DNA of 64,000 bases from an uncultured Alphaproteobacteria bacterium. GTDB taxonomy: Bacteria; Pseudomonadota; Alphaproteobacteria; Caulobacterales; Aquidulcibacteraceae. The notes under the pieces were generated by a model. It was given only the letters and a program-made list of their open reading frames with translations, had not been told where the DNA came from and ran no database searches. How positions within the stretch are numbered: the stretch's first letter is position 1; every line of letters starts with the position of its first letter. A program made the position numbers and the translations under genes. The stretch lies in the NCBI GenBank assembly GCA_902826245.1, contig CADEEA010000004.1, positions 1 to 64,000 on the forward strand. The letters run 5' to 3'. This document shows positions 1 through 64,000 of the stretch, in pieces.

Positions 1-54
1 TAGAGCATCTGACTTTTAATCAGGGGGTCGCGGGTTCGAATCCCGCCGGGCTCA
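1..54 (+). tRNA. tRNA-Lys(UUU), 5' end outside the window
   Basis: The anticodon stem (8-12 with 20-24) encloses a 7-nt loop at 13-19 with anticodon TTT at 15-17, which reads lysine codons. The T arm has a GCGGG/CCCGC stem (30-34 with 42-46) around TTCGAAT. The 3' acceptor strand is 47-53 with discriminator A54. No CCA is encoded. The 5' acceptor and most of the D arm lie upstream of base 1. Identity rests on the anticodon loop, which is clear. Confidence 0.9.
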
Positions 55-96
55 CTTTGTGCACCTACCGCTCAGAACCGCGCGCAGCGGGTTCCG

Positions 97-1548
97 TTAG
101 TCCGTCGCCGGTAGGCGCAGGCGCGCTTCAAGACCGCCGAGCGCGCTGCGGCCAAAACTTATTTCGCCAGCATAGAGTTCAACCGTCTCCAGCAGGATTG
201 AGAGCCCAAGCCCCTGGCCTGGCGCGGCCTCATCCAAGCGCGCGCCGCGTGCTTTTGCGCGGGCGATGTCGGCTTCAGAGAGCCCCGGGCCGTCATCCTC
301 GACGATAATATCGAGCACGCCTTTGACATCCGCCGGCGCGCGCACGCGCACCACGACTTGGCTTTTCCCATACTTACAGGCGTTGTCGATCAGATTGGCG
401 GCCATCTCCAGGAGATCCTCGCGCTCGCCACGAAATGTGAGGTCGCCTTCCACTTCGAGTGAAATATCCATCGCTTTCGCGTGATCGTATTTCTGCTCCA
501 TCATGAAGACGAGGTCGCTCAAATTCTGGTTGACCGGCGTACGATATGCGATGGTGGCCGCTTGCGGTCCGGCGCGAGCGTCTGCGCGGGCCGCGACCCG
601 CGCGCGACGCAATTGGCGCTCGACGAAGCTTTCCATCTCCTCGACCGATTGCTTCAGCACTGAATCGCCCGCGCGGCCCTCGGCGGCGGCGTTCTTCAAC
701 ACCGCTATCGGCGTCTTCAGCGCGTGCGCTAGATTGCCGACATGGCGGCGCGCGCGCTCCACCACTTCACGATTGTGATCGATCAGCGCGTTGAGCTCGC
801 CTGCTACCGGCAGGAGTTCGGCTGGGTATTCCCCGTTCAAACGCTCGGAATCCCCGCGGCGGACTGCTGCGATATCGTTAGTGAAATCGCGCAGCGGGCG
901 CAAACCCACCCACACCTGCAGCGCGGCCAACCCCGCAATCACGAAGGCGCAAAACAGCATGAACAGCGCGATCGCCGGCGCCAACAGCGTGTTGGTGTCG
1001 GCCAAGATCGCGCCCGAGGCGACCCCGACCACAAACAAATAATCGCCGTCGAGGCCTGGAATGCGCGCCACCCGGGCGACGACGCGCAGAGATTCCCGGT
1101 CTGGGCCGGGTAGATTTATGAAATGCGGCTGCGCAGATGTGGCCGACGCCGTCAGCCGCCGCGCCGTGGCGGCGTCGATGTCGATCGCAACGTCAACCAA
1201 AGAAGGCGAGATGTAGCGCACGATGAGGCGCGCATCGGGTTCGATTTTCGCAATTTGGAAATAGCGGCCGCTCAGGCCGCGCATGTAGCGTGGATCGTAC
1301 GGCAGATCGCGCAAGGCGATGTCGCCTTCGCTCAGGCCTGGAATGGCGTTCGAGATCAGATCGTCGGCCACGCTCTCGATCTGCGGATCGATCAGCAGGC
1401 GCATGAGTTCACGATTGAACTGGGTGTAAGATATCCACGCCACCAGAGCGAGGCCGGCGACACTGAGAATTGCGATCGCAAGCAGGCGCGCGGCCAGCGA
1501 CCGTTTTATCAGGTTGACGAAATCCCGCAGCGCCGATTGCGGCGTCAC
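97..1548 (-). CDS. PhoQ-like sensor histidine kinase
   Basis: Membrane sensor kinase of 483 aa, presumed partner of the OmpR-type regulator just upstream. A short cytoplasmic N-terminus is followed by a membrane helix (about 20-42), a periplasmic sensor region (about 43-187), a second helix (about 188-212), a HAMP-like linker, and the phosphoacceptor box LAHALKTP with His275. The C-terminal ATPase shows the N box (NLIDNACKYG), the G1 box (VEDDGPGL) and the G2 box (GQGLGLSI). The ALKTP form of the H box is typical of PhoQ-type kinases. Its start overlaps the regulator stop by 4 nt, so the two are co-transcribed. The ligand is unknown; divalent cations or envelope stress are only analogies. Confidence 0.9.
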   Translation of the reverse strand: MTPQSALRDFVNLIKRSLAARLLAIAILSVAGLALVAWISYTQFNRELMRLLIDPQIESVADDLISNAIPGLSEGDIALRDLPYDPRYMRGLSGRYFQIAKIEPDARLIVRYISPSLVDVAIDIDAATARRLTASATSAQPHFINLPGPDRESLRVVARVARIPGLDGDYLFVVGVASGAILADTNTLLAPAIALFMLFCAFVIAGLAALQVWVGLRPLRDFTNDIAAVRRGDSERLNGEYPAELLPVAGELNALIDHNREVVERARRHVGNLAHALKTPIAVLKNAAAEGRAGDSVLKQSVEEMESFVERQLRRARVAARADARAGPQAATIAYRTPVNQNLSDLVFMMEQKYDHAKAMDISLEVEGDLTFRGEREDLLEMAANLIDNACKYGKSQVVVRVRAPADVKGVLDIIVEDDGPGLSEADIARAKARGARLDEAAPGQGLGLSILLETVELYAGEISFGRSALGGLEARLRLPATD

Positions 1549-2216
1549 TGTTGCTCGGCAGGGTTGACCAAACGGTAGCCCAGGCCCTTCTCAGTGATGA
1601 TGCGCTCGCTGCCGATCTTGCGCCGCAGAATGCCGACGAACACTTCGATCGTGTTGGAATCGCGCTCGTGATCCTGGGCGTAGATTTTCTCGGTGAGCTC
1701 GGTGCGCGAGACGATACGCCCGGCATGGTGCATCAAATAGTCGAGCACCTTGTATTGATACGCCGTCAGCTTGATCGGCACGCCGTTCACCGTCACCTGG
1801 CCGGTCGCGGAATTGAGACTAAGATCGCCCACTTCGAGCACGGAGGATTTGTGATCGGTCTGGCGGCGTACGTTGGAACGCACACGCGCCAGCAATTCCG
1901 CCATGTGGAACGGCTTGGTGACGTAATCGTTGGCGCCGAGATCCAGCCCCTCGACCTTCTCACTCCAGCGGTCGCGCGCAGAGAGGATCAGCACCGGATG
2001 GGTGCGCCCCTCCTTGCGCCACGCTTTGAGTACGCTGAGGCCGTCGACTTTGGGCAGCCCCAGATCGAGGATGGCGATGTCGTAGGGCTCGGTCTCGCCG
2101 AGGAATTGCCCGTCTTCGCCGTTGTCGGCGGTGTCGACTGTGTAGCCGGCGTCGGTCAGCGCGGAGGCGAGTTGCTCCCGGAGGTTCTTGTCGTCCTCAA
2201 CCACCAGAACCCGCAT
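1545..2216 (-). CDS. OmpR/PhoP-family response regulator
   Basis: Two-domain DNA-binding response regulator of 223 aa. The receiver domain has the acidic pair EDD at 8-10, phosphoacceptor Asp51 (ILDLGLPKVDG) and the conserved Lys in YVTKPF. The C-terminal winged helix (about 125-220) includes the typical TAYQYKVLDYLM and RRKIG segments. It precedes and overlaps the PhoQ-like kinase gene (ATGA overlap) and follows a PepSY-protein gene by about 20 bp, so the three probably form one operon. It is expected to receive phosphate from that kinase and regulate envelope functions. The exact regulon cannot be read from sequence. Confidence 0.93.
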   Translation of the reverse strand: MRVLVVEDDKNLREQLASALTDAGYTVDTADNGEDGQFLGETEPYDIAILDLGLPKVDGLSVLKAWRKEGRTHPVLILSARDRWSEKVEGLDLGANDYVTKPFHMAELLARVRSNVRRQTDHKSSVLEVGDLSLNSATGQVTVNGVPIKLTAYQYKVLDYLMHHAGRIVSRTELTEKIYAQDHERDSNTIEVFVGILRRKIGSERIITEKGLGYRLVNPAEQQ

Positions 2217-2235
2217 GCGATCTCCCCAAAAGCGC

Positions 2236-2544
2236 CTAACGCAAACGCCCGCTTACGGCGTCGACGCGGAATTCCTCGATGGTGACCCCATCGGCCATCC
2301 GCCAGCGGATGACATAGACAGGGCGATCCCCATCCTCAAGCCGGTGGCCGACATAGGCGCCGCCGAAACGAGCGCGCAGCATGTCCGACACCTCGCGGAT
2401 CGGGCGCACGGCTTGGCGTTCCCGCTCCTGCCCCCGTTCCTGGGCCGGCATGATCCAGCCAGGCTGAACCGTCTGCGCCGCCGCCTCGGACGCGCCGATT
2501 GCGCCGATCAGGGCGAGCGTTGCGAGGAGAGAGGCTTTGACCAT
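2236..2544 (-). CDS. secreted PepSY-like protein upstream of the PhoPQ-like pair
   Basis: A 102-aa protein with a Sec signal peptide (hydrophobic 5-20, cleavage near AAA-Q). The mature part ends in a pattern typical of a single PepSY unit: a region starting near IREVSDMLRARFGG, then the strand YVIRW and a C-terminal FRVDAVSGRL. PepSY proteins are periplasmic and often sit beside two-component systems, where they are suspected to modulate the sensor or proteases. It is the first gene of the three-gene operon with the response regulator and kinase. The family call is by pattern only. Confidence 0.7.
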   Translation of the reverse strand: MVKASLLATLALIGAIGASEAAAQTVQPGWIMPAQERGQERERQAVRPIREVSDMLRARFGGAYVGHRLEDGDRPVYVIRWRMADGVTIEEFRVDAVSGRLR

Positions 2545-2588
2545 GGGCTGTGATCTACCAGCGCCGCTCTGAACGGGTCCTGAATAGT

Positions 2589-3050
2589 CTAGGCGGCCCG
2601 TGGGATCGGCTTGTAATGATCGGGATCGCTGGCGTCGATCACGAACGGAGGCTGCGACGCCGAAGCAAGGGTTCGGCGTGCAAGCTCCTCCATCTTCAGC
2701 ATGTGGCCGGTTGTTTCGAGCACCTTGGCGCGAACCACGATTTCGGCTGCCTTATCGATCGGATTCTCTCCCCGTTCCCAGCGACCAATCGTCTGCACGT
2801 CCCGCCCCACAAGGGCCGCCAGTTCTGCCTGGGTTAGGCCGAACTCCGTACGGACAAAGCGCAGTTCGTTAGGCTGCATGCCGGATTCCTTGGCTGCGAT
2901 CTCCATCATCAGGACATGATGAAGAAGGCCAACATTGGGGATCGTGATGACGTCCTCACCGTCGTCATCGGTGAGCACAGTCAGATCCTTGAGGATGACG
3001 TTATCGAGCCCGCATTCGTCATAGCGGTAGTCGATATTAACCCTCTTCAT
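2589..3050 (-). CDS. HTH antitoxin, MqsA/YgiT-like (XRE) family
   Basis: Putative antitoxin of 153 aa. The N-terminal part carries the YDECGLDNV segment seen in MqsA/YgiT-type antitoxins, but only one Cys is present, so the usual zinc-binding CxxC pairs are missing. An XRE/Cro HTH follows at about 65-105 (RTEFGLTQAELAALVG, then QTIGRWERG). A C-terminal tail ends near 153. Its start overlaps the stop of the DUF4258 toxin gene upstream by 4 nt. The toxin-first order is typical of this class. It probably neutralises the toxin and binds the palindrome at 3386-3400 to repress the operon. Confidence 0.8.
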   Translation of the reverse strand: MKRVNIDYRYDECGLDNVILKDLTVLTDDDGEDVITIPNVGLLHHVLMMEIAAKESGMQPNELRFVRTEFGLTQAELAALVGRDVQTIGRWERGENPIDKAAEIVVRAKVLETTGHMLKMEELARRTLASASQPPFVIDASDPDHYKPIPRAA

Positions 3051-3376
3051 TTCTCATCTCTCCACATCACTGTTACGATCTTTAGGTTGCAATCCCCGTT
3101 CGGAATTACGACCGCCCTGACCGTTCTACGACCGCTATTGGGAGTCGTTCCCTCTATGCGGTATTTGAAGAACCCCTCCCGGGTGGCGGGAACAGGCTCC
3201 TCATAAACAAATCCTGTCTTCAACAAGTGGAGAAGGTCCCCCATGATGAGGTCCCGCTCCAAAAGTTGATCTTTTGCGTGCCTCGTTCGAGCCACGTTGA
3301 GCATTGGCGATTTTGCACACTCGTTGATGCGCCGGGTGGCCTCGGCAGGACTCCATTTTCCCGGACCACTCGCCAT
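3047..3376 (-). CDS. DUF4258-family putative toxin
   Basis: Small protein of 109 aa from the ATG at 3376, which has an AGG-type ribosome site 8 nt upstream. A GTG 9 nt earlier is the alternative. The core TRHAKDQLLERDL followed by a helix and strands (FFKYRIEG, RTVRAVVI, LKIVTVMW) matches the compact fold of DUF4258 proteins, which resemble RelE/BrnT-like toxins. The coding sequence overlaps the antitoxin start by 4 nt. Activity, probably an RNase or translation inhibitor, is inferred from context only. Other members of the family lack a defined target. Confidence 0.7.
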   Translation of the reverse strand: MASGPGKWSPAEATRRINECAKSPMLNVARTRHAKDQLLERDLIMGDLLHLLKTGFVYEEPVPATREGFFKYRIEGTTPNSGRRTVRAVVIPNGDCNLKIVTVMWRDEK

Positions 3377-3385
3377 TGGAATCAC

Positions 3386-3400
3386 CTATCACGATGATAG
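3386..3400. promoter_or_regulatory. palindromic operator of the toxin-antitoxin operon
   Basis: A perfect 6-bp inverted repeat, CTATCA-CGA-TGATAG, lies 9 bp upstream of the toxin ATG and overlaps a TATCAT -10-like hexamer on the minus strand. Autorepression by the HTH antitoxin is the simplest reading. The promoter assignment itself is weak. Confidence 0.55.
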
Positions 3401-3468
3401 ATAACGTCAGCTTAATTCCCTGTGAAGGGGTATGGATGCACTCAAGTGTGGCATTGGTGCACCAATCC

Positions 3469-4371
3469 TCAGCCCGGCGGCCGTTGCGGCTGATAATCGC
3501 GTTTCGGCCATCTTTTCACGAACTTGCGCAATTCGTCATCCAGCGTGTCCGGCAGCATGATCTGTAGCCGCACCAATTGGTCGCCCAGGCCGGCGACGCC
3601 TTTGCCCTTGAGCCGGAGCATCATCCCGGAGTTCGCCCCCGCCGGCACGGTTAACGCCACCTTGCCGCTGGGCGTGGGCGCTTCGATCCGCGCGCCCTCC
3701 ACCGCCTCGGTCAGCGAGATATTGAGGTCCATGTGGATATCTTGGCCGTCGCGGCGGAACAGCGGATGGGTGCGGATGTTGAGCTCCACGAGCGCATCGC
3801 CGGCGGGCCCGCCCTGAGTTCCCGCCCCGCCCTGGCCTTTGAGCCGCAGCACTTGGCCGCTCTCGACGCCCGCCGGGATATTAATGTCGAGCGTACGCCC
3901 TTCAGTCAGTGAAATGCGGCGCTTGGCGCCGACCACCGCATCGAGGAAATCGACATCCAGAGTGAACCGCACGTCGCGTCCGCGCATCCGGGCATAGGTG
4001 CGTGCGCCGCCGCCGCCGCCGAAACCAGGGCCGAACAGGTCCGAAAAGATGTCGCCCAGGTCGAAAGCATCCCCGCCCGGCCCGGGTCCGGCGCCCGCAT
4101 GGGCGCGCGCGCCCTGCCGGGATCGAGGCCCGTAGGCCATGCGTTCATTGCCGTCGGCGTCAATCTCGCCACGATCGAAGCGGGCCTTCTGGGCGGGATC
4201 GGAAAGTAGGTTGAAGGCCGCGGTGGCGCGCTTGAAGCGTTCTTCCGCGGCTTTGTCATTGGGACGAACGTCGGGATGCAGCTCTTTGGCCAGTTTGCGG
4301 TAGGCGCGACGAATGTCCTCCGCTGTGGAGGTGCGGCCAAGGCCGAGTGCGGCGTAGGGATCCCAGCTCAA
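3469..4371 (-). CDS. DnaJ-class co-chaperone, CbpA type
   Basis: J-domain protein of 300 aa. The J domain occupies about 3-68, with the HPD motif at 32-34 that stimulates DnaK ATPase activity. A glycine-rich linker (about 85-125, FGGGGG) leads to two beta-rich substrate-binding domains (about 130-290). There is no CxxCxGxG zinc finger, so this is a class B / CbpA-like protein rather than canonical DnaJ. It lies downstream of the gene transfer agent cluster on the same strand, separated by about 90 bp with a possible TATAGA -10. There is no reason to assume a link with the agent. Confidence 0.9.
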   Translation of the reverse strand: MSWDPYAALGLGRTSTAEDIRRAYRKLAKELHPDVRPNDKAAEERFKRATAAFNLLSDPAQKARFDRGEIDADGNERMAYGPRSRQGARAHAGAGPGPGGDAFDLGDIFSDLFGPGFGGGGGARTYARMRGRDVRFTLDVDFLDAVVGAKRRISLTEGRTLDINIPAGVESGQVLRLKGQGGAGTQGGPAGDALVELNIRTHPLFRRDGQDIHMDLNISLTEAVEGARIEAPTPSGKVALTVPAGANSGMMLRLKGKGVAGLGDQLVRLQIMLPDTLDDELRKFVKRWPKRDYQPQRPPG

Positions 4372-4462
4372 TGTCGGCGGCGCTCCAGCCTGGTCCTGCC
4401 TCTATACCCTGCACATCCCGTTCCGCGAGCCGGAATCAGCGGCCGGGGGCCAATCTCAGCCT

Positions 4463-7400
4463 CTATAATGTTATGGTTAACTGCTTCTTCAACCCTGTGA
4501 CGCCATCTCGGCCCAATTGCGAGACCCGTATCAGCAGTGAGGTGGGCAAAAGCCCGAAATCCGCCGTCTGCTCGGCTGCAGTATAGGCATAGCCCGGCTG
4601 CGTCAGCTCCAGGCTGCGTTTCACGATAGCGCCATCGAGTATGTCCAGCAGGTAAGCTTCCGCCGCGGCGCCTATGGGCGGTTCTCCCGGTCCCCAGGAA
4701 TCGCCGGCGCTGGCGCAGCGCACCCAACTCAGCGCGACATCCCCGCTTGCGACGCGCTTTCCGCGCATATGCGCCGGCGCCCAGGGCCGCACCGCCGCAT
4801 GCGGCAGGGTCGCCATCAGCGCCGCTGCACGCGCATCGCTGACAAGCCCTCCCGTAGGCGGCGCGCGAAACGCCAGTGCTTCGTTCCATTCGTGTGCGCC
4901 GACATCGAGGCGCACGAGCCTTTCGTCGAGCTTCACGATCCGCGCGCCAACCGGGTGGGGCGCAGCCATTGCGTGCGCCGAACCTAATTGACCGCGCAGG
5001 AAGCCGGAGAGTTCGTACTCGTTGTCGCCCACCAGCACGCAATCGCGCGCCTGCACGATCTCCCATTCGGCCCCCGATTCAATCGCGAACACGTTGGCGC
5101 CGTCGAGCAGCGCCGCCTTAGTCGCGCTCGAGAGCGTTCCGCCATAGAGTTTGATGCGAATACGATTGCCGTCGTCCCAGCGCGCGACCGGCCCCGGCCA
5201 CAACGCCCACAACAATTCTCCCATGATCGCGGGCTGAGTTGCGATCGCACGCCGGCTCGCAATTGCGCCCGCATACACTTCGTGCGCACCAAGCCACGGC
5301 GCGGCGAACACAGCGGCAAGCGGGCGCTCCTCGGTTTCAGCGCCCGGCAATTGCGGTAGGTCCAGAACCGAAAACGCCGGCGTCGGCGCAATCGGGGGCG
5401 GCGCCGGCGCGGCGGGCTCGGCAAGGCGCACCTGCGCCGGAAACGCCGAGCGCGCGCGGCGCAATTCAATCCGCCTTTCTTCGGCATCCTCGATCCGCGC
5501 GATCTCGTATACATCGCCCCCGCCGAGCGTGACGCGATCCCCAGGCTCCAACGCCAAGTGCGCGGGGCCCAGAGCGATCTTCAACGCCTCCGCGTGCGCA
5601 CGCAGATCCGCCAGCACGCGCTGCGCGACGCCCTCGGCGGCTTCAGCTTCCAGCACCAAAGGCGCATCGAGCGAGACCGCGCCGCCTTCAGCCTTATCGA
5701 GCCTGCGGGCGCTGACATTGCCGATATGATAGTCCTGAGTAGGATCGAGAAAGCGCACGCGCACCTCGATCGGAGTCTCTGCGCTGTCGCCGCGTCCGGC
5801 GTAGAGTTCACCCGCCGCGTCCTCGGCGAGATCATCCGGCGCAATGGCGAGCGCGGCTTCAGCGGCGCGGTGGCGAAAGCGGACGACGCCACCTGACTCA
5901 GCGGCGCTGAAATCGTAGGCCGACATCAAGGGTTCAAGCGCATCACGCGCGCTTGCGGGCGCATCGACGATGTAGCCGCTGACCGCGCCCTGCAATGCGG
6001 CGACATCGACATCCGCAACTTCAGCGCGCGCGCACAGATGCGCCACCACCTCGCCCAGATCGGATAGCCCCGCGCGCCCGTTGAGCCAGTGCCCAAGCCG
6101 CCACGACGCGCCGTCAGTCCAGACATCTTTGCGCGCCGGGAACGCGGGGTGCGGGCGCGCATCGTAACACCAGAGCGCCATCTCCTCGATCATCGGTTTG
6201 CCGTTGAGGCTTGAGGTCGGATTGTTGGCGCCGCCGATTTCCCAATAGGAGAGGTACGCTTGCAGCATCCGGCGCTGGATCAGGTCGTCGCGCGCGCCGG
6301 TGGAAAACGGGGGCAGCGCGTTTTCATCGCTCTTGGCGTCGATGAAGAGATTGGGGGCGTTGGCGCCCTTGTCGACGGCGGGGCACCCCAGTTCGATAAA
6401 CCAGATCGGCTTCGACTGAGCGGTCCAAGCCGTCGGCGATCCTGCCCGTACGCCGCCCGGGCGATTATAGTGCGCGCGCGCCCAGAAATTGCGCACATCC
6501 TTGGCGCGGAACACCCATGGCTCACCATAGGCGCCGTCGCTGATGGTCGTGCGCGTCTGCGCGGTGCGCGCTGCGTCATTGGCGTAGAAGAAGTCGTAAT
6601 TCTCGCCCGCCTCGATGCGGCCGGAGAGATATTCCGGGTTATGAATGCTGGACGCGAGCGAAGCGTCAGCATGGGTCGAGCCCGAGCGCCAATCGGTAAG
6701 CGGCGGATACCAATCGATGCCGACAACATCGATGTTGGAATCGGCCCAGAGCGGATCGAGGTGAAAAAACACATCGCCGGTTCCATCTTGCGGCTGGTGG
6801 CCGCCATATTCACTCCAGTCGGCGGCGTAGGTAATCTTCGGCGTGGCGCCGAGCATCGCGCGCACGTCGGCGACCAAACTCTTCAACGCCGTCACCGCGG
6901 GATAGTTCGAAGCGCTGTCGCGCGCGGTGGTGAGGCCGCGCATTTCCGAACCGATTACGAACGCATCGACACCGCCCGCCAGCGCGGCGAGTTTGGCGTG
7001 GTGCAAAATGAAGCGGCGGTACGACCATTCGCTCGGCCCGGAATAGGTCGGCGCCCCGCCGCTGGCGCCAAAATGCGCCGGCGCTGCAGCTCCAAAGAAC
7101 GCGGCGACTTGCGATGTCGCAGCGCCCGATTTGTCGGGCGATCCTGGCTGACCGGCCGCTGGATGCAGTGTTATTCGCCCGCGCCATGGATAAGCCGCCT
7201 GCGCAGCCGCGCCATAGGGATCGGGCAACGCATTGCCCTGCTCCACATCCATCAGCACGAACGGATAAAGCCCGACTTTGTAGCCGCGCGCCTTCAGCTC
7301 GGTGATCGCCTGCAGCACGCAATCGTCGCTGGGTGTGCCGCCATAAGCTGGCGCCGCGTCGACTTGGCTTACAATATGTGCGCCCGCGCGCGTCACTCCG

Positions 7401-8338
7401 CCAGCGCGCCAGCTGATCGGCGTGGTTTCCTTGGCGGCGATCTCCACTCCAGGCTTGAGCAGGCAATTGCCGCAGCGCAGATCGTCGCCAAACCAGGCGA
7501 CCACCAGAAGCACGGTGTCGCAATTGGGAAAATCCGCTTTCAGCTGATCGAGTGAGACCAAAATATTGGCGCGGCCGCGTTCAGCATGAACATTTTCGGC
7601 GACCTCCTGCCCCGGCCCGTTGCGACGCAACACGGGGCTTGTGGCGTACACAAATTCCCCCGAGCCTGGGATCAGGCAAACGCTCTTGACCAATTCTTCA
7701 AAACGCGGGCCCGCATCTGGGGAAGGCGTAGCACGCATCACTTCGAACGAAAGCTGCGGGATCGTATTGCCGAAGCGCTCCAGGGCCATGTCCTCGAACA
7801 CGACATAAGCGAGCCCGCGATAGCCGGGCGCGTTGTCGGCGCCCTCAATGGCCTCGATTAAGGCGTCTGGCGTCTGCGTCTCCGAGCCCGCATGCAGGCG
7901 CCAGGCGAATTCCGAAAGATCAAGCTCCTCGCCATTGGCCCACACCCGCCCGATGCGCGCGACCTCGCCCTCGCACAACCCTACCGCAAAGGACAACGTG
8001 TAAGAATAAGTGCGACTGGTGAGGCGCGGCCCGCCTTTGCCGCCGACTTCTTCGGTATGGGCATGCTCCTTGAAGCGCGCGGCCCAGATCACCTGACCAG
8101 CCAACCGCACCCGACCATAAATGGCCGGGATCGAGGCGCCTTCGGATGACGCTTGCAGGTGCAGATCGGTGAGCCGCGCGCCTTCATGACGCAATTTCGG
8201 ACCGAACAATTGCTGGTCGATGCTGCGCCCGAGCGCTGCCCCCCCCGCCTGCAACAACGCGGCGCCAATCTGGCTCAAGGCGCCGGGCAGGCGCGAGCCG
8301 ATGGCTTTGCCGATCGTGGAGAGGACTAGTTCGGCCAT
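4463..8338 (-). CDS. GTA g15: baseplate megatron / host-specificity protein with TIM-barrel-like domain
   Basis: Largest GTA protein, 1291 aa from the ATG at 8338, which overlaps the end of g14 by 13 nt. A longer open frame upstream reads through g14 and is not used. It starts with a helical hydrophobic stretch (TIGKAIGSRLPGAL). The central part (about 400-750) looks like the GTA TIM-barrel-like glycoside-hydrolase fold (for example IDVVGIDWYPPLTDWR and WFIELGCP). The C-terminal part is like phage tail protein J/gp53 domains. In RcGTA this protein forms the baseplate and contacts the cell surface. It is the last gene of the cluster. Confidence 0.92.
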   Translation of the reverse strand: MAELVLSTIGKAIGSRLPGALSQIGAALLQAGGAALGRSIDQQLFGPKLRHEGARLTDLHLQASSEGASIPAIYGRVRLAGQVIWAARFKEHAHTEEVGGKGGPRLTSRTYSYTLSFAVGLCEGEVARIGRVWANGEELDLSEFAWRLHAGSETQTPDALIEAIEGADNAPGYRGLAYVVFEDMALERFGNTIPQLSFEVMRATPSPDAGPRFEELVKSVCLIPGSGEFVYATSPVLRRNGPGQEVAENVHAERGRANILVSLDQLKADFPNCDTVLLVVAWFGDDLRCGNCLLKPGVEIAAKETTPISWRAGGVTRAGAHIVSQVDAAPAYGGTPSDDCVLQAITELKARGYKVGLYPFVLMDVEQGNALPDPYGAAAQAAYPWRGRITLHPAAGQPGSPDKSGAATSQVAAFFGAAAPAHFGASGGAPTYSGPSEWSYRRFILHHAKLAALAGGVDAFVIGSEMRGLTTARDSASNYPAVTALKSLVADVRAMLGATPKITYAADWSEYGGHQPQDGTGDVFFHLDPLWADSNIDVVGIDWYPPLTDWRSGSTHADASLASSIHNPEYLSGRIEAGENYDFFYANDAARTAQTRTTISDGAYGEPWVFRAKDVRNFWARAHYNRPGGVRAGSPTAWTAQSKPIWFIELGCPAVDKGANAPNLFIDAKSDENALPPFSTGARDDLIQRRMLQAYLSYWEIGGANNPTSSLNGKPMIEEMALWCYDARPHPAFPARKDVWTDGASWRLGHWLNGRAGLSDLGEVVAHLCARAEVADVDVAALQGAVSGYIVDAPASARDALEPLMSAYDFSAAESGGVVRFRHRAAEAALAIAPDDLAEDAAGELYAGRGDSAETPIEVRVRFLDPTQDYHIGNVSARRLDKAEGGAVSLDAPLVLEAEAAEGVAQRVLADLRAHAEALKIALGPAHLALEPGDRVTLGGGDVYEIARIEDAEERRIELRRARSAFPAQVRLAEPAAPAPPPIAPTPAFSVLDLPQLPGAETEERPLAAVFAAPWLGAHEVYAGAIASRRAIATQPAIMGELLWALWPGPVARWDDGNRIRIKLYGGTLSSATKAALLDGANVFAIESGAEWEIVQARDCVLVGDNEYELSGFLRGQLGSAHAMAAPHPVGARIVKLDERLVRLDVGAHEWNEALAFRAPPTGGLVSDARAAALMATLPHAAVRPWAPAHMRGKRVASGDVALSWVRCASAGDSWGPGEPPIGAAAEAYLLDILDGAIVKRSLELTQPGYAYTAAEQTADFGLLPTSLLIRVSQLGRDGVTGLKKQLTITL

Positions 8339-8769
8339 GGGCTCACACCGGGAAAGGAAAATGCTGCGGCCGAACGCGCGCGCCACCACGGCGCATAGCG
8401 CGAGCGCACCACTGCGCGCCCCCAATAGGCGTGGATAAGCCGCTGCTCCTCGTCGAGAATGGCGGCGTGTTTTGCGGGGGAGTTTGCTTCCATGCGGAAA
8501 AGCAACACGTCGCCAGGCGCGGCGGCGTCGCGCTCGACCTCAACCAAGTGCCGTCGCGCCGCCTCCAACAGCGTCTCAGCGCCCTGCGCCTCGGCCCAAT
8601 CGGGCGTATAGGCGGGCGCAAGTTCCGGTTCGGCGCCGTAGAGTGCGCGCCAGACGCCGCGGATCAGTCCAAGACAATCGCAGCCTGCGCCTTTCGCACT
8701 GGCTTGATGGCGATATGGCGTGCCGATCCACTCGCGCGCTTCAGCGAGGATCACGTGACGGGAGATCAT
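8326..8769 (-). CDS. GTA g14: NlpC/P60 peptidoglycan peptidase
   Basis: Cell-wall peptidase of 147 aa that in RcGTA sits in the tail and helps cross the peptidoglycan. The catalytic Cys lies in GCDCLGLIRG (about 30) and the His in KHAAIL (about 104), in the NlpC/P60 order. The N-terminal AREWIGTPYRHQAS segment is also family-typical. It overlaps g13 by 4 nt and g15 by 13 nt. The length is normal for GTA g14. Confidence 0.93.
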   Translation of the reverse strand: MISRHVILAEAREWIGTPYRHQASAKGAGCDCLGLIRGVWRALYGAEPELAPAYTPDWAEAQGAETLLEAARRHLVEVERDAAAPGDVLLFRMEANSPAKHAAILDEEQRLIHAYWGRAVVRSRYAPWWRARSAAAFSFPGVSPWPN

Positions 8770-9644
8770 GAATAACGTGACGAGCCATCGAGAATCTGCC
8801 CCGCCGCCGGACGCGCTTGGATCGCGTCATTGCCAGGCATGTGGGGGAAACCGCGGAAATTGTCGGTGTTAGCGAATTTCGCTTTGCAGGTGGCAAAGCG
8901 CTTGTCGCAGCCGGCATAGATTGTGAACACTGAACCTGCCACGAGTGAGATCGTCGGCGCGTCCAGCAGTTCGATCACTGCGTCGGCGCCCTCGACCCGA
9001 TGCACAAGCACCTCGCTCTCCCCGCCGGCGCTCCACACCACACGCCCGCGGGTGAAAAATTCGGCGGCGAAGGCGCCGAGGCCCGACGCACTGAAGGAGC
9101 TTGAGCTGACCACGGCGGCCACCGTGGAACTGGCGCGAAACGCAGCGTTCTCTATGTCCTTGCCGCAACGCGCGTCGCCCAGGTCAGCGTCGCAGAAGCG
9201 CGAAAACACCCGCCCTACCGGCGTGTTCAGCGCAGCTTGCATGCCGCGCACTTCCGCTTCAAACGCCTGCGCGCCGCGACGCACCTCCCCGATGCGGCCT
9301 GAGAACAGATGCACACGCTGAGCGGGATCGCCCCAGTCCACGCGGTAGATTTCCACCTGTGCGCCATCCCAAAGCCCGCGCGCGAGATCCTCCTCGGTGA
9401 TCGCAGACGAAGAAAGCACGCCGGTCACGCTTGCGGTGTCCACATTGAGGCCGAGACTCTTGTCGACAGCGCCAGCGCGCAAGCTCGTGAGCGGCTCGCA
9501 GTCGAGCGCATCGAACACCAGCGGACGGTCGTGATCGGTGAAAGCAAACGATTGCCCATCGCGGCGGGAGAACACCCACACATGGGCGAATTTGGTGACG
9601 CCGGAAGCAAGCGCGCTGGTTATGGATGAGGGGATAGTTCTCAT
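8766..9644 (-). CDS. GTA g13: DUF2163 tail hub protein
   Basis: A 292-aa protein of the DUF2163 / phage BR0599 family. The N-terminal part (about 1-160) matches the DUF2163 pattern (FTDHDRPLVFDA, then RVDWGDP). The C-terminal part ends with the conserved KFANTDNFRGFPHMPG. Four cysteines at 151, 160, 246 and 253 pair as CX8C and CX6C. From memory, the characterised RcGTA hub was reported to hold an iron-sulfur cluster, and these would be the likely ligands here. It overlaps g14 by 4 nt and lies about 40 bp downstream of g12. Confidence 0.93.
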   Translation of the reverse strand: MRTIPSSITSALASGVTKFAHVWVFSRRDGQSFAFTDHDRPLVFDALDCEPLTSLRAGAVDKSLGLNVDTASVTGVLSSSAITEEDLARGLWDGAQVEIYRVDWGDPAQRVHLFSGRIGEVRRGAQAFEAEVRGMQAALNTPVGRVFSRFCDADLGDARCGKDIENAAFRASSTVAAVVSSSSFSASGLGAFAAEFFTRGRVVWSAGGESEVLVHRVEGADAVIELLDAPTISLVAGSVFTIYAGCDKRFATCKAKFANTDNFRGFPHMPGNDAIQARPAAGQILDGSSRYS

Positions 9645-9683
9645 ATACTCGTCAACTCAAAGCAGCTCCGCGTTGGTCATCGC

Positions 9684-10316
9684 CTACGCCAGTATCTCCA
9701 CCAGCGGCGCGCTGATTGCGCGTCCGGCGCCGAAGGCGTCGATGGAAAGGTCAAGCCGCTCGGTGTCAAAACGCACTGGCGTGTCGAAGGAGAAGCCCGC
9801 GGTTACTGTAGCGCCGCTTGCGGGCGGCGTGGTCAACGTCACTTGTCCGGTCACGGTGTCGACGCTGAAGCCGGCCGGCGCAAGCGCCACGCCATTGACC
9901 GCAATGCTCACGCTGCCGGCGACCGGTTTCGTAATCGGGCGCAGATACGCTTCCACGCCTGCACCGTAGCTCTTCTGGAGTTGAAACAGAGTTTGCGTCC
10001 CAGTACCGAAACCAAGCGACTGGTTCGCCGCCGGCGGAGTCGGGGAGGGCGCGCTGGAATTGTGGCAGAGCGGATGGCGGAGGCGGAAGCAAGGCGAGCG
10101 GCCGCGCCGCCCCTCGAAAACCGCGATCAGATCGTCCACCGGGTAAAGCGTACGCCCCGCCCCCCCGATGTCGTACCGCCGCCGCCCGTGCGCCCGGGGC
10201 GTATTGCGGTTCCCGCGCCGGGAGCCGAGCGTGACAATACCCACGCGCCGCTCCGGCCCGCCGCTAGCGCCAAGCGCGAACGGCAACGGCAGCAGCACCT
10301 CATGAAACGCACTCAC
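9684..10316 (-). CDS. GTA g12: DUF2460 distal tail protein
   Basis: A 210-aa protein of the DUF2460 (TIGR02217) family, the distal tail ring between tube and hub in RcGTA. Family signature pieces are visible: FRLRHPL in mid-protein, then GTGTQTLFQLQKSY, the RPITKPV segment, VDTVTGQVTLTTPP and the terminal FDTPVRFDTERLD. It overlaps the tape-measure gene by 4 nt. The N-terminal half is arginine-rich and less conserved, but no frameshift is evident. Confidence 0.9.
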   Translation of the reverse strand: MSAFHEVLLPLPFALGASGGPERRVGIVTLGSRRGNRNTPRAHGRRRYDIGGAGRTLYPVDDLIAVFEGRRGRSPCFRLRHPLCHNSSAPSPTPPAANQSLGFGTGTQTLFQLQKSYGAGVEAYLRPITKPVAGSVSIAVNGVALAPAGFSVDTVTGQVTLTTPPASGATVTAGFSFDTPVRFDTERLDLSIDAFGAGRAISAPLVEILA

Positions 10317-10735
10317 AGATTGCGTCCTCCATAGGCGACCGCGCGTGCGATCGCGGCAGCGATCTGGCCCTGATTGCGGGCGATGGAATTGGCGTCCCCG
10401 CCCGCACCCATGTGGAAGTGCACCGACACCGGGTTTGCTGCCTGCGCAAAATTGGACGGCCCACCGGAGCGCGAACCTCCCCCGCCTGCATTCAGGATGC
10501 GGTCGAGTGCGACTTTGGCGAGCTCTTCGAGGATGGTCTTGGCCATACGCTTGAAAGCCGCCTCGCCTCCGCCCGCGGCTGCGCCGAGCGCACGGGCGAT
10601 GCGCTCGCCCGCGCGCTCGAACGAATTCGCGACCTCGTCGGCGGCCTGGCGCGCCGGACCTTGGGCGAACGCAGCAAGCGCTGCGGATGCGGAGGCGAGT
10701 TCGGCTTCGACGCCGGAGACATCAGGAATGGTCAT
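10313..10735 (-). CDS. GTA g11: short tail tape measure protein
   Basis: A 140-aa, alanine-rich, mostly helical protein (about 5-85, including GERIARALGAAAGG and MAKTILEELAKVALDRIL) ending in a glycine-rich tail. Position between the tail chaperone and DUF2460 and the Phage_TMP-like C-terminus identify it as the tape measure that sets tail length. GTA tails are short, and this is shorter than the roughly 220 aa I recall for RcGTA g11. Start ATG at 10735 lies inside the end of g10.1 (14-nt overlap). Confidence 0.8.
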   Translation of the reverse strand: MTIPDVSGVEAELASASAALAAFAQGPARQAADEVANSFERAGERIARALGAAAGGGEAAFKRMAKTILEELAKVALDRILNAGGGGSRSGGPSNFAQAANPVSVHFHMGAGGDANSIARNQGQIAAAIARAVAYGGRNL

Positions 10736-10922
10736 GTGGAAAATCCGGGAATTGCAAAGTCAGGTAATTGAAATCGCGTCGGGCGAGCGGGCCAATGCGC
10801 GTGACTGACGTCGAGAGCGCGCGCCATTCTTTGAGGCTCAACTTCCAGAAAAGCTGCGGGGGCACGCCGAGTTCGTTCGCCGCCGCAAGGAGTGCGCGCC
10901 ATGGCGTTGCTTCAGCCTTCAT
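10722..10922 (-). CDS. GTA g10.1: phage tail assembly chaperone (TAC) family
   Basis: A 66-aa protein from the ATG at 10922, reading MKAEATPWRALL. A longer frame upstream is antisense-free but lies inside g10 and is not used. The segment PPQLFWKLSLKEWRALS is characteristic of the small TAC proteins encoded after g10 in GTAs. Such chaperones load the tape measure during tail assembly. It overlaps g10 by 11 nt and g11 by 14 nt, which suggests translational coupling. Confidence 0.82.
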   Translation of the reverse strand: MKAEATPWRALLAAANELGVPPQLFWKLSLKEWRALSTSVTRIGPLARRDFNYLTLQFPDFPHDHS

Positions 10923-11229
10923 CGAACGCGGCTTGGAAAGCCTGCGCAACCGCACCCGCGGCCGCGCGTGGATCGATCTGCGCCGTCGCAAGCGCAGCCG
11001 CGCTCAGAGGCTCACCCCCGCCTGCGGTCAGCGCGCTCAGCACGACGATAAGATCCGCGGCGCTCAAGTGCGCGAGGCGTTCGCCCAGATCGGCAAACGA
11101 AACCGCATCGAACGCCGCCTCAAGCTCTGCAAGCGCGCCCAGGGTGACGCACAGCCGCCGCTCTCGCCCGTCGATCTCCAGCAGAACTTCGCCACGCGCG
11201 CGATTGTGAGGTTGACGCGGGTGTTGCAT
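10912..11229 (-). CDS. GTA g10: GTA-gp10 family tail assembly protein
   Basis: A 105-aa member of the GTA-gp10 (DUF3356-like) family. It shows the typical order: a basic N-terminus (PRQPHNRARGEV), a beta strand LLEIDGRERRLCVTLGALAELE, and a helical C-terminus with LIVVLSALTAGGG. It is thought to act as a tail-tube assembly chaperone with g10.1. It lies 3 bp after the tail-tube gene. Confidence 0.88.
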   Translation of the reverse strand: MQHPRQPHNRARGEVLLEIDGRERRLCVTLGALAELEAAFDAVSFADLGERLAHLSAADLIVVLSALTAGGGEPLSAAALATAQIDPRAAAGAVAQAFQAAFDEG

Positions 11230-11232
11230 GCT

Positions 11233-11649
11233 TCAAATCGCCGTGAAAGTGACGACGCCGGCTGAGGCAAGCGAGATGGAGAACGCGGCTTCGCCGTCAT
11301 GATCGCCTGAGTATTCGAGCGCCTCGATCAGGAACGGCCCCTGCAGAACCCCAAAGGCTGGGATCACAAGTTGAAAGTTTCGCGAGCTCTGCGCGAAGAA
11401 CACAGACTGGATAATCGCGTCAGACGCCGCGTCCTTGAACACGCCTGCGCCCGATACCGATGCCGATTTGACGCCCGCCCCCGCTATGAGTTCGCGCCAC
11501 GCGCTGGCGCTTTCTCCCGATGTGCCGTCGACACTCCTTGCATTGAGCGCGATGGACTTCGCGCGAATGCCGGCGACAGTTGTGAATGTCTCGGTGGTCG
11601 CGCCGTCGCCGATCTTGATCAGAACGTCGCGACCTTTCTGGCCTGCCAT
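11233..11649 (-). CDS. GTA g9: major tail (tube) protein
   Basis: A 138-aa TP901-1-type major tail protein. Typical features are the N-terminal GRDVLIKIGDG, then TVAGIRAKSIALN, the central WRELIAGAGVKSASVSG, and the terminal beta strands ending GVVTFTAI. It polymerises into the tail tube. It is followed by g10 within 3 bp and preceded by g8 within 8 bp. Length is normal for the family. Confidence 0.92.
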   Translation of the reverse strand: MAGQKGRDVLIKIGDGATTETFTTVAGIRAKSIALNARSVDGTSGESASAWRELIAGAGVKSASVSGAGVFKDAASDAIIQSVFFAQSSRNFQLVIPAFGVLQGPFLIEALEYSGDHDGEAAFSISLASAGVVTFTAI

Positions 11650-11657
11650 GATAACTC

Positions 11658-12056
11658 CTATTCCGTGATCGCGCGCAAACGCAGCACGCCATGGGTGGTG
11701 CGCCCATCGCCGGAGCGGAACACGTCGGCGAATTGAGCGAACAAAAACACAAGCGTGCGCCCACTCAAGGTGAGCGGTGCGTTGTGCAAGGCCGCCCGCA
11801 GCGCGGCGATAACGTCAAGCGTCTCTGCGCGGCCGCCATAGCGCGACCACACATGCAGCGTCAGCGCATGTTCGATCGCGCTGACGCCAGCAACGTCGGC
11901 GCTACGGCTCTCCACGCGCCCGAGCGAGACATAAGGAAACACCGGATCCAGCGGCGGATCGTCATAGATGCGGGCGGGGTCGCCGAGTACAGCCTTGACG
12001 CCCGCGTCGGCCATGGCGCCGGCGCGCACTGCCGCCGCGAGAACGCGATCACTCAT
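11658..12056 (-). CDS. GTA g8: DUF3168 tail terminator protein
   Basis: A 132-aa DUF3168-family protein that closes the tail tube at the head end. The pattern is typical: KAVLGDPARIYDDPPLDPVFPYVSLG in the N-terminal half, ALTLHVWSRYGG in the middle, and a C-terminal strand GVLRLRAITE. It overlaps g7 by 4 nt. Confidence 0.9.
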   Translation of the reverse strand: MSDRVLAAAVRAGAMADAGVKAVLGDPARIYDDPPLDPVFPYVSLGRVESRSADVAGVSAIEHALTLHVWSRYGGRAETLDVIAALRAALHNAPLTLSGRTLVFLFAQFADVFRSGDGRTTHGVLRLRAITE

Positions 12057-12373
12057 AGCCTCTCTTCCTCAGTCAGTAGCTCGATGCGGGCAGAACCTTC
12101 GTCGCGAACGGCCAGGATCGTGAACACGCGCGTTCCCCAGACCACGCGCCAGCCCGCGCGCACGTCGGTGCGGCGGTTGATCGCAAACGAGTACGCTGTG
12201 CTCGAGGGTGCGGCGTCGAAGTCGGCGTTCTGCCCACCGCCGCCCGCGCCGATTTCGGCCCATACATCGCCCTGGGTCGTCCAGGTGATCGCCGCGCCGC
12301 CGATATTGTCAGCGGCGCGCGTTGGACTTTCCAGGCGCACGCGCGCGCGCATGCGCCCGATCGCTTCGGTCAT
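12053..12373 (-). CDS. GTA g7: head-tail adaptor / closure protein
   Basis: A 106-aa member of the phage head-tail joining family (SPP1 gp16 type). The N-terminal IGRMRARVRLESPTR, the central DVWAEIGAGGG, and the closing WGTRVFTILAVRDEGSARIELLTEEE are diagnostic. The adaptor connects the neck ring made by g6 to the tail terminator g8. It overlaps g8 by 4 nt and follows g6 by 10 bp. Confidence 0.9.
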   Translation of the reverse strand: MTEAIGRMRARVRLESPTRAADNIGGAAITWTTQGDVWAEIGAGGGGQNADFDAAPSSTAYSFAINRRTDVRAGWRVVWGTRVFTILAVRDEGSARIELLTEEERL

Positions 12374-12383
12374 GCGTGCGCCC

Positions 12384-12944
12384 TCACAACCGCACCGGTG
12401 CGAATGGCGCCATCAGCGCGCGCGCCGCCTCCGGGATGGGTGTTTCGCCCTGGCGCGCCTCGTAAAGAGCGCCGATCACTTGCAGCGCCGCCAGACGCAG
12501 CGCCACGGGTAAGGAGGCGGCGCTGGCGGCGTAGCCCGCATCATAATCGATCTCGATGCCGCCCGCGCTACGCAACGTCGCTGGCACGCCGGCCTCGAAC
12601 ACAAGGCGCGGACGATCGCCCGCCCCCTCCAATCGATAGCGGGAAGGATCGATCACGCTCTGCGATCCGTTGTCGGCGATGAGCCGGACGGCGACGATAT
12701 TAGTCACCGGCCCAAGGCCCAGCAATGCGCCGGCTACGGAATCGCGCCGCCAAATGTCGAGGCTCTCGCGCACACGCCGCGTGATCAACGCGCGCCCGCA
12801 CGCCACCTCCACCGCCTCGCGCGCGGCGGCGATCAGAGTGGTAAGCAACGCATCTTCGCTCGTGTGGTCGACACGCAGAAAGAGCTTCGCCTCGGAGAGC
12901 GTGACGGGTTCGCTCGCTGGCGGCGTGAGGGTGGTGATGGTCAT
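12384..12944 (-). CDS. GTA g6: head-tail connector protein
   Basis: A 186-aa connector (phiE125 gp8 / HK97 gp6-like) from the ATG at 12944; a TTG two codons earlier is also possible. The N-terminus carries the signature PVTLSEAKLFLRVDHTSEDA, then LIAAAREAVEVACGRAL. It binds the portal and begins the neck. The start codon is preceded closely by the heptad hairpin at 12953-13049, and no strong Shine-Dalgarno is visible, so translation may depend on structure there. Confidence 0.9.
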   Translation of the reverse strand: MTITTLTPPASEPVTLSEAKLFLRVDHTSEDALLTTLIAAAREAVEVACGRALITRRVRESLDIWRRDSVAGALLGLGPVTNIVAVRLIADNGSQSVIDPSRYRLEGAGDRPRLVFEAGVPATLRSAGGIEIDYDAGYAASAASLPVALRLAALQVIGALYEARQGETPIPEAARALMAPFAPVRL

Positions 12945-12952
12945 TTTCAACT

Positions 12953-13049
12953 CGGCAGTCGGCAGTCGGCAGTCGGCAATTGGCAGACGATAGTCAGCGG
13001 CGGCAGCAGGGAATTAACCCGACTGCCGACCGCCGACTGCCGACTGCCG
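12953..13049 (-). repeat. heptad-repeat inverted repeat between GTA capsid gene and g6
   Basis: Left arm 12953-12980 has four units of CGGCAGT (the last CGGCAAT). Right arm 13022-13049 has four complementary units (ACTGCCG, one ACCGCCG). The arms match at 26 of 28 positions with a 41-nt loop. In the transcribed minus strand both mismatches become G-U pairs, so the mRNA can form an unbroken 28-bp stem. It lies just after the capsid stop (13055) and just before the g6 start, where it could act as a processing or stability element or an attenuator. Confidence 0.8.
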
Positions 13050-13054
13050 CGAAA

Positions 13055-14257
13055 TCAGCTTACCGCGAAGCGCAGCACTTTGATGGCGTCGAAATTCTGC
13101 ACGCCGCCGCCTACGCGTTTGGTGACGTAGAACATGACGTACGGCTTGTTGGAGAACGGATCGCGCAACACGCGCACGCCGGCGCGGTCGACGATCAGAT
13201 AGCCGCGCTGGAAGTCGCCAAACGCGATCGAATTCGAACTCGCGGCGATGTCGGGCATGTCTTCAAGCTCGGTGACGGGATATCCAAGCAAGGTCGCGCC
13301 GCCACGATCGTTCGGCTCCCAGATGTACTGCCCGGATGCATCCTTCAACTTCCGCACCGCCGACACGGTTTTCCGATTCATCGTAAAGCGGCCGTTCTGG
13401 CGGAACTGCGCTTTCGGCGCGTAGACAAGATCGATGATCTTATCGACTGGCGCGGATGCTGCGAAGGCGCCGGCGACGCCGGTGGCGATATACCCGATCT
13501 GACCCCACACATGGCTCGCATCGGCTACCATGGTGTAGTTCAAGAAGCCCTTCGGCTTGTTGACGCCATCGCCATTGACGAACACTGCCCGCTCCTGGGC
13601 GGAGAACGCATCCTCCACTTCGCCCGCGATCCACTCCTCCAGATTGACGAAAGCATCGTCCAGAAGCGCTTGGGTGGCGGCCAGGTTGGCGTAGAGTTCC
13701 GCAGTCGGAAAATCCAGCAACGCAAGCGTGGGCGAGGTCGTTTCCGTGCGTGCGCCGGTTTCGGCCGCCCAGCCCGAACCCGACTGGGTGAGGCTGATCG
13801 GCTTGCGGAACAGGTTTGCGCTTGTGGTGCGGACGCCCGCGATTTCGCGCATTGGCGAAGCAGCGCGCAGGCGGCTCTCGATCAGGCGATCGAGTTCAGC
13901 GGGGGCGATGTAGCCGCCATCGGCGGAGACGCCTACCGAAAGCGCCTTGGCTTCGAACTGCCCGAGCGCCGCAATGTCGCCGCGGCGAAGATAAGAACTC
14001 CAGGCGGACTTGTGTTCGGACTCCGCGGGATCGCCGCCAAGGGTAGGCCTGCGTCCAGCCAGCGCGGCGCGCTCGATCAACGATTTCTGCTCAGTCAGCG
14101 CGCGGTCGATGCGATCGACCTTTTCCTCGAGCAGCACATCGGCGCGTTGTCTCTCGATGGCGTCGAGGCGTGCATCATTGGCGGTCTTGAACTCCTCGAA
14201 CGCGCGCATGAGCGCATCCTGGCCGCCCGGTTGGACGGCCTTCACTTCTTTTCTCAC
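13055..14257 (-). CDS. GTA g5: HK97-fold major capsid protein
   Basis: About 400 aa. I prefer GTG at 14257 because AAGGAG lies 6 nt upstream; a GTG 15 nt earlier is possible. An N-terminal coiled-coil scaffold segment (about 10-60, FEEFKTANDARLDAIERQRAD) is expected to be removed by the g4 protease. The HK97 fold follows, with YIAPAELDRLIESRLR and the C-terminal RDPFSNKPYVMFYVTKRVGGG. It builds the icosahedral or oblate head. It is followed by the heptad hairpin. Confidence 0.94.
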   Translation of the reverse strand: MRKEVKAVQPGGQDALMRAFEEFKTANDARLDAIERQRADVLLEEKVDRIDRALTEQKSLIERAALAGRRPTLGGDPAESEHKSAWSSYLRRGDIAALGQFEAKALSVGVSADGGYIAPAELDRLIESRLRAASPMREIAGVRTTSANLFRKPISLTQSGSGWAAETGARTETTSPTLALLDFPTAELYANLAATQALLDDAFVNLEEWIAGEVEDAFSAQERAVFVNGDGVNKPKGFLNYTMVADASHVWGQIGYIATGVAGAFAASAPVDKIIDLVYAPKAQFRQNGRFTMNRKTVSAVRKLKDASGQYIWEPNDRGGATLLGYPVTELEDMPDIAASSNSIAFGDFQRGYLIVDRAGVRVLRDPFSNKPYVMFYVTKRVGGGVQNFDAIKVLRFAVS

Positions 14258-14272
14258 GTCATTCTCCTTCAC

Positions 14273-14686
14273 TTAAGCAGCGCGGGCGAGCCCTCGCGCC
14301 AGGGCCAGCCGCGCTTGCGGCTGCATCGGGTGTGTCACGATCGACACCTCCAGAAGCTCGATTTCCTCAATGGTGCGGCCAAGGGCGTGCTTGTGCGCGA
14401 CCAGCGGCACAAAGCCGATCGACAGGCCGTCGACGCCGCGCATCAGCATGCGCCGCGCGCGCGCAGCGCCAGGCTGATCGTCGCGGATTGCGCCACGAAC
14501 GTAGAGCCCCCGAGCGTCCTCGCGCGCGCTTTCCCAAAAGCCTGCGAGCAGACGCTGCTCGTGCTCGACCAACATGGGCAGCACCGCGGTGCGCCGCTGC
14601 AGGCTCGCGGCAAACGCGCCGGCGCGCACGACGTCGCCCATCGCGTCCGCGACGCCAAACAGCGAAGCGTACCCCTCGATTATCAT
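14273..14686 (-). CDS. GTA g4: prohead protease (HK97 type, U35)
   Basis: A 137-aa serine protease that trims the capsid scaffold. It starts IIEGYASLFGVADAMGD, has the catalytic His in MLVEHEQRLLAG (about 42) and the Ser in GLSIGFVP (about 90), and ends with LLEVSIVTHPMQPQA, all as expected for the family. It overlaps g3.5 by 4 nt and lies directly before the capsid gene. Confidence 0.93.
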   Translation of the reverse strand: MIIEGYASLFGVADAMGDVVRAGAFAASLQRRTAVLPMLVEHEQRLLAGFWESAREDARGLYVRGAIRDDQPGAARARRMLMRGVDGLSIGFVPLVAHKHALGRTIEEIELLEVSIVTHPMQPQARLALARGLARAA

Positions 14687-14907
14687 CGGGTGTCGAGCCT
14701 CTGCTCAATGCGGGCGAGCGAGCGACGCGCCTCCCCCAATTGTTCCTCTAGCCGGGCGAGCCGCTCGGCGACTTCGGCCTGGGCGCCGACAGCGTGCTCG
14801 ACCTCGTCGAGGCGCGCCGCCGCCCGCCCGGCCCAGATCAGGCCGCCCGCACTCTCCAAGAACAGCGCAAGGATGAGCGCGTAGGTCACGCGTGGATCGA
14901 ACTTCAT
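14683..14907 (-). CDS. GTA g3.5: small membrane / coiled-coil protein
   Basis: A 74-aa protein with an N-terminal membrane helix (about 9-27, ALILALFLESAGGLIWAG) and a heptad-rich coiled coil (about 35-74). A small protein of this layout between portal and protease is a constant of RcGTA-like clusters, where its role is not well defined. It overlaps both neighbours by 4 nt (ATGA). Confidence 0.85.
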   Translation of the reverse strand: MKFDPRVTYALILALFLESAGGLIWAGRAAARLDEVEHAVGAQAEVAERLARLEEQLGEARRSLARIEQRLDTR

Positions 14908-16055
14908 GAGCGTGCGGTTTGGGGCGCAGCAACGCCGACCATCGCGCGCTTCTCTTCGGCGCTCAAAAAATCAGCGCCAGCCACCCGCGCCCAGAGCGCT
15001 TCGCGCTCCACCGCGAGCGCAGGGACTGAATCAACATCGACCTTGATTGCCGCAGGTTCGTTCCAACGCGCGCCCAGCCAGCCCTCGAGCGCGCGCGCGG
15101 CTTTCTGCGCCAGCGGCAGCGCGGTATGGCGCCAGAACGCGAGATTGGCTTCGCGATAATTGGAATAGGTGTTGTCGCCGGGAATGCCGAGCAACATGGG
15201 CGGTACGCCAAACGCGAGCGCAATATCCCGGGCGGCGGCATGACGCGCCTCGATGAAGTCCATGTCCGACGGCGACAGCGACATCGGCCGCCAATCGAGG
15301 CCGCCCTCGAGCACCATGGGACGCCCGGCATTGGCCGCTCCCACATGGATCTCGTCCAATTCCTGACGGATGCGGCGATATTGCTCCTCGCTTAAGCGAT
15401 CGCCGCCGCCCGCGCCGGTGAACACCAGCGCGCCGGAGGGGCGCGCTGCATTGTCGATCAACGCCTTGTTCCAGGCGCCCCCGGAATTGTGGATGTCCAC
15501 GGCATAGGCCGCCGCTTCCATCGGCGAGAGCCCGTACCAATCGTCAGAGGGATGAAAGAGCTTCAGGTGCAGGATCGGCGCCTCGCCCGAAAGCGGATCG
15601 CGTTCGAAGCGGCGCACCTCAGCGCCGACACGGTGCTCCCAGCCAATCGGCCAACCGTCCGGCCCCGGCAGCACCCGCATGCGATCGGGGCGCAGAACGT
15701 AAAGCTCCGATGGCGCGCTCGCATCGATGCTCGACGCCTCGAGATAAGAATTGCCGCTCACTTGGAGATGGCCGTAGAAATTTTCGAGCAATTCGATTCC
15801 GGTCTGTTCCGGATTGGGCCGCGCCAGCAAATTTGCGAGCGGGTGGTTTTCGGGCCCCACAACAAGCGGGGCGCTGGCGGCCGCCTCGGCGATGAAGCGA
15901 ACGCAGCGATAAGCGATGGCGTTGCGTTGGTAGCCTTCGCGCGCAAACGCAGCCGGATCGCGCGCCGACCAGGTTGGTGCGGCAAGATCGTGCCAAGACA
16001 AGAATTTCCGCTCCGTGCGCTGCGGCGCGCGGAGTTTGCGTAACCAGTCAAACAT
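14904..16055 (-). CDS. GTA g3: portal protein
   Basis: A 383-aa HK97/SPP1-like portal from ATG at 16055, with AGGAAA 6 nt upstream. A longer open frame reads back into the terminase gene and is discarded. Signatures: ERKFLSWHDL near the N-terminus, GYQRNAIAYRCVRFIAEAAAS, VSGNSYLEA, and FGVPPMLLGIPGDNTYSNY. The portal forms the dodecameric DNA-entry ring and docks the terminase. It lies 11 bp after the terminase stop. Confidence 0.94.
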   Translation of the reverse strand: MFDWLRKLRAPQRTERKFLSWHDLAAPTWSARDPAAFAREGYQRNAIAYRCVRFIAEAAASAPLVVGPENHPLANLLARPNPEQTGIELLENFYGHLQVSGNSYLEASSIDASAPSELYVLRPDRMRVLPGPDGWPIGWEHRVGAEVRRFERDPLSGEAPILHLKLFHPSDDWYGLSPMEAAAYAVDIHNSGGAWNKALIDNAARPSGALVFTGAGGGDRLSEEQYRRIRQELDEIHVGAANAGRPMVLEGGLDWRPMSLSPSDMDFIEARHAAARDIALAFGVPPMLLGIPGDNTYSNYREANLAFWRHTALPLAQKAARALEGWLGARWNEPAAIKVDVDSVPALAVEREALWARVAGADFLSAEEKRAMVGVAAPQTARS

Positions 16056-16066
16056 GCTTTTTCCTG

Positions 16067-17380
16067 TTACAACAACCTGATCCGCGGCTGCGCGCCGCCC
16101 ATCAACAGGTCCGTCAGAGCCCAAACCAGCGCGTCGAGACGATCGGGGCTGTGGTTGAAGCCCTCGGCGCCGAACGAACACATCTCGTCCTCCAACGCTG
16201 GAAACGCCGCGGCGTGCTTGACGCGACCCTGCGCATAGAATGCCGCTATCGGTTCGGCGCGCGCGCGCTTGCCTTCGCTCGCACGCACGAGGTGCACGAA
16301 AATGTCGGGCGCGGCCGCCTGTAGTACTGCCCGAACCATTTCTCCGCCATTGTTGGCTTCCGCGACAATCGCGTGTGCGCCAAGCGAACGCGCGAGCGAA
16401 GCAGCTTTTTGCGCCCATACATGAGGCGCAACGCCCTGCAGGCTTGAATCAGCGAGCACCAGGGCTTGACGGCGCCACCCCTCGCCCCAAGCGCCGGCGG
16501 CCACAATTCCGCAATGGTCGGCTTTTTCGCCAATGCTGGCGGGCGGATCGACCGCAACGACGATGCGATCGAACTCGCCATGCTCGCGCGTGCGCGCCGC
16601 TTCGAGGTCGGCGCGTCGCCACAGTGCGCCTTCGACATCTTCGACAAGCTCGCCCGAAAGTTCCTGGCGCTGGCGTGCTGAACCGGTCCAGCGCTGGTGC
16701 AACGCGTCGATGAAATCCGGCGCCAGATTGGCGGCGTTGGTCCAAGTAGCCGCGCGAGTAACCGCCGCATCCGGCTGCGCAATCAGCTGCTTCAGCGCAC
16801 GGATCGGCCGCGGCGTGGTCGTGACGGCCAGTCGCGGCGCATCGCCGAGGCGCATTCCGTGCGCAAGTGCGGCGAGCGTTTCGTCCGGATATGCCCAATA
16901 GCACAATTCGTCGGCCCAGGCTGCGTCGAATTGGGGGCCACGCAAGCTCTCGGGGTCTTCAGCCGAAAACCCAAACGCCTGCGCGCCATTCGCCCACACC
17001 AGCCGGCGCCGGCTGGCTTCGTAGTTCGGGCGCTCATATGGGAGTGAGCGTATCCCGGACTGTCCTTCGATCATCACTTCGCGCACGTCGTGAAATGTCG
17101 GCCCGATAAGAGCGATGCGGCTGGCGCGGCCACGGCGTCCGAGCGCGGAGACCCATTCCGCCCCCGCGCGCGACTTGCCGGCGCCGCGTCCGCCCAAGAA
17201 CAGCCAGGTGCGCCAAGCGCCCTCCGGAGCGCGCTGCGCGGACTGCGACCAGAAATCCCAATCATTCCTGAGCAGCTCCAGATCCGATGCGCTCAAGCAC
17301 GTCGAGAGGTGCGCCTGCAGCTGCTGCTGCAACGTAGCGACCAATGCGATGTCTGAGCTCGGCGCGTAATTGTTCTTCAT
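16067..17380 (-). CDS. GTA g2: terminase large subunit
   Basis: A 437-aa packaging ATPase/nuclease from ATG at 17380, with GGAG 7 nt upstream. Walker A is GGRGAGKS at 63-70. The Walker B-like acidic segment is FDAAWADEL. The C-terminal RNase H-fold nuclease includes the DRIVVAVDPPAS strand and the late ALVWALTDLL helix. It packages roughly headful host DNA. The start overlaps the end of g1 by about 119 nt, more than the other junctions. A TTG at 17296 would reduce this but lacks a ribosome site. Confidence 0.93.
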   Translation of the reverse strand: MKNNYAPSSDIALVATLQQQLQAHLSTCLSASDLELLRNDWDFWSQSAQRAPEGAWRTWLFLGGRGAGKSRAGAEWVSALGRRGRASRIALIGPTFHDVREVMIEGQSGIRSLPYERPNYEASRRRLVWANGAQAFGFSAEDPESLRGPQFDAAWADELCYWAYPDETLAALAHGMRLGDAPRLAVTTTPRPIRALKQLIAQPDAAVTRAATWTNAANLAPDFIDALHQRWTGSARQRQELSGELVEDVEGALWRRADLEAARTREHGEFDRIVVAVDPPASIGEKADHCGIVAAGAWGEGWRRQALVLADSSLQGVAPHVWAQKAASLARSLGAHAIVAEANNGGEMVRAVLQAAAPDIFVHLVRASEGKRARAEPIAAFYAQGRVKHAAAFPALEDEMCSFGAEGFNHSPDRLDALVWALTDLLMGGAQPRIRLL

Positions 17381-17837
17381 CTTGCTCCGGGGCTGTTGCG
17401 CGCTCGTCGGCCAGAAACTCCGCCACATCGCGTTCAGCCCGCACCAGGGCGACAACGGCCTTGGCGCGGCGCTCCGCTTCCGCCGCTTCGCCCGCGTTCA
17501 GAATGCTCGCGGTTTCATCCAACATTGACCGAAGGCGTGCGCCCAAATCCTTTGCCATCTTCCTGTCTGTCGCTTCCCGAATGGGCTGGCCCAATTTCTT
17601 GCCCACTTTTTCGACCGTGCCAGAACCATAAGCGGGTTCCGGTTCGGTCGGATTTTTTTTGCTGAGACCCAGGAGTTTCAAGGCCCGGAGGGTCGTGAAC
17701 GCGTGGGTAGCGGCGCTGAACCCCGCAATTTCTAAGGCCTCCTTCTCCGGCGTCGCGCAGCAATAGGACGCGCCCCAAGCGTCGGCCGTTCCAGGGGCGG
17801 CAATTCGGCGACGGGACACTAGCCAGAATTCGGCCAT
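17262..17837 (-). CDS. GTA g1-like protein (possible small terminase), start uncertain
   Basis: The open frame from ATG at 17837 gives 191 aa. The C-terminal half (from about residue 90: KMAKDLGARLRSMLDETAS, then RRAKAVVALVRAERDVAEFL) is charged, helical and resembles the poorly conserved g1 products that precede GTA terminases and serve as small terminase. The first 70 residues look weak and have no ribosome site. The true start may lie further in, leaving room for the GTA promoter between here and the divergent PBP gene at 17872. Frame choice is supported by the absence of a better frame and by position. Confidence 0.6.
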   Translation of the reverse strand: MAEFWLVSRRRIAAPGTADAWGASYCCATPEKEALEIAGFSAATHAFTTLRALKLLGLSKKNPTEPEPAYGSGTVEKVGKKLGQPIREATDRKMAKDLGARLRSMLDETASILNAGEAAEAERRAKAVVALVRAERDVAEFLADERATAPEQDEEQLRAELRHRIGRYVAAAAAGAPLDVLERIGSGAAQE

Positions 17838-17871
17838 ACCCTTATTGGACACCACGCTTTCGGAGACCTTC

Positions 17872-19890
17872 GTGAAAGACATCCGTCCAGGCCTGCAGCG
17901 CGGAATCGATTGGGCGAAGGTGCGCGCCGCGGCAGCGCGCCAACAGATGGAGCAAATGCTGCGCGAGCGCGCGCGCCTGACCTGGCGGCGGGTCGCCAGC
18001 ATCTGCGCCGGGGCGGTGCTGCTCATCGTCGTGTCGCTTTGGGTCTGGATCTATTGGGGCCTGCCGCGGGTTCCAAATGCCGACGCCCTGTGGGCGCTCA
18101 ACCGCCTGCCCTCCGTCATGTTTATCGACCGCGACGGCGACATTCTTGGCGTGCGCGGTCCCTATTATGGCCGCCGCTCGCGTTTGGCGGAATTGCCCGA
18201 TTACGTGCCCCAGGCCTTCCTCGCCATTGAAGATCGGCGCTTCTATCAGCACGAGGGCGTCGACCGTATGGCGGTATTGCGTGCGTTGCTCGCCAATATG
18301 CGCGCTGGAGAAACCGTTCAGGGCGCCTCCACGATCTCCCAGCAGCTCGCTAGGAATCTGTTCTTGACGCCGCGCCAGACGCTCAATCGCAAGCTGCGCG
18401 AAATGGTATTGGCCTCACGCATCGAACGCGTTCTGACCAAAGACGAAATTCTCGAATTATACTTGAACCGCGTTTATCTCGGCGACCAGGCCTACGGCGT
18501 AGACGCCGCCGCGCGCCGGTTCTTCGGCAAGTCATCGCAGCAATTGACGCTTGCTGAGGCGGCCATGCTTGCGGGCTTGCCAAAAGCGCCGTCGCGCTCA
18601 GCGCCGACGGAAAACCTCGAGCGCGCGACTGCCCGCCAGCGCTTGGTCTTGGACGCCATGGTCAGCGCTGGATTCATAACAGCTGAACAGCGCGACGAAG
18701 CGCGACGCGAGACTATTAGAGTCGCCCCACGCCCGAGCTCCGAGCGTTCGCTTGGCTACGCCTTCGACCTCGCGGTCGAAGAGGCGCGCGCAGCGATCGG
18801 CCCGGACGCTCCGGATTTGGTCATCCAAATGACCGTCGACACGGAAGTGCAGCAGGCGGCCGCCAATTCAATCAGACGTCGGCTAGGCAACCGCGCCTTC
18901 GGCCGCCGCCCCCTGCAAGCCTCCTTCATGGTAATCGACCGCGCGGGGGGCGTCCGTGCGCTGGTCGGGGGCACCGACTACAACACCTCCAAGCTTAATC
19001 GCGTCACCCAGGCGAACCGCCAGCCAGGCTCGGCGTTCAAAACCTTCCTCTACACCGCAGCGCTGGAGGCGGGCCTCGAGACTGAGGACGTGCGTTATGA
19101 CGAGCCCGTCGTCATCGATGGCTGGCGTCCGCGCAATTATGACGAAGACTACCGCGGCGCGGTGACGTTGCGCACTGCGTTCGCGCTCTCCATCAACACG
19201 GTTGCAGCCGAGATCTGCGCCGAGATCGGCCCCCAGCGCGTCGCCGACGTCGCCCGCCGACTGGGCATACGCAGCATGCCCGATCGCGGCAAATTCGTGC
19301 CGAATTCGATCTCGCTCGGTTCGGTCGAGACGACGTTGTGGGACATGACCGGCGCATTCGGAGCCTTTATGAACAACGGCAGGCCAGTTGCGTCACACAT
19401 CGTCGAACGCGTCACCAATTCCGCCGGCCAGGAACTCTACCGACGCCAAGCGCATGAGGTGCAACCTGTGCTCGACGAGGAAGTCGTGCGCCGCATGAAT
19501 TCCATGATGGGCGCGGTAGTGCTGCGCGGCACTGGCACGGGCGCGCAGCTCGAGGGCCGCGATGTCGCTGGCAAGACCGGCACCAGCTCCGATTGGCGCG
19601 ACGCCTGGTTTGTCGGCTACACCGCTGACTTCACCGCAGGCGCCTGGGTTGGCTACGACAACAACACCTCCATGGATCACACCACTGGCGGCTCAATCCC
19701 GGCGCAGATCTGGGCCGACACGATGCGCGTCGTCCATCGCGACGTCGAACCCCACCCGCTTCCCGGCATCGAGCAGCCCGCCCGCTCGCCGCGCGAAGTG
19801 GAAATGGCGAGCTTCTTCGACGAATTAGCTGACGCCTTCAGCGAGTCCGGGGTCGAATTTCCCGACGAGATGCCGCAGATTTTTCAGTAA
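17872..19890 (+). CDS. bifunctional penicillin-binding protein (PBP1A-like)
   Basis: Class A PBP of about 672 aa from GTG at 17872 with GGAG 6 nt upstream; a TTG 27 nt earlier is unlikely. A cytoplasmic basic N-terminus precedes one membrane helix (about 42-62). The GT51 transglycosylase has the EDRRFYQHEGVD motif and GASTISQQLARNLFL. The transpeptidase has QPGSAFKTF (SxxK serine), SINT (SxN) and GKTGTS (KTG). It polymerises and cross-links peptidoglycan in the periplasm. Divergent from GTA g1 and 2 bp from the ABC-F gene downstream. Confidence 0.93.
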   Translation: MKDIRPGLQRGIDWAKVRAAAARQQMEQMLRERARLTWRRVASICAGAVLLIVVSLWVWIYWGLPRVPNADALWALNRLPSVMFIDRDGDILGVRGPYYGRRSRLAELPDYVPQAFLAIEDRRFYQHEGVDRMAVLRALLANMRAGETVQGASTISQQLARNLFLTPRQTLNRKLREMVLASRIERVLTKDEILELYLNRVYLGDQAYGVDAAARRFFGKSSQQLTLAEAAMLAGLPKAPSRSAPTENLERATARQRLVLDAMVSAGFITAEQRDEARRETIRVAPRPSSERSLGYAFDLAVEEARAAIGPDAPDLVIQMTVDTEVQQAAANSIRRRLGNRAFGRRPLQASFMVIDRAGGVRALVGGTDYNTSKLNRVTQANRQPGSAFKTFLYTAALEAGLETEDVRYDEPVVIDGWRPRNYDEDYRGAVTLRTAFALSINTVAAEICAEIGPQRVADVARRLGIRSMPDRGKFVPNSISLGSVETTLWDMTGAFGAFMNNGRPVASHIVERVTNSAGQELYRRQAHEVQPVLDEEVVRRMNSMMGAVVLRGTGTGAQLEGRDVAGKTGTSSDWRDAWFVGYTADFTAGAWVGYDNNTSMDHTTGGSIPAQIWADTMRVVHRDVEPHPLPGIEQPARSPREVEMASFFDELADAFSESGVEFPDEMPQIFQ

Positions 19891-19892
19891 CG

Positions 19893-21719
19893 ATGGCGGT
19901 CCGGCCGGCACTTGCGAGCGCGAAAGGCTTGCGCCTGTCTTTGGGGCAGGCGCCGCTGTTTCGCGATGCGGAGTTTTCGCTGCATCGCGGCGAGCGTGTC
20001 GCGCTGATCGGCGCCAACGGCGCCGGCAAAACGACACTGATGCGTATGCTGGCCGGGCTGGTTGAGCCTGATGCGGGCGAAATCGCGATCGCAAGCGGCG
20101 CCACCATTGCCTTTGCGCCGCAGGAATCGGACTTCGCGGGTTTCTCGACTCTGCGCGACTATTCGTGCAGCCGTAGCGCCGAACGCAATGGCGTCGGCGC
20201 GCCGCCCCACGCGGGCGAAGCGGCGCTGGACGGTTTTGGCTTGTCTCCGGACCAGGCCACCACTCCACTTTCCGGCGGCGAAGCAAGGCGCGCCGCGCTG
20301 GCGCGCGCGTTTGCATGCGATCCCGATGTTCTGTTGTTGGACGAGCCGACCAATCACCTCGACATCGCTTCGATCGAAGACTTAGAGGAGCGCCTCCGGG
20401 AATATCGAGGCGCCTGCCTGATCATTTCCCACGACCGGCGCTTCCTAGAACGCGTATCGACAGCAACGCTTTGGTTGCGGCAGCAAAAACTGATCAAACT
20501 CGATCGCGGCTTCGCGCATTTCGAGCAATGGGCCGAGAGCGTCGAGGTTGAAGAGGCACGCGAGCTCGCGCGACTCACCACGCAGCTGAAGGCGGAAGAA
20601 CATTGGCTGCGCCGCGGCGTTACTGCGCGTCGAGCGCGCAACGAGGGGCGCAGGCGCAAGCTCGTGGCGTTGCGCGCAGAGCGAGGCGAACGCGCACGCC
20701 AGATGAGCAATGCCAGCGCAGCGCTCGCCGCCGAGCGCGGGGCCGAATCCGGCAAACTCGCGATCGAGGCGCGCGGGCTATCGAAATCCTATGGCGATCG
20801 AACGCTCATCGCCGACTTCTCCCTGCGCATCATGCGCGGCGACCGCGTGGGCATTGTCGGCCCTAATGGCGCGGGGAAGACCACCCTGCTCGAGTTATTG
20901 TTGAAAACGCGCGCGCCGGACAAAGGCGAGGTGCGTCACGGTGAAAACCTCACTGTCGCTTACGTGGATCAGGCTCGCGCCATCATCGACCCGCAGCAGA
21001 CATTATGGGAGACGCTGGCGCCGGGGGGCGGTGACCAAATCGTCGTACATGGCCGCCCGCGCCATGTGGCCGCTTATGCGCAGGACTTCCTGTTCGCTCC
21101 CGCGCAGTTACGCCAACCGATCGCGGCGCTCTCGGGGGGCGAACGTAACCGCGTGGCGCTCGCCCGCGCATTGGCGCAGCCGGCAAACCTGCTGGTGCTC
21201 GATGAACCAACCAACGACCTGGACATGGACACCTTGGATGCGCTCGAGGCCATGTTGGAGAATTACGACGGCACGGTGCTGCTGATCAGCCACGACCGCG
21301 CCTTTCTCGACGGCGTCGTCACGCAGATCATAGGCCCAATCGCCCCCGGCAAATGGGCCGAGACGCCCGGCGGCTGGAGCGATTTCGAGCGTGAACATGG
21401 CGGTTTCAGCACGCCCGTCGTCCGGAGGCGAAGTCCCGAGCCGCCGCGGATTGCAGCGTCCGCCCCCAAGAAAGCGACCAAGCTCAGCTACAAAGACGAG
21501 CGGCGCACCGCCGAGATTGAGGCTGCACTGCCCAAACGACGCGACGAGATATCGGCGCTGGAGCGGGCGCTGTCGGCGCCAGGGGCGTTCGATCAGGGCG
21601 CCGAGACCTACGAAGAAAACGCCCGCAAACTCGCCGCCGTACGCGCCCAGCTTGAGGCCGAAGAAGCGGAATGGCTGGACATCGAGCTGAGGCGCGAGGA
21701 ATTGGCGCGCGATCAGTAA
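19893..21719 (+). CDS. ABC-F family ATPase (Uup-like)
   Basis: A 608-aa soluble protein with two ABC nucleotide-binding domains and no membrane segments. Domain 1 has Walker A GANGAGKTT (about 50), signature LSGGEARRAALARA and Walker B LLLDEPTNHLD. Domain 2 has Walker A GPNGAGKTT, LSGGERNRVALARA and LVLDEPTNDLD. A basic linker joins them, and a charged C-terminal coiled coil (about 530-608) resembles the DNA-binding tail of Uup. ABC-F proteins act on ribosomes or nucleic-acid structures. Starts 2 bp after the PBP gene and is likely co-transcribed. Confidence 0.92.
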   Translation: MAVRPALASAKGLRLSLGQAPLFRDAEFSLHRGERVALIGANGAGKTTLMRMLAGLVEPDAGEIAIASGATIAFAPQESDFAGFSTLRDYSCSRSAERNGVGAPPHAGEAALDGFGLSPDQATTPLSGGEARRAALARAFACDPDVLLLDEPTNHLDIASIEDLEERLREYRGACLIISHDRRFLERVSTATLWLRQQKLIKLDRGFAHFEQWAESVEVEEARELARLTTQLKAEEHWLRRGVTARRARNEGRRRKLVALRAERGERARQMSNASAALAAERGAESGKLAIEARGLSKSYGDRTLIADFSLRIMRGDRVGIVGPNGAGKTTLLELLLKTRAPDKGEVRHGENLTVAYVDQARAIIDPQQTLWETLAPGGGDQIVVHGRPRHVAAYAQDFLFAPAQLRQPIAALSGGERNRVALARALAQPANLLVLDEPTNDLDMDTLDALEAMLENYDGTVLLISHDRAFLDGVVTQIIGPIAPGKWAETPGGWSDFEREHGGFSTPVVRRRSPEPPRIAASAPKKATKLSYKDERRTAEIEAALPKRRDEISALERALSAPGAFDQGAETYEENARKLAAVRAQLEAEEAEWLDIELRREELARDQ

Positions 21720-21817
21720 GTTCTTGTTAACCTTCACTGCGCCTAGTCAGGGTTCGGAAACCTTTGTTTACGCCCTCGTCGTATGTAGTGGCGGTTATCC
21801 GGAGCTGAGCCGCCCCC

Positions 21818-22900
21818 ATGTCGCAATCGCGCTTCGCCAAACTGGTCGATCTGGCCAAGTCCACCGACGGTGAACAACGGCGTGAGTTGCTGCGGCAGGT
21901 CACCGACCTGTTCTTCCAGAGCGCAGGTTCGCGTAACGAGCGTGAGACGGCGCTGATGGGCGACGTGCTGCAAATGGTGGCCGTGGAGATGCAGGAAGGC
22001 GTGCTGGCGGAGCTGGCGAACCGCTTCGCCGACGCGCCGGACGCGCCAGTTGGGCTGATGCGGGATCTTGCCAGCCATTCTTTCGAAGTCGCCGCTCCAG
22101 TGCTGCGCCGTAGCGTCGCGCTGGATGAATCGACTTTGCTCAGGATCGTCAATTATCAGAGCCAAGAGCACGTCAAGGCGGTGGCGCAGCGCCCCATCGT
22201 GCCTGAAGCTGTGTCTGACGCGATTGTGCGTATCGGTGACGACCACGCGCTCGACGCGCTGATCCGCAACGACGGCGCCAAGATTTCACGTCCAAGCATG
22301 GAGGCGGCCGTCGACCGCGCTCAGAACAGCGCCTTGCTGCACGAGGCCGTGGTCAAACGGCGGGACTTACCTCTCGACCTGCTGAACGAAATGTATTTCG
22401 TGGTCGAAGCGCGCCTGCGAGAGCAGATCATGGGGCGCAATGCCGCCGTCGATCCTGCGACACTCGAAGCCGCCTTGACCAAGGCGCGCCATCGTATGCG
22501 CAAATCGGCGCTTGAAATGAACGCCGAGACCCGCAACGCCAAAGCGTTCATACTGGCAAAGAAGAACAGCGGCGAATTGAGCGCCCGCTTGCTCGTGTCG
22601 CTTTATCGCGAATCCAAGCAAGCGCATTTCCTGTTCGGCTTGGCCGAGATCACCGGCGTCGACTACGAAACCGCCGCCGACCTGCTCGAGCGCCAGGATA
22701 TCGACGGCCTCGCCATGATCTGCCGCGCCGCGAATATCGAACGCCCGCTCTTCGTCACGCTCGCGGTGATGACCTGCGGCGGCGACGACGCCATGGCCAA
22801 GGCGGAAGAGTTCGGCAAGATGTACAATTCGGTTCCCGTAGAAGCCGCCCAACGCGCGATCCGGTTTTTCAAAGTGCGCAAGGCGGCGGAGGCGGCTTAG
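21818..22900 (+). CDS. DUF2336 domain protein
   Basis: A 360-aa, largely alpha-helical soluble protein with the DUF2336 repeat-like layout: an N-terminal LVDLAKSTDGEQRRELLRQVTDLF, then regularly spaced helical pairs resembling HEAT repeats, including LANRFADAPDAPVGLMRDLA. The family is almost restricted to alphaproteobacteria and has no firm function. About 100 bp upstream hold a possible promoter. The stop overlaps the convergent prfC stop by 4 nt. A second, more divergent DUF2336 gene lies at 40298-41512. Confidence 0.88.
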   Translation: MSQSRFAKLVDLAKSTDGEQRRELLRQVTDLFFQSAGSRNERETALMGDVLQMVAVEMQEGVLAELANRFADAPDAPVGLMRDLASHSFEVAAPVLRRSVALDESTLLRIVNYQSQEHVKAVAQRPIVPEAVSDAIVRIGDDHALDALIRNDGAKISRPSMEAAVDRAQNSALLHEAVVKRRDLPLDLLNEMYFVVEARLREQIMGRNAAVDPATLEAALTKARHRMRKSALEMNAETRNAKAFILAKKNSGELSARLLVSLYRESKQAHFLFGLAEITGVDYETAADLLERQDIDGLAMICRAANIERPLFVTLAVMTCGGDDAMAKAEEFGKMYNSVPVEAAQRAIRFFKVRKAAEAA

Positions 22901-24531
22901 GAGCGCTCCTTCGTCGCACTGAACCGCACTCTCGGGTTCTTTTCCTGCACGTAACCGATCTCCCAAGCGCTCTTGCCGAGATACACTGGCGCGTTGTCGA
23001 CATCTTCCGCCATTTGCATCTTGGACTTTTCCGCGAACGCTTCGAGGTCGGCGCGGGCGTCGGCGCTGACCCAGCGCGCGGCCTGGTAGGGCGAAGTTTC
23101 GAAAATCACTTCGAGGCCGTATTCGGCCTTCATGCGCTCATCGAGCACATCGAATTGCAGCGCGCCGACCGCGCCGACGACGAGATCGCCGCCGGTCACC
23201 GGCTTGAACACCTGCGTCACGCCCTCTTCGCCCAACGCCTCCAGCGCCTTGCGCAAATGCTTCTGCTTCAGCGGATCGCGCACGCGCACGCGCTTTAGAA
23301 TTTCCGGCGCGAAATTCGGAATGCCTGAAAAAACGACGTCTCCGCTTTCCGAGAGCGAGTCTCCGACACGCAGACCGCCATGGCTCGGAATGCCGATGAC
23401 ATCGCCGGGAAACGCCTCGTCGGCGATCTCGCGCTCCTGCGCCAGGAACATCAGCGGGTTGTGCACGTTGAAACCCTTGCCCACAGCGCTCTTCAACGTC
23501 ATGCCGCGCTTGAACCGCCCCGAGCAGATGCGGAAGAAGCCGACGCGGTCGCGGTGCTTGGGGTCCATGTTGGCTTGAATTTTGAAAATGAAGCCGGTGA
23601 CCTCCTCGCCACCCGTCTCGATTTCGACTGGCGCTGCTTTCACCTGCGCTTTTTGCGGACGCGGCGCCGGCGCATGTGCGGCAAGCCCCGCCAGCAACTC
23701 CAACACTCCAAATCGGCGCAGCGCCGAGCCGAAATAAACCGGCGTCAAATGCCCTTCGCGGAAGCTCTTCACGTCGAACTGAGGCAGGCCCGCGCGCGCG
23801 AGTTCTGCTGTTTCCTCCAACTCGACACGTACATCGTCGTTCACATCGACCAGGAAGTCATTGCCGCCCCGTTTCTGGCGTTCTTCGCTGGCGAATCCTT
23901 GCTCTCCCGCTTCAAGGCGCCTGAAGGGCACGAACTCGTCCTTCGTCAGATCGAGCATGCCGGCAAAGCGCTGACCGGAGGCGGCGGGCCAGTACATCGG
24001 CGCAGTGTCCATAGCGAGCTTCTGATGAATTTCATCCAACAGCGCAAACGGGTCCTGCGCTTCGCGGTCCATCTTGTTGATGAAGGTGGTGATCGGGATA
24101 TCGCGTAGCCGGCAGACCTCGAACAGCTTCAGCGTTTGCGGCTCGATGCCCTTCGCGGCATCCAACACCATCACCGCTGAGTCCGCCGCCGTTAGCGTCC
24201 TGTACGTATCTTCTGAGAAATCCTCGTGGCCGGGGGTGTCGAGCAGATTGAACACCAGGTTCTCGTGCTCGAACGTCATCACCGAGGCCGACACCGAAAT
24301 GCCGCGCTCGCGCTCTATCTTCATCCAATCGGACTTAGTGCGCCGCGCCGCACCGCGAGCAGCGACCACGCCGGCAAGATGGATCGCCCCGCCCGCGAGC
24401 AGCAGCGATTCTGTCAGCGTGGTTTTGCCCGCGTCCGGGTGCGAGATGATCGCAAACGTGCGCCTTCGGCGCGCTTGCGCGGCGGGAAAACGCAAATCTT
24501 GTGCGGCTTCGGCGGCGGGGGTGGCTGACAT
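22897..24531 (-). CDS. prfC: peptide chain release factor 3
   Basis: Translational GTPase of 544 aa from the ATG at 24531 that recycles RF1/RF2 from the ribosome. G1 is SHPDAGKTTLTE, switch I RRTKSDWMKIERERGISVS, G3 DTPGHEDFSEDTYRTL and G4 NKMDREAQ. The RF3-specific C-terminal domain follows (for example VVGAVGALQFDVLDERMKAEY). The longer upstream frame has no ribosome site and overlaps the acyltransferase gene, so it is not used. A peculiarity is the alanine-rich insertion GVVAARGAARR in front of the switch I region. Convergent with DUF2336. Confidence 0.95.
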   Translation of the reverse strand: MSATPAAEAAQDLRFPAAQARRRRTFAIISHPDAGKTTLTESLLLAGGAIHLAGVVAARGAARRTKSDWMKIERERGISVSASVMTFEHENLVFNLLDTPGHEDFSEDTYRTLTAADSAVMVLDAAKGIEPQTLKLFEVCRLRDIPITTFINKMDREAQDPFALLDEIHQKLAMDTAPMYWPAASGQRFAGMLDLTKDEFVPFRRLEAGEQGFASEERQKRGGNDFLVDVNDDVRVELEETAELARAGLPQFDVKSFREGHLTPVYFGSALRRFGVLELLAGLAAHAPAPRPQKAQVKAAPVEIETGGEEVTGFIFKIQANMDPKHRDRVGFFRICSGRFKRGMTLKSAVGKGFNVHNPLMFLAQEREIADEAFPGDVIGIPSHGGLRVGDSLSESGDVVFSGIPNFAPEILKRVRVRDPLKQKHLRKALEALGEEGVTQVFKPVTGGDLVVGAVGALQFDVLDERMKAEYGLEVIFETSPYQAARWVSADARADLEAFAEKSKMQMAEDVDNAPVYLGKSAWEIGYVQEKNPRVRFSATKERS

Positions 24532-24622
24532 GATGGGCGGAGCGCTCTTTTGGAGCGGCGCGTTTACGCTGGGGCGACGCTGGTGGCAACCTTGGGTTTG
24601 ACCCAAGCGGCCATCGGCATAG

Positions 24623-25798
24623 TCATTGTTTAGCCTGCGCGCCCCTCGCCGAGGGCAAACCGATCCACACACGCAACGCGGATATTCGGCGTCCGATGCC
24701 GAAGAAGAGCCAACAACCGAACGCCGTCGAACCGATCAAGGTCGGCGCTTCGAGCCAAAGCGGAAGTTGGAGTTCGTCAAGATGGTGGCCGGCGACCACG
24801 ATAACGGTCTGGTGGATCAGATAGAACGGGAACACCGCTTGAGTGAGCATTTGGCGCACCGGACCGTCAGCGTTCTTCAAATGGTGGTGGGCGAAGCCTA
24901 TGGCGGCGACAATGGCGGTCCAAGCGTCGAGTTCGCGCACGCCGCGCATGACAACGCGCAACCATACAGGCGGCGTTACTCCGTCCGGGTAAGCGTTGTA
25001 ATAAGTGATCAGCGCGGCCCAGGAAATCAGCGCGACGGTCAGCGTCGGCCAACGCAGTCGCACGCAACTATCGAAGAAAGGTTGATGCTTTGCGATGGCG
25101 AAGCCGAACAGGAATACTCCGAAATAGAGGACGTGCAGATACCAATCTTCGCGGAAGTCGTGACTTTCTCCGAATATCGGGAAGAGCGTGAGGCGCAGCG
25201 CCGTCATGATCAGCCACGGTGTAAGGATGAAAAACGGACCGGCGATGAGCACGCTCACTGCCTTCGGGATACGACGCAACAATGGCAGTAGCGGAATAAG
25301 AGCCAGCGTGTAGAGGACAAGGTAGGCGACGAACCACATGTGATTGTAGGTCGGCGTTGTGAGGCAGCCGTCGGCATCGCACCAATTGCCCGAGGCAGTG
25401 ACATATTTGGCGTAGAAATTGTCCAGCCAAGCGACGTGACCCGGCGCAAGGCCATTCGCTCCCTGCAAGGCCTCGACAATCTCGTAATACGCCTGAGGCG
25501 GAACGATCACGAAAACCGCCAAGAGCAGCGGCGGCCAGAGGCGCCCCATGCGGCTCGCTGCGAACGTCCACGCGCCCATCTTATCGGCCATGAAGCGAGT
25601 GGCGGCGCCCGAGATCAGGAACAAAAGCGTGAGCCGCCAGGGGTTGGTGAGCAGCATCAGCGGCTCGATGGCCTCGCTCGCCCGGCTTGATTTCACGTGC
25701 CAATCCCAGGTCACGTAGAACATGCCGCAATGATAGAGAATGAGCAGGCCGAACGCGATGATGCGGAGCCAGTCGAGGTCGAGGCGTCGGGCGGTCAT
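24623..25798 (-). CDS. acyltransferase-3 family membrane protein
   Basis: A 391-aa integral membrane protein starting at ATG 25798 with the family signature RRLDLDWLRIIAFGLLILYHCG. About ten membrane helices follow. Family members transfer acyl groups to periplasmic or extracellular sugars such as glucans, LPS or exopolysaccharide; the acceptor cannot be told here. The His in LILYHCG is the expected catalytic residue. It is divergent from the membrane LytTR regulator gene (104 bp between starts), which may control it. Confidence 0.85.
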   Translation of the reverse strand: MTARRLDLDWLRIIAFGLLILYHCGMFYVTWDWHVKSSRASEAIEPLMLLTNPWRLTLLFLISGAATRFMADKMGAWTFAASRMGRLWPPLLLAVFVIVPPQAYYEIVEALQGANGLAPGHVAWLDNFYAKYVTASGNWCDADGCLTTPTYNHMWFVAYLVLYTLALIPLLPLLRRIPKAVSVLIAGPFFILTPWLIMTALRLTLFPIFGESHDFREDWYLHVLYFGVFLFGFAIAKHQPFFDSCVRLRWPTLTVALISWAALITYYNAYPDGVTPPVWLRVVMRGVRELDAWTAIVAAIGFAHHHLKNADGPVRQMLTQAVFPFYLIHQTVIVVAGHHLDELQLPLWLEAPTLIGSTAFGCWLFFGIGRRISALRVWIGLPSARGAQAKQ

Positions 25799-25902
25799 GG
25801 GCTGGAAATCTCTCCTTGCCGCCGGGTTCTTTCGCATGCGCGGCCGCCCGGCTACACTGGCGCCGCGCACGGCGGCCAGCTGGGGCGAGTCGGGAGCATT
25901 GG

Positions 25903-26727
25903 GTGACCACCGGCGATCTAGAAGGGACGAGCGGATGGCCCCGGGCCGAGCGGCGACCCTGGCTCGTGGTGCTGTTCGTTGGATTGGCGGTGATGTTCGT
26001 CAACGCTACCTCGGGCGTCATTGAAGGCGCCGGGGACCACTGGATCGAACCGGTGCTGTGGGAAGCAACCAGCGCCATAATCATTGTCGGTCTGGCGCCG
26101 TTCGTCGGTTACGGCATGCGCCAGTGGCCGCCTCGGGCGGACAACATGCCGGCCTTTGCTCTCATCCACTTTGGCCTGACGATTCCCTTCGCGCTGGCGC
26201 ACATAACCTTCATCTTTGTGACACGCGAGGCAGCCTATTGGGCGTTCGGCGCCCGCTACGGTTTCTTCGACGACGGCGTAGCCATCACGTTGCTCTACGA
26301 GTGGCGCAAGGACGTGTTGGTTTACGCCGCTGTTGCCGCGACCTATTGGGTCTTCCGGTACATCGCAGAACGTCATCAAGCCGCCTTATCGCCACCGACC
26401 GATGACCGGATTGAGGTGCGCGATGGCGGCGCGGTCCTGTTCTTGGCGCCGGCGGACATCACGCACGTGGAAGCTGCTGGCAATTACGTAGAATTTCACA
26501 CAGCCGCCAAGACGCATCTGGTGCGAGGCACGCTGGCGTCCTGGGAGGCGCGGTTGACGGCGCGCGGCTTCCTCCGCGTACACCGCTCGCGCTTGGTGAA
26601 CCGGACGAAAATCGGCGCGCTCAGGCCGACGCCCTCCGGCGACGTTGAAATATCGCTCACCGACGGACGCACCCTAATCGGCAGCCGTCGCTATCGCGCC
26701 CTACTGGCCGGGAGTGATCCCACCTGA
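25903..26727 (+). CDS. membrane-anchored LytTR-type transcriptional regulator
   Basis: A 274-aa protein from GTG at 25903, with GGGAG 6 nt upstream. Four membrane helices occupy about 20-170 (for example LVVLFVGLAVMFVNATSG). The C-terminal LytTR DNA-binding domain (about 175-272) has the family core LFLAPADITHVEAAGNYVE, then GFLRVHRSRLVN and LIGSRRYRALL. A membrane sensor fused to LytTR without a receiver domain suggests direct signal-to-promoter coupling. Its divergent neighbour is the acyltransferase, a likely target. No clear LytTR repeat was recognised between them. Confidence 0.85.
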   Translation: MTTGDLEGTSGWPRAERRPWLVVLFVGLAVMFVNATSGVIEGAGDHWIEPVLWEATSAIIIVGLAPFVGYGMRQWPPRADNMPAFALIHFGLTIPFALAHITFIFVTREAAYWAFGARYGFFDDGVAITLLYEWRKDVLVYAAVAATYWVFRYIAERHQAALSPPTDDRIEVRDGGAVLFLAPADITHVEAAGNYVEFHTAAKTHLVRGTLASWEARLTARGFLRVHRSRLVNRTKIGALRPTPSGDVEISLTDGRTLIGSRRYRALLAGSDPT

Positions 26728-26757
26728 GAAGCTTGGAGTTCTTTTCGGCCTACGGCA

Positions 26758-27147
26758 TCATTCGCCATAGAGCCGCACAATAGCGCCGACGCCGCGGCGT
26801 CGCGTGTTGGCCTCGTACACCATGCCCACGGATGCGATGTTGCGGTCGTCGCCTTCAAGGTCGATCGCGCGCGTGCATTGCCCCGGCTGGATGCGCGCTC
26901 GCACCGGCACATCTTGATGGCCGCCGTTTGCGAAATGAACATCGACATCGATGAAGTGAACCGGCCGCTCATACACGCAAAGCCGGATGCGCTCGAAGCG
27001 GCGGCCACCCTCCACAACAATGGTGTCCCGATCGACAGCGTCACGCACGTCGCGCGTCCCAAGCAAGTCCCAATCCCAAGCAAACGCCGGCCCCGTGAGT
27101 GCAGCCGTCGCGATGGCTGCAGCAATGCACAGCGTCCTGAATTTCAT
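26758..27147 (-). CDS. secreted DUF2541-like protein
   Basis: A 129-aa protein with a clear Sec signal (AAAIATAALTGPAFA, cleavage before W24). The mature part is beta-rich: LLGTRDVRDAVDRDTIVV, FERIRLCVYERPVHFIDVDV and QCTRAIDLEGDDRNIASVGM. This pattern resembles DUF2541-type periplasmic proteins (YaaI-like). Two cysteines in the mature part may form a disulfide. Function unknown. It stands alone between the LytTR gene (convergent) and the DUF1491 gene. Confidence 0.65.
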   Translation of the reverse strand: MKFRTLCIAAAIATAALTGPAFAWDWDLLGTRDVRDAVDRDTIVVEGGRRFERIRLCVYERPVHFIDVDVHFANGGHQDVPVRARIQPGQCTRAIDLEGDDRNIASVGMVYEANTRRRGVGAIVRLYGE

Positions 27148-27228
27148 GTGCGATTCCCTTAGCCCGCCCCTCGCGCCCCTTCAGGAAGCATAAACGGGCT
27201 GATTTGAATAGTAGGTCGTGGGCCTCCC

Positions 27229-27564
27229 CTACTCCACCCGCTCCATCAAAAAGTGCCGCCCCTTCTTGTCCTCGATCTCCACCACCCAAAGGTCGGGATC
27301 GTTAGCGGTGCGCTTACGGACGGCGGCATCCACGTCCGCCTCGACGTCCCCTAGCGTCCCCGCCGATAGATCGAGCCAGACGCGTTCGCCCTCTCCTGCG
27401 CGCGCCGGAGCATAGAGCCGCGCCCGCCCATCCAACGTCGCCACTTTGACCAGCACCGCGCCCGCGTCCGCGTCGCCGCGGCGGACAATTCCGGCAAAGG
27501 CGCCGGCATCTGAAGCGCGGCGGATCAGCGCGCTGGCCCAGAAATCGGTCTTCAGTTCAGCCAT
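27229..27564 (-). CDS. DUF1491 family protein
   Basis: A 111-aa cytoplasmic protein matching the alphaproteobacterial DUF1491 family: LKTDFWASALIRRASDAG at the N-terminus, then GDADAGAVLVKVATLDG and the terminal DPDLWVVEIEDKKGRHFL. Function is unknown. It is divergent from a secreted protein gene with only 54 bp between starts, so the two probably share a regulatory region. Confidence 0.88.
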   Translation of the reverse strand: MAELKTDFWASALIRRASDAGAFAGIVRRGDADAGAVLVKVATLDGRARLYAPARAGEGERVWLDLSAGTLGDVEADVDAAVRKRTANDPDLWVVEIEDKKGRHFLMERVE

Positions 27565-27618
27565 CGCCTCCGCCGTTCACCAGAACGCAACCACCTTCCT
27601 TTAACTAATTTCGCTCCC

Positions 27619-28473
27619 ATGCGCGCCTTTTTCCTTGCCGCCGCCTTGGCGCTGACCACGACTGCCGCCTCCGCGAGCGAGCCGCCGAACGCGCGCGCCG
27701 CGTTCGTGGAGCGCAGGGGGCTGATCGAATCCGACGCCCAGTGCCGGCTCTTCACCCGCGACATGCGTGCTGCCCTCGATGCCGGCGCAGGCCAAGCCCG
27801 CGGCGCGCTGTTACGCGCTGGCTGGTCCCGCGCGCAGGTGGGCGAGCTTGAGCAGGCGGTGGTCGCAGCAGCACGGACGCGCCGTTGCGACGACCAGCGC
27901 ACGCTCGCCGCCGCGGCCGATGCGCGCACCGGCTTCACCACCTGGATGCGCTCTAACCGAGTGGATTTCGAAGGCTGGGCGCGAACCTGGTCCACGCGCC
28001 GGGTAGCGGCCTCCGACGGCTGGCGTTTGCGCCAAGATATTGACGCACCAGCACGCGCAATCTTCGGCATTCGCGAAACCGGCGGCGCACGGCGCCTGGT
28101 GCTGATGCTGCCATTAGCGCGCGGCGAAGCGGCGCCTGCTTTTGCGCGCCTAGCCATGCGCGACCCCTCCCGGACAAACGCGCCGGAAATCGCGCTGCAA
28201 CAACGCATCTCTTTTGGACTGAGCGCTGGCGCCCCCTCGCCAAGCCAAGCAATGCTGAGCTATCCCTCCACCCGCACCAGCGAAAGCGGGCCGCGAGGCG
28301 CTTCCTTCGCGGTCTTCGCGTTTCCCGATGCGGCGTTCGTCAGCTTGCTTGCGCTTGATCCACGCGAAAGCGCGGAAATAACCCTGCAAGGCGCACGCGG
28401 GGCGCGCCGCCTGCTGGTGGAGGTTGGCGACGTGGCCGCGGCGCGTTCCTTCTTGATGATTGGCGCCAGCTGA
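27619..28473 (+). CDS. secreted protein of unknown function
   Basis: A 284-aa protein with a Sec signal peptide (residues 1-19, cleavage after SAS). The first third of the mature part is helical and has two Cys (about 41 and 93). The rest appears beta-rich, containing GWRLRQDIDAPARAIFGIR. I do not recognise a family. No catalytic motif is visible. The spacing to the DUF1491 start (54 bp) is an AT-rich stretch (TTAACTAATTT) that could hold a promoter. It is not obviously linked to the kinase gene downstream. Confidence 0.65.
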   Translation: MRAFFLAAALALTTTAASASEPPNARAAFVERRGLIESDAQCRLFTRDMRAALDAGAGQARGALLRAGWSRAQVGELEQAVVAAARTRRCDDQRTLAAAADARTGFTTWMRSNRVDFEGWARTWSTRRVAASDGWRLRQDIDAPARAIFGIRETGGARRLVLMLPLARGEAAPAFARLAMRDPSRTNAPEIALQQRISFGLSAGAPSPSQAMLSYPSTRTSESGPRGASFAVFAFPDAAFVSLLALDPRESAEITLQGARGARRLLVEVGDVAAARSFLMIGAS

Positions 28474-28571
28474 AGTGTATTGGGTAAAATTGGAACGATC
28501 GTCGCGCTTCGACGCGCTCAGCGTGACGCTATATCTTCGCGTCGAAGGCCGCACATACCGGGCGATGCAAA

Positions 28572-29831
28572 TCAGGCGTTCTTTTCAACCAGCACCGGCA
28601 GACGCACGCGCATCAGCGCGCCGCCGCCTAACGCATCGAGCACTATGAGTTCGCCGCCGTGCAATGCGGCCAGCGCCCGCACCAGCGACAGGCCCAACCC
28701 TGCGCCCTCAGCCCTTTTGTCTCCGCGCTCATAAGCAACCATCACTCGCTCTCTCTGGGGCGCGGGGATGCCCGGTCCGGTGTCCGACACTTCAAGGACA
28801 AGCGCATTGTCGTCGCTGCTGGCGCTGACCGCGACCCGCGCGCTCTCTGGGCTGAATTTCAATGCATTGCCGACCAGATTGATCAAAATGCGGCGGAGCG
28901 CGGCGACGTCGGCGCTGACCATGAGCGGCGCTTGCGGCGTACTCATGGTCAGCGTGATCGCCTTGCGCCGCGCGGCGTCGGTCGAAAGCCGAACCACTTC
29001 CTCCACTACGGAGCGGGCATCGAAAAGCTCGCGCTCGATCGGATAGCGCCCCGCCTCGATCCGCGAAATGTCGAGCAGATCGTTGACGAGGCCCAGCAAG
29101 TGGTTGCCGCTCCTGCGGATCATCCCTCCATACTCAGCGTAGCGCTCATCGAGGTCGCCGAACACGCGTCGTTCGATCATCTCGGCGAAGCCAAGAATAT
29201 GCGTCAACGGCGTGCGCAATTCGTGCGACACTTCGGCGATGCGCGCGCTGGCGTCCGCTGCGGCTATAACCGGGCGCCGACTCAAAGAGAGCAAGGCAGC
29301 AGAATAGGCGATCGCAGCAGCGGCCAGCAGCGCCGAAAAGGCGGCGAACTCCGGTTCGGGATCGCTCCGGCTGAGCCAAGCTGCGAGCCCGATCCCGAGC
29401 GCTCCGACCGCCCCGGTGGCCAGGCGCCAAGGCCGACCAAGCGCTGTTGCAAGCGCAAGCGGAACCGCAAACAACGCCGCCAAGGGCGACGTCGCCCCGC
29501 CCCCGCCTGCCGCAAGCGCGGTTGCGCACGCCAGCCAAACCACAATCAACGCGGCGTCCGCCGCCCGACGACCCAGATGGACCGCCAAGGCAAAGCCGGC
29601 GAAGGCTGGAACGAGGGCCAGAGCACTCGCCTTCGCCAAGCCCGAGGAGACGCCGCCCCCAATGCTGGTAAGGGCTACCGCAATCGCTACCGCGGCCAGC
29701 CAACCCCACCATGCCAACGCGAACGCAACTGCGTTTGGCGCCTGTGTTACTGCCTGTTGTGTTGACACGGAAAGGCGGCCCGCGAGTAAAAGACTTCTTA
29801 ACGTGATCGCGGTATGGTGCCTGTCCGACAT
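28572..29831 (-). CDS. membrane sensor histidine kinase (HisKA)
   Basis: About 419 aa from the ATG at 29831; the ATG at 29855 or GTG at 29768 are alternatives, and none has a good ribosome site. About six membrane helices occupy 35-190. The dimerisation/phosphoacceptor box is EVSHELRTPLTHILGF. The ATPase has NLVGNALKFSPE, VSDTGPGIP and GAGLGLSLVRAL. The domain order and the sequence of the H box resemble PleC/DivJ-type kinases of Caulobacterales. No response regulator is adjacent, so it may act in a dispersed cell-cycle or envelope phosphorelay. Confidence 0.85.
   Translation of the reverse strand: MSDRHHTAITLRSLLLAGRLSVSTQQAVTQAPNAVAFALAWWGWLAAVAIAVALTSIGGGVSSGLAKASALALVPAFAGFALAVHLGRRAADAALIVVWLACATALAAGGGGATSPLAALFAVPLALATALGRPWRLATGAVGALGIGLAAWLSRSDPEPEFAAFSALLAAAAIAYSAALLSLSRRPVIAAADASARIAEVSHELRTPLTHILGFAEMIERRVFGDLDERYAEYGGMIRRSGNHLLGLVNDLLDISRIEAGRYPIERELFDARSVVEEVVRLSTDAARRKAITLTMSTPQAPLMVSADVAALRRILINLVGNALKFSPESARVAVSASSDDNALVLEVSDTGPGIPAPQRERVMVAYERGDKRAEGAGLGLSLVRALAALHGGELIVLDALGGGALMRVRLPVLVEKNA
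29787..29801 (-). promoter_or_regulatory. candidate CtrA-type box near the kinase start
   Basis: The minus strand reads TTAA-GAAGTCT-TTTA, one mismatch from the CtrA consensus TTAA-N7-TTAA. It sits about 20 bp upstream of the alternative GTG start (29768) of the kinase gene and about 80 bp upstream of the divergent secreted-protein gene. Its meaning depends on which kinase start is correct. A single near-match can arise by chance. Confidence 0.3.
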
Positions 29832-29879
29832 CGCGGCCGGAAGCGAACTCGCCATTTCAGATATTTAGGAGCCGAGCTC

Positions 29880-30932
29880 ATGCGAAGACTTGCGGTCTGG
29901 ACGACTACGGCGGCCGTGGCCCTCATGGGCGTGGCCAGCGCGCAAACCCGGCCGGCGGAGCAAGCCGCGCCCACGCAGGCCGCCGCAGCCCAGAGTGAAC
30001 TCGCGACCGCCATCACCGCCTACGCCGCCTACCACAGTGATGTCTCCGAGCTGCGCACCAGCGTAATTGGCAACGCCGCCCAGCTTGAGACGGCCCTGGA
30101 CCGCGTCGGCCACCACAATCGCGACGCCTTGACCCGCGGCTGGGTCGCCTACGGCGCCTCGACAGCCGCCCAATCGCCCGCCTTTGTACAAGGCGTCCGC
30201 GACGCCGCCGCTTATTACGGGCGCGACGCGGTGATCTGGGCGGTCACGGCCGATCCCTCCTACGCGCGCGGACTGCGCGGCGGCGCCGATGCGACACGGC
30301 TCTTGCTTGAGTCCGCCAATGCCGACGCCGCGCGCATCATCGCGGTTGCCGATCGCTACCAGGAGATGGCGCTCACCATCCAACGTCAGCGTTGGGCCAA
30401 TACAGTCGCCCCTCAACAACCTGCACGCGTGCAGCGCGTGCGCGCGCTAGGCGTCACCGGAGCGCCAGCCAACACCGTGCCGGCGGACGTTGCGCCGCGT
30501 TTGGCGGCCGCACCGCTCACACATACCCCGGCCAACGACCCTACCGCCTTTGGCGGGCGTCGTTTCTGGGACGCGGTGCGCGGCGGCGCTACAGTTGAAG
30601 TCGCCTCGGTTCCAGCGACCTACCAATGGCGGGTGAACGCCAGCCGCGGTGAAGCGCTTGACCGCATGGCTGCGATCGCAGCCATCCAGGCTCTGGGCGC
30701 AGAGCAAACAAATCAAAGCGCGATTTCGCGCCTCGCCAACGATCCGCGCACCAATGGTTGCCTGGAGATGGCGCAGCTGCAGCTCTACCAATGCATGTCC
30801 GCGGCGCGCTTCCGTTACGAGAACGCCTTCTGCCTTGGCCAGCACGGCCTGCGCGATATCGGAACCTGCATCGGCGCCGTAGCGCAGCCTGACGCCACCG
30901 CGCTGGCGCCGGGCCGGGCCGGGGACGACTGA
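29880..30932 (+). CDS. secreted alanine-rich protein with C-terminal cysteine pairs
   Basis: A 350-aa protein from ATG at 29880, with AGGAG 8 nt upstream. The signal peptide is residues 1-21 (cleavage ASAQ). The mature part is helical and alanine-rich. A region around 70-140 repeats aromatic positions (GWVAYGAST, DAAAYYGRD, DPSYARGL). The last 60 residues contain four Cys (NGCLEM, YQCMS, AFCLG, GTCIG) likely to form two disulfides. I believe such proteins recur in Caulobacterales genomes but the function is unknown. It is divergent from the histidine kinase. Confidence 0.7.
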   Translation: MRRLAVWTTTAAVALMGVASAQTRPAEQAAPTQAAAAQSELATAITAYAAYHSDVSELRTSVIGNAAQLETALDRVGHHNRDALTRGWVAYGASTAAQSPAFVQGVRDAAAYYGRDAVIWAVTADPSYARGLRGGADATRLLLESANADAARIIAVADRYQEMALTIQRQRWANTVAPQQPARVQRVRALGVTGAPANTVPADVAPRLAAAPLTHTPANDPTAFGGRRFWDAVRGGATVEVASVPATYQWRVNASRGEALDRMAAIAAIQALGAEQTNQSAISRLANDPRTNGCLEMAQLQLYQCMSAARFRYENAFCLGQHGLRDIGTCIGAVAQPDATALAPGRAGDD

Positions 30933-30969
30933 GCTTGCGCCTCGCCTAAGCCAAGGGCATGTCCTTGCT

Positions 30970-31410
30970 GTGAGCGTCTCAGAAGCTGCGAAAGAACTAG
31001 CGGACGAGTTTGCGCTCCTGCCCGACTGGGAGGAGCGCATTTCGTATCTTATCGACCTGGGCAAAGCGCTGGCGCCTCTCAGCGAAAGCGAACGCGACGA
31101 AGCCGCCCGCGTGCGTGGGTGCGTAAGCCGCGTTTGGCTGGTGTGCGAGACACGCGCTGAAACGCCCGGAAAGCTGCATTTTCGCGGCGATTCCGATGCG
31201 CACTTGGTGCGCGGCGAGATCGCACTTCTGTTGCGCTTGTTCTCGGGCCGCTCACCCGGCGAGATCGCCGAAGCGGACCCACGGGCGATTTTCGCACAAC
31301 TTGGCCTCAAGGACGCGCTCACTATGCAGCGCTCCAACGGGCTGTTCGCGATGATGACGCGCATGCAGGACTACGCCCGCGAGGCGCTTAACGGCGCCGC
31401 TGCGAGCTGA
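30970..31410 (+). CDS. sufE: SufE-family sulfur acceptor
   Basis: A 146-aa protein starting at GTG 30970 that takes persulfide sulfur from SufS cysteine desulfurase for Fe-S cluster assembly. The active Cys51 is in the conserved VRGCVSRVWL. The C-terminal GLKDALTMQRSNGLFAMM segment is also diagnostic. It stands alone and is not within a suf operon. It overlaps the convergent DUF6456 gene by 40 bp at the 3' ends. Confidence 0.92.
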   Translation: MSVSEAAKELADEFALLPDWEERISYLIDLGKALAPLSESERDEAARVRGCVSRVWLVCETRAETPGKLHFRGDSDAHLVRGEIALLLRLFSGRSPGEIAEADPRAIFAQLGLKDALTMQRSNGLFAMMTRMQDYAREALNGAAAS

Positions 31411-32120
31411 GCCAAGCCAAGCTTCAACGCAAGCTTACCGGAGCGAGCCGGCCAGGCCTCCGTGCGCTCGATCTCTTCCAGTCCTTCTTCCTTCAAACAC
31501 ACGCCCTCGACCACGCGCCGCAGCGGCGCGGCCAGACGGGCAAGAGCGTCACTGTAGTGTCGCTGCGCATCGCAACGCGCGGCGAGGGCAGCCTCCTGAG
31601 CGCTGCTGGCGCCGCGGGCGCCCTTCGCGTTGGGTGGTGCGGTCCAATCGGATCCGCGCACCAAGCCCGACTGTGAGATATCCCAATGGGTGCGCAGCCG
31701 TGCCGCGGCTAGCAATTCGGAATCTTCAAGCCAAGGCCGCCCCTCGGCGTCACGGAGCGCGGCCAGACGGCGCAGCACGCGGCTCTGCTCGTACCCGCGC
31801 GCGACGTGGACGCCGCCTTCGCGATCCATCACGCTTCTTTCGATCACCGCGCCGTGCTGTGCCGCGTAGGTGTCGTTTGGCGGCGCCTGCATTCTGCGCA
31901 CTTGAGCGCGCCCCGGTTCGGTGATCGCATAGCCCAATGCGCCGGGCAGCGGCGCAACCGCGCCCGCGGACACAAGCGCGTCTTTCTCCGCCCTGGTCAA
32001 TTTCACCCCAGCCCGTCGTCGTTTGTCTCCGTTGGGAAACACACAGAAGCGCCCGTGATACTCCGCCAGCACCGCGCGCGGCTGTACAAGGCGCAACAAA
32101 GCTCGCTCCCCGGGGCTCAT
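31371..32120 (-). CDS. DUF6456 protein with sigma-like HTH end
   Basis: A 249-aa protein found mainly in alphaproteobacteria. The N-terminal third looks like a winged helix of its own (VKLTRAEKDALVSAGAVAP, then YAITEPGRAQVRRM). The C-terminal DUF6456 region contains ESRVLRRLAAL-like text (here EQSRVLRRLAALRD), LLAAARLRTHWDIS and the closing WPARSGKLALKLGLAQLA. The last 50 residues resemble an ECF-type HTH. It follows a DnaA-C-like HTH gene with a 4-nt overlap, and both are likely regulators of unknown targets. Confidence 0.85.
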   Translation of the reverse strand: MSPGERALLRLVQPRAVLAEYHGRFCVFPNGDKRRRAGVKLTRAEKDALVSAGAVAPLPGALGYAITEPGRAQVRRMQAPPNDTYAAQHGAVIERSVMDREGGVHVARGYEQSRVLRRLAALRDAEGRPWLEDSELLAAARLRTHWDISQSGLVRGSDWTAPPNAKGARGASSAQEAALAARCDAQRHYSDALARLAAPLRRVVEGVCLKEEGLEEIERTEAWPARSGKLALKLGLAQLAAAPLSASRA

Positions 32121-32473
32121 GGTCCGGCCTCGACTTCAAGGAACTTCCGGGAAGGCGCTGGCGCGTCCCTAAGCATTTCCTCAAGCCCCGTAATCCAGAG
32201 GTCGAAGGCAGGGTCCTCTCGTCGATCTTCCACGTAATGGCACGCCTGGGCCACGGTTGAGCGGTCGCGGCGGAAGGCGCCAGCAACCCTGGTCAAACTC
32301 AGCTCAAAGGCCACATGGCATAAATACATCGCCACCTTTCGGGCAAAGGCGGCCTCGGCCGAACCGCGGGTAGGCTCAAAAACGGCGCGCACCGGCGTCG
32401 ACAAAGCATAGCTTGCAACCCCCGCCGAAAGACGCGCAGCAAGATCGTCTCCAAACTTCAAAGAATGGCTCAT
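32117..32473 (-). CDS. DnaA C-terminal-like HTH protein
   Basis: A 118-aa protein from ATG at 32473, consisting almost only of a domain similar to DnaA domain IV: FARKVAMYLCHVAFELSLTRVAGAF, then RDRSTVAQACHYVEDRRED. It lacks the AAA+ ATPase. Small proteins of this type next to DUF6456 and MucR are seen in alphaproteobacteria. It could bind DnaA-box-like sequence or act as a plain transcription factor. It lies downstream of mucR, separated by a palindrome at 32557-32572. Confidence 0.82.
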   Translation of the reverse strand: MSHSLKFGDDLAARLSAGVASYALSTPVRAVFEPTRGSAEAAFARKVAMYLCHVAFELSLTRVAGAFRRDRSTVAQACHYVEDRREDPAFDLWITGLEEMLRDAPAPSRKFLEVEAGP

Positions 32474-32556
32474 TCCCAAAACCTCTCCCACACGCCCTCT
32501 TCCGGGGGCTATTGCCACCCAGGATAATGCGGAACGAGAGGTGTTGGATAGATTTT

Positions 32557-32572
32557 TTCCTATTCATAGGAA
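32557..32572. promoter_or_regulatory. AT-rich palindrome between mucR and the DnaA-like gene
   Basis: TTCCTAT-TC-ATAGGAA is a perfect 7-bp inverted repeat flanked by T6 tracts on both sides, in otherwise GC-rich DNA. AT-rich tracts of this kind are where MucR/Ros proteins bind, so it is a candidate operator for the downstream gene. On the plus strand it resembles a weak hairpin plus T-run terminator, but no plus-strand gene ends there. Confidence 0.45.
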
Positions 32573-32581
32573 TTTTTTCCG

Positions 32582-32992
32582 CTAATCGCCCTTGCGACTT
32601 AGCCCTAGCCCCATGCGCTTTGCCAGGTTGGAGCGTTCCTTGGCGTAATTTGGGGCCACCATCGGGTAGTCATGGGGGAGGCCCCACTTGGCCCGGTATT
32701 GGTCGGGGGTCATGGAATAGCGTGTGCGGAGATGGCGCTTCAGCGACTTGAACTTCTTACCGTCCTCCAAGCAGACGATGTAATCGGCGGAGATCGACTT
32801 CTTGATCGGCACAGCCGGGTCCTGCGCGACCGTGGGGCTCGGCGCGGGTGTAGCGCCAGATATTTCGCGGAGCGCGCCATGCACGGTGCGGATCAGGGCC
32901 GGCAAGTCCTGCGGCGCGACCTCATTGCCCGCGACATAAGCGGCGACGATCTCGGCTGCCAGATCGGTTAGATCGCGTTTTTCTTCGGTCAT
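32582..32992 (-). CDS. mucR: MucR/Ros family transcriptional regulator
   Basis: A 136-aa regulator from ATG at 32992. The N-terminal helix (LTDLAAEIVAAYVAGNEV) mediates oligomerisation. The C-terminal zinc-finger-like core is CLEDGKKFKSLKRHL, followed by MTPDQYRAKWGLPHDYPMVAPNYA, close to MucR1/MucR2 of Caulobacter. After RHL the sequence is RTRYSM where classic Ros has TTHHSM, so the second His ligand is absent; some MucR homologues fold without zinc. It regulates AT-rich promoters, often envelope and cell-cycle genes. Confidence 0.93.
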   Translation of the reverse strand: MTEEKRDLTDLAAEIVAAYVAGNEVAPQDLPALIRTVHGALREISGATPAPSPTVAQDPAVPIKKSISADYIVCLEDGKKFKSLKRHLRTRYSMTPDQYRAKWGLPHDYPMVAPNYAKERSNLAKRMGLGLSRKGD

Positions 32993-33068
32993 CTTGGTCA
33001 GATTGCAATAATTACTGAAGCGCAAGTATAGCCGAGAAAATCGCTCCCTTCAATCAAGTACTCCAGAA

Positions 33069-34766
33069 TTACAATCTCCCCGCCAGCGCCGCGACCAGGA
33101 TCAAGCCTACCAGAGCAACCAATTGGGCGGCTGACGCCAAACGGGGGCGGTAGGGATGATCGAGCTGGCGCATCAGGAAACCTGTGGCGCCGCCGAGCCG
33201 CGTCGACAGCACCTCGGCCGCCCTGTCCGCCGCGCCGAATACGCGCAAAGCCACTATGCCGATCCAGCGTCCCGCCCCAGCAACCGGCCCACGATAGAGC
33301 GCATCCAGGTCCGCGAGGCTCGTACCCCGCTCGCGCGGGAACAGCCCGAATACATACATCGACAGGAAGGCGATTCCGGCCGCGCCCATCAACTCGATTT
33401 GGCGCGCTAGGCGGTCCGGCGCGAACGGGGACATGGTCAGCTCGGACGGCGTGAGGCCGAACAGCCATTGCGGGGCGAGGCCAATGGCGAGGCAGAAAAA
33501 AGCGCCCAATACCGAACCCAACACCATCCCGTAGGCGGCCTTTCCGATCGCAGGCTGGGCGGCCCCCGCACCATAAAGCCGCAGGGCCGGCCGCAACACC
33601 AACACCGCAAACAGCACCGCCGAGAGCCCCGAGAACGCCAACCACAGCCAACGTGTGTCCCATTGCGCGGCGGCGCTAAGCGCGGCGGTGAGCGTCGGAT
33701 ACATGGCAAAGCCCGGCGCACCGGCCACGGCTAGCCCGGCCACAATGAGACACGCGCACGAAATCGGCGCCACGCGTCCAACACCGCCGATCATCGACAC
33801 CCGCGCATCGCCTAGGATCTGCACAATGCACCCTAGGCCCATCTGCAGCGCGGAGAACGCGATGATGATCGTAAAAGCGTGCCCCTCGACGGCAGCAAGC
33901 GCCAAACGCGAGCCAATTCCGATGAGCGCAAGACAAAGTCCGATATGGGCAATTTGCGCATAGGCGGCGGATGCGCGCAGGTCGTCCTCGGCGCTTGCGT
34001 AGAACGCTCCTATGGCGATCATCGCCGCGCCAATCGGCATCAGCATCGGCTCGGCCGGAAAAAAGCGCGCGAGCGCGTAAACCCCCAACATCGCGGTGAA
34101 GGCGGAGAGTGCTGCAGCCCCAGCGGGAGAAGCGCGCGAAACCGCATCCTTCAGCCAGACATGCGCCAATGGCGCACCGGCGCGTATCAAAAGCGCTGCA
34201 AAAATGAACCCGCCGCTTAAGCTGCCTGCATCTATGTGGGCCTCCACCGCTTCTCCATGCGCTACCAGGTGCAACGCGGCGCCCACCAGAAAGAACAAGC
34301 TCTCCAGCCCATGCCAAACCATGAAGCGAACCCCGGCGCGCGGCGCATCGGGATGAGAGGACGCAAAAACCACCCAGGTCGCACCCAATCCCGCGAGCGA
34401 CGCTGCGGCGACAAACAAGATGAGATGATCGCCAACGAACAGCGCCGAAACCGCGCCTCCGGCCAAGGTCAGGATGGCGGCATCCTCGAACCGGTTTTGA
34501 CGGCCGCTCGTATAGGCGCCGATGAGCATCAAGGTAATGAGAAGCGCGATGCCGAACACTTGGTTGAGCGCATCGAGCTGCAACGTCGCCATCTCCACGC
34601 CCATCTGGCGAACGAAGCCGGCGACGCCGAAATCGCGCCCCAGCACAAGCCAGAGCGCCGCGAATGCGGCGGCGGCGATGGTGGGCGGGCGCAATCCGCG
34701 CGGTAGCGCCAAAACCAACGGCGCTGCGAGCAGCAGCACGAAGCCTGGGTTAAGAGCGATCGGCAT
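33069..34766 (-). CDS. MrpD/NuoL-like antiporter subunit (third copy, MrpA-core-like)
   Basis: A 565-aa integral membrane protein with about 14 helices and the proton-transporting antiporter fold shared by MrpA, MrpD and NuoL/M. Segments such as RAGAPLAHVWLKDAVSRASPAGAAALSAF correspond to the conserved channel region. It is the last gene of the antiporter operon and overlaps the 80-aa membrane protein gene by 17 nt. With two other copies it gives three antiporter-like subunits. Whether it replaces the MrpA N-terminal core is an inference. Confidence 0.82.
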   Translation of the reverse strand: MPIALNPGFVLLLAAPLVLALPRGLRPPTIAAAAFAALWLVLGRDFGVAGFVRQMGVEMATLQLDALNQVFGIALLITLMLIGAYTSGRQNRFEDAAILTLAGGAVSALFVGDHLILFVAAASLAGLGATWVVFASSHPDAPRAGVRFMVWHGLESLFFLVGAALHLVAHGEAVEAHIDAGSLSGGFIFAALLIRAGAPLAHVWLKDAVSRASPAGAAALSAFTAMLGVYALARFFPAEPMLMPIGAAMIAIGAFYASAEDDLRASAAYAQIAHIGLCLALIGIGSRLALAAVEGHAFTIIIAFSALQMGLGCIVQILGDARVSMIGGVGRVAPISCACLIVAGLAVAGAPGFAMYPTLTAALSAAAQWDTRWLWLAFSGLSAVLFAVLVLRPALRLYGAGAAQPAIGKAAYGMVLGSVLGAFFCLAIGLAPQWLFGLTPSELTMSPFAPDRLARQIELMGAAGIAFLSMYVFGLFPRERGTSLADLDALYRGPVAGAGRWIGIVALRVFGAADRAAEVLSTRLGGATGFLMRQLDHPYRPRLASAAQLVALVGLILVAALAGRL

Positions 34767-34992
34767 CGTCGCTCCTTTCCCCGCGCCCCGCCAAAATGAA
34801 CCGCGCGAGATTGGCGGAAATCACAGCGAACGCGGCCGCGCCTGCTCCGATCGCAGCGGCTGCGCCGGGTTTGGCGCCGACCCAGAACGCCGGTGCGATG
34901 TCGGCGGCGAATTCCAAGCCGATCCCCCCTGCCAGCAGGGCCAAGCAGAGCACAAACCAGGGACCGGCGGCGCCAGAGCGAGAGGTCTTCAT
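34750..34992 (-). CDS. small two-helix membrane protein in the Mrp operon
   Basis: An 80-aa protein with two predicted membrane helices (about 11-31 and 41-68) separated by FWVGAKPG, ending in a charged tail. I do not recognise a named family; none of MrpA-G fits. It is wedged between two antiporter-subunit genes with overlaps on both sides (4 nt and 17 nt), so its translation is tied to them. A structural role in the complex is likely but unproven. Confidence 0.65.
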   Translation of the reverse strand: MKTSRSGAAGPWFVLCLALLAGGIGLEFAADIAPAFWVGAKPGAAAAIGAGAAAFAVISANLARFILAGRGERSDDADRS

Positions 34993-36458
34993 GGCATCGG
35001 CGTCCAGACCGGCTTCAGAAATTCCGAGAGCGCGCTGGCAAAAACCAACAGCGACAAGGTCGCGACCGCTCCCAACGCCACAGGCGCCACCAATAAAAAC
35101 GACGCGCCGTCAGGACGAATGAACGCATCTGGAGGCGCCCGACCAGAAAGCGCGTTCGCAGCCATCGGGCCCAGGTGCGCAAAGGTGAGGATCGCGGCGA
35201 GCCCGACCAGCACTGCCGCCCACACCAAGCCGACGCTTGAGGAGGACGCGATCAGCCATAATTTGGCCCACGCTCCCGCAAAAGGGGGCATGCCCACCAT
35301 GCTCGCGGAGGCGAGCGCAAAGCCGGCAAGCGTCCATGGCATGACCCGCCCCAAGCCCGCATAGGCGCCGGCCTGCGTGCGCCCGGTGACCGCCGCAATC
35401 GTACCCGACGCCATCAGCAAAGTTGCAGCCGAGCACATCAGCGCCGTTATTTGCAGGGCCGAGGCGAACAGGCCCGCCGGGATGGTCAACAACGCGCCCA
35501 GCACCGCCGCCAGAGCTTGGGCGAGACATGTATAGGCCAGGCGTTCGTGCACGTCCTGTTTCGACAAGGCGACGAGCGCGGCAACGCACATCGACGCGCC
35601 CGCCAACACGATTAACGCCTGCGTCGCCAGTCGTGCGTCAGCAAGGCCCGATGCGCCAAATACGAACGCGGCGACCTTGAACACGCCAATGCACCCCGCG
35701 GGCAGCACTGTCAGCGCATACATGGACGTCAGGGCCGGAGACGGCGCCTCGCGCGAGGCCATCAACCAGCGATGCATGGGCGGAACCGCCGCAGCAGCGA
35801 TGCCGAACACAAACATGACAAGAAGAAGATTGGCAGAGACGGGATCCGCCAAGCCGCCAAGCACGCCGCCGGGACGGAAATCGAGAACCCCGGCAATGGC
35901 GTAGGTCCACACCATCGCCGGCAGGAACAACCCAATCGATGAAGCGAGCAACACCGCCAGGAACAGGCGCCCAGCAGCGCCAGCCGCCTCATCGCCACGA
36001 TGCTCGACCAACGGGAACGCGGCCAACGTCAATGCCTGCATCGCGACGAACATCGTGAACAAATTCGCCGAAAACGCCACCGCAAGCGCGCAAGCAGAAG
36101 TCAACGCCATGAACGCCATCAGCCGTGCTGGGGATTTTTCATGGGTGGCGCGCACGAAGCCGGCGCTATGGATCGCATGCAGCAAACCAAGCCCGCCGAT
36201 AAGCAGCGCGACCATCGCCCCCAGCGGCTCAAGCGCGAATGCGAGGTCTACATTTGGCAAGGGCCGCGCCAGCACGACGCGCGCTTGGGCACCATGTGCG
36301 GTCTCGTTGAAAACGAAGAACGCCACGCCCGCAATCGCACAGGCCGAAAGTATGTAGGCTGCATCCCGCAGCCCCGGCGGGCGCGCGCACGCCAACACCA
36401 ACGCCGCCTGCGCCACCGGCAGAACAAGGATTGCGAGCAGCCCCAACTCGGCGTTCAT
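34989..36458 (-). CDS. MrpD-like antiporter subunit (second copy)
   Basis: A 489-aa membrane protein of the proton antiporter family (NuoL/M/N, MrpD), with about 14 helices. Recognisable parts: LHAIHSAGFVRATHEKSPARLMAFM, the conserved AAVPPMHRWLMASREAPSPALTSMYALT (channel Lys/His region) and LSKQDVHERLAYTCLAQ. It overlaps the preceding MrpD-like gene by 4 nt. Role: one of the ion-translocating subunits. Confidence 0.85.
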   Translation of the reverse strand: MNAELGLLAILVLPVAQAALVLACARPPGLRDAAYILSACAIAGVAFFVFNETAHGAQARVVLARPLPNVDLAFALEPLGAMVALLIGGLGLLHAIHSAGFVRATHEKSPARLMAFMALTSACALAVAFSANLFTMFVAMQALTLAAFPLVEHRGDEAAGAAGRLFLAVLLASSIGLFLPAMVWTYAIAGVLDFRPGGVLGGLADPVSANLLLVMFVFGIAAAAVPPMHRWLMASREAPSPALTSMYALTVLPAGCIGVFKVAAFVFGASGLADARLATQALIVLAGASMCVAALVALSKQDVHERLAYTCLAQALAAVLGALLTIPAGLFASALQITALMCSAATLLMASGTIAAVTGRTQAGAYAGLGRVMPWTLAGFALASASMVGMPPFAGAWAKLWLIASSSSVGLVWAAVLVGLAAILTFAHLGPMAANALSGRAPPDAFIRPDGASFLLVAPVALGAVATLSLLVFASALSEFLKPVWTPMP

Positions 36459-37912
36459 GGCGCATCACCGGCGATCTGGTGAGAAGCCGCCTGCGCCACG
36501 CGCAACAGCATGCTTGGTTCAACACCGAGCGCCAACACCAACGCGCCGCAGATAAGCACTGGGAATATCGAAATACGCCATGGATCGTGCTGGATCGGCG
36601 TCGGCGTCGCGGAGCGGCGAAAATAGAGTCGCTCAATCAAACGCCCGGCATAGATCGCCGCGGCGAGCGATGCCGCGATGATGGCTCCCGCCGACCACCA
36701 CAAATCGACGCCGACAGCGGCCTCGATCGCCCGCCACCGTCCCAAGAAGCCGAGCGTCAAAGGCGCGCCCATCAGGCTAAGGGCGCCAACGAGCATGGCC
36801 GCGCCCGACACCGGCGCGCGCCGTCCAAGACCATCGAGTCCATCGAGGTTGAGCTTGCATCCCGACGCCGCCACGCCGCCTAACACCGCAATCCCCGCTG
36901 CAGCGAGAGCGCCAAGTTGCAACAAGGACGCGGCAAAGCCTGCGGGCGATCCCAGGCCTAGCGCCAACAACACGCAACCGCCCTGCGCCGCTCCGGCGTA
37001 GACAGCAAGCCTGCGCACATTGGCCGCGCCGATCGCCTGCAGCGAGCCGATCGCCACCCCGGCTACACCGAGCGCCGTCAAGACGTTTGTCACGCTCTCA
37101 CCGAGCGCGGGTGCGGGGATCGCATAGGCAGCGAAACGGGCCATGACAGCCAGCGCGCCCACCACGCCCACGCACGCCAGTGTGAGCGCCGCGAACGCGC
37201 TTGTCCGACCCGCCACCGCGGGAAGCCAAGCGTGAAAAGGCGCAAGTCCCGCCTTGGCCGCGAGCGACACGATGATCAGAGCGACGCCAACGGCGCTCGA
37301 AATCGGTGCTTCGATCTGCGCCAGCGGCAGCTCCGACATTCGCACAACGCCCGTGCCGCGCATCAGCAGCGCAGCGCCAAGCAAGAACATGGCCGCCGAC
37401 GCCGCTCCCGCAGAAATCATGCGCATCGCGCCATTCAAGGCGCCGCGTTCACCGCCAAGCGCGGCCAGTCCTACGCTCGCCAGCCACGCGGTCTCGCACG
37501 CCAAGAAAACACCCAGCAGATCCTGTGCGACCATGGCGCCCTGCCAACCGCTGCACACGCATAAGCCCAACGCCAACGCCAACGGCCGTTCCCGTGATCC
37601 GAAATCCCGCAGATTGGCGCCTGCCGCGACCATCACCGCCAAACCCGCACACGCCAAGACGGCCGCACCCGCGTGTCCTATGCCCTCCAGCGCCAGCGGG
37701 GAGGCGCCTGCACCAGCAGAAGCGCCTGCGAGCAGCAGCCGCGCCGTCGCATCGAGAACAAGCCATGCGCTCCACGCCATCGCTGCAACGCCGATCGCCC
37801 AGTTCAAACGCGAAATTGGCGCCAGCAGGACAAAAGCAGCCGCCAGCAATGGCGTCGTCACCAAGAGCAAAGGCGCATGCGCGCGCGCGGTTTCAAGGAC
37901 TTCCCCGATCAC
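36455..37912 (-). CDS. mrpD: MrpD-like antiporter subunit (first copy)
   Basis: A 485-aa proton antiporter family protein. The core AAKAGLAPFHAWLPAVAGRTSAFAALTLA matches the MrpD/NuoM channel motif. About 14 membrane helices. It overlaps mrpC by 4 nt, the usual mrpCD coupling, so of the three paralogues this one sits in the canonical mrpD position. Confidence 0.87.
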   Translation of the reverse strand: MIGEVLETARAHAPLLLVTTPLLAAAFVLLAPISRLNWAIGVAAMAWSAWLVLDATARLLLAGASAGAGASPLALEGIGHAGAAVLACAGLAVMVAAGANLRDFGSRERPLALALGLCVCSGWQGAMVAQDLLGVFLACETAWLASVGLAALGGERGALNGAMRMISAGAASAAMFLLGAALLMRGTGVVRMSELPLAQIEAPISSAVGVALIIVSLAAKAGLAPFHAWLPAVAGRTSAFAALTLACVGVVGALAVMARFAAYAIPAPALGESVTNVLTALGVAGVAIGSLQAIGAANVRRLAVYAGAAQGGCVLLALGLGSPAGFAASLLQLGALAAAGIAVLGGVAASGCKLNLDGLDGLGRRAPVSGAAMLVGALSLMGAPLTLGFLGRWRAIEAAVGVDLWWSAGAIIAASLAAAIYAGRLIERLYFRRSATPTPIQHDPWRISIFPVLICGALVLALGVEPSMLLRVAQAASHQIAGDAP

Positions 37913-38238
37913 GGCGCTCTTCCCGACCCTTCGGCGTCGTCGTCAACAGCGTCGATCGCCGGGAGTTCCGTGTCGCCGTAGGCCTCCTGAAGGCGGATAA
38001 GAATAAGCGCGCCAAGCGCCGCATACGCTAGTGCAACGGCAACAGCAGCGCTCACGAAAATCTGAGGCGCACGCAGCGCCGAAACCGCAAGCGCCGCCCC
38101 CAACATCACGACGGCCGCTCCCGCAAGCCGCTTGCCGGCATTGGAGGCTGTGAGGAGCGTCACTACGCTCAGCACCACCAGCGCCATCGAGGCCGCTATC
38201 GCAACCTTCGCCAACAGAGCGGGGTCAAGCGACATCAT
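37909..38238 (-). CDS. mrpC: MrpC / NuoK-like subunit
   Basis: A 109-aa protein from ATG at 38238 (ATGA overlap with mrpB). A much longer open frame upstream runs through mrpB and is a shadow. Three membrane helices (about 8-28, 36-52, 58-82) resemble NuoK/MrpC, and the acidic C-terminal tail (AIDAVDDDAEGSG) is soluble. It overlaps mrpD by 4 nt. Confidence 0.82.
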   Translation of the reverse strand: MMSLDPALLAKVAIAASMALVVLSVVTLLTASNAGKRLAGAAVVMLGAALAVSALRAPQIFVSAAVAVALAYAALGALILIRLQEAYGDTELPAIDAVDDDAEGSGRAP

Positions 38239-38615
38239 TCGCCATCGCGCAGGGTCGGCGCGCGTCCGATCAGAATCGTCAACACCAACGCCGTCGCGGC
38301 GATGACGGCGACAAACAAGCCCGCCTCCATGATTTGCCCGCGCAGGCGAGAATCTGGCGAAGCCGCTGCAAACGAGACCGCGCCAACACCCAGCGCAAGC
38401 AGCCAGCGCGCCGCTACAGCTGGCAGAGCGGAGTTTGCCGCGGCAACTCCAAACACCAGAGCATGCACGGCCATCGCTAAGGAAAACGCCAAACCCGCGC
38501 GCATGCCGACACCGTCCCCGGGGGCGCCGTTGGCAAGCAACACCAGTGCGAACACCGCGCTGATGGGGATAAACCAACGCGCCGACGCCCCCAAGACGAC
38601 ATGCGTGCCCATCAA
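38235..38615 (-). CDS. mrpB: MrpB (MnhB) domain protein
   Basis: A 126-aa membrane protein with four helices. The stretch RWFIPISAVFALVLLANGAPGDGVGMRAG is the MnhB pattern, where ANGAPGDGVG stands for the usual HGHxSPGGGFQGG. It overlaps both neighbours by 4 nt. Confidence 0.8.
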   Translation of the reverse strand: MMGTHVVLGASARWFIPISAVFALVLLANGAPGDGVGMRAGLAFSLAMAVHALVFGVAAANSALPAVAARWLLALGVGAVSFAAASPDSRLRGQIMEAGLFVAVIAATALVLTILIGRAPTLRDGE

Positions 38616-39106
38616 TGCCCCTCCCCAGGACGTTCGAGCACACCGCGCTCACCGTATCCCGCCAGCGCCATTGCGCCGATGCCGAGCACCAAAAACAAAG
38701 GCGCAAACCAGAGTGCGGTGGCCTTGAGGTCAAAAGCCGGGCCCATCTCCGAGACGGGTGCGTCTATGAGTACGGCCCATATCAAAACAGCGGCTGCGCA
38801 GCATCCAAGCGCAAGACTCAGCCACGGCCCGCGCGCCCTAGCTTTGGCCGCACGCTTGCTCAACACGGTCGAGCCGATCAGCAGGAGCGGCGCCCACGCC
38901 GCCGCATATAGTGCAAATTCAGTCGCCGAAGCCGCTTGGCCCAGCATAAGTACAACTGCAGTCCCTGCTGCTCCCGCCGCGGCCAAACACAAACAAGCGA
39001 CGAACAGGGAGCGCGAAAGAAGCGCCACAACACTCGCCGTCAGAACCGCTACGAGCAACAGAAGCGCGAGCCATGGCGTCATTGTTTGGATTAAGGGAGC
39101 GCTCAT
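38612..39106 (-). CDS. MbhD-like (DUF4040) antiporter subunit
   Basis: A 164-aa membrane protein with about five helices. The first half aligns by eye with the DUF4040/MbhD domain: LALLLLVAVLTASVVALLSR, then a helix and a TEFALYAAAWAPLLL segment corresponding to the usual LTEAxVGAGL. In classical Mrp this domain is the C-terminal part of MrpA, so here MrpA appears split. The second half may correspond to MbhE. Overlaps on both sides are 4 nt. Confidence 0.72.
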   Translation of the reverse strand: MSAPLIQTMTPWLALLLLVAVLTASVVALLSRSLFVACLCLAAAGAAGTAVVLMLGQAASATEFALYAAAWAPLLLIGSTVLSKRAAKARARGPWLSLALGCCAAAVLIWAVLIDAPVSEMGPAFDLKATALWFAPLFLVLGIGAMALAGYGERGVLERPGEGH

Positions 39107-39474
39107 GAGGCGCCTCGCTGCCGTACGTCTGAGTGCGCACCGGGGCGCGGCGCCTTGTAAGGTCCCGCGAGCGGCGCCAATCCACCTGCATGCGCGGCGT
39201 TGGCAACGACCTGCGATCGCACCTGCCCGGCGAACGCCACGAGCGCCGCGAGCAGGAGTAAGCGGGCGGCGACTTCCCAGCTTTGCGCGATCGCGGCCAA
39301 GCCCAACAGCATTATCGCTGCACCAATGGATTCAGTTCCCGCAGCATGCAACCGCGTGTAGACATCGGGAAAGCGCAGAATCCCAATGACGCCGCTGACT
39401 ACAAACGCCAACCCGATCACAACCGCGACGCCCCCGACGCCCATCCGCACGATCTCAAGCGACCACTCCATCAT
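39103..39474 (-). CDS. mrpG: MrpG / MnhG subunit
   Basis: A 123-aa protein from ATG at 39474 (ATGATGG, overlapping the mrpF stop). Three helices and the MnhG signature GVIGILRFPDVYTRLHAAGTES followed by GAAIMLLGL. The soluble C-terminal tail (KAPRPGAHSDVRQ) is longer than usual. It overlaps the next gene by 4 nt. Confidence 0.9.
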   Translation of the reverse strand: MMEWSLEIVRMGVGGVAVVIGLAFVVSGVIGILRFPDVYTRLHAAGTESIGAAIMLLGLAAIAQSWEVAARLLLLAALVAFAGQVRSQVVANAAHAGGLAPLAGPYKAPRPGAHSDVRQRGAS

Positions 39475-39758
39475 CGCCCTCCTTGCGTACGCGCCAAGGG
39501 CGCCTGCAAATTGCCGAAGCGGAACACCTTCAAGATCGCGACATTGACGACATAGCTCGAGAGCACCAGCGCAAAAGCGGCGTCGAGCCAAGCTGACGAA
39601 GCGCCCGCGGCCGCCGCCGCGGCGCAGACCAACACGACTTTCTCCACTATGGAATAGACGGCGACCGCCCGATCCTGCAGCGTCGGACCTGCGATTGCGC
39701 GCACGCCGGCAAGCAAGAGCGCGGTCAGCGCGCCGAGCATCACAGCCAACGCGATCAT
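39471..39758 (-). CDS. mrpF: MrpF / MnhF subunit
   Basis: A 95-aa protein with three membrane helices and the family pattern RAIAGPTLQDRAVAVYSIVEK, the conserved GPT-DR segment of MnhF. It overlaps mrpE by 4 nt and mrpG by 4 nt. Confidence 0.9.
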   Translation of the reverse strand: MIALAVMLGALTALLLAGVRAIAGPTLQDRAVAVYSIVEKVVLVCAAAAAAGASSAWLDAAFALVLSSYVVNVAILKVFRFGNLQAPLARTQGGR

Positions 39759-40213
39759 CTGGCTAGCCCCTCGCTGAATTGCATGCGTGCTTCGAGCGCC
39801 GCGAGCGCGTCAGCCTCCATTACATCTTCGTTGAGCACATGCACGAGGAGCCCGTCGGCGTCCGTCTCGACAACATTGGCGCCGGGCGCCGCGCTGATCA
39901 TGCCGGCGAGTGCGGCAAGCGCGCTCGGATCGCGCAACCGCGTGCGCAGGCGCACGAGTGCAGGTTTTAGCGCGACATCGCCAGCGAGCGCTGCGCGCGC
40001 TGTTGCGATCGCCCCCCCGAGATTGGCGCCGAGCCGCCGCAACAATAGCGGCGCCATCGCAGGCAAGCGCAGGGGTGCGGGCGTTACCCCCCCGAGCCAA
40101 ATCGAGGCCGCCAGCCCACCGCCCGCGGAGGCCAGAATTATCCACAATTGCCCGGGCGCCAACAGCGCCGCTACAAGCGCCAAGCCGATGAACATCGCTG
40201 CGGCGTGGAGCAT
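39755..40213 (-). CDS. mrpE: MrpE / MnhE subunit, first gene of the operon
   Basis: A 152-aa protein of the MnhE family: two N-terminal helices (about 4-20 and 22-42), then the cytoplasmic domain with LVRLRTRLRDPSALAALAGMISAAPGANVVETD and LLVHVLNEDV, both family-typical. It opens the ten-gene antiporter operon (E-F-G-MbhD-B-C-D-D-x-D). The 84 bp up to the next gene (40298) must hold the promoter; no motif stands out. Confidence 0.9.
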   Translation of the reverse strand: MLHAAAMFIGLALVAALLAPGQLWIILASAGGGLAASIWLGGVTPAPLRLPAMAPLLLRRLGANLGGAIATARAALAGDVALKPALVRLRTRLRDPSALAALAGMISAAPGANVVETDADGLLVHVLNEDVMEADALAALEARMQFSEGLAR

Positions 40214-40297
40214 GGAATCGCCTCTCCCCGCGCCGATGGCGCGCCGACCCGGCTTAGCCCCAGAGGCGCGGATTCGCCAAGCCGATTAGACGTCCAA

Positions 40298-41512
40298 CTA
40301 CATATTTCGTTGGAACAACAAAATGGCGTTCCGCCGGGCTTGCGTGTGGTTTTCGTCACTGTCGTTTTCATCGGCGAACGCGCCAGAGTCAGCGGTGAAC
40401 GACCAGTTCCAATAGCGCAGGACCGTCTGCGCCTTCACTGTAGCGAGGGTGTCGTAAACGAACACGGTCCGCCCAAGTGCGTTGTCGAGCGTCGCGGGAT
40501 CGCCGCTCGGGCGGCGCAACGCACGCCATAGCATGAGCAGGTGCTGCCTCTTCAGGCCCGTCGCCTTGCAGAGCACGCCAATCGCCTCCCCGCCGGGATC
40601 TGAGAATATTTGCGCCGCAGTCGCCGGGCGCACCCCCGCCAGGTGCCCGATCTCGTCGAGAAGCGCTCGATCCGCACCGCGCTCAACGCCCACCGCAATA
40701 GCGTTTTCCAAGGAACCAAACGGGCTGCGCTGTGCGGCGGCTCGGTTGCGCTGGCGCCGTTCAATGGTCTGGAGCGCTTTGCGGACGTCTGCGTCGGCCC
40801 ATCCCTCGGCCGCGGCCAGCGCGAACACGTCTCCAAGCTCCCCCAGGAGCGCTGCACGGTCCGCGGCGAAGCGACGGATGATCTGGACCCGAACGTCGAA
40901 GCCGACCCACCAGAACATAATCAGGGCCTGGGTCGGCTTGATTTCCGGTCGCAGCACGAGCAATGGCGCAAGATGCGCCGCTTGCCGTGTTTTGGCGACG
41001 ATGAGCTCAACGCCCTGCACCGAGAAACGCGCGAGATTGTTGCGCAGCAAGGCTTCAATGACGGCGACATCGTTGGTCTGGCAAAGCGCATCGGTCACCG
41101 CCTCGTTCAAGCCGCGCCGACGTGCGATCGCCAACCAGTGCTGCGCGACGCCCGCGCGAACCGTGGCGATGAGATCGGAATCATCGAGCCCAACGCCGTG
41201 TTCGAGCAAGTCGCGGGCGACCTGGAAGTCGTCGCGAGCGAGGTAGCGCAGCAACGCCTTGGGCGCTTCATGAACGCGGACCAGTCCTTGCGCGCAGCGA
41301 CTGCGAACCTCGACGCTGGCGGTGCGCAATAACCCCAACAGAATATCGGCCGCCAATTGGCGTTCGTGCTGCGGCATCCGATTTTCCGGCCACGAAACGA
41401 CTTCGCAAAGCCGGCGCAACAACGCCGCGCGCGCCTGCGGATCCTGCCGTCTGGTCAGGTCGAGGGGAATTTCGGCCGCAGGCGCTTGGCGAATCTGATT
41501 CGAGTTGGGCAT
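40298..41512 (-). CDS. DUF2336 domain protein (second copy)
   Basis: A 404-aa helical protein from ATG at 41512 (a GTG 15 nt upstream is possible). It has the DUF2336 layout: an N-terminal RRLCEVVSWPEN helix pair, then repeats including YLARDDFQVARDLLEHGVGLDDSDLI and HWLAIARRRGLNEAVTDALCQTNDVAVIEALLRNN. Unlike the copy at 21818-22900 it has an extra C-terminal segment of about 60 residues rich in Trp and Asp. It is divergent from an MFS transporter gene (58 bp). Function unknown. Confidence 0.85.
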   Translation of the reverse strand: MPNSNQIRQAPAAEIPLDLTRRQDPQARAALLRRLCEVVSWPENRMPQHERQLAADILLGLLRTASVEVRSRCAQGLVRVHEAPKALLRYLARDDFQVARDLLEHGVGLDDSDLIATVRAGVAQHWLAIARRRGLNEAVTDALCQTNDVAVIEALLRNNLARFSVQGVELIVAKTRQAAHLAPLLVLRPEIKPTQALIMFWWVGFDVRVQIIRRFAADRAALLGELGDVFALAAAEGWADADVRKALQTIERRQRNRAAAQRSPFGSLENAIAVGVERGADRALLDEIGHLAGVRPATAAQIFSDPGGEAIGVLCKATGLKRQHLLMLWRALRRPSGDPATLDNALGRTVFVYDTLATVKAQTVLRYWNWSFTADSGAFADENDSDENHTQARRNAILLFQRNM

Positions 41513-41570
41513 TCTCGGACAGCTCACCAGTTCAGCGTTAAGCCCCCGTCAACAAGCGCTGGACGCCACG

Positions 41571-42854
41571 ATGCGACAAGCCTTATCTGCGGCGATGCCA
41601 GCTTCTGAGCGCCCCCCGATCGTGCGTGAACTCCACGTCTATTACGCCTTGGTGGGGCTCTATTTTTTTGCGTTCGGCATGCAATTTGTGTTGTTTCCCT
41701 CGCTGGCGGCGTTTGTGCTCAACAGTACGCCGGCGGGCGTTGGGATGGCGCAATCGGCGCTTACCGCGCCGATGTTTTGCTTGCTGCTGTTCGGCGGCCT
41801 GTTGGCCGAACGCGCCCGTGCAGGAACAACGCTTGCGCGGCTGCACTTGATGTTCGCGGCGGCGTCGGCGGCGCTAGCCGCGATGATCGCGTACGGCAAA
41901 CTCGACTACGCAGCGCTCATCGCCTACGCGATCGTCGTCGGCGCCTGCGCAGCGTTTCTGATGCCGGTGCGAGACGCAGCGCTTAACGGCGTTATCGCCA
42001 GGGAAGCAGCACGCGGGCGCCACACGCCCATAGCAACAGCAGCCGCGGTAACGACAGCGGTGCAGATAGGCGCGCAGATCGCCGGCATAGTGACGGCGCG
42101 CTTTGCGGGCCACGCACCTGCGCCTTTCGTTCTATTGCAGGGAATTGTCCTCGCGGTTGGCGCCTTTGTTGCGCTTGCGCTCACTGCGCCCAAACCCACC
42201 GGACACGAGCGTTCGCTCTCCGGTGCGCTGCGCGATCTCCGCGACGGCCTCGCCTATTCGTTCGGCAATCCGATCATCTCGCCCATGCTGGTGTCGGCGG
42301 CCTATGTCGGCGTTTTCGTGATTGGCGCCTTTCAGGTGCTGTTTCCGCTGATTATTCGCGACGAATACGGCGGCGACGCCATCATACAGGGGGGCCGCCT
42401 GGGCGATTTGTTGGCGGCGTTCTGGGGCGCGTCTTTTGTATCGGCGGTTGTCTTAAGTCGAACCAAGCCGCTGCTGCGGCCCGGGCGCGCACTCATCGCC
42501 TCGCATCTTGTCAGCGCCTGCGCATTGGCAAGCTTCTCAATGCCCAAGCCGTTCTGGCTATTCGCATTGATCGTCGCCTGCTGGGGACTGGCGGCAGGCG
42601 TCGCCATCTCCACCAGCCGCGCGATTGTCCAGGGCGCCGTCGAGCCGCGTTACCTGGGGCGCGTGCTGTCGGTCTATTCGATGGGCTTCATGGGCGGCGC
42701 CCCGCTGGGCTCACTTGTTGTGGGCCTCGCGGCTGGCCGCCTCGGGCCCCATGGCGCAGCGTTTATTCCCGCTATTGGACTGGGCGCCGCGGCCGTTTTA
42801 CTCGCGCTATCCACGCCACTGTGGCGATTTTCGGCAACGACAGACCGCGCCTAG
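41571..42854 (+). CDS. MFS transporter
   Basis: A 427-aa transporter from ATG at 41571, with 12 predicted membrane helices in two halves. Motif-like segments: LFGGLLAERARAGTTLARLH at the loop 2-3 position, and EPRYLGRVLSVYSMGFMGGAPLGSLVVG in the C-terminal half, which resembles EntS-type exporters. The substrate is unknown. Divergent from DUF2336; the stop overlaps the convergent secreted-protein gene by 4 nt. Confidence 0.85.
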   Translation: MRQALSAAMPASERPPIVRELHVYYALVGLYFFAFGMQFVLFPSLAAFVLNSTPAGVGMAQSALTAPMFCLLLFGGLLAERARAGTTLARLHLMFAAASAALAAMIAYGKLDYAALIAYAIVVGACAAFLMPVRDAALNGVIAREAARGRHTPIATAAAVTTAVQIGAQIAGIVTARFAGHAPAPFVLLQGIVLAVGAFVALALTAPKPTGHERSLSGALRDLRDGLAYSFGNPIISPMLVSAAYVGVFVIGAFQVLFPLIIRDEYGGDAIIQGGRLGDLLAAFWGASFVSAVVLSRTKPLLRPGRALIASHLVSACALASFSMPKPFWLFALIVACWGLAAGVAISTSRAIVQGAVEPRYLGRVLSVYSMGFMGGAPLGSLVVGLAAGRLGPHGAAFIPAIGLGAAAVLLALSTPLWRFSATTDRA

Positions 42855-43240
42855 TTTGACGAACGCAACGTGTTGCCGCCCCGGCGCCCGTTGAATTCAG
42901 CAACTTCAGCCACCCATGCGGTGTTCGTATCCACAAGACGGCGGTCCGCTTGGTTCCAGGCCTCAACGAGAGCCGCAAGCTGTGCCTGCAGCGCCGTGAT
43001 ATCGGCCCGACACGCTGCTTTCTTGGCTACAGTCGAAGTCTGCCAGGCGCCGTAAGCCTCCGTGCCATGCATCATGTCGGCTCGATTTGCGGAGGCGCCG
43101 TCCGGAAGCGTTGGGGCAGCGGGAAAATCCGCGCAATTCGCCGTCAGCGCTGGTGCAGCCTGCGCCTCACCGGCGCTTTGCGCCGCCGCCGGCATAGCAA
43201 ACATCAACGAAGCCGCAGCGATCCCTAGTAAGACCTTCAT
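42851..43240 (-). CDS. small secreted protein of unknown function
   Basis: A 129-aa protein from ATG near 43240, with a Sec signal peptide (LLGIAAASLMFAMPAAAQ). The mature part has Cys in ANCADFP and KKAACRADI (possible disulfide) and one long helix (about 75-115, ADITALQAQLAALVEAWNQ). No family recognised. It lies downstream of the triple-TonB block on the same strand, about 120 bp from the last tonB, so co-transcription is possible. Confidence 0.6.
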   Translation of the reverse strand: MKVLLGIAAASLMFAMPAAAQSAGEAQAAPALTANCADFPAAPTLPDGASANRADMMHGTEAYGAWQTSTVAKKAACRADITALQAQLAALVEAWNQADRRLVDTNTAWVAEVAEFNGRRGGNTLRSSN

Positions 43241-43360
43241 TTGTCTCAAAACTCCAAGCTCTGACACATCCCTCGCTCCGGTATGTGCTGTAAAAACGAG
43301 ACCAAAATGCGGTGCGGGGCCGCCCGCGTCAACTCTTCGGCGCCCCTTGCGTTGTCGGCC

Positions 43361-43960
43361 CTAACCGGGCGCACGTAGGGTGAACGGGATGCGCATTCGG
43401 TAGCGGCCCTCCACCGGCTGGCCATCGCGGGTTGCCGGCGCCATGCGGTAGGCCTCGCTCATGCGTCGGGCGGCAGCCCCGAAACCCCAATTGGCCGGGG
43501 TCTCCGACACCACTGCACACTGCAACGCGCCAATTGTGGTGACAGCACAATCCAGCAACACGCTTCCCTCTACCCCGGCCTCGCGCGCCCGCGTCGGATA
43601 ATAACGATCCAAACCCCGCGGCCGCTGCAGCCAGTGCGGTTCGCTGATCGAAATTGGTTGCGTTGAAAGAACCTCGCCAATCGAACTCGGCGCCGACGGC
43701 TGGGCCTCCTCCGGCGCGCTCGGCTCTGGCGTCACGGGGATCGCCTCATCCGTCGCGCGCTTGGCAGGCCGCTGGCGCGGCGCTTCAGCTGGCGCCGGCG
43801 GGGGCGCAATTTCGGCCACAAAGATCGGCGGAGACCCGTCGAGCGCCGGGCCCGCCAGTCGGACGGCGTAGGAAATCGTCAACGCTGCGATGATCGCAGC
43901 GCCGGTCATGAGCGCTGATGCGGCGAGCGAAGCGCTCCTCACTTGTACAATACTGGCCAT
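43361..43960 (-). CDS. TonB-like energy transducer, copy 3
   Basis: A 199-aa protein with a GGAGG ribosome site 8 nt upstream. An N-terminal membrane helix (about 11-35), a Pro/Ala-rich spacer (about 45-95) and a C-terminal TonB domain (about 105-195): WLQRPRGLDRYYPTRAREAGVEGSVLLDCAV and YRMRIPFTLR. It is the last of three tonB-like genes after exbB-exbD-exbD. It probably couples proton motive force to one set of TonB-dependent receptors. Confidence 0.85.
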   Translation of the reverse strand: MASIVQVRSASLAASALMTGAAIIAALTISYAVRLAGPALDGSPPIFVAEIAPPPAPAEAPRQRPAKRATDEAIPVTPEPSAPEEAQPSAPSSIGEVLSTQPISISEPHWLQRPRGLDRYYPTRAREAGVEGSVLLDCAVTTIGALQCAVVSETPANWGFGAAARRMSEAYRMAPATRDGQPVEGRYRMRIPFTLRAPG

Positions 43961-44073
43961 CTCTGGTTCCTCCGGCGTGTCGAGCGAAGCGCACCGCGCC
44001 GACGGATCGTCTCATCGCTCCCGGTGCGCCGCCATTCACACACGCGCGAGGTCGATCACGCTTGCGGCATCGC

Positions 44074-44628
44074 TCAACGTGTGCGGAACGGGATGCGCAT
44101 GCGGTAGTGGCCGCGTGCTGGTGCGCCGTTCTGCGTCGGCGGCGCCATGACATGCTCGCAGGCGAGCGCCAACGCTGCGTCGCCGAAACCCCAGTCCGGC
44201 GGTGATTCCGATACGATCGTGCAATCCAGCTTGCCATCGACGGCCACGGCGCAATCGAGCAGCACCTCCCCCGCTATACCCGCCGCGAAAGCCGCCGGCG
44301 GGTAGCGGCGCTCGGGATGCCGCGGGCGTGCAAGCCAGATCGGGGAGGTGATTTCGACGACCGGCGGCGGCGTAGCCATTATTTCAGGAGCCGCGTCCGT
44401 GTCGGGGAGCACGGCGGTTGGTGGATTCGGCTGCGCGCGGGGACGCGTTTGCTGGGCCTCCTTCGGAGACGGCTCAGCGCTGACGGCAACCACTGTCGGG
44501 CTCGCCGACCTAGGCCAATTCGCCTGCGTCCTTGCGAATAAGGCACCCAACGCGGCGGCGGCCACAATGAACGCCGCCGCCAACCGCGAGATCACGCGAA
44601 CGAAGCCAATCCTCCGCACGACCACCAC
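44074..44628 (-). CDS. TonB-like energy transducer, copy 2
   Basis: A 184-aa protein: membrane helix (about 9-30), a Pro-rich spacer, then the TonB C-terminal domain (about 95-184) with RPRHPERRYPPAAFAAGIAGEVLLDCAV and HYRMRIPFRTR. It is the shortest spacer of the three. It lies 21 bp downstream of copy 1 and about 110 bp upstream of copy 3. Confidence 0.85.
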   Translation of the reverse strand: MVVVRRIGFVRVISRLAAAFIVAAAALGALFARTQANWPRSASPTVVAVSAEPSPKEAQQTRPRAQPNPPTAVLPDTDAAPEIMATPPPVVEITSPIWLARPRHPERRYPPAAFAAGIAGEVLLDCAVAVDGKLDCTIVSESPPDWGFGDAALALACEHVMAPPTQNGAPARGHYRMRIPFRTR

Positions 44629-44649
44629 TGAAACGAAGCCAGGCCCCGC

Positions 44650-45240
44650 TTATTCGCCCACCCGGAACGGAATCCGCAGGGAATAACGCCCGCCCGCTGT
44701 CGGTTGGCCATTCACGGTCTGCGGGTTCATGCGGAACTGACGCGAAATCCGCACAGCAGCTTCACCGAAGCCCATGTTCGCCGGCTCCTCAGACCTGACG
44801 GAACAGGTGAGGCGTCCCTCGGCGTCCACCGTGCAATCAAGCGAAACCGCGCCTTCGATCTCCCGCTCGAGCGCGCGCGGCGGATAGAAGCGCGCGTAAT
44901 CGGCCCCGTTCGGGCGCCTCGCCCAAGAAGGATTAGTGATGACGGACGGCGGCGGCGGCGGCGGCACCTCGCGCGTCACCGGCTCTTCGTAAGCTACCGC
45001 AGGCACGTCGATAACCGGAGGCGGCACGCTCTGCGGCGGCGGCGGCGGAGGCTGGTTTGGCGGCGGCGGCGGCGGAGGCGGCGGAGGCGGCTCGGGCTTA
45101 TCCTCGATTTCCGCTTTGACCACTTCGGTGTCTGACAACATCTCCATCACGACGCTGAACTTGCCCGTGATCGCCAGATAAATCAGGCCGAAGCAAATTA
45201 TTGCCGCCAGACCGAAGGAAATAAGACGAAGGCGAACCAT
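44650..45240 (-). CDS. tonB: TonB energy transducer, copy 1
   Basis: A 196-aa protein with a membrane helix (about 6-28), an Asp/Glu-Pro spacer containing two long proline runs (about 50-75), and a C-terminal TonB domain (about 105-195) with ARFYPPRALEREIEGAVSLDCTV and YSLRIPFRVGE. It follows exbD copy 2 by 4 bp, so it is the canonical partner of this Exb complex. In the inner membrane it transmits energy to outer-membrane receptors. Confidence 0.92.
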   Translation of the reverse strand: MVRLRLISFGLAAIICFGLIYLAITGKFSVVMEMLSDTEVVKAEIEDKPEPPPPPPPPPPPNQPPPPPPQSVPPPVIDVPAVAYEEPVTREVPPPPPPSVITNPSWARRPNGADYARFYPPRALEREIEGAVSLDCTVDAEGRLTCSVRSEEPANMGFGEAAVRISRQFRMNPQTVNGQPTAGGRYSLRIPFRVGE

Positions 45241-45244
45241 CTTG

Positions 45245-45712
45245 TTATCCTTCGATTGCGCGTTCGGAGAAGATGCCGACCTTGAGGAAGCCAGCTTCCT
45301 GCAGGCGGCTCATCGCGTCGATGACATTGCCGTAGGCGGTGGTCTGATCCGCCTTAACCGTTATCCGCGCCTCAGTGTAAAGGCTCGCCAGATCATCGCG
45401 CAGCGCTTCGTTATTGAAGAACGCGTGGTCAAGCACCTTGTCCCCCAATTGCGACATCGCAACCGGCTCCGCATCGACATAAACGACCAAACCCTGGCCG
45501 GGCTGTTCGCGCAACCAGACGATCGTCGGCTTTTGACCCGGGGGCGGCGGTGATTGTATGGGATTTGGAGGGGGCAAATCGACCCGGACGTCCACAGTGG
45601 GGATCGGCGCCGTCACCATAAAGATGATCAGCAGCACCAACAGAATGTCGATAAACGGGATGACGTTTGGCTCGGAAATCGTGCCGCCCGACGAGGAGGT
45701 TTTGCCAGCCAT
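45245..45712 (-). CDS. exbD: ExbD/TolR family protein, copy 2
   Basis: A 155-aa protein with one N-terminal membrane helix (EPNVIPFIDILLVLLIIFMV, with the essential Asp at about 23) and a periplasmic domain ending ITVKADQTTAYGNVIDAMSRLQEAGF. It forms the proton channel with ExbB. It directly precedes tonB copy 1 and lies 3 bp after exbD copy 1. Confidence 0.93.
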   Translation of the reverse strand: MAGKTSSSGGTISEPNVIPFIDILLVLLIIFMVTAPIPTVDVRVDLPPPNPIQSPPPPGQKPTIVWLREQPGQGLVVYVDAEPVAMSQLGDKVLDHAFFNNEALRDDLASLYTEARITVKADQTTAYGNVIDAMSRLQEAGFLKVGIFSERAIEG

Positions 45713-45715
45713 TGT

Positions 45716-46210
45716 CTATCTCCGATCTTCGGCGACAAGCGCGAGATGGACGAAGCCGTATGACTGCAGCTGGTTCATTGCTCTGATGATGTTGCGGTAC
45801 TGAGTGTCGCCCTCGCCGCGCACATAGATGCGGCAGGCGTCGTTGCTAGTCGTTTGGGTGACCAAGCAATCCTCGATCAGGTCAAGCCCCGGCGAGTTCT
45901 TCTCCCATTCCTCCTTGGTGCGCTCACCAAGTTCCTCAATCGGCACATTCTCGTTCATGACATAATACAGCGCTTCGCCATTTTTCTCTTGGACGGAAAT
46001 CCAAGTCGGGCGCGGCGGGCGACGCGACGCATCGATCCGCGCATCCGGCATGTCTACTTCGATATCCACCGACGAGATCGGCGCCGCGATCATAAAGATA
46101 ATCACCAGCACCAACATGATGTCGATGAACGGGATCACATTAGGATCGGAGTTCACACCAAGGCGTCCGCGTTTACCGCCGCCGCCTGGAGCCGCTAACT
46201 TACCCGCCAT
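45716..46210 (-). CDS. exbD: ExbD/TolR family protein, copy 1
   Basis: A 164-aa protein with the same layout: glycine-rich cytoplasmic N-terminus, DPNVIPFIDIMLVLVIIFMI membrane helix with the conserved Asp, and a periplasmic domain with CRIYVRGEGDTQYRNIIRAMNQLQ. Two consecutive exbD genes are common in alphaproteobacteria with TonB systems for several substrates. It follows exbB by 30 bp. Confidence 0.93.
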   Translation of the reverse strand: MAGKLAAPGGGGKRGRLGVNSDPNVIPFIDIMLVLVIIFMIAAPISSVDIEVDMPDARIDASRRPPRPTWISVQEKNGEALYYVMNENVPIEELGERTKEEWEKNSPGLDLIEDCLVTQTTSNDACRIYVRGEGDTQYRNIIRAMNQLQSYGFVHLALVAEDRR

Positions 46211-46240
46211 CGGGCTTTCCTCCGATAATTACTAAGCAAA

Positions 46241-47095
46241 TCAGCCGGCGCGACGATCCATGTCACGCGAGACAAGAGAGATGAATTCCGACGCGAAGTC
46301 ATCGAGCTTGCTGGCCTGCTTGGAGATTTGCTTGGCGGCGAAATTGTAGATCAGCACCGCTGGGATAGCAGCAGCGAGACCCGCCGCGGTCGCCAAAAGC
46401 GCGCCGCCGATCGGACCGGCGACAACCGCCAAAGATGTAGACTGGGACACCTGAATCTTGGCGAACGCCATCATGATCCCCCACACCGTGCCGAACAGGC
46501 CGATAAACGGAGCGTTCGCGCCGATTGAGGCGAGGAAGGTCATGCTCGAGCCGAGGTCTTCCAGATGGTCGTTCTGGCGCGTCGACATCGCCGATGCGAC
46601 ACGCTGCATGGTGTGGTCGCGGGCGTCGCGCATGGTGTAGAGGCCCAAATCCTGGGTGCGGCGCACTTCAGCCATGCCGGCGTCGAACATCGACTTGATG
46701 CCTGAAGCGGGTTGCTTGCGGATGATCGCTTCGGCTTCTTCTACCGAATTCGCCTTACGGAAGGCGGCGAGGAAGTCGCGCGTCTGGCCGCTGGCGCGGC
46801 GCATGACGTAAACTTTTTCGAACAGCAACGCGATCGCGTAGACGGCGCACAGCGCCAAGATCAGCATGACGACGATTTCAAGCGTCTCGAGCTGCTGGAC
46901 CAGCCGCCAAAGGCTGACCTCTTGGCGGCCCGCAGCCTCGGCCCCGGCCTTTGCCGATTCCTCGCGCGCAGCTTCGATCGCCGCTTGTGAGTGCTCCGGC
47001 GCTGTTCCGGTAGCCGCCTGGCCTGACGCGCCTGACGCGCCTGTCGCCGCACCCGATTGCTGCGCCAACATGAGCAGCGAATTGATCAACGTCAT
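46241..47095 (-). CDS. exbB: ExbB/TolQ/MotA-family proton channel
   Basis: A 284-aa protein. An N-terminal hydrophobic segment and an alanine/glycine-rich stretch (about 15-60) precede the three-helix ExbB core: helix at about 73-95, then after the cytoplasmic region ([21 protein letters not shown]) the helices [21 protein letters not shown] and [26 protein letters not shown], both highly conserved. It forms the pentameric channel with ExbD. First gene of the six-gene exbB-exbD-exbD-tonB x3 group. Confidence 0.93.
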
Positions 47096-47447
47096 GGTCT
47101 TGTGCCCTTTGCCTTCGCTTCACCGATTTGACGATCCCGGAGGCTCAAACGCCTGCGTTCCCGCCGCCTAAACTCAATCATGGGGTGAACAGCCGGCGCC
47201 CGCAGCGCCTTCAATTCCTCCCACCGGATGCCGCCTCGTCACGCCTTGGGAGCCGCTTTTGCGGTCTTGTCCCGGGCGGCGGCTCCCGCCCGCTCCTAAA
47301 TTTTCGGAAAAGGTGATCTTGTCAACGCCTCCCTAGCAGTGGAGCCGCAATAAAGGCGCCTGCCGCGTGGTATTTTCGATCAAATGCCTGCAAGACCAGA
47401 AAGGGGCAACCAAATCTTTCGTGATCGCATAGGTCGGGAGGCAGGGC
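47096..47447. other. intergenic region between exbB and bolA
   Basis: 352 bp without a gene. It must hold the divergent promoters for exbB (minus) and bolA (plus). An inverted repeat GGGAGCCGC (47248-47256) / GCGGCTCCC (47279-47287) with a 22-nt loop lies about 150 bp upstream of exbB and could be a leader structure. I see no Fur box that I would trust. A GGGAGG ribosome site sits just before bolA. Confidence 0.5.
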
Positions 47448-47687
47448 ATGGCGATGACGGTTGGCGAATTGGAGGCCATGCTCAGGTCGGCTTTCCAGGA
47501 CGCGGAAATCCAAATCGAGGACCTGGCCGGCGACGGAGACCATTATCGGGCGCTGATTCGCACCGACGCGTTCAGGGGTAAGAGCCGAGTCGCGCAGCAC
47601 CAGATGGTCTACGCCGCCCTGCAGGGACGCATGGGGTCGGACCTTCACGCCCTTGCGCTGGTAACCGGACCAAAAACAAGCGCTTGA
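47448..47687 (+). CDS. bolA: BolA family protein
   Basis: A 79-aa protein starting at ATG 47448 with GGAGG 6 nt upstream; a second ATG lies two codons in. It has the BolA fold order: MTVGELEAMLRSAFQDAEIQIEDL, then DHYRALIRTDAFRGKSRVAQHQMVYAAL with the conserved His as the [2Fe-2S] ligand. With the downstream CGFS glutaredoxin it forms the BolA-Grx4 complex that shares an Fe-S cluster and acts in iron homeostasis. The stop overlaps the upstream edge of the grxD frame. Confidence 0.93.
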   Translation: MAMTVGELEAMLRSAFQDAEIQIEDLAGDGDHYRALIRTDAFRGKSRVAQHQMVYAALQGRMGSDLHALALVTGPKTSA

Positions 47688-47731
47688 ACCTGCGCGACGC
47701 TGTCCCTACCTCCGGCTTCAGGAGATTCCCC

Positions 47732-48064
47732 ATGACCGGCGATGTGATCGACGCCATCCGCAGCACCGTGCAGGACAATGACGTTGTCCTCTACATGAAG
47801 GGTACCGCAGAGCAGCCTCGCTGCGGTTTCTCCAACCAGGTGGTGCGCATACTCGACCATCTCGGAATTGAGTATCTGGATGTCGATGTGCTTGCAGACG
47901 ACTCGATCCGCCAAGGCGTTAAGGACTTCGCCAATTGGCCCACGGTTCCGCAATTATACGTGAAAGGCGAGTTCGTCGGCGGCTGCGATATTGTGCGCGA
48001 GATGTTCCAGACCGGCGAACTGAAAGCGCTGCTCGAAGAAAAAGGCGTGGCGCCAGCCTCCTGA
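47732..48064 (+). CDS. grxD: monothiol glutaredoxin Grx4/GrxD
   Basis: A 110-aa protein from ATG at 47732 with AGGAG 7 nt upstream. It has the monothiol CGFS motif at 31-34 after KGTAEQPR, and the GSH-binding WPTVPQLYVKGEFVGGCDI. Grx4-type proteins bind a [2Fe-2S] cluster as a homodimer or with BolA and deliver it to client proteins. It lies 44 bp after bolA, and the two are probably co-expressed. Confidence 0.96.
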   Translation: MTGDVIDAIRSTVQDNDVVLYMKGTAEQPRCGFSNQVVRILDHLGIEYLDVDVLADDSIRQGVKDFANWPTVPQLYVKGEFVGGCDIVREMFQTGELKALLEEKGVAPAS

Positions 48065-48136
48065 TCGCGCGCCAAGCCGCCCCGCGGCGCCATTCCGGGT
48101 TTCGCGTAGATACGCCGCACCCTACATCTCGCGTCC

Positions 48137-48775
48137 ATGGATTCTAACCGCCCTTTCAATTTTCTGGCGTGGCTACGCAATTCTTTCCTGGCTGGGGTCG
48201 CGCTGGTTTTGCCGTTCCTGGTGACCGGCTGGCTGATCTGGCTGGTCGTCAGTTTCATCGACAACAACGTCACCCCTGTTTTACCCGCGGGGCTACAACC
48301 GTTCGTGGAACGCATTCCAGGCGCCGGCGTGATTATCGGCTTGGCGACCTTGACCTTAGTCGGCGCCTTGGCCGGGAACCTGTTCGGGCGCTGGATCGTC
48401 AATGCGGCCGATCAATTCATCGGCAGCCTGCCTGTTGCACGCACCATCTATGGCGGCGCGAAACAAGTGTTCAAGCAGGTCGCCGCGCCTGAGCGGACAT
48501 CGTTTAAAGAGGCTGTTCTTGTTGAATTTCCAAAGCCCGGCTCCTGGGCGATCGGCTTCGTCACCAATGACGACACCACCGACATCGTACACGATGTCGG
48601 TGAAAATCTGGTCGCGGTGTATGTTCCCCACACGCCGATCCCGACCTCTGGTTTCCTGCTTTACGTACGCCGCGCAGAGTTGAAACCCCTGAGCATCGCG
48701 CCCGAGCAAGCGCTCAAGCGCGTCATCTCACTCGGGCTCATTAGCGACGAGGAAAAAGCCGCTACACCACCGTGA
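48137..48775 (+). CDS. DUF502 family membrane protein
   Basis: A 212-aa protein with two N-terminal membrane helices (about 14-35 and 55-76). The DUF502 hallmark follows: LPVARTIYGGAKQVFKQVA, VLVEFPKPGSWAIGFVTND, and the VYVPHTPIPTSGFLLYV segment. The function in bacteria is unknown; the plant homologues (COV/LCV) are membrane trafficking proteins. The last 14 nt overlap the convergent PPK2 gene. Confidence 0.9.
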   Translation: MDSNRPFNFLAWLRNSFLAGVALVLPFLVTGWLIWLVVSFIDNNVTPVLPAGLQPFVERIPGAGVIIGLATLTLVGALAGNLFGRWIVNAADQFIGSLPVARTIYGGAKQVFKQVAAPERTSFKEAVLVEFPKPGSWAIGFVTNDDTTDIVHDVGENLVAVYVPHTPIPTSGFLLYVRRAELKPLSIAPEQALKRVISLGLISDEEKAATPP

Positions 48776-49577
48776 AATCGGATGGGGACCAGTCCGGTCT
48801 CGGATAAGCCGGCGCCATCTCCTGAAGCTTTGCGCGCACGGTCGCTGCGATGATGGCGTTGCGCCGCCATTTTTTGTCGCCAGGAATGACTCGCCAGGGC
48901 GCGTGCGGCGTAGAGCAGCGCGTGAGCATCAGGTCGTAGGCTCTCTCGTACTCATCCCACAATGCCCGATCGTCGAGGTCGCCTGGATTGAATTTCCAGT
49001 TTTTCTCCGGATCGTCGAGCCGCTCCTGCAGCCGGCGGCGCTGCTCGTCCTTGGAGATGTGCAACATGAATTTGAGGATGGCGACGCCATTCTCGGAAAG
49101 ATGTTTCTCGAATTCGTTGATCTGCTCGTAACGCTGCTCGATCGCATCCTGAGGCGCCAATTTGCGCACCTTTACAACGAGCACGTCCTCGTAGTGCGAC
49201 CGATTGAAGACCCCGATCATGCCTCGCTTCGGAACCGCAGCATGCACCCGCCAAAGATAATCGTGCGCCAATTCCTCTTCGCTTGGGCGCCCGAACGCCG
49301 TCACCTGTACGCCGAGCGGGCCGCATTGGTTGAATACGCCGCGCAAGGCGCCGTCCTTACCGGATGTGTCGATGCCCTGCAGCACGACCAGAAGCGCGCG
49401 CTTACGCTCAGCCCAGAGTTTGTCCTGGAGCTTGTCGATGGCCTTTGCATCGTCCGCCGCGGACGCCTCGGCCTCCTCGCGCTTGGCAAACAGGTGCTCG
49501 CCAACCGGATCGCGGCTCGCAAGCAGCGCCTCCGATCCCGGGCGAACCAGAATTGCGGCATCGCGGGCGTCGTTCAT
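48762..49577 (-). CDS. polyphosphate kinase 2 family protein
   Basis: A 271-aa protein from ATG at 49577. PPK2 signature: LLVVLQGIDTSGKDGALRGVF (Walker A-like GIDTSGKDG), DYLWRVHAAVPKRGMIGVFNRSHYEDVLV (Walker B-like and lid) and LKFMLHISKDEQRRRLQERLDDPEKNWKF. PPK2 enzymes transfer phosphate between polyphosphate and nucleotides; this short class is often polyP:AMP or polyP:ADP. The exact substrate cannot be fixed from sequence alone. Confidence 0.9.
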   Translation of the reverse strand: MNDARDAAILVRPGSEALLASRDPVGEHLFAKREEAEASAADDAKAIDKLQDKLWAERKRALLVVLQGIDTSGKDGALRGVFNQCGPLGVQVTAFGRPSEEELAHDYLWRVHAAVPKRGMIGVFNRSHYEDVLVVKVRKLAPQDAIEQRYEQINEFEKHLSENGVAILKFMLHISKDEQRRRLQERLDDPEKNWKFNPGDLDDRALWDEYERAYDLMLTRCSTPHAPWRVIPGDKKWRRNAIIAATVRAKLQEMAPAYPRPDWSPSDFTVV

Positions 49578-49665
49578 GGCTTCTCCAGCAGCGTTCCGGA
49601 AAGTGCGGCGCCCCTTCGTTGAACGCAAGAGTGACGCGCGTGTCGGGGTCAACTAGCCTGTTTCC

Positions 49666-50103
49666 ATGAGCGGAATCATAGAAATCTGGACCGACGGCGC
49701 CTGCAGCGGCAACCCAGGCCCTGGCGGCTGGGGCGCCGTGCTGCGCGCGGGCGCGCACGAGAAGGAAATTTCGGGCGGCGAAGCCGCCACCACCAACAAT
49801 CGCATGGAGCTGATGGCGGCGATCGAAGCGCTCAATGCGCTGAAGAAGCCAAGCACGGTTACGCTGCACACAGATTCCAAATATGTGATGGACGGCGTCA
49901 CCAAATGGATCCACGGCTGGAAAAAGAACGGCTGGAAGACCGCCGACAAAAAGCCGGTCAAGAACGACGACCTTTGGCGACGCCTGGACGAGGCCAACGC
50001 CCGCCATAGAGTCACCTGGAAATGGGTCAAGGGCCACTCCGACGACGTCATGAACAACCGCGCAGACGAACTCGCGCGCGGGGCGATCAAGAATTTACGC
50101 TGA
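49666..50103 (+). CDS. rnhA: ribonuclease HI
   Basis: A 145-aa protein with all four catalytic acids at E. coli positions: D10 ([17 protein letters not shown]), E48 (NNRMELMA), D70 (LHTDSKYV) and D134 (NRADELA). It also has the basic handle [20 protein letters not shown]. It removes RNA from RNA-DNA hybrids. It is alone between PPK2 (divergent) and the Acg operon. Confidence 0.97.
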
Positions 50104-50145
50104 CCCCCGTCGCCCCCCCAGGGAATCGTCGCGCACCGGAGAAGC

Positions 50146-50194
50146 TTGACTTTCATTCAGTTCAATATAGAACCATTGTCGTTCGCTATTGAAC
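50146..50194. promoter_or_regulatory. tandem palindromic operator and promoter of the Acg-MarR operon
   Basis: Two palindromes of the form GTTC-N6-GAAC, GTTCAATATAGAAC (50160-50173) and GTTCGCTATTGAAC (50181-50194), start 21 bp apart, that is two helical turns, on the same face of the DNA. A TTGACT hexamer (50146-50151) 16 bp before TAGAAC (50168-50173) is a likely -35/-10 pair. The first palindrome would cover the -10 region. The MarR regulator encoded in this operon is the natural candidate to bind both. Confidence 0.7.
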
Positions 50195-50210
50195 CATATG
50201 GAACGCCCTC

Positions 50211-51347
50211 ATGCCCTCCCGCCGCCACGTACTTGCCCTACTCGCAGCAACCCCATTCGCTACGTCCTGCGGGGAAGGCCTCCCCGATTACGCCGCCGCG
50301 TGGCGCTCGCCCGGCGCGGGCGAGGCCGACGCCCGCCGTTTCGCGCTCGCGCATGCGATCCTTGCGCCCAATCCGCACAATACTCAGCCTTGGCTGGTGG
50401 AATTGCGCGGCGAGGACGAAATGCTGCTCTATTGCGACCTTGAGCGGCGCCTGCCGTTCACCGATCCGCTGGATCGGCAGATCACTATGGGCTGCGGCGC
50501 GTTTCTTGAACTCTACCGCATGGCCGCCGCCGAGAAAGGCCAACTCGCTGAGATCACGCCGTTTCCCGAAGGCGCGCCGGCAGGCCCTCTCGATGTGCGC
50601 CCCATCGCGCTGGTGCGCTTCAACCCGGTCGCCAACGCCGCTCCCGATCCGCTGTTCACGCAGATCGCATCACGGCGCACCAACCGCAATGAATATGACC
50701 CGGCGCGCGCGCCAAGCGCGGCGCACCGCACCGAGATAGCCACGGCCTCGGCATTTCCCGGCGCGGTCCACTCCATCGGCGCCGCCTCCGATGACGAACA
50801 GGTCGCCGCCATCCGCAATCTCGTCTGGCGCGCATTCGACCGCGAGATGCGCACCCGCGGCGCGCAAGAGGAGACCTACAAATGGCTGCGCTTCGGCAGG
50901 AACGAGCGCGCACGCCATCGCGATGGCCTCTACATCGATGTGCCCGTTCCCGGCCTGTTGCGCGCCATCGGCATGCTGGGTGAGGACGATATCGTCAACC
51001 CTGACTCAAACGCCAACAAGCAGGCCGCGCGCGACTGGAAGCGCAAGGTCGACAGCGCGCCCGCTTTCATGTGGCTCGCGACGCCCGACGATGCGCCAAC
51101 CACACGCCTCCTCGCCGGCATGGCCTATGCACGCATGAACCTAGCCGCGACAGCCGCAGGGCTGGCGATGCATCCTTGGAGCCAAGCGCTACAGGAATAC
51201 GCGGAGATGGCCGATCTTAACGCGGAAGCGAAAACACTGCTCGGCGTCGACTCAGAGCAGACAGTGCAGATGTTGGCGCGAGTGGGCTATGCAGATTCCG
51301 TTGAGCCGGCCGCCCGCCGCGAACTTGGAGCATTCCTCAAGCCATGA
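50211..51347 (+). CDS. Acg-like FMN-binding nitroreductase, lipoprotein with TAT-type leader
   Basis: A 378-aa protein starting at ATG 50211. The N-terminus SRRHVLALLAATPFATSCG has a twin Arg and ends in a lipobox-like Cys, suggesting periplasmic export. The body matches the Acg/nitroreductase family: LAHAILAPNPHNTQPWLVEL, SRRTNRNEY and AGMAYARMNLAATAAGLAMHPWSQALQEY. Acg-type proteins bind FMN; substrates are unknown. It is followed by a MarR gene overlapping by 4 nt. The region in front carries a double palindromic operator. Confidence 0.85.
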   Translation: MPSRRHVLALLAATPFATSCGEGLPDYAAAWRSPGAGEADARRFALAHAILAPNPHNTQPWLVELRGEDEMLLYCDLERRLPFTDPLDRQITMGCGAFLELYRMAAAEKGQLAEITPFPEGAPAGPLDVRPIALVRFNPVANAAPDPLFTQIASRRTNRNEYDPARAPSAAHRTEIATASAFPGAVHSIGAASDDEQVAAIRNLVWRAFDREMRTRGAQEETYKWLRFGRNERARHRDGLYIDVPVPGLLRAIGMLGEDDIVNPDSNANKQAARDWKRKVDSAPAFMWLATPDDAPTTRLLAGMAYARMNLAATAAGLAMHPWSQALQEYAEMADLNAEAKTLLGVDSEQTVQMLARVGYADSVEPAARRELGAFLKP

Positions 51348-51796
51348 GCCAAGATGAAGCGCTGGCGATCGCGTTCGACGTCATGACCGAGACTGCCATC
51401 ATCGGCCGCTTGGCCGACACTGCCCTGGGGCAAACACTGCCCGGCGGCTTGTCCGTCGCCGGTTTCGGCGTGTTGAACCATTTTGTGCGCCTGAATCTGA
51501 CAGGCGAGAGCCCAAGCAAGTTGGCGCGCGCATTCCAGGTGGCCAAAGGCGCCATGACCTACACGTTGCAGCAATTGGAGGCGCAGGAATACGTTCGCAT
51601 CCTCCCAGATCCCAGCGATGCGCGCGGCAAGGTCGTGCGCATCACTCCCAAGGGGCGCAGAGCTAGAGACGCGGGGATCACTTCCGTCAGGCCTGGGATG
51701 GAGAAACTCATCGAGGCGCTCGGCGCGGATGAGTTCAAGCGGGCCAGGCCGTTCCTGGCGCGACTGCGCGTCATTCTCGACGCCGCGCGGAGCTGA
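51344..51796 (+). CDS. MarR family transcriptional regulator
   Basis: A 150-aa winged-helix regulator: helical N-terminus, the HTH at GESPSKLARAFQVAKGAMTYTLQQLEAQ, and the wing with LPDPSDARGKVVRITPKGRR, followed by a C-terminal dimerisation helix. It overlaps the Acg-like gene by 4 nt. The palindromes at 50160-50194 are likely its operator. Such regulators commonly respond to aromatic or redox-active small molecules. Confidence 0.92.
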   Translation: MSQDEALAIAFDVMTETAIIGRLADTALGQTLPGGLSVAGFGVLNHFVRLNLTGESPSKLARAFQVAKGAMTYTLQQLEAQEYVRILPDPSDARGKVVRITPKGRRARDAGITSVRPGMEKLIEALGADEFKRARPFLARLRVILDAARS

Positions 51797-51797
51797 A

Positions 51798-53006
51798 ATG
51801 CGCCTCCGTGCGGCCCGCTACGATTGCGTCATCATCGGCGCTGGGGCCGCGGGCCTTTACGCAGCTCTGCACGCGGCCAAACGTGGCCGGCGTGTGCTGG
51901 TGCTGGAGCACAACAGCGAAGTTGGCTTGAAAATCCTGATCTCCGGCGGCGGGCGTTGCAATTTCACCAATCTCCAGTCCGGACCGGAGAACGCAACATC
52001 ACGCTACCTCTCGGCCAACCCCCATTTCGCGCGTTCGGCGCTGGCGCGGCACACCCAGCACGATTTCACCGCGCTCCTGAAAACGCACGGCATTCTCTAT
52101 TATGAAAAGACGCTCGGCCAATTGTTCTGCGAAGGCCCGCGCTCTTCAGCCAAAATCGTGCGCATGCTGTTGGCCGAGTGCGTAGCGGGCGGGGTTGAGG
52201 TTCAGACAGGGTGCACGATCACAGCGGTGCGCCGAACGGAGCGCTTTCTCATCGAGACCAGCATGGGCGCATTCGACGCCGACACACTCGTGATCGCAAC
52301 TGGCGGGCTCTCGATCCCCAAACTAGGCGCGAGCAACTTTGCCTTCGACCTCGCCAAACAATTCGGCGTTCCTGTAATCCAACCCCGGCCGGGCCTCGTT
52401 CCTCTCGTTTTCGCGGAGGCCGACCTTACGTGGATGCGCGCACTGAGCGGGATATCCGCCGACATCGAGGTGCGCTGCGGCGGGGCCGCCTTCCGCGAAG
52501 CTGCGCTGTTCACGCACCGTGGCTTGTCGGGGCCTGCGGTTCTGCAGATTTCCTCCTATTGGCGCAAAGGCGAGAGCATCGCGATCGACTGGCTGCCCAA
52601 CGCCGATGACGATGCGCTTGCGCACCGCAAACGCGCGCGCCCGAAAGCCAATCTCAAGACGGTGCTGGCGGAAGTGCTGCCCGATCGCTTGGCGGGGGCT
52701 TTGACGCAACACTCGACAATGCCGCCCGATGCAATCGTCGGCGACCTCAAGGATTCGACGCTGTCGGATCTTGTTCGCCGCCTGAAATCCTGGCCGCTCT
52801 CGCCCATCGACACGGAAGGCTATGCGAAGGCCGAAGTGACCGTTGGCGGCATCGACACAAAAGCGTTGTCACAGCAGAATATGCAAAGCAGCGCGGTTCC
52901 GGGGTTGTTCTTTGTCGGCGAGGCGGTGGACGTCACGGGTTGGCTGGGCGGGTACAATTTCCAGTGGGCCTGGTCGAGCGGCTGGGTGGCGGCCCAGGCG
53001 ATCTGA
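51798..53006 (+). CDS. NAD(P)/FAD-dependent oxidoreductase, HI0933 family
   Basis: A 402-aa flavoprotein from ATG at 51798. A longer upstream frame inside marR is a shadow. The FAD-binding Rossmann motif is VIIGAGAAGLYAALHAAK, followed by VLEHNSEVGLKILISGGGRCNFTN, the HI0933 signature. Near the C-terminus are EAEVTVGGI-like text (here AEVTVGGIDTKAL) and GLFFVGEAVDVTGWLGGYNFQWAWSSG. Role is unknown; some members are called aminoacetone oxidases. It starts 1 bp after the marR stop. Confidence 0.9.
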   Translation: MRLRAARYDCVIIGAGAAGLYAALHAAKRGRRVLVLEHNSEVGLKILISGGGRCNFTNLQSGPENATSRYLSANPHFARSALARHTQHDFTALLKTHGILYYEKTLGQLFCEGPRSSAKIVRMLLAECVAGGVEVQTGCTITAVRRTERFLIETSMGAFDADTLVIATGGLSIPKLGASNFAFDLAKQFGVPVIQPRPGLVPLVFAEADLTWMRALSGISADIEVRCGGAAFREAALFTHRGLSGPAVLQISSYWRKGESIAIDWLPNADDDALAHRKRARPKANLKTVLAEVLPDRLAGALTQHSTMPPDAIVGDLKDSTLSDLVRRLKSWPLSPIDTEGYAKAEVTVGGIDTKALSQQNMQSSAVPGLFFVGEAVDVTGWLGGYNFQWAWSSGWVAAQAI

Positions 53007-53071
53007 GCGCCATCCGGGTAGCGCTCAATCTAGCCCTGCGCTAAGTGAGCAAAAGCCGAAGGGGGATTTGC

Positions 53072-53797
53072 ATGCGCCATGTATTCGCGGTTTCTGTACT
53101 GTTGCTGAACGCACACTTGGCTCTCGCTCAGCCAGCACCCCCAACCGCGCAAACTGCCCCGGCGGCCTCGGCGGCGCACGCTGAAGCCGCGCGATCGATG
53201 TCGCACATGTTTTTGATCGAGTCCGATGTCGTGGGCGTCAGCATTGGGGCGGCGTTCGACGTCCTAGAGCCGCGTTTGCGGCAGCAAGGGCTATCAGGCC
53301 CCGCGTACGAGAATCTCCGGCACGACACCCAACGCTCCTTGACCCGCTGGGTGGACGGCTTTCGAGCCCTGATGGAAGAGGAACTCGGCGCGGAAATGGT
53401 CGCCATTGCGGAAGACTTTGCGCAACGTCTGACCACAGTGTTTTCCGAAACGGAGATGACCGAAATCGCCGCATTTCTCGCTCAGCCTCTGGCCCGCAGC
53501 GCCTACATCAAGAGCGTGGAACACGGCGCACGGGCCACGGCCAACGGAGGCGCGGCCAGCGCTCCGCCAACGCTCTCGCCTGAGGAAATTGCGGCGTTTG
53601 CCGATTTCGAAACAACTTCCGCCGGACAAGCGCTGAGTCGCAACAGCGATCGCACCATGCAAATGTTGAGTCTCGCGCTCGAGGCCGGCACACAGAGACT
53701 AATGCCGCGGCTGCAGCAACGCATCCCGCGCGAAATGTGCGCGGCGATGGGGGATGAGTGTCCTCCGGGCCTGCGCGCGGCGATGGAAACGCAATAG
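53072..53797 (+). CDS. secreted DUF2059-like protein
   Basis: A 241-aa protein from ATG at 53072 with a GGGGGA ribosome site. The signal peptide is residues 1-19 (cleavage ALA-Q). The mature part contains two DUF2059-like helical units: FSETEMTEIAAFLAQPLARSAYIK and LSPEEIAAFADFETTSAGQALSR. Cys in EMCAAM and DECPPG near the end may form a disulfide. DUF2059 proteins are periplasmic and of unknown role. It stands alone between the flavoprotein and der. Confidence 0.72.
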   Translation: MRHVFAVSVLLLNAHLALAQPAPPTAQTAPAASAAHAEAARSMSHMFLIESDVVGVSIGAAFDVLEPRLRQQGLSGPAYENLRHDTQRSLTRWVDGFRALMEEELGAEMVAIAEDFAQRLTTVFSETEMTEIAAFLAQPLARSAYIKSVEHGARATANGGAASAPPTLSPEEIAAFADFETTSAGQALSRNSDRTMQMLSLALEAGTQRLMPRLQQRIPREMCAAMGDECPPGLRAAMETQ

Positions 53798-53810
53798 GCT
53801 TGCTCTTGAA

Positions 53811-55190
53811 CTATCGCTCGCCGTCCGCGAACGGGTTCTTTCCAGCCTTCACCACCAAGCGCAGCGGCGTCGCGTGCAGCTCAAACGCTTCGCGCAGCGC
53901 ATTCACCAGATAGCGCTTATAGCTTTCGGGCATTTCCTCAGCGCGCGAACAGAGCAGCACAAAGGTCGGCGGCCGCGTCTTCATTTGCGCCATGTAACGC
54001 GGCTTGATGCGCTTGCCGCTCACTGCTGGGGGGGGATGGCGCTGCACCACCGCGTGCAGCCATTGATTGAGGTCGCTGGTTTTTACCCGCGCGGACCAAT
54101 CCCGGTGCGCTATCGAGACCGCTTTCATGAGCCGGTCGAGCCCGACGCCCGCCTGCGCAGCGATCGTCACCAGGGGCGCGCCGCGGGTTTGCGGTACGCT
54201 TTCCCGCGCGACTAGCTTCATTTCTTCCAGATGCGCGCGCGGATCGGCAACCTGATCCCACTTTGCCAACACATAAACCAGCGAACGACCTTCGCGCTCG
54301 ACCAGGTCGGCGATCACCAGATCTTGCTTTTCGAAGGCCTCGTTCGCATCCATCACCAGCAAACACACATCGGCAAAACGAATCGCGTGCAGCGTCTCGC
54401 CGACCGATAGCTTCTCCAATTTGGCCTGCACCTTCGCTCTGCGGCGCATGCCGGCCGTGTCCACGAGGCGGTATTTCTGACCTTGCCAATCCCAATCGAC
54501 AGCAATGGCGTCGCGCGTGATGCCAGCTTCCGGGCCCACCAGAAGACGATCTTCGCCAAGCAAGGCGTTGACCAGCGTCGACTTGCCGGCGTTTGGCCTG
54601 CCGATCACTGCGACGTTGATCGGGCGCTTTTCGTCCTCCTCGGGCAGACCGGCATCGAGAGATGCTTCATCGACCTCGACGTCTAAAGATCGCGGTGCGG
54701 GCAGAAGCGGCGCGATCAGGGCGTAAAGCTCGGCCATGCCTTCGCCGTGCTCAGCCGACAACGGGATCGGTTCGCCCATGCCGAGCGCGAACGCTTCGAT
54801 GATTCCGGTGTCGCCCGCCCTGCCCTCCGCCTTGTTTGCAACGAGGAACACGGGCTTGTCCGCGCGACGTAGCAAGGCCGCGAACCCTTGATCGGCAGGC
54901 GTCACGCCCACGCGCGCGTCGATCATGAACAAAATGAGGTCGGCCTCAGCGATTGCGGCTTCGGTCTGCGCGCGCATACGCGCTTCGAGCGAAGCGTCCG
55001 TGGCATCCTCGAAGCCGGCGGTGTCGATCAACGTGAAATCAAGATCGCCGAGGCGACCCTTGGCCTCGCGGCGATCGCGGGTGACGCCCGGGGTGTCATC
55101 GACGATGGCGAGCTTCTTACCCGCCAGTCGATTGAACAGCGTCGATTTGCCTACATTAGGACGCCCGACGATCGCGAGCTTGATCGTCAT
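53811..55190 (-). CDS. der: ribosome biogenesis GTPase Der (EngA)
   Basis: A 459-aa protein with two consecutive GTPase domains and a KH-like C-terminus. Domain 1 has GRPNVGKSTLFNRL and DTAGFEDA; domain 2 has GRPNAGKSTLVNALLG, DTAGMRRRAKV and AKWD. The C-terminal KH-like domain contains RHPPPAVSGKRIKPRYMAQ. Der acts in 50S subunit assembly. It follows bamB by 13 bp in the same operon direction. Confidence 0.97.
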   Translation of the reverse strand: MTIKLAIVGRPNVGKSTLFNRLAGKKLAIVDDTPGVTRDRREAKGRLGDLDFTLIDTAGFEDATDASLEARMRAQTEAAIAEADLILFMIDARVGVTPADQGFAALLRRADKPVFLVANKAEGRAGDTGIIEAFALGMGEPIPLSAEHGEGMAELYALIAPLLPAPRSLDVEVDEASLDAGLPEEDEKRPINVAVIGRPNAGKSTLVNALLGEDRLLVGPEAGITRDAIAVDWDWQGQKYRLVDTAGMRRRAKVQAKLEKLSVGETLHAIRFADVCLLVMDANEAFEKQDLVIADLVEREGRSLVYVLAKWDQVADPRAHLEEMKLVARESVPQTRGAPLVTIAAQAGVGLDRLMKAVSIAHRDWSARVKTSDLNQWLHAVVQRHPPPAVSGKRIKPRYMAQMKTRPPTFVLLCSRAEEMPESYKRYLVNALREAFELHATPLRLVVKAGKNPFADGER

Positions 55191-55203
55191 GGCATGCCCT
55201 GTC

Positions 55204-56565
55204 TCAGCGTAACACTGTCAGGCGCGCATCGTCGGACACGATGTATATCTGTTCGTTGGCCGCGATCGGGGGAATGAACACAGGCCGCCCCACCTCGGCG
55301 CTGGCGACAGTTTGGCCGCTTTCGGCGGTCACCGCGACAACGTCGCCGACCGAATTGGCCAGGATCAAACGCCCGCCCACCATGATCGGCCCCACCCAGG
55401 CGACGCGGCCTTTGCGTTCGTTCTGATTCTCGAACCGGCGCAATTGCGTCATCCAGTAAACCCCGCCGGTGGCGCGGCTAAACGCCGCCAATTCCCCGTC
55501 GACGCTGACAGCGTACAAGACATCGCCCGCGACCCATGGCGTCTGCGTCGAGGCAAAGCCGCGCGCCCACACGCGTTGGCCGGTGCGCACATCAATTGCC
55601 GCGAGGATCCCCGAATGGCTTGCCGCGTAAGCGACGCCCCCGTCGATGACAGGGCGTCCAGCGATGTCGTTGATCGCCGAGAGCGAGGTCAAACGGCCGC
55701 TGCGCGATAAGGAATCCGACCACAGGCGCCGTCCATTGGCGATGAGCAGCGCGCTGAGCTCGCCTGACGCAAACGGCGCGACCAAGGTGTCGCCATCGAC
55801 CGCAACGCTCGACGCCGAAAGAATGCGCGCAGGCTCGGCGATGGCCTGGTGGGTCCAAGCGACATCGCCTGTGCCGGCGTCAAACGCCATGAGCTCGCTG
55901 TCGTTGGTCGTGGCGAAGACACGAGTTCCCGAAATCGTTGGCGCCGATTGAAATGGCGCGCCGGCTTGGGCGCGCCAGATTTCTTGGCCATTGGCGCCGT
56001 CAAGCGCGACCATGAATCCGAACCCGGTCGTCGCGAAAACGCGGCCGCCGGCCGCCGCCAAGCCGCCGCCGCGCGCGGCGCGGTCACGGCCGTCTTGCGG
56101 GCGCAAGGTACGCGTCCAAAGCCGTTCGCCGTCATTCGCTTGCACTGCGTGGACGCGGTGGTCGGCGTCAAGAAAGTACAACACGCCATCGGCGATAACC
56201 GGCGGCGCAGCGATCTGAACGCGATCATTCGAGCCAGCGCCGAGATCGGTGCGCCACGCGCGCTGCAAGGTGGCCATGCCTGACGGCTGCGGCGGCGAAT
56301 TGTCCGCCGTCCCCCCGGGTTGGGACCATTCCGCCACAGCCACTGCCGGAGGAACGACGATCGCCTGCCCGGCAAGCGCTGGGTCGACCGCCAATTGCTG
56401 TTCGATCGCCAGCACCGACACGCGCCCATCCTGCGGCGCGGTCGCACTCGGAGCATTCGGGCCATCATTGAACGGCCAGATCGCATCGCCGACGCGGCTC
56501 ACAGTGGAGCACGCGGACACTGCAGCGGCGGCGGCCAATGCAGCGACCGTACCCAATCGACTCAT
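55204..56565 (-). CDS. bamB: outer membrane assembly lipoprotein BamB-like (PQQ repeats)
   Basis: A 453-aa lipoprotein from ATG at 56565, overlapping the TPR gene by 4 nt. A longer frame upstream is a shadow. The signal LAAAAAVSACSTV gives the lipid-modified Cys. The mature part is an eight-bladed PQQ-like beta propeller with repeats such as GEIAWTHQAI-like text (GDVAWTHQAI), GRRLWSDSLSRSGRL and GQRVWARGFAS. As part of the BAM complex it helps insert outer membrane proteins. Der follows downstream, as in many proteobacteria. Confidence 0.92.
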   Translation of the reverse strand: MSRLGTVAALAAAAAVSACSTVSRVGDAIWPFNDGPNAPSATAPQDGRVSVLAIEQQLAVDPALAGQAIVVPPAVAVAEWSQPGGTADNSPPQPSGMATLQRAWRTDLGAGSNDRVQIAAPPVIADGVLYFLDADHRVHAVQANDGERLWTRTLRPQDGRDRAARGGGLAAAGGRVFATTGFGFMVALDGANGQEIWRAQAGAPFQSAPTISGTRVFATTNDSELMAFDAGTGDVAWTHQAIAEPARILSASSVAVDGDTLVAPFASGELSALLIANGRRLWSDSLSRSGRLTSLSAINDIAGRPVIDGGVAYAASHSGILAAIDVRTGQRVWARGFASTQTPWVAGDVLYAVSVDGELAAFSRATGGVYWMTQLRRFENQNERKGRVAWVGPIMVGGRLILANSVGDVVAVTAESGQTVASAEVGRPVFIPPIAANEQIYIVSDDARLTVLR

Positions 56566-57275
56566 TTGCTTTCTCCTTGAGAGGACGCGGGCGCGTTCGC
56601 GCCCTCCTCGGATGTTCCTGCTGCGGGCCCGATTACGGCAAGCGCCGCTTGCGCGCGCGCGCGCAATGCCTGCGGCGCATCGAATGCGAGAGTCAGTTCC
56701 TGTAGAGTGTCGCGCGCCAGCACAATCTCTCCCGCTTCCCACGCCTCAACGCCAAGCAATTCCTTGGCGAGGAACGAGATGCGCGAGTTCGAATTGAGCA
56801 GCGGCTGCAACCGCCGGCGCAACTCAGCGAAGTCCTTGATGTCGGCTGCTACATAGGCGGCGCGGATTTGCGCGCTCTCGCGCATGATTTGATCGGGCGC
56901 CGTCTCAGCGGCGGCGTCGAACTCGGCGAGCGCGGCTTCCAAGTCCCCTTCGGCGATCAGGGCCGCCCCCCGTTGCATACGCGCCATGGCGCGAATGACG
57001 CGCGGCCCCTGTCCGGCCAGCGTCTCGAATTCCTGCTTGGCCTTGGCGGTGTCGCCTTCACCCAACAAGTCCTGCGCCGCCATCAGGCTCGCCGCCTGTT
57101 TGCCTGCTTCTACGCGCGCATTGTCGCGCCACGCTTGCCACCCCAGCATGCCAACGAACAAGAGTGCGAATGAAGCCAGAAAGAACGGGCCAAACCGCTT
57201 GATCAATCCCAGCATGCGGTCTTGACGCAGGCCTTCATTGACTTCCTGAACAAAAGTGTCGGTGTCGTTGCTCAC
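56562..57275 (-). CDS. YfgM-like TPR membrane protein
   Basis: A 237-aa protein with a cytoplasmic N-terminus, one membrane helix (about 28-48, FGPFFLASFALLFVGMLGWQAW) and a periplasmic tetratricopeptide-like domain (about 60-220) with repeats such as GDTAKAKQEFETLAGQGPRV and GDLEAALAEFDAAAETAP. YfgM-type proteins associate with the Sec translocon and envelope chaperones. It precedes bamB and der, the usual order. Confidence 0.88.
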   Translation of the reverse strand: MSNDTDTFVQEVNEGLRQDRMLGLIKRFGPFFLASFALLFVGMLGWQAWRDNARVEAGKQAASLMAAQDLLGEGDTAKAKQEFETLAGQGPRVIRAMARMQRGAALIAEGDLEAALAEFDAAAETAPDQIMRESAQIRAAYVAADIKDFAELRRRLQPLLNSNSRISFLAKELLGVEAWEAGEIVLARDTLQELTLAFDAPQALRARAQAALAVIGPAAGTSEEGANAPASSQGESK

Positions 57276-57330
57276 GCCGCTCGTTCCCTAACCCCGCCGG
57301 CAATCCCGGCCTGGGCCCGCGCCGGCAGGC

Positions 57331-58194
57331 TTAGCCGCGCTTGTCGCCCCGGGCAACGCGCGGCTGCCGTGCTTTGGCGCCGCCGAGGACATAGGTTTCA
57401 GCTGCGGCAGGAAAACGGCGGGCGCGGACATCAGCTGCGTAAGCCGCCACGGCCTGGCCGATGACCGTTTGCAGGTTAGCGTAGCGGCGCACGAATTTCG
57501 GGGTCCATTCGAACAAGCCGAGCAGATCGTCGGTCACCAGGATCTGACCGTCGCACTGGGCCGAGGCCCCGATCCCTATCGTGGGAGCAGCTACCGCCGC
57601 TGTGATTTCGGGAGCGAGACTTTCATCCACCCCCTCCACCACGATAGCGAAGGCCCCAGCCTCGTCCGCCGCGCGCGCCTCGGCGAGCACCTGGACGCGC
57701 TCCTCCGGACTGCGCCCCTTCGCCCGGAACTTCCCATCCACATTGACCGCCTGCGGCCGGAGGCCGACATGCCCCATGACCGGAATGCCCCGCTCGACCA
57801 GATAGGCGATCGTGGCGGCGATAGAGGGGCCAGACTCCACCTTCACGGCCTGGGCCCCGGTTTCCTTCAAAACTCTGGCGGCATTCGCGTAGGCGGCCTC
57901 TGGGCTCGCCTCATAGGAGCCGAACGGCATGTCAACAACCACCATCGCCTGCGAAGCGCCGCGCATGACCGCCTGGCCGTGCAGGATCATCATATCCAGG
58001 GTGACGCCTACCGTGTTCGGCAGGCCATGCACCACCATTCCCACCGAATCACCCACCAGGAGCAAATCGCAATGGGGGTCCAGCAGCTTGGCCATGGGGG
58101 CGGTGTAGGCTGTGAGGCAAACGACGGGGTCGCCGCCCTTGCGGGCGCGAATGTCGGGGGCGGTCAGCCGCGGTGTCTCGGTGTGTCGCGACAT
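57331..58194 (-). CDS. panB: 3-methyl-2-oxobutanoate hydroxymethyltransferase
   Basis: A 287-aa enzyme of pantothenate synthesis that adds a hydroxymethyl group from methylene-THF to 2-oxoisovalerate. Signature pieces: [35 protein letters not shown], the metal-binding Asp in [14 protein letters not shown] and [12 protein letters not shown]. The C-terminal tail ([14 protein letters not shown]) is basic. It lies 55 bp upstream of the yfgM-bamB-der group. Confidence 0.97.
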
Positions 58195-58252
58195 GGCAAG
58201 GGCCCTTACGTGCGCCGCGGGGCCGGCGCCAGCCTCAACGCCATTTTGGCGC

Positions 58253-58651
58253 TTAGTCCTGGGCTGAACGATAAGCCACGGCGCCGCCTACGAGCGCGCC
58301 CGCGATCAGCAGTATTTGCGTGAGCCCAAGCCCCAGCGAACTGAGCGCGTCCGCTCCAGCGCCTTCCGCCTGCGTCGCCAAGACGCTGGAATCGAGCGCG
58401 CCATAGGCGCGCGCAGCCCCAAGGCCGGCGTTTCCGAGCCATTCCTGGATCAAAGCCAGGGCCGGGTTGAACGCAGCCGCAGCGACGGTAAGGGCGGCGA
58501 GGCCAAGCCCAATCGCCTGCACTGCGCCACGAAGGCGGCGAGCGCTCTCGAGCCGCGCTACCCCGCGCCCGACATTAACAGAGAACCCGTCATCGGCAGG
58601 TATTTCAGCCTCCGCGAAAGAGCGGGTCAGGAGTGCGTTGAATTCGCTCAT
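58253..58651 (-). CDS. membrane protein downstream of the ECF sigma factor (possible anti-sigma)
   Basis: A 132-aa protein with a soluble N-terminus (about 1-40), then two hydrophobic helices (about 42-65 and 108-128). It overlaps the sigma factor gene by 4 nt, the usual place of an anti-sigma factor. It lacks the HxxxCxxC zinc motif of ZAS anti-sigmas, so if it is an anti-sigma it is of an unusual kind. No family recognised. The stop is 58 bp from panB. Confidence 0.55.
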
Positions 58652-59205
58652 GCTGCCGCCTCCAATAAACGGCGTAACTTTTCTGTACCACGGTTTACGT
58701 GGGATTTCACCGTCCCAAGTGGAAGTCCTGTGACATCCACGATTTCAGAATGGCTCAGGCCCTCGCCATGGTTAAGGGTGACGCAGAGCCGTTCGGCATC
58801 TGATAGCCGCGCAAGCGCCCGTTCCAGATCGATTTTCGCGCCAGCAGCTGATTCCGGCGTCGAATTCTCGTCAGCCAGGGGCGAGGCATCGTCGATTTCT
58901 TCAAAAACCGCCCTCTGCTTGCGTTTCGCCATCAGGAACGTCGTCACCGCGATCCTCCTGAACCAGCCGGAAAAAGCCGCCGGCGTTTCCAAATCCTTCA
59001 ATTTATCCCAGGCTCGCACGAACGCCTCTTGGGCCAGATCGTCCGCCTCGGCGTGGTTGCCGGCGCACATTCTGCGCAACAGCGCCCGGGTCCAGCCTTG
59101 GCGACGCTTCACCAGCTCCCCGAAGGCGGCCTGGTCGCGCGCCTGGGCCGCCAGAATGAGCGCCGCCTCCGAGGCCTGAGCCAGATTGAGCCCCCGCGCG
59201 GCCAC
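58648..59205 (-). CDS. ECF-type RNA polymerase sigma factor
   Basis: A 185-aa sigma factor starting at GTG 59205. Region 2 reads DQAAFGELVKRRQGWTRALLRRM and AEADDLAQEAFVRAWDKLKDLE; the core-binding FSGWFRRIA segment follows. Region 4 has LSDAERLCVTLNHGEGLSHSEIVDVTGLPLGTVKSHVNRG. A short linker (ASPLADENSTPES) is slightly longer than usual. It follows the DUF6249 gene by 6 bp and overlaps the putative anti-sigma gene by 4 nt. Confidence 0.93.
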   Translation of the reverse strand: MAARGLNLAQASEAALILAAQARDQAAFGELVKRRQGWTRALLRRMCAGNHAEADDLAQEAFVRAWDKLKDLETPAAFSGWFRRIAVTTFLMAKRKQRAVFEEIDDASPLADENSTPESAAGAKIDLERALARLSDAERLCVTLNHGEGLSHSEIVDVTGLPLGTVKSHVNRGTEKLRRLLEAAA

Positions 59206-59211
59206 TTTTCA

Positions 59212-59604
59212 TCACTCGCCTTTCGCCTTGCTGGAATAATCCACGATCGCCAGCAGGATGAATGCGAGGCCAAGAGCGCCAAGGATGGCGGCGGGTACGA
59301 GCATGCCGCGAACGGGGTCGTTAATGCCGCCAATCGCGAAACTTCCAGCAGTGAAGCCCACGGCCAACCCCATCAGCACGACGCCGCTGCCCAGAGTGCT
59401 GCGGGCGCGATCGGGGCGGGGGCGGCCCTGGGGCGAGGTCAATTGCCGCAACACTTCGGGGTCTATCGGCTGACCCTTTTCCAGGGCCTGTTCAACTAAC
59501 CGAAGGGTCGATTGCCGGGTGCGTTCCTTAAGCCAAATCGGCACCAGGATTACCGCCCCGAGGAACGCAAAAAATGTAAACGGGACAAATACTTCGGCGT
59601 CCAT
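59212..59604 (-). CDS. DUF6249-like membrane protein heading a sigma factor operon
   Basis: A 130-aa protein from ATG at 59604 with GGAG 6 nt upstream (a second in-frame ATG 12 nt earlier is less favoured). One N-terminal membrane helix (about 5-24, VFVPFTFFAFLGAVILVPIW), a cytoplasmic helical stretch with KERTRQSTLRLVEQALEKGQPIDPEVL, and two further helices (about 70-88 and 102-123). DUF6249-type proteins are often co-encoded with ECF sigma factors. It heads the three-gene operon. Confidence 0.75.
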   Translation of the reverse strand: MDAEVFVPFTFFAFLGAVILVPIWLKERTRQSTLRLVEQALEKGQPIDPEVLRQLTSPQGRPRPDRARSTLGSGVVLMGLAVGFTAGSFAIGGINDPVRGMLVPAAILGALGLAFILLAIVDYSSKAKGE

Positions 59605-59760
59605 TGCGATCTCCATAGCCCGGGGTCTCAAGGGCCCCTTTGCCTCTATGGATGCGCCCAATCCCTTGATCGGATGCAATTCCAGGCGGAACCAGCCCCA
59701 ACGCCGAGATCACAGTGAATAAGGGTCCCGCCCGGAGAAGCAAGGCGCCCACGCGCGACC

Positions 59761-60561
59761 TCAGCTTCGCGCCTTCATTTCCGCCATCACGCGCTGCGCA
59801 TAGGCCCGGCTCACCGGCACTTCCTGGCCCCCCTGCAACACGGCGAGCAGGCGCCCATTGCCGTCGCGGCGCACGGCTTGCAGGCGCTTCCAATTCACGA
59901 AAGCCGAGCGATGGACGCGAAGCATGATGTTGGGGTCCAGCTTCTGCTCCAGGTGCGCCATCGTCACCCGGTGCAGCAGAGTGCGTCCATCCCAGTGCAA
60001 ACGAACATAATCGCGTTCGGCCTCGATGCGCTCGACGTCAGCGACAGCGACACGCAGGAAGCGGCCGCGATCGCGAATCCAGAACTCGCGCTCATAGGCA
60101 GGCCCGTCGCGGCTGTCGGCCTCGCGCTGCAACGCCTCCAGCACCGCGGCCAATTCCGCAACGCGCTGGCCGGCATGTTTGCCCGCACGCCGCTCGCGGG
60201 CGCGCGCGATGGCGGAGCTCAAGCGCTCGAACTCCACCGGCTTCACCAAATAATCCACAGCCGAAGCCTCAAACGCCTGCAAGGCGTAGCTGTCGTAGGC
60301 GGAGATGAAAATGATCTCCGGCCCGCCAGCGTCGTCAACCGCGTTGGCGACTTCAAAGCCGTTCGCCAGCGGCATGCGGATGTCGAGCAGCACGACATCC
60401 GGGCGCAGTTCTCGCATGGCTTCAATAGCGCGTGCGCCGTCGCCGGCGGCGCCCACGATTTCGACATCGGGGATCGCCTGCAGCGCCAGCCTGATGCGGC
60501 GCAGCGCCAACGGTTCGTCGTCAGCTAAGAGCAGGCGCAGCGGTGCGGCTGACACGTTCAT
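59761..60561 (-). CDS. LytTR-type response regulator
   Basis: A 266-aa regulator from ATG at 60561. The receiver domain has DDE at 14-16 and phosphoacceptor Asp60 (VVLLDIRMP), then the conserved Lys in YLVKPVEF. A short helical linker follows, then LytTR (about 160-265) with FLRVAVADVERIEAERDYVRLH and MLRVHRSAFVNWKRL. It begins inside the 3' end of the sensor kinase gene (41-nt overlap). Typical AlgR/LytR pair partner. Confidence 0.93.
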   Translation of the reverse strand: MNVSAAPLRLLLADDEPLALRRIRLALQAIPDVEIVGAAGDGARAIEAMRELRPDVVLLDIRMPLANGFEVANAVDDAGGPEIIFISAYDSYALQAFEASAVDYLVKPVEFERLSSAIARARERRAGKHAGQRVAELAAVLEALQREADSRDGPAYEREFWIRDRGRFLRVAVADVERIEAERDYVRLHWDGRTLLHRVTMAHLEQKLDPNIMLRVHRSAFVNWKRLQAVRRDGNGRLLAVLQGGQEVPVSRAYAQRVMAEMKARS

Positions 60562-61636
60562 CCTCCAAGAAAGGCAACCAAATCTCGACCCGACAGCCAT
60601 TGGGCTGGCGATTGCGCGCGCTCAGGCCCGCGCTTTCCCCGAATATCAATTGCAAGCGCTCGCGCGCGTTCGCGAGGCCAAGGCCGGTGCGCGTCTGCGC
60701 GCAGCCTTCTTGTGGCAAGCCGGGGCCGTCGTCTTCAATGCTGATGCGCAGCGCATCCCCCTCGCGTCGCGCAGAAATCGCGATTGCGCCGCCCCCGACG
60801 CGCGGCGTGATCGCATATTTGATCGCGTTTTCGAGGATGGGCTGCAGAATGAGGCTCGGCAGCCGCGCGTTCTGAAGGCCCGGCTCAATGTCGAAACGCA
60901 CATTCAGCTTGTCGCCAAAGCGGGTCTGTTCGATCTCGAGATAGCGGCGCTGCGCCTCCAGCTCAGCAGACAGCACCGTGAGTTCCGTGGGTTGGCGATC
61001 GAGCGAGTAACGCAGAAAACCGGCCAATCCCATAAGCATGCGCTCGGCCTGCTCGTTGCGCTGCTCCAGCACCAGCGTCGAAATCGCGTTCAGCGTATTG
61101 AACAGGAAGTGCGGGTTGATCTGATAATGCAGCATCTTGAGTTGGGCATCGTAGGCCAGCGATTGCGCCCGCGCGACCGCGCGAGCCTGGGCGACGGATT
61201 CGAAATGGTAGCCAAGCAACGCCTGCGTCAGACCCCAAAGCGGCAACGCCCAGCCATAGTTGAAGAGATAGATGATGAACGGATAAGGCGCCCACTCGGA
61301 CCACCCAAACAGGCGCGGCGTCGCCTCCTCGCTCAGTTGCGTCAGCGGCGCGAGCGCGAGCGCTCCCAGCACCAGCACGAGATTCCGAGCCCAGCCGAAA
61401 CGCGAAGCAGCAGGGCCGGCGACAGAGGCCAGCAATATGCCGGTTAGAACGCAATAAACGCTGACCACCAGAAGCCGGTTTTCCAGAAACGGAAATGTGG
61501 GGTCGTCGGGCGGTTCTGCCGCGGCGGCGGCTGTGCGAACGAGGAAATACACCAACCAAAACGCCAAGTGCGCGCCCCAGCGCACCCAGGCCGGGCTGTC
61601 CAAAGCGTTGCGCCGCACTACTTCACCACTGGGCAC
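60521..61636 (-). CDS. LytS-type (HPK7) sensor histidine kinase
   Basis: A 371-aa protein with four membrane helices (about 20-150), then the HisKA-like His_kinase domain with the phosphoacceptor in HYQINPHFLFNTLNAISTL, and a C-terminal ATPase with LILQPILENAIKYA, IEDDGPGLP and GLGLANARERL. The 3' end overlaps the response regulator gene. Such pairs regulate cell-envelope or natural-product genes. The signal is unknown. Confidence 0.93.
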   Translation of the reverse strand: MPSGEVVRRNALDSPAWVRWGAHLAFWLVYFLVRTAAAAAEPPDDPTFPFLENRLLVVSVYCVLTGILLASVAGPAASRFGWARNLVLVLGALALAPLTQLSEEATPRLFGWSEWAPYPFIIYLFNYGWALPLWGLTQALLGYHFESVAQARAVARAQSLAYDAQLKMLHYQINPHFLFNTLNAISTLVLEQRNEQAERMLMGLAGFLRYSLDRQPTELTVLSAELEAQRRYLEIEQTRFGDKLNVRFDIEPGLQNARLPSLILQPILENAIKYAITPRVGGGAIAISARREGDALRISIEDDGPGLPQEGCAQTRTGLGLANARERLQLIFGESAGLSARNRQPNGCRVEIWLPFLEDERVSRTAAPALS

Positions 61637-61831
61637 GAAGCGCCAACCTCACATCCGCCAAGCCACTAAAACGAGGGAGCGCAAGCTCGGCCATTATTCA
61701 AAGCAGCGCTTGCCCGCCCATCGCTGAATTACGTCGTTTCGTCGTTCAACCTGCCCGCTCCCGCGCTTCAGCGCGCGCGAATACATGCGCGCGACGATTT
61801 GCTTCCCGATGCAGGCGAAACCGCAATCAGG

Positions 61832-62875
61832 TCAGAGTGCGGCCGCTTTGCGGAACACGCTCGGCAAAGCCGAGGCATCGCCCCACCAGCCTCCCTGCTC
61901 GGGCCCGGCGTTCGCCCGATAGACGTCGAGCGTGAGCGCGAAATGGGTGAACACGTGGCGCACCTGGCCCAGGCGGCGCCAATCCCCGGGACCCGGCGCC
62001 TGTTCGATCGCCTCGCGCCGACTCCATTTCCGCGCGCGCCAAGGGGTCGTCGGCAGCCCCGCCATCCCGCCCAGCAACCCGCGCTCGGGGCGTCTGACCA
62101 GCCAGAACATGCCGTCGCGTTCAACCCGAAAGGCCGCGCCATAGCGCTCTGGGCGGGCAGGCTTGGCGGCGCGGCGTGGGTAGCCTTCCGGTGCCCCGGA
62201 ACGAAAGGCGGCGCAATCGCGCGACCAGGGGCAAAGCGAACACTTGGGCGATCGCGGCGTACAGACAGTCGCGCCTAAATCCATCAGCGCCTGGGCCCAA
62301 TCGCCTGGACGCGTAGGGGTCGCCAACTTCCCCGCCAGTTCGCGTAGTTCCGCTTTGGCCGCCGGGAGCGCCGCCTCCACTGCATGAAGGCGCGCCATGA
62401 CGCGTTCGATGTTGCCGTCCACCACATTGGCCGCGCGGCCATAGGCGATGGCTGCAATCGCCGCGGCGGTGTAGGCGCCGACGCCCGGCAGTTCGCGCCA
62501 ATCCCGCTCGTTTTCCGGGAACCCACGCTCCGCCAACATCTGTGCCGTCGTGTGGAGATTCCGCGCCCGCGAATAATAGCCAAGCCCAGCCCAGGCGGCG
62601 AGCACCGCGTCGCGCTCGGCGCCCGCCAACGCCTGCACGCCCGGCCAACGCTCCACGAACCTGAGGAAATAAGGGACGACCACCACCACGCCGGTCTGCT
62701 GCAGCATGATCTCCGACAGCCAGATTTTGTACGGATCTGGGCGCGGCCCCGGCTCGCGCCATGGCAGCGTTCGGCCATGGCGATCGTACCAGGATAGCAA
62801 TGATTTCCGAAGCTTATCCCGAGTCGCCAGCGGTTTTTCCCCAGCAGAGGGCGGCGTGCGCAAGGGCTTGGGCAT
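61832..62875 (-). CDS. mutY: A/G-specific adenine glycosylase MutY
   Basis: A 347-aa base excision repair enzyme that removes A opposite 8-oxoG. Signatures: LPWREPGPRPDPYKIWLSEIMLQQTGV (catalytic Glu), the HhH ELPGVGAYTAAAIAAIAYG, the catalytic Asp in VDGNIERVMARL, and the Fe-S ligands in CTPRSPKCSLCPWSRDC (CX6CX2CX5C). The C-terminal NUDIX-like domain reads out 8-oxoG. It is divergent from the DUF721 gene. Confidence 0.96.
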   Translation of the reverse strand: MPKPLRTPPSAGEKPLATRDKLRKSLLSWYDRHGRTLPWREPGPRPDPYKIWLSEIMLQQTGVVVVVPYFLRFVERWPGVQALAGAERDAVLAAWAGLGYYSRARNLHTTAQMLAERGFPENERDWRELPGVGAYTAAAIAAIAYGRAANVVDGNIERVMARLHAVEAALPAAKAELRELAGKLATPTRPGDWAQALMDLGATVCTPRSPKCSLCPWSRDCAAFRSGAPEGYPRRAAKPARPERYGAAFRVERDGMFWLVRRPERGLLGGMAGLPTTPWRARKWSRREAIEQAPGPGDWRRLGQVRHVFTHFALTLDVYRANAGPEQGGWWGDASALPSVFRKAAAL

Positions 62876-62897
62876 GGGGCGACTTTACTCTTCATTC

Positions 62898-63458
62898 ATG
62901 AATTTCCGATTCGCTGCTGCCCCTATGTCGCTACGTGAGCGCTTCCGTCCCGCCCCGCCTGCGCCGCCCACGGACGACGCCGAAGCGAAGGCTGCGCGCG
63001 CCCTGGCCGCGCGTCGCGGCCGCTCGCCCATCGCTCCCCCGCCAAGCGCCGGCAAAAGCGTCGCCGGCGTGTTGCGGCCCTTGCTGCGCGAAACTGGGCT
63101 GGGCTTCCACGAACTCAAGCGCCGCTGGGCCGAACTGGCCGGTGACAGCTTCGCCCGGGCGGAGCCCGAAAAACTCAGCGGCGGCGTACTTACGCTTCGG
63201 GCGCCGGGCGCGCTTGCGCCTTTCCTGCAGCAACAGACGCCCCTGCTCATAGATCGCCTCGCCATCGCCGGCGCCAAGATCAAGGCGGTCCGTATCGAAC
63301 AGCGAACCGCGGCCAGGCCTGCACCCAATGTACGCGCGCCAAAGGCGACCCTCTCCCCCAGCGAAGAGGCCGCGCTGGCGCAAGCGCTTGACCCCGGGCT
63401 CGATCCTGGCCTCAGATCGGCGCTGTTGCGGCTGGGGCGCGCGGTGCGGCGGAGCTGA
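62898..63458 (+). CDS. DUF721 family protein
   Basis: A 186-aa protein from ATG at 62898 (an alternative ATG lies at 62925). The N-terminal half is proline/alanine/arginine-rich; the DUF721 core (about 55-120) has LRPLLRETGLGFHELKRRWAELAGDSFARAEPEKLSGGVLTL and the leucine-rich FLQQQTPLLIDRL. DUF721 proteins resemble DciA-type helicase loaders, but this role is not tested here. Lies between mutY and dsbA, the usual alphaproteobacterial order. Confidence 0.88.
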   Translation: MNFRFAAAPMSLRERFRPAPPAPPTDDAEAKAARALAARRGRSPIAPPPSAGKSVAGVLRPLLRETGLGFHELKRRWAELAGDSFARAEPEKLSGGVLTLRAPGALAPFLQQQTPLLIDRLAIAGAKIKAVRIEQRTAARPAPNVRAPKATLSPSEEAALAQALDPGLDPGLRSALLRLGRAVRRS

Positions 63459-63527
63459 TTGCGGCGCGCGGTTCCCACGGCGCTGAAAAAACCCTATGCC
63501 ACCAGCCGCAAAATCAGGAGGTGGTTC

Positions 63528-64000
63528 ATGCTCGCACTTGAACGTCGCAAATTGATCTTGGGCGCAGGCGCCCTCGCCCTGGCTGGGTGTGGCGGCGAAG
63601 CCGGAAATGTGGGCGTCGAGGCGACGCCGGACGACATGGTGCTCGGCGCCGAGAGCGCCCCCGCGACTCTGCTTGAATACGGCTCGACCATGTGCGGGCA
63701 TTGCAGGCAGTTTCACGATATCGCCTGGGAGACGCTGAAGAGCGAGTACATCGATACGGGCAAGGTGCGGTTCATTTTCCGCGAAATACTCTCGCCTGGC
63801 CAACCGCCGATCCCGGTGGTGGTGCTTGCCGAATTCCAGCTCGCGCGCTGCGAAAACGCGACGCCGCAGCAATATTTCGACCGGGTCTCGGTCTTGTTCG
63901 AACAACAGAACGAGGTCTTTGCCGCCGGCGCCGGGGGCATGGAAGGCATCCGCGCCAAGCTGATAGATATCGGCGGGGCGGCAGGGTTCACCCCGGAGCA
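63528..64000 (+). CDS. DsbA-family thiol oxidoreductase lipoprotein, 3' truncated by window end
   Basis: At least 157 codons from ATG at 63528, with AGGAGG 6 nt upstream. The leader RRKLILGAGALALAGCGG carries a lipobox Cys (and twin Arg). The thioredoxin-fold active site is CGHC in GSTMCGHCRQFHDIA. A helical insertion follows (FREILSPGQPPIPVV), typical of DsbA/DsbG-like proteins. It probably acts on disulfides in the periplasm. The C-terminus is outside the window. Gene order mutY-DUF721-dsbA matches that in other alphaproteobacteria. Confidence 0.88.
   Translation, partial: MLALERRKLILGAGALALAGCGGEAGNVGVEATPDDMVLGAESAPATLLEYGSTMCGHCRQFHDIAWETLKSEYIDTGKVRFIFREILSPGQPPIPVVVLAEFQLARCENATPQQYFDRVSVLFEQQNEVFAAGAGGMEGIRAKLIDIGGAAGFTPE

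Follow-up and report, generated by a model that had tools for sequence, protein, structure and literature searches.

A complete RcGTA-type gene transfer agent cluster and linked gafYZ homologues in an uncultured bacterium of the Caulobacterales

The uncultured alphaproteobacterium studied here (Caulobacterales, Aquidulcibacteraceae) carries a complete, unbroken RcGTA-type gene transfer agent (GTA) cluster, with homologues of the activator genes gafY and gafZ about 14 kb off in the same chromosomal block. Both lie in the window, the whole stretch of 64,000 nucleotides that was analysed (contig CADEEA010000004.1), which belongs to a draft genome of 3.23 Mb in 104 contigs that is 93.6% complete. 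Judged from gene content, conservation and selection, the locus probably codes for a working, inducible agent, and a GTA function is likely.

Seventeen RcGTA-type head-tail genes (g1 to g15, g3.5 and g10.1) run on the minus strand from 17558 to 4463. All are open, free of internal stops and frameshifts, and arranged in the RcGTA order. Neighbours overlap or lie 0-39 bp apart, with the exception of a 110-bp gap between g5 and g6; g1 and g2 overlap and 23 bp separate g2 from g3. The putative small terminase g1 (17262..17558) precedes the large terminase g2 (16067..17380; PF03237/PF17289), whose start overlaps g1, and the portal g3 (14904..16043; PF04860; Rcc01684, 2.2e-119). They are followed by g3.5 (14683..14907), recognized by position and conserved in relatives, the prohead protease g4 (14273..14686; PF04586), the major capsid protein g5 (13055..14272; PF05065; Rcc01687, 9.1e-94), the head-tail connector g6 (12384..12944; PF05135) and the head completion protein or stopper g7 (12053..12373; PF05521). 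The tail genes are the tail terminator/completion gene g8 (11658..12056; PF11367), the tail tube g9 (11233..11649; PF06199; Rcc01691, 5.2e-42), g10 of the GTA-gp10 family (10912..11229; PF11836), the tail assembly chaperone g10.1 (10722..10922; PF09550), whose start is uncertain, the tape measure g11 (10313..10735; PF09718) and the distal tail protein g12 (9684..10316; PF09343; Rcc01695, 2.4e-50). The baseplate hub g13 (8766..9644; PF09931/PF09356; RcGTA PDB chain, 1.5e-58), the cell-wall peptidase g14 (8326..8769; PF00877; TIGR02219) and the megatron g15, a GTA TIM barrel protein of 1291 aa (4463..8338, its start at 8338 being a corrected coordinate; PF13547, 1.1e-137; RcGTA megatron in the PDB, 6.8e-300), complete the set.

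Pfam, PHROGs and NCBIfam thus call a terminase, portal, S78 protease, HK97 capsid, connectors, tail tube and chaperone (TAC), and the Pfam calls at the tail-tip end are DUF2460 (distal tail), Gp84 hub, NlpC/P60 peptidase and the GTA_TIM megatron. For g3.5 and g1 the family searches gave no match. In a comparison with PDB sequences the chains of the Rhodobacter capsulatus GTA particle are the best match for six of the eight proteins compared, and nothing relevant is found for g11 and g1. The NCBIfam model NF048004 (GTA_megatron) scores g15 at 1661 bits, twice its equivalog cut-off of 800, and NCBIfam names g13 'phage/gene transfer agent baseplate hub protein'. The cluster is a complete type I (RcGTA-type) GTA. 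It has the GC content of its surroundings, and the minus-strand genes scanned include no integrase, replication, repressor or other foreign gene and no lysis gene. Predicted terminators (13 versus 12.5 in shuffled sequences) and promoters (2 versus 2.1) are not in excess. An earlier note on this DNA had described open, tightly coupled structural genes in canonical order with no integrase, repressor, replication or lysis gene inside; frames, families and spacing bear this out, and 'canonical' is to be qualified for g11, which lacks a conserved block (see below). A search for PF05838, which we take to be the RcGTA endolysin family, gave no match in this genome, but none in the control genomes either.

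The capsid search for relatives returned 53 loci in all. The ten nearest named ones (L001-L008, L013 and L028; capsid identity 68-95%) come from Hyphomonadaceae, Caulobacteraceae/Caulobacterales, Terricaulis and alphaproteobacterial metagenome-assembled genomes. The cluster is not placed in the taxon Rhodogtaviriformidae because the present members of this taxon are restricted to Rhodobacterales (PMC9662315), and the closest named relatives here are Hyphomonadaceae/Caulobacterales genomes of that kind. Exchange of the capsid gene between lineages was considered (92-95% identity to three relatives versus 68-78% to seven) and rejected, the gene tree and the cluster tree showing no supported conflict. 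An XRE gene at 2589-3050 was likewise discarded as a GTA regulator: it has no match among the loci L116-L177 listed and resembles an antitoxin-type insertion.

The 5' boundary of the cluster is set by g1. Its frame is open as far as 18026, and many relatives align only from a start near 17558, which gives a protein of 98 aa; the best-fitting start yields 95-100 aa in 10 of 13 aligned relatives. The extent of 4463..17837 given in the earlier note is therefore kept except at this end, where g1 most likely starts at 17558, so that 17559-17837 is probably upstream region. The first GTA gene of Caulobacter also had a wrongly annotated start (PMC11150451). From the start-codon comparison, 17559..17871 (minus strand) is the probable leader or promoter region of the cluster, divergent from the gene of a penicillin-binding protein (PBP). 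No GafY, IHF or GafZ site is resolved in this upstream region, and no direct repeats of at least 40 bp are found at g1-g3. The g1 product is a conserved protein predicted to be all-helical (pLDDT 82, pTM 0.52), and its assignment as putative small terminase rests on position, size and these features. A fold search gave 24 matches, none of them better than E 2.4.

All 17 genes are under purifying selection, which the earlier note had named as a mark of function. Pairwise dN/dS (Nei-Gojobori; g1, g3 and g15 taken with longer 5' ends than the coordinates above) against G058, the closest fully comparable relative, ranges from 0.052 (g3) to 0.256 (g10.1), values that are approximate since dS is partly saturated (0.48-1.13 for the 17 genes, 1.4 for gafZ, 2.7 for gafY) and overlapping frames depress dN/dS for g1/g2 and g10/g10.1. 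The tape measure g11 has 0.108, gafZ 0.10 and gafY 0.04, and the flanking genes PBP and dnaJ have 0.05 and 0.02, respectively. Against the more distant locus L002 (G048) the same 17 genes give 0.06-0.48, and the six genes that were compared with L001 give 0.05-0.37.

The earlier note had supposed that the regulators were encoded elsewhere; homologues of the activators are in fact found in the same window, 13.8 kb upstream of the g1 start. The note had counted the lack of a GafA-like activator in the genome against a functional agent, and a gene of this type is thus present. The putative anti-terminator gafZ (31371..32120, minus strand; DUF6456, PF20057, 1e-23) overlaps by 4 bp the putative activator gafY (32117..32473, minus strand; PF08299, 4.1e-11), which has a helix-turn-helix like that of DnaA domain IV. 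DUF6456 occurs once in the genome, in gafZ. The DnaA C-terminal domain occurs twice, the stronger match being a frame of 472 aa, presumably that of DnaA, and the other being gafY. The pair is flanked upstream by a mucR/ros-type regulator gene, a conserved neighbour (32582..33025, minus strand; PF05443, 5.2e-51), and downstream by sufE.

One exact copy of GGAA-N4-TTCC, the RogA inverted repeat of Caulobacter (PMC9632790), was found by motif scan 107 bp before gafY (32569..32580). Among the 200-bp upstream regions of 25 gafY genes with a readable start (our own included, and one with only 83 bp upstream), the sequence is exact in 5 and present with at most one mismatch in 17, for a background expectation of 0.059 per 200 bp. 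Genome-wide there are 50 sites of this type versus 45 for a reversed control, and the window has two, a number reached by 22 of 100 window shuffles. Since these counts are close to the controls, the motif taken alone is weak, and what counts as evidence is its conserved position. Besides LexA a single S24-type (LexA-like) repressor was found, the candidate G000:C11:60452, and an exact site lies 46-57 bp upstream of its start. On visual inspection this protein retains the LexA serine and lysine positions, unlike the description of Caulobacter RogA.

Linkage of gafYZ to the structural genes recurs among relatives. Of 60 genomes of the family, 34 have gafZ, 41 have GTA_TIM and 22 have both, a count that leaves out weak gafZ matches below the cut-off. 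Fourteen of the 22 carry the two on one contig, always 12-25 kb apart, and eight carry them on different contigs of drafts. Over the 249 genomes of the order, GTA_TIM is present in 186 and gafZ in 122. Beyond the family, the matches listed include 46 same-contig pairs, of which 31 lie within 60 kb (a hand count that leaves out one split gafZ, in G165); by family, again among the matches listed, the fractions are 20/25, 9/18 and 2/3. By our own arithmetic random placement in 3 Mb would bring about 4% of pairs within that distance.

The gene order mrp-mucR-gafY-gafZ-sufE-...-RF3-DUF2336-ABCF-PBP-GTA-dnaJ is common to G147 and less complete in G233, both of other families. The genomes that carry the block from mucR-gafY-gafZ-sufE to PBP-GTA-dnaJ span the genus, several, though not all, of the family's other genera, and two additional families, and these shared flanks indicate a fixed chromosomal position and vertical inheritance. 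Variants of the arrangement are also seen. The gafYZ pair lies directly upstream of g1/g2 in G074, G153, G082 and G137, and its segment is inverted in G029. G021 and G023 have gafY beside sufE without gafZ, the stretches fetched of three genomes of the family (G005, G008 and G018) do not display the linkage, and in G188 and G196, of one genus, gafZ and GTA_TIM are 1.8 Mb apart. Some genera have GTA genes and no detectable DUF6456. In a published OrthoFinder search, 196 of 208 genomes with a GTA also had a gafA homologue (PMC9765227), so some absences of gafZ may be limits of the DUF6456 model. Published accounts (PMC6363796, PMC9632790) locate the activators of Rhodobacterales and Caulobacter away from the structural genes, and the literature searched by full text, which takes in few subscription papers, yielded no statement of a linkage between gafYZ and the GTA cluster. 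For Hyphomicrobiales the mucR-gafY-gafZ-sufE order has been described before (PMC9638019). The simplest explanation of the linkage is an ancient position shared by activators and structural genes, which Rhodobacter and Caulobacter would later have lost.

An intact set is not the default state in this genus. Among its 30 genomes 21 are testable, having both flanks (PBP and dnaJ) on one contig. The set is complete in 10 (G000, which is the genome studied here, G048, G057, G054, G042, G044, G047, G034, G058 and G039), with several frame breaks in G054 and one in g5 of G047. The other 11 (G033, G036, G051, G046, G053, G035, G055, G031, G032, G052 and G037) have a deletion between PBP and dnaJ with remnants in place, which gives the direction of change as loss and renders the completeness seen here informative. 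Seven changes between the complete and the deleted state are required on the flank-protein tree (27 rows, 25 labelled, one deletion in another genus), and well-supported branches force at least six of these. A full-length gafZ frame persists in 8 of the 11 cluster-deleted genomes (G046 included) and a fragment only in G031, G053 and G032; dN/dS of gafYZ in pairs with deleted genomes mostly falls within the range of the others. The presence of gafZ is thus no proof of an active agent. Damaged activators also occur beside complete clusters: gafY is 50 aa long in G047, and both gafY and gafZ are broken in G054, perhaps by assembly errors.

An identical junction, in frame and codon-exact, joins portal residue ~193 to megatron residue ~1056 in three of the deleted genomes (G035, G037 and G046). 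A single clade of the three is rejected for the flank tree (p-AU 3e-37) as well as for the portal (0.012) and megatron (0.001) parts, the group having been chosen after the junctions were seen. G051 has flanks almost identical to those of G037, yet a different deletion, and the scaffold of G037 contains a stretch of N nearby. The fused frames are open and have dN/dS like that of complete genomes, most of which divergence may predate the deletions. A sequence repeat as cause of the junction was discarded, only 1-4 bases being shared (8 of 10 intact-junction genomes readable). Recurrent deletion, an exchanged allele, regain and a selected fusion are all candidate explanations.

The cluster departs from the family pattern in g11. 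In G000 (140 aa), G058 and G048 the protein has 136-140 aa and lacks ~33 residues with the motif YLVGERGPE, which is found nowhere in the window. The block is present in 11 other aligned unbroken members of the family (g11 of 167-178 aa), and a six-frame scan finds the motif or a GENGPE variant in eight further family genomes (G054, G036, G014, G005, G018, G021, G008 and G009), 19 others in total. The same kind of scan did not detect it in most Hyphomicrobiales loci, in G016 or in four genomes that belong to a single genus of a different family, so the block is not indispensable. The cluster tree unites G000, G058 and G048, with modest support (86/90), and the flank tree does not. RcGTA g11 has a helix of 113 residues, 83 residues of strands and loops, and a C-terminal helix (PMC7296036). 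Set against this layout the missing block falls between the helices, and a prediction of tail length was dropped since it is not the helix that is missing; structure prediction for g11 gave a weak model (pLDDT 71, pTM 0.37). Loss of the block is probably older than the split of G000 and G058, because G058 shares the g11 state and all genes are under purifying selection.

Missing its conserved block, g11 could possibly represent a first defect of the agent, and the frequent loss of the cluster in the genus (11/21) would accommodate a recently inactivated relic, its genes still open and the agent no longer working, as one step on the path to deletion. This is unlikely given purifying selection on 17/17 genes in the comparison with G058, which has the same g11 state, with g11 itself at 0.108, and on the same 17 genes in G048, also devoid of the block. 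An ordinary prophage, or what remains of a phage that formerly packaged its own genome, would equally present phage head-tail genes. It is a highly improbable origin for a locus with no integrase, replication or repressor gene inside, with the GC content of its surroundings, with the same chromosomal position in many genomes and with a megatron above the GTA equivalog cut-off.

The role of gafYZ admits another explanation: the pair could be linked by chance or by old neighbourhood and serve elsewhere than in GTA activation, GafY having first been described as HdaB, in replication initiation. Retention of full-length gafZ in 8/11 cluster-deleted genomes, a gafYZ dN/dS there that is no higher than elsewhere in most pairs, and the mucR-gafY-gafZ-sufE order in Hyphomicrobiales, for which the portions of PMC9638019 consulted mention no GTA linkage, agree with such a role. 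We regard it as quite unlikely: the linkage to GTA genes recurs in four families, only gafZ fragments are left in 3/11 deleted genomes, and gafYZ is necessary and sufficient for GTA production in Caulobacter (PMC9632790).

For a working, inducible agent, the Caulobacter system suggests how the parts would act. A RogA-like LexA-family repressor, for which G000:C11:60452 is the candidate, would hold gafYZ off. On its release GafY and IHF would recruit sigma-70 RNA polymerase to a promoter upstream of g1 and GafZ would carry the polymerase through terminators. The particles would then package random host DNA by means of a small terminase without a DNA-binding helix-turn-helix, and the cell would lyse through genes outside those found here.

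GTAs have been described as several loci far apart, and their regulation has been hard to predict from sequence. Where activator and structural genes recur as one block, inducibility can be tested at once in relatives that have not been cultured, and the recurrence would suggest that the ancestral phage brought GafYZ with it. The genus amounts to a natural experiment: in one chromosomal context some genomes keep the complete cluster, others carry one of several separate deletions, and some have lost part of the activators; as these states sit side by side, the benefit of the GTA and the timing of its loss become directly testable. A broader and rather doubtful extension is that the Caulobacterales GTA was never dispersed. 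Structural genes and GafYZ would be one ancient unit, the relic of a single prophage, the scattered state of Caulobacter and Rhodobacter would be derived, and the cluster would have been switched off repeatedly by deletion, including the portal-megatron fusion, whose presence in three lineages outside a single clade would then reflect a deletion allele that recurs or is exchanged and not random decay.

Three known systems come closest to the locus (further sources: PMC13236601, PMC6854486, PMC7947584). The mucR - DnaA-like gene - gafA-like gene - sufE micro-synteny is that of the gafA region of Hyphomicrobiales, from which the locus differs by its linkage to the structural cluster, not mentioned in the portions consulted of the report on those genomes (PMC9638019). 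RcGTA has the same head-tail cluster of 17 genes (count from PMC9765227) in the same order, and the capsid, portal, tail tube, distal tail, hub and megatron proteins are sequence homologues. The RcGTA g11 is longer (~216 residues, 113+83+20, versus 140 here; PMC7296036), and the activator, here split into gafY and gafZ and linked to the cluster, is a single gafA gene in Rhodobacterales, usually flanked by lipA and gua1 (PMC6363796). Relative to the Caulobacter agent (CcGTA), the 150-bp direct repeats that form a terminator after its first gene have no counterpart at g1-g3, and a conserved 98-aa g1 precedes terL here, in contrast to the absence of a known TerS in CcGTA according to the consulted part of a 2024 review (PMC11841831). 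To judge by locus tags, CcGTA gafYZ (CCNA_01111-12) and its cluster (CCNA_02861-80) are apart (PMC9632790). The two systems have in common the split gafYZ and the RogA-type GGAA-N4-TTCC operator, represented by one exact site here and by two in Caulobacter (PMC9632790).

An identical portal-megatron fusion, codon-exact and in frame, lies between the PBP gene and dnaJ in G035 (L145), G037 (L181) and G046 (L141-L142), genomes of the same genus as the window. It is the remainder of a deletion of ~10 kb. The three genomes are separate lineages that do not form a clade, and no repeat sequence that accounts for it was found at the junction. The late parts of g15 (3' end) are retained adjoining dnaJ in all 11 genus genomes with a deleted gene transfer agent (GTA) cluster, perhaps as if some element there, possibly the dnaJ promoter, were needed.

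At the opposite border, between PBP and g1, the window has a strongly conserved element, GGTATGGCCGAATTCTGGC (17822-17840 and surroundings, minus strand). A GATA...TATCC inverted repeat is also located in this interval. Both are found even in genomes with the GTA deleted and are thus perhaps linked to the PBP gene.

The tape measure gene g11 (10313-10735) is devoid of the YLVGERGPE block, an absence common to the window, G058 and G048. An antitoxin-type HTH gene (2589-3050), accompanied by a small frame (3047-3385), sits between dnaJ and conserved downstream genes; it has no match in the relatives' loci examined (L116-L177).

In G021 (L197) and G023 (L199-L200), members of the same family, the putative activator gene gafY still adjoins sufE, while no gafZ was detected at these loci though GTA genes persist; those of G023 lack g7-g11 within the stretch examined. 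These are possibly GTAs without an anti-terminator.

The genome of the window also codes a LexA-family repressor (G000:C11:60452, corresponding to L177:1249-1869) that retains the Ser/Lys pair, as judged by eye. The protein might still be cleavable upon DNA damage. It is a candidate for RogA, the Caulobacter repressor of gafYZ, and its gene carries a GGAA-N4-TTCC site, the RogA-type operator motif, at the promoter.
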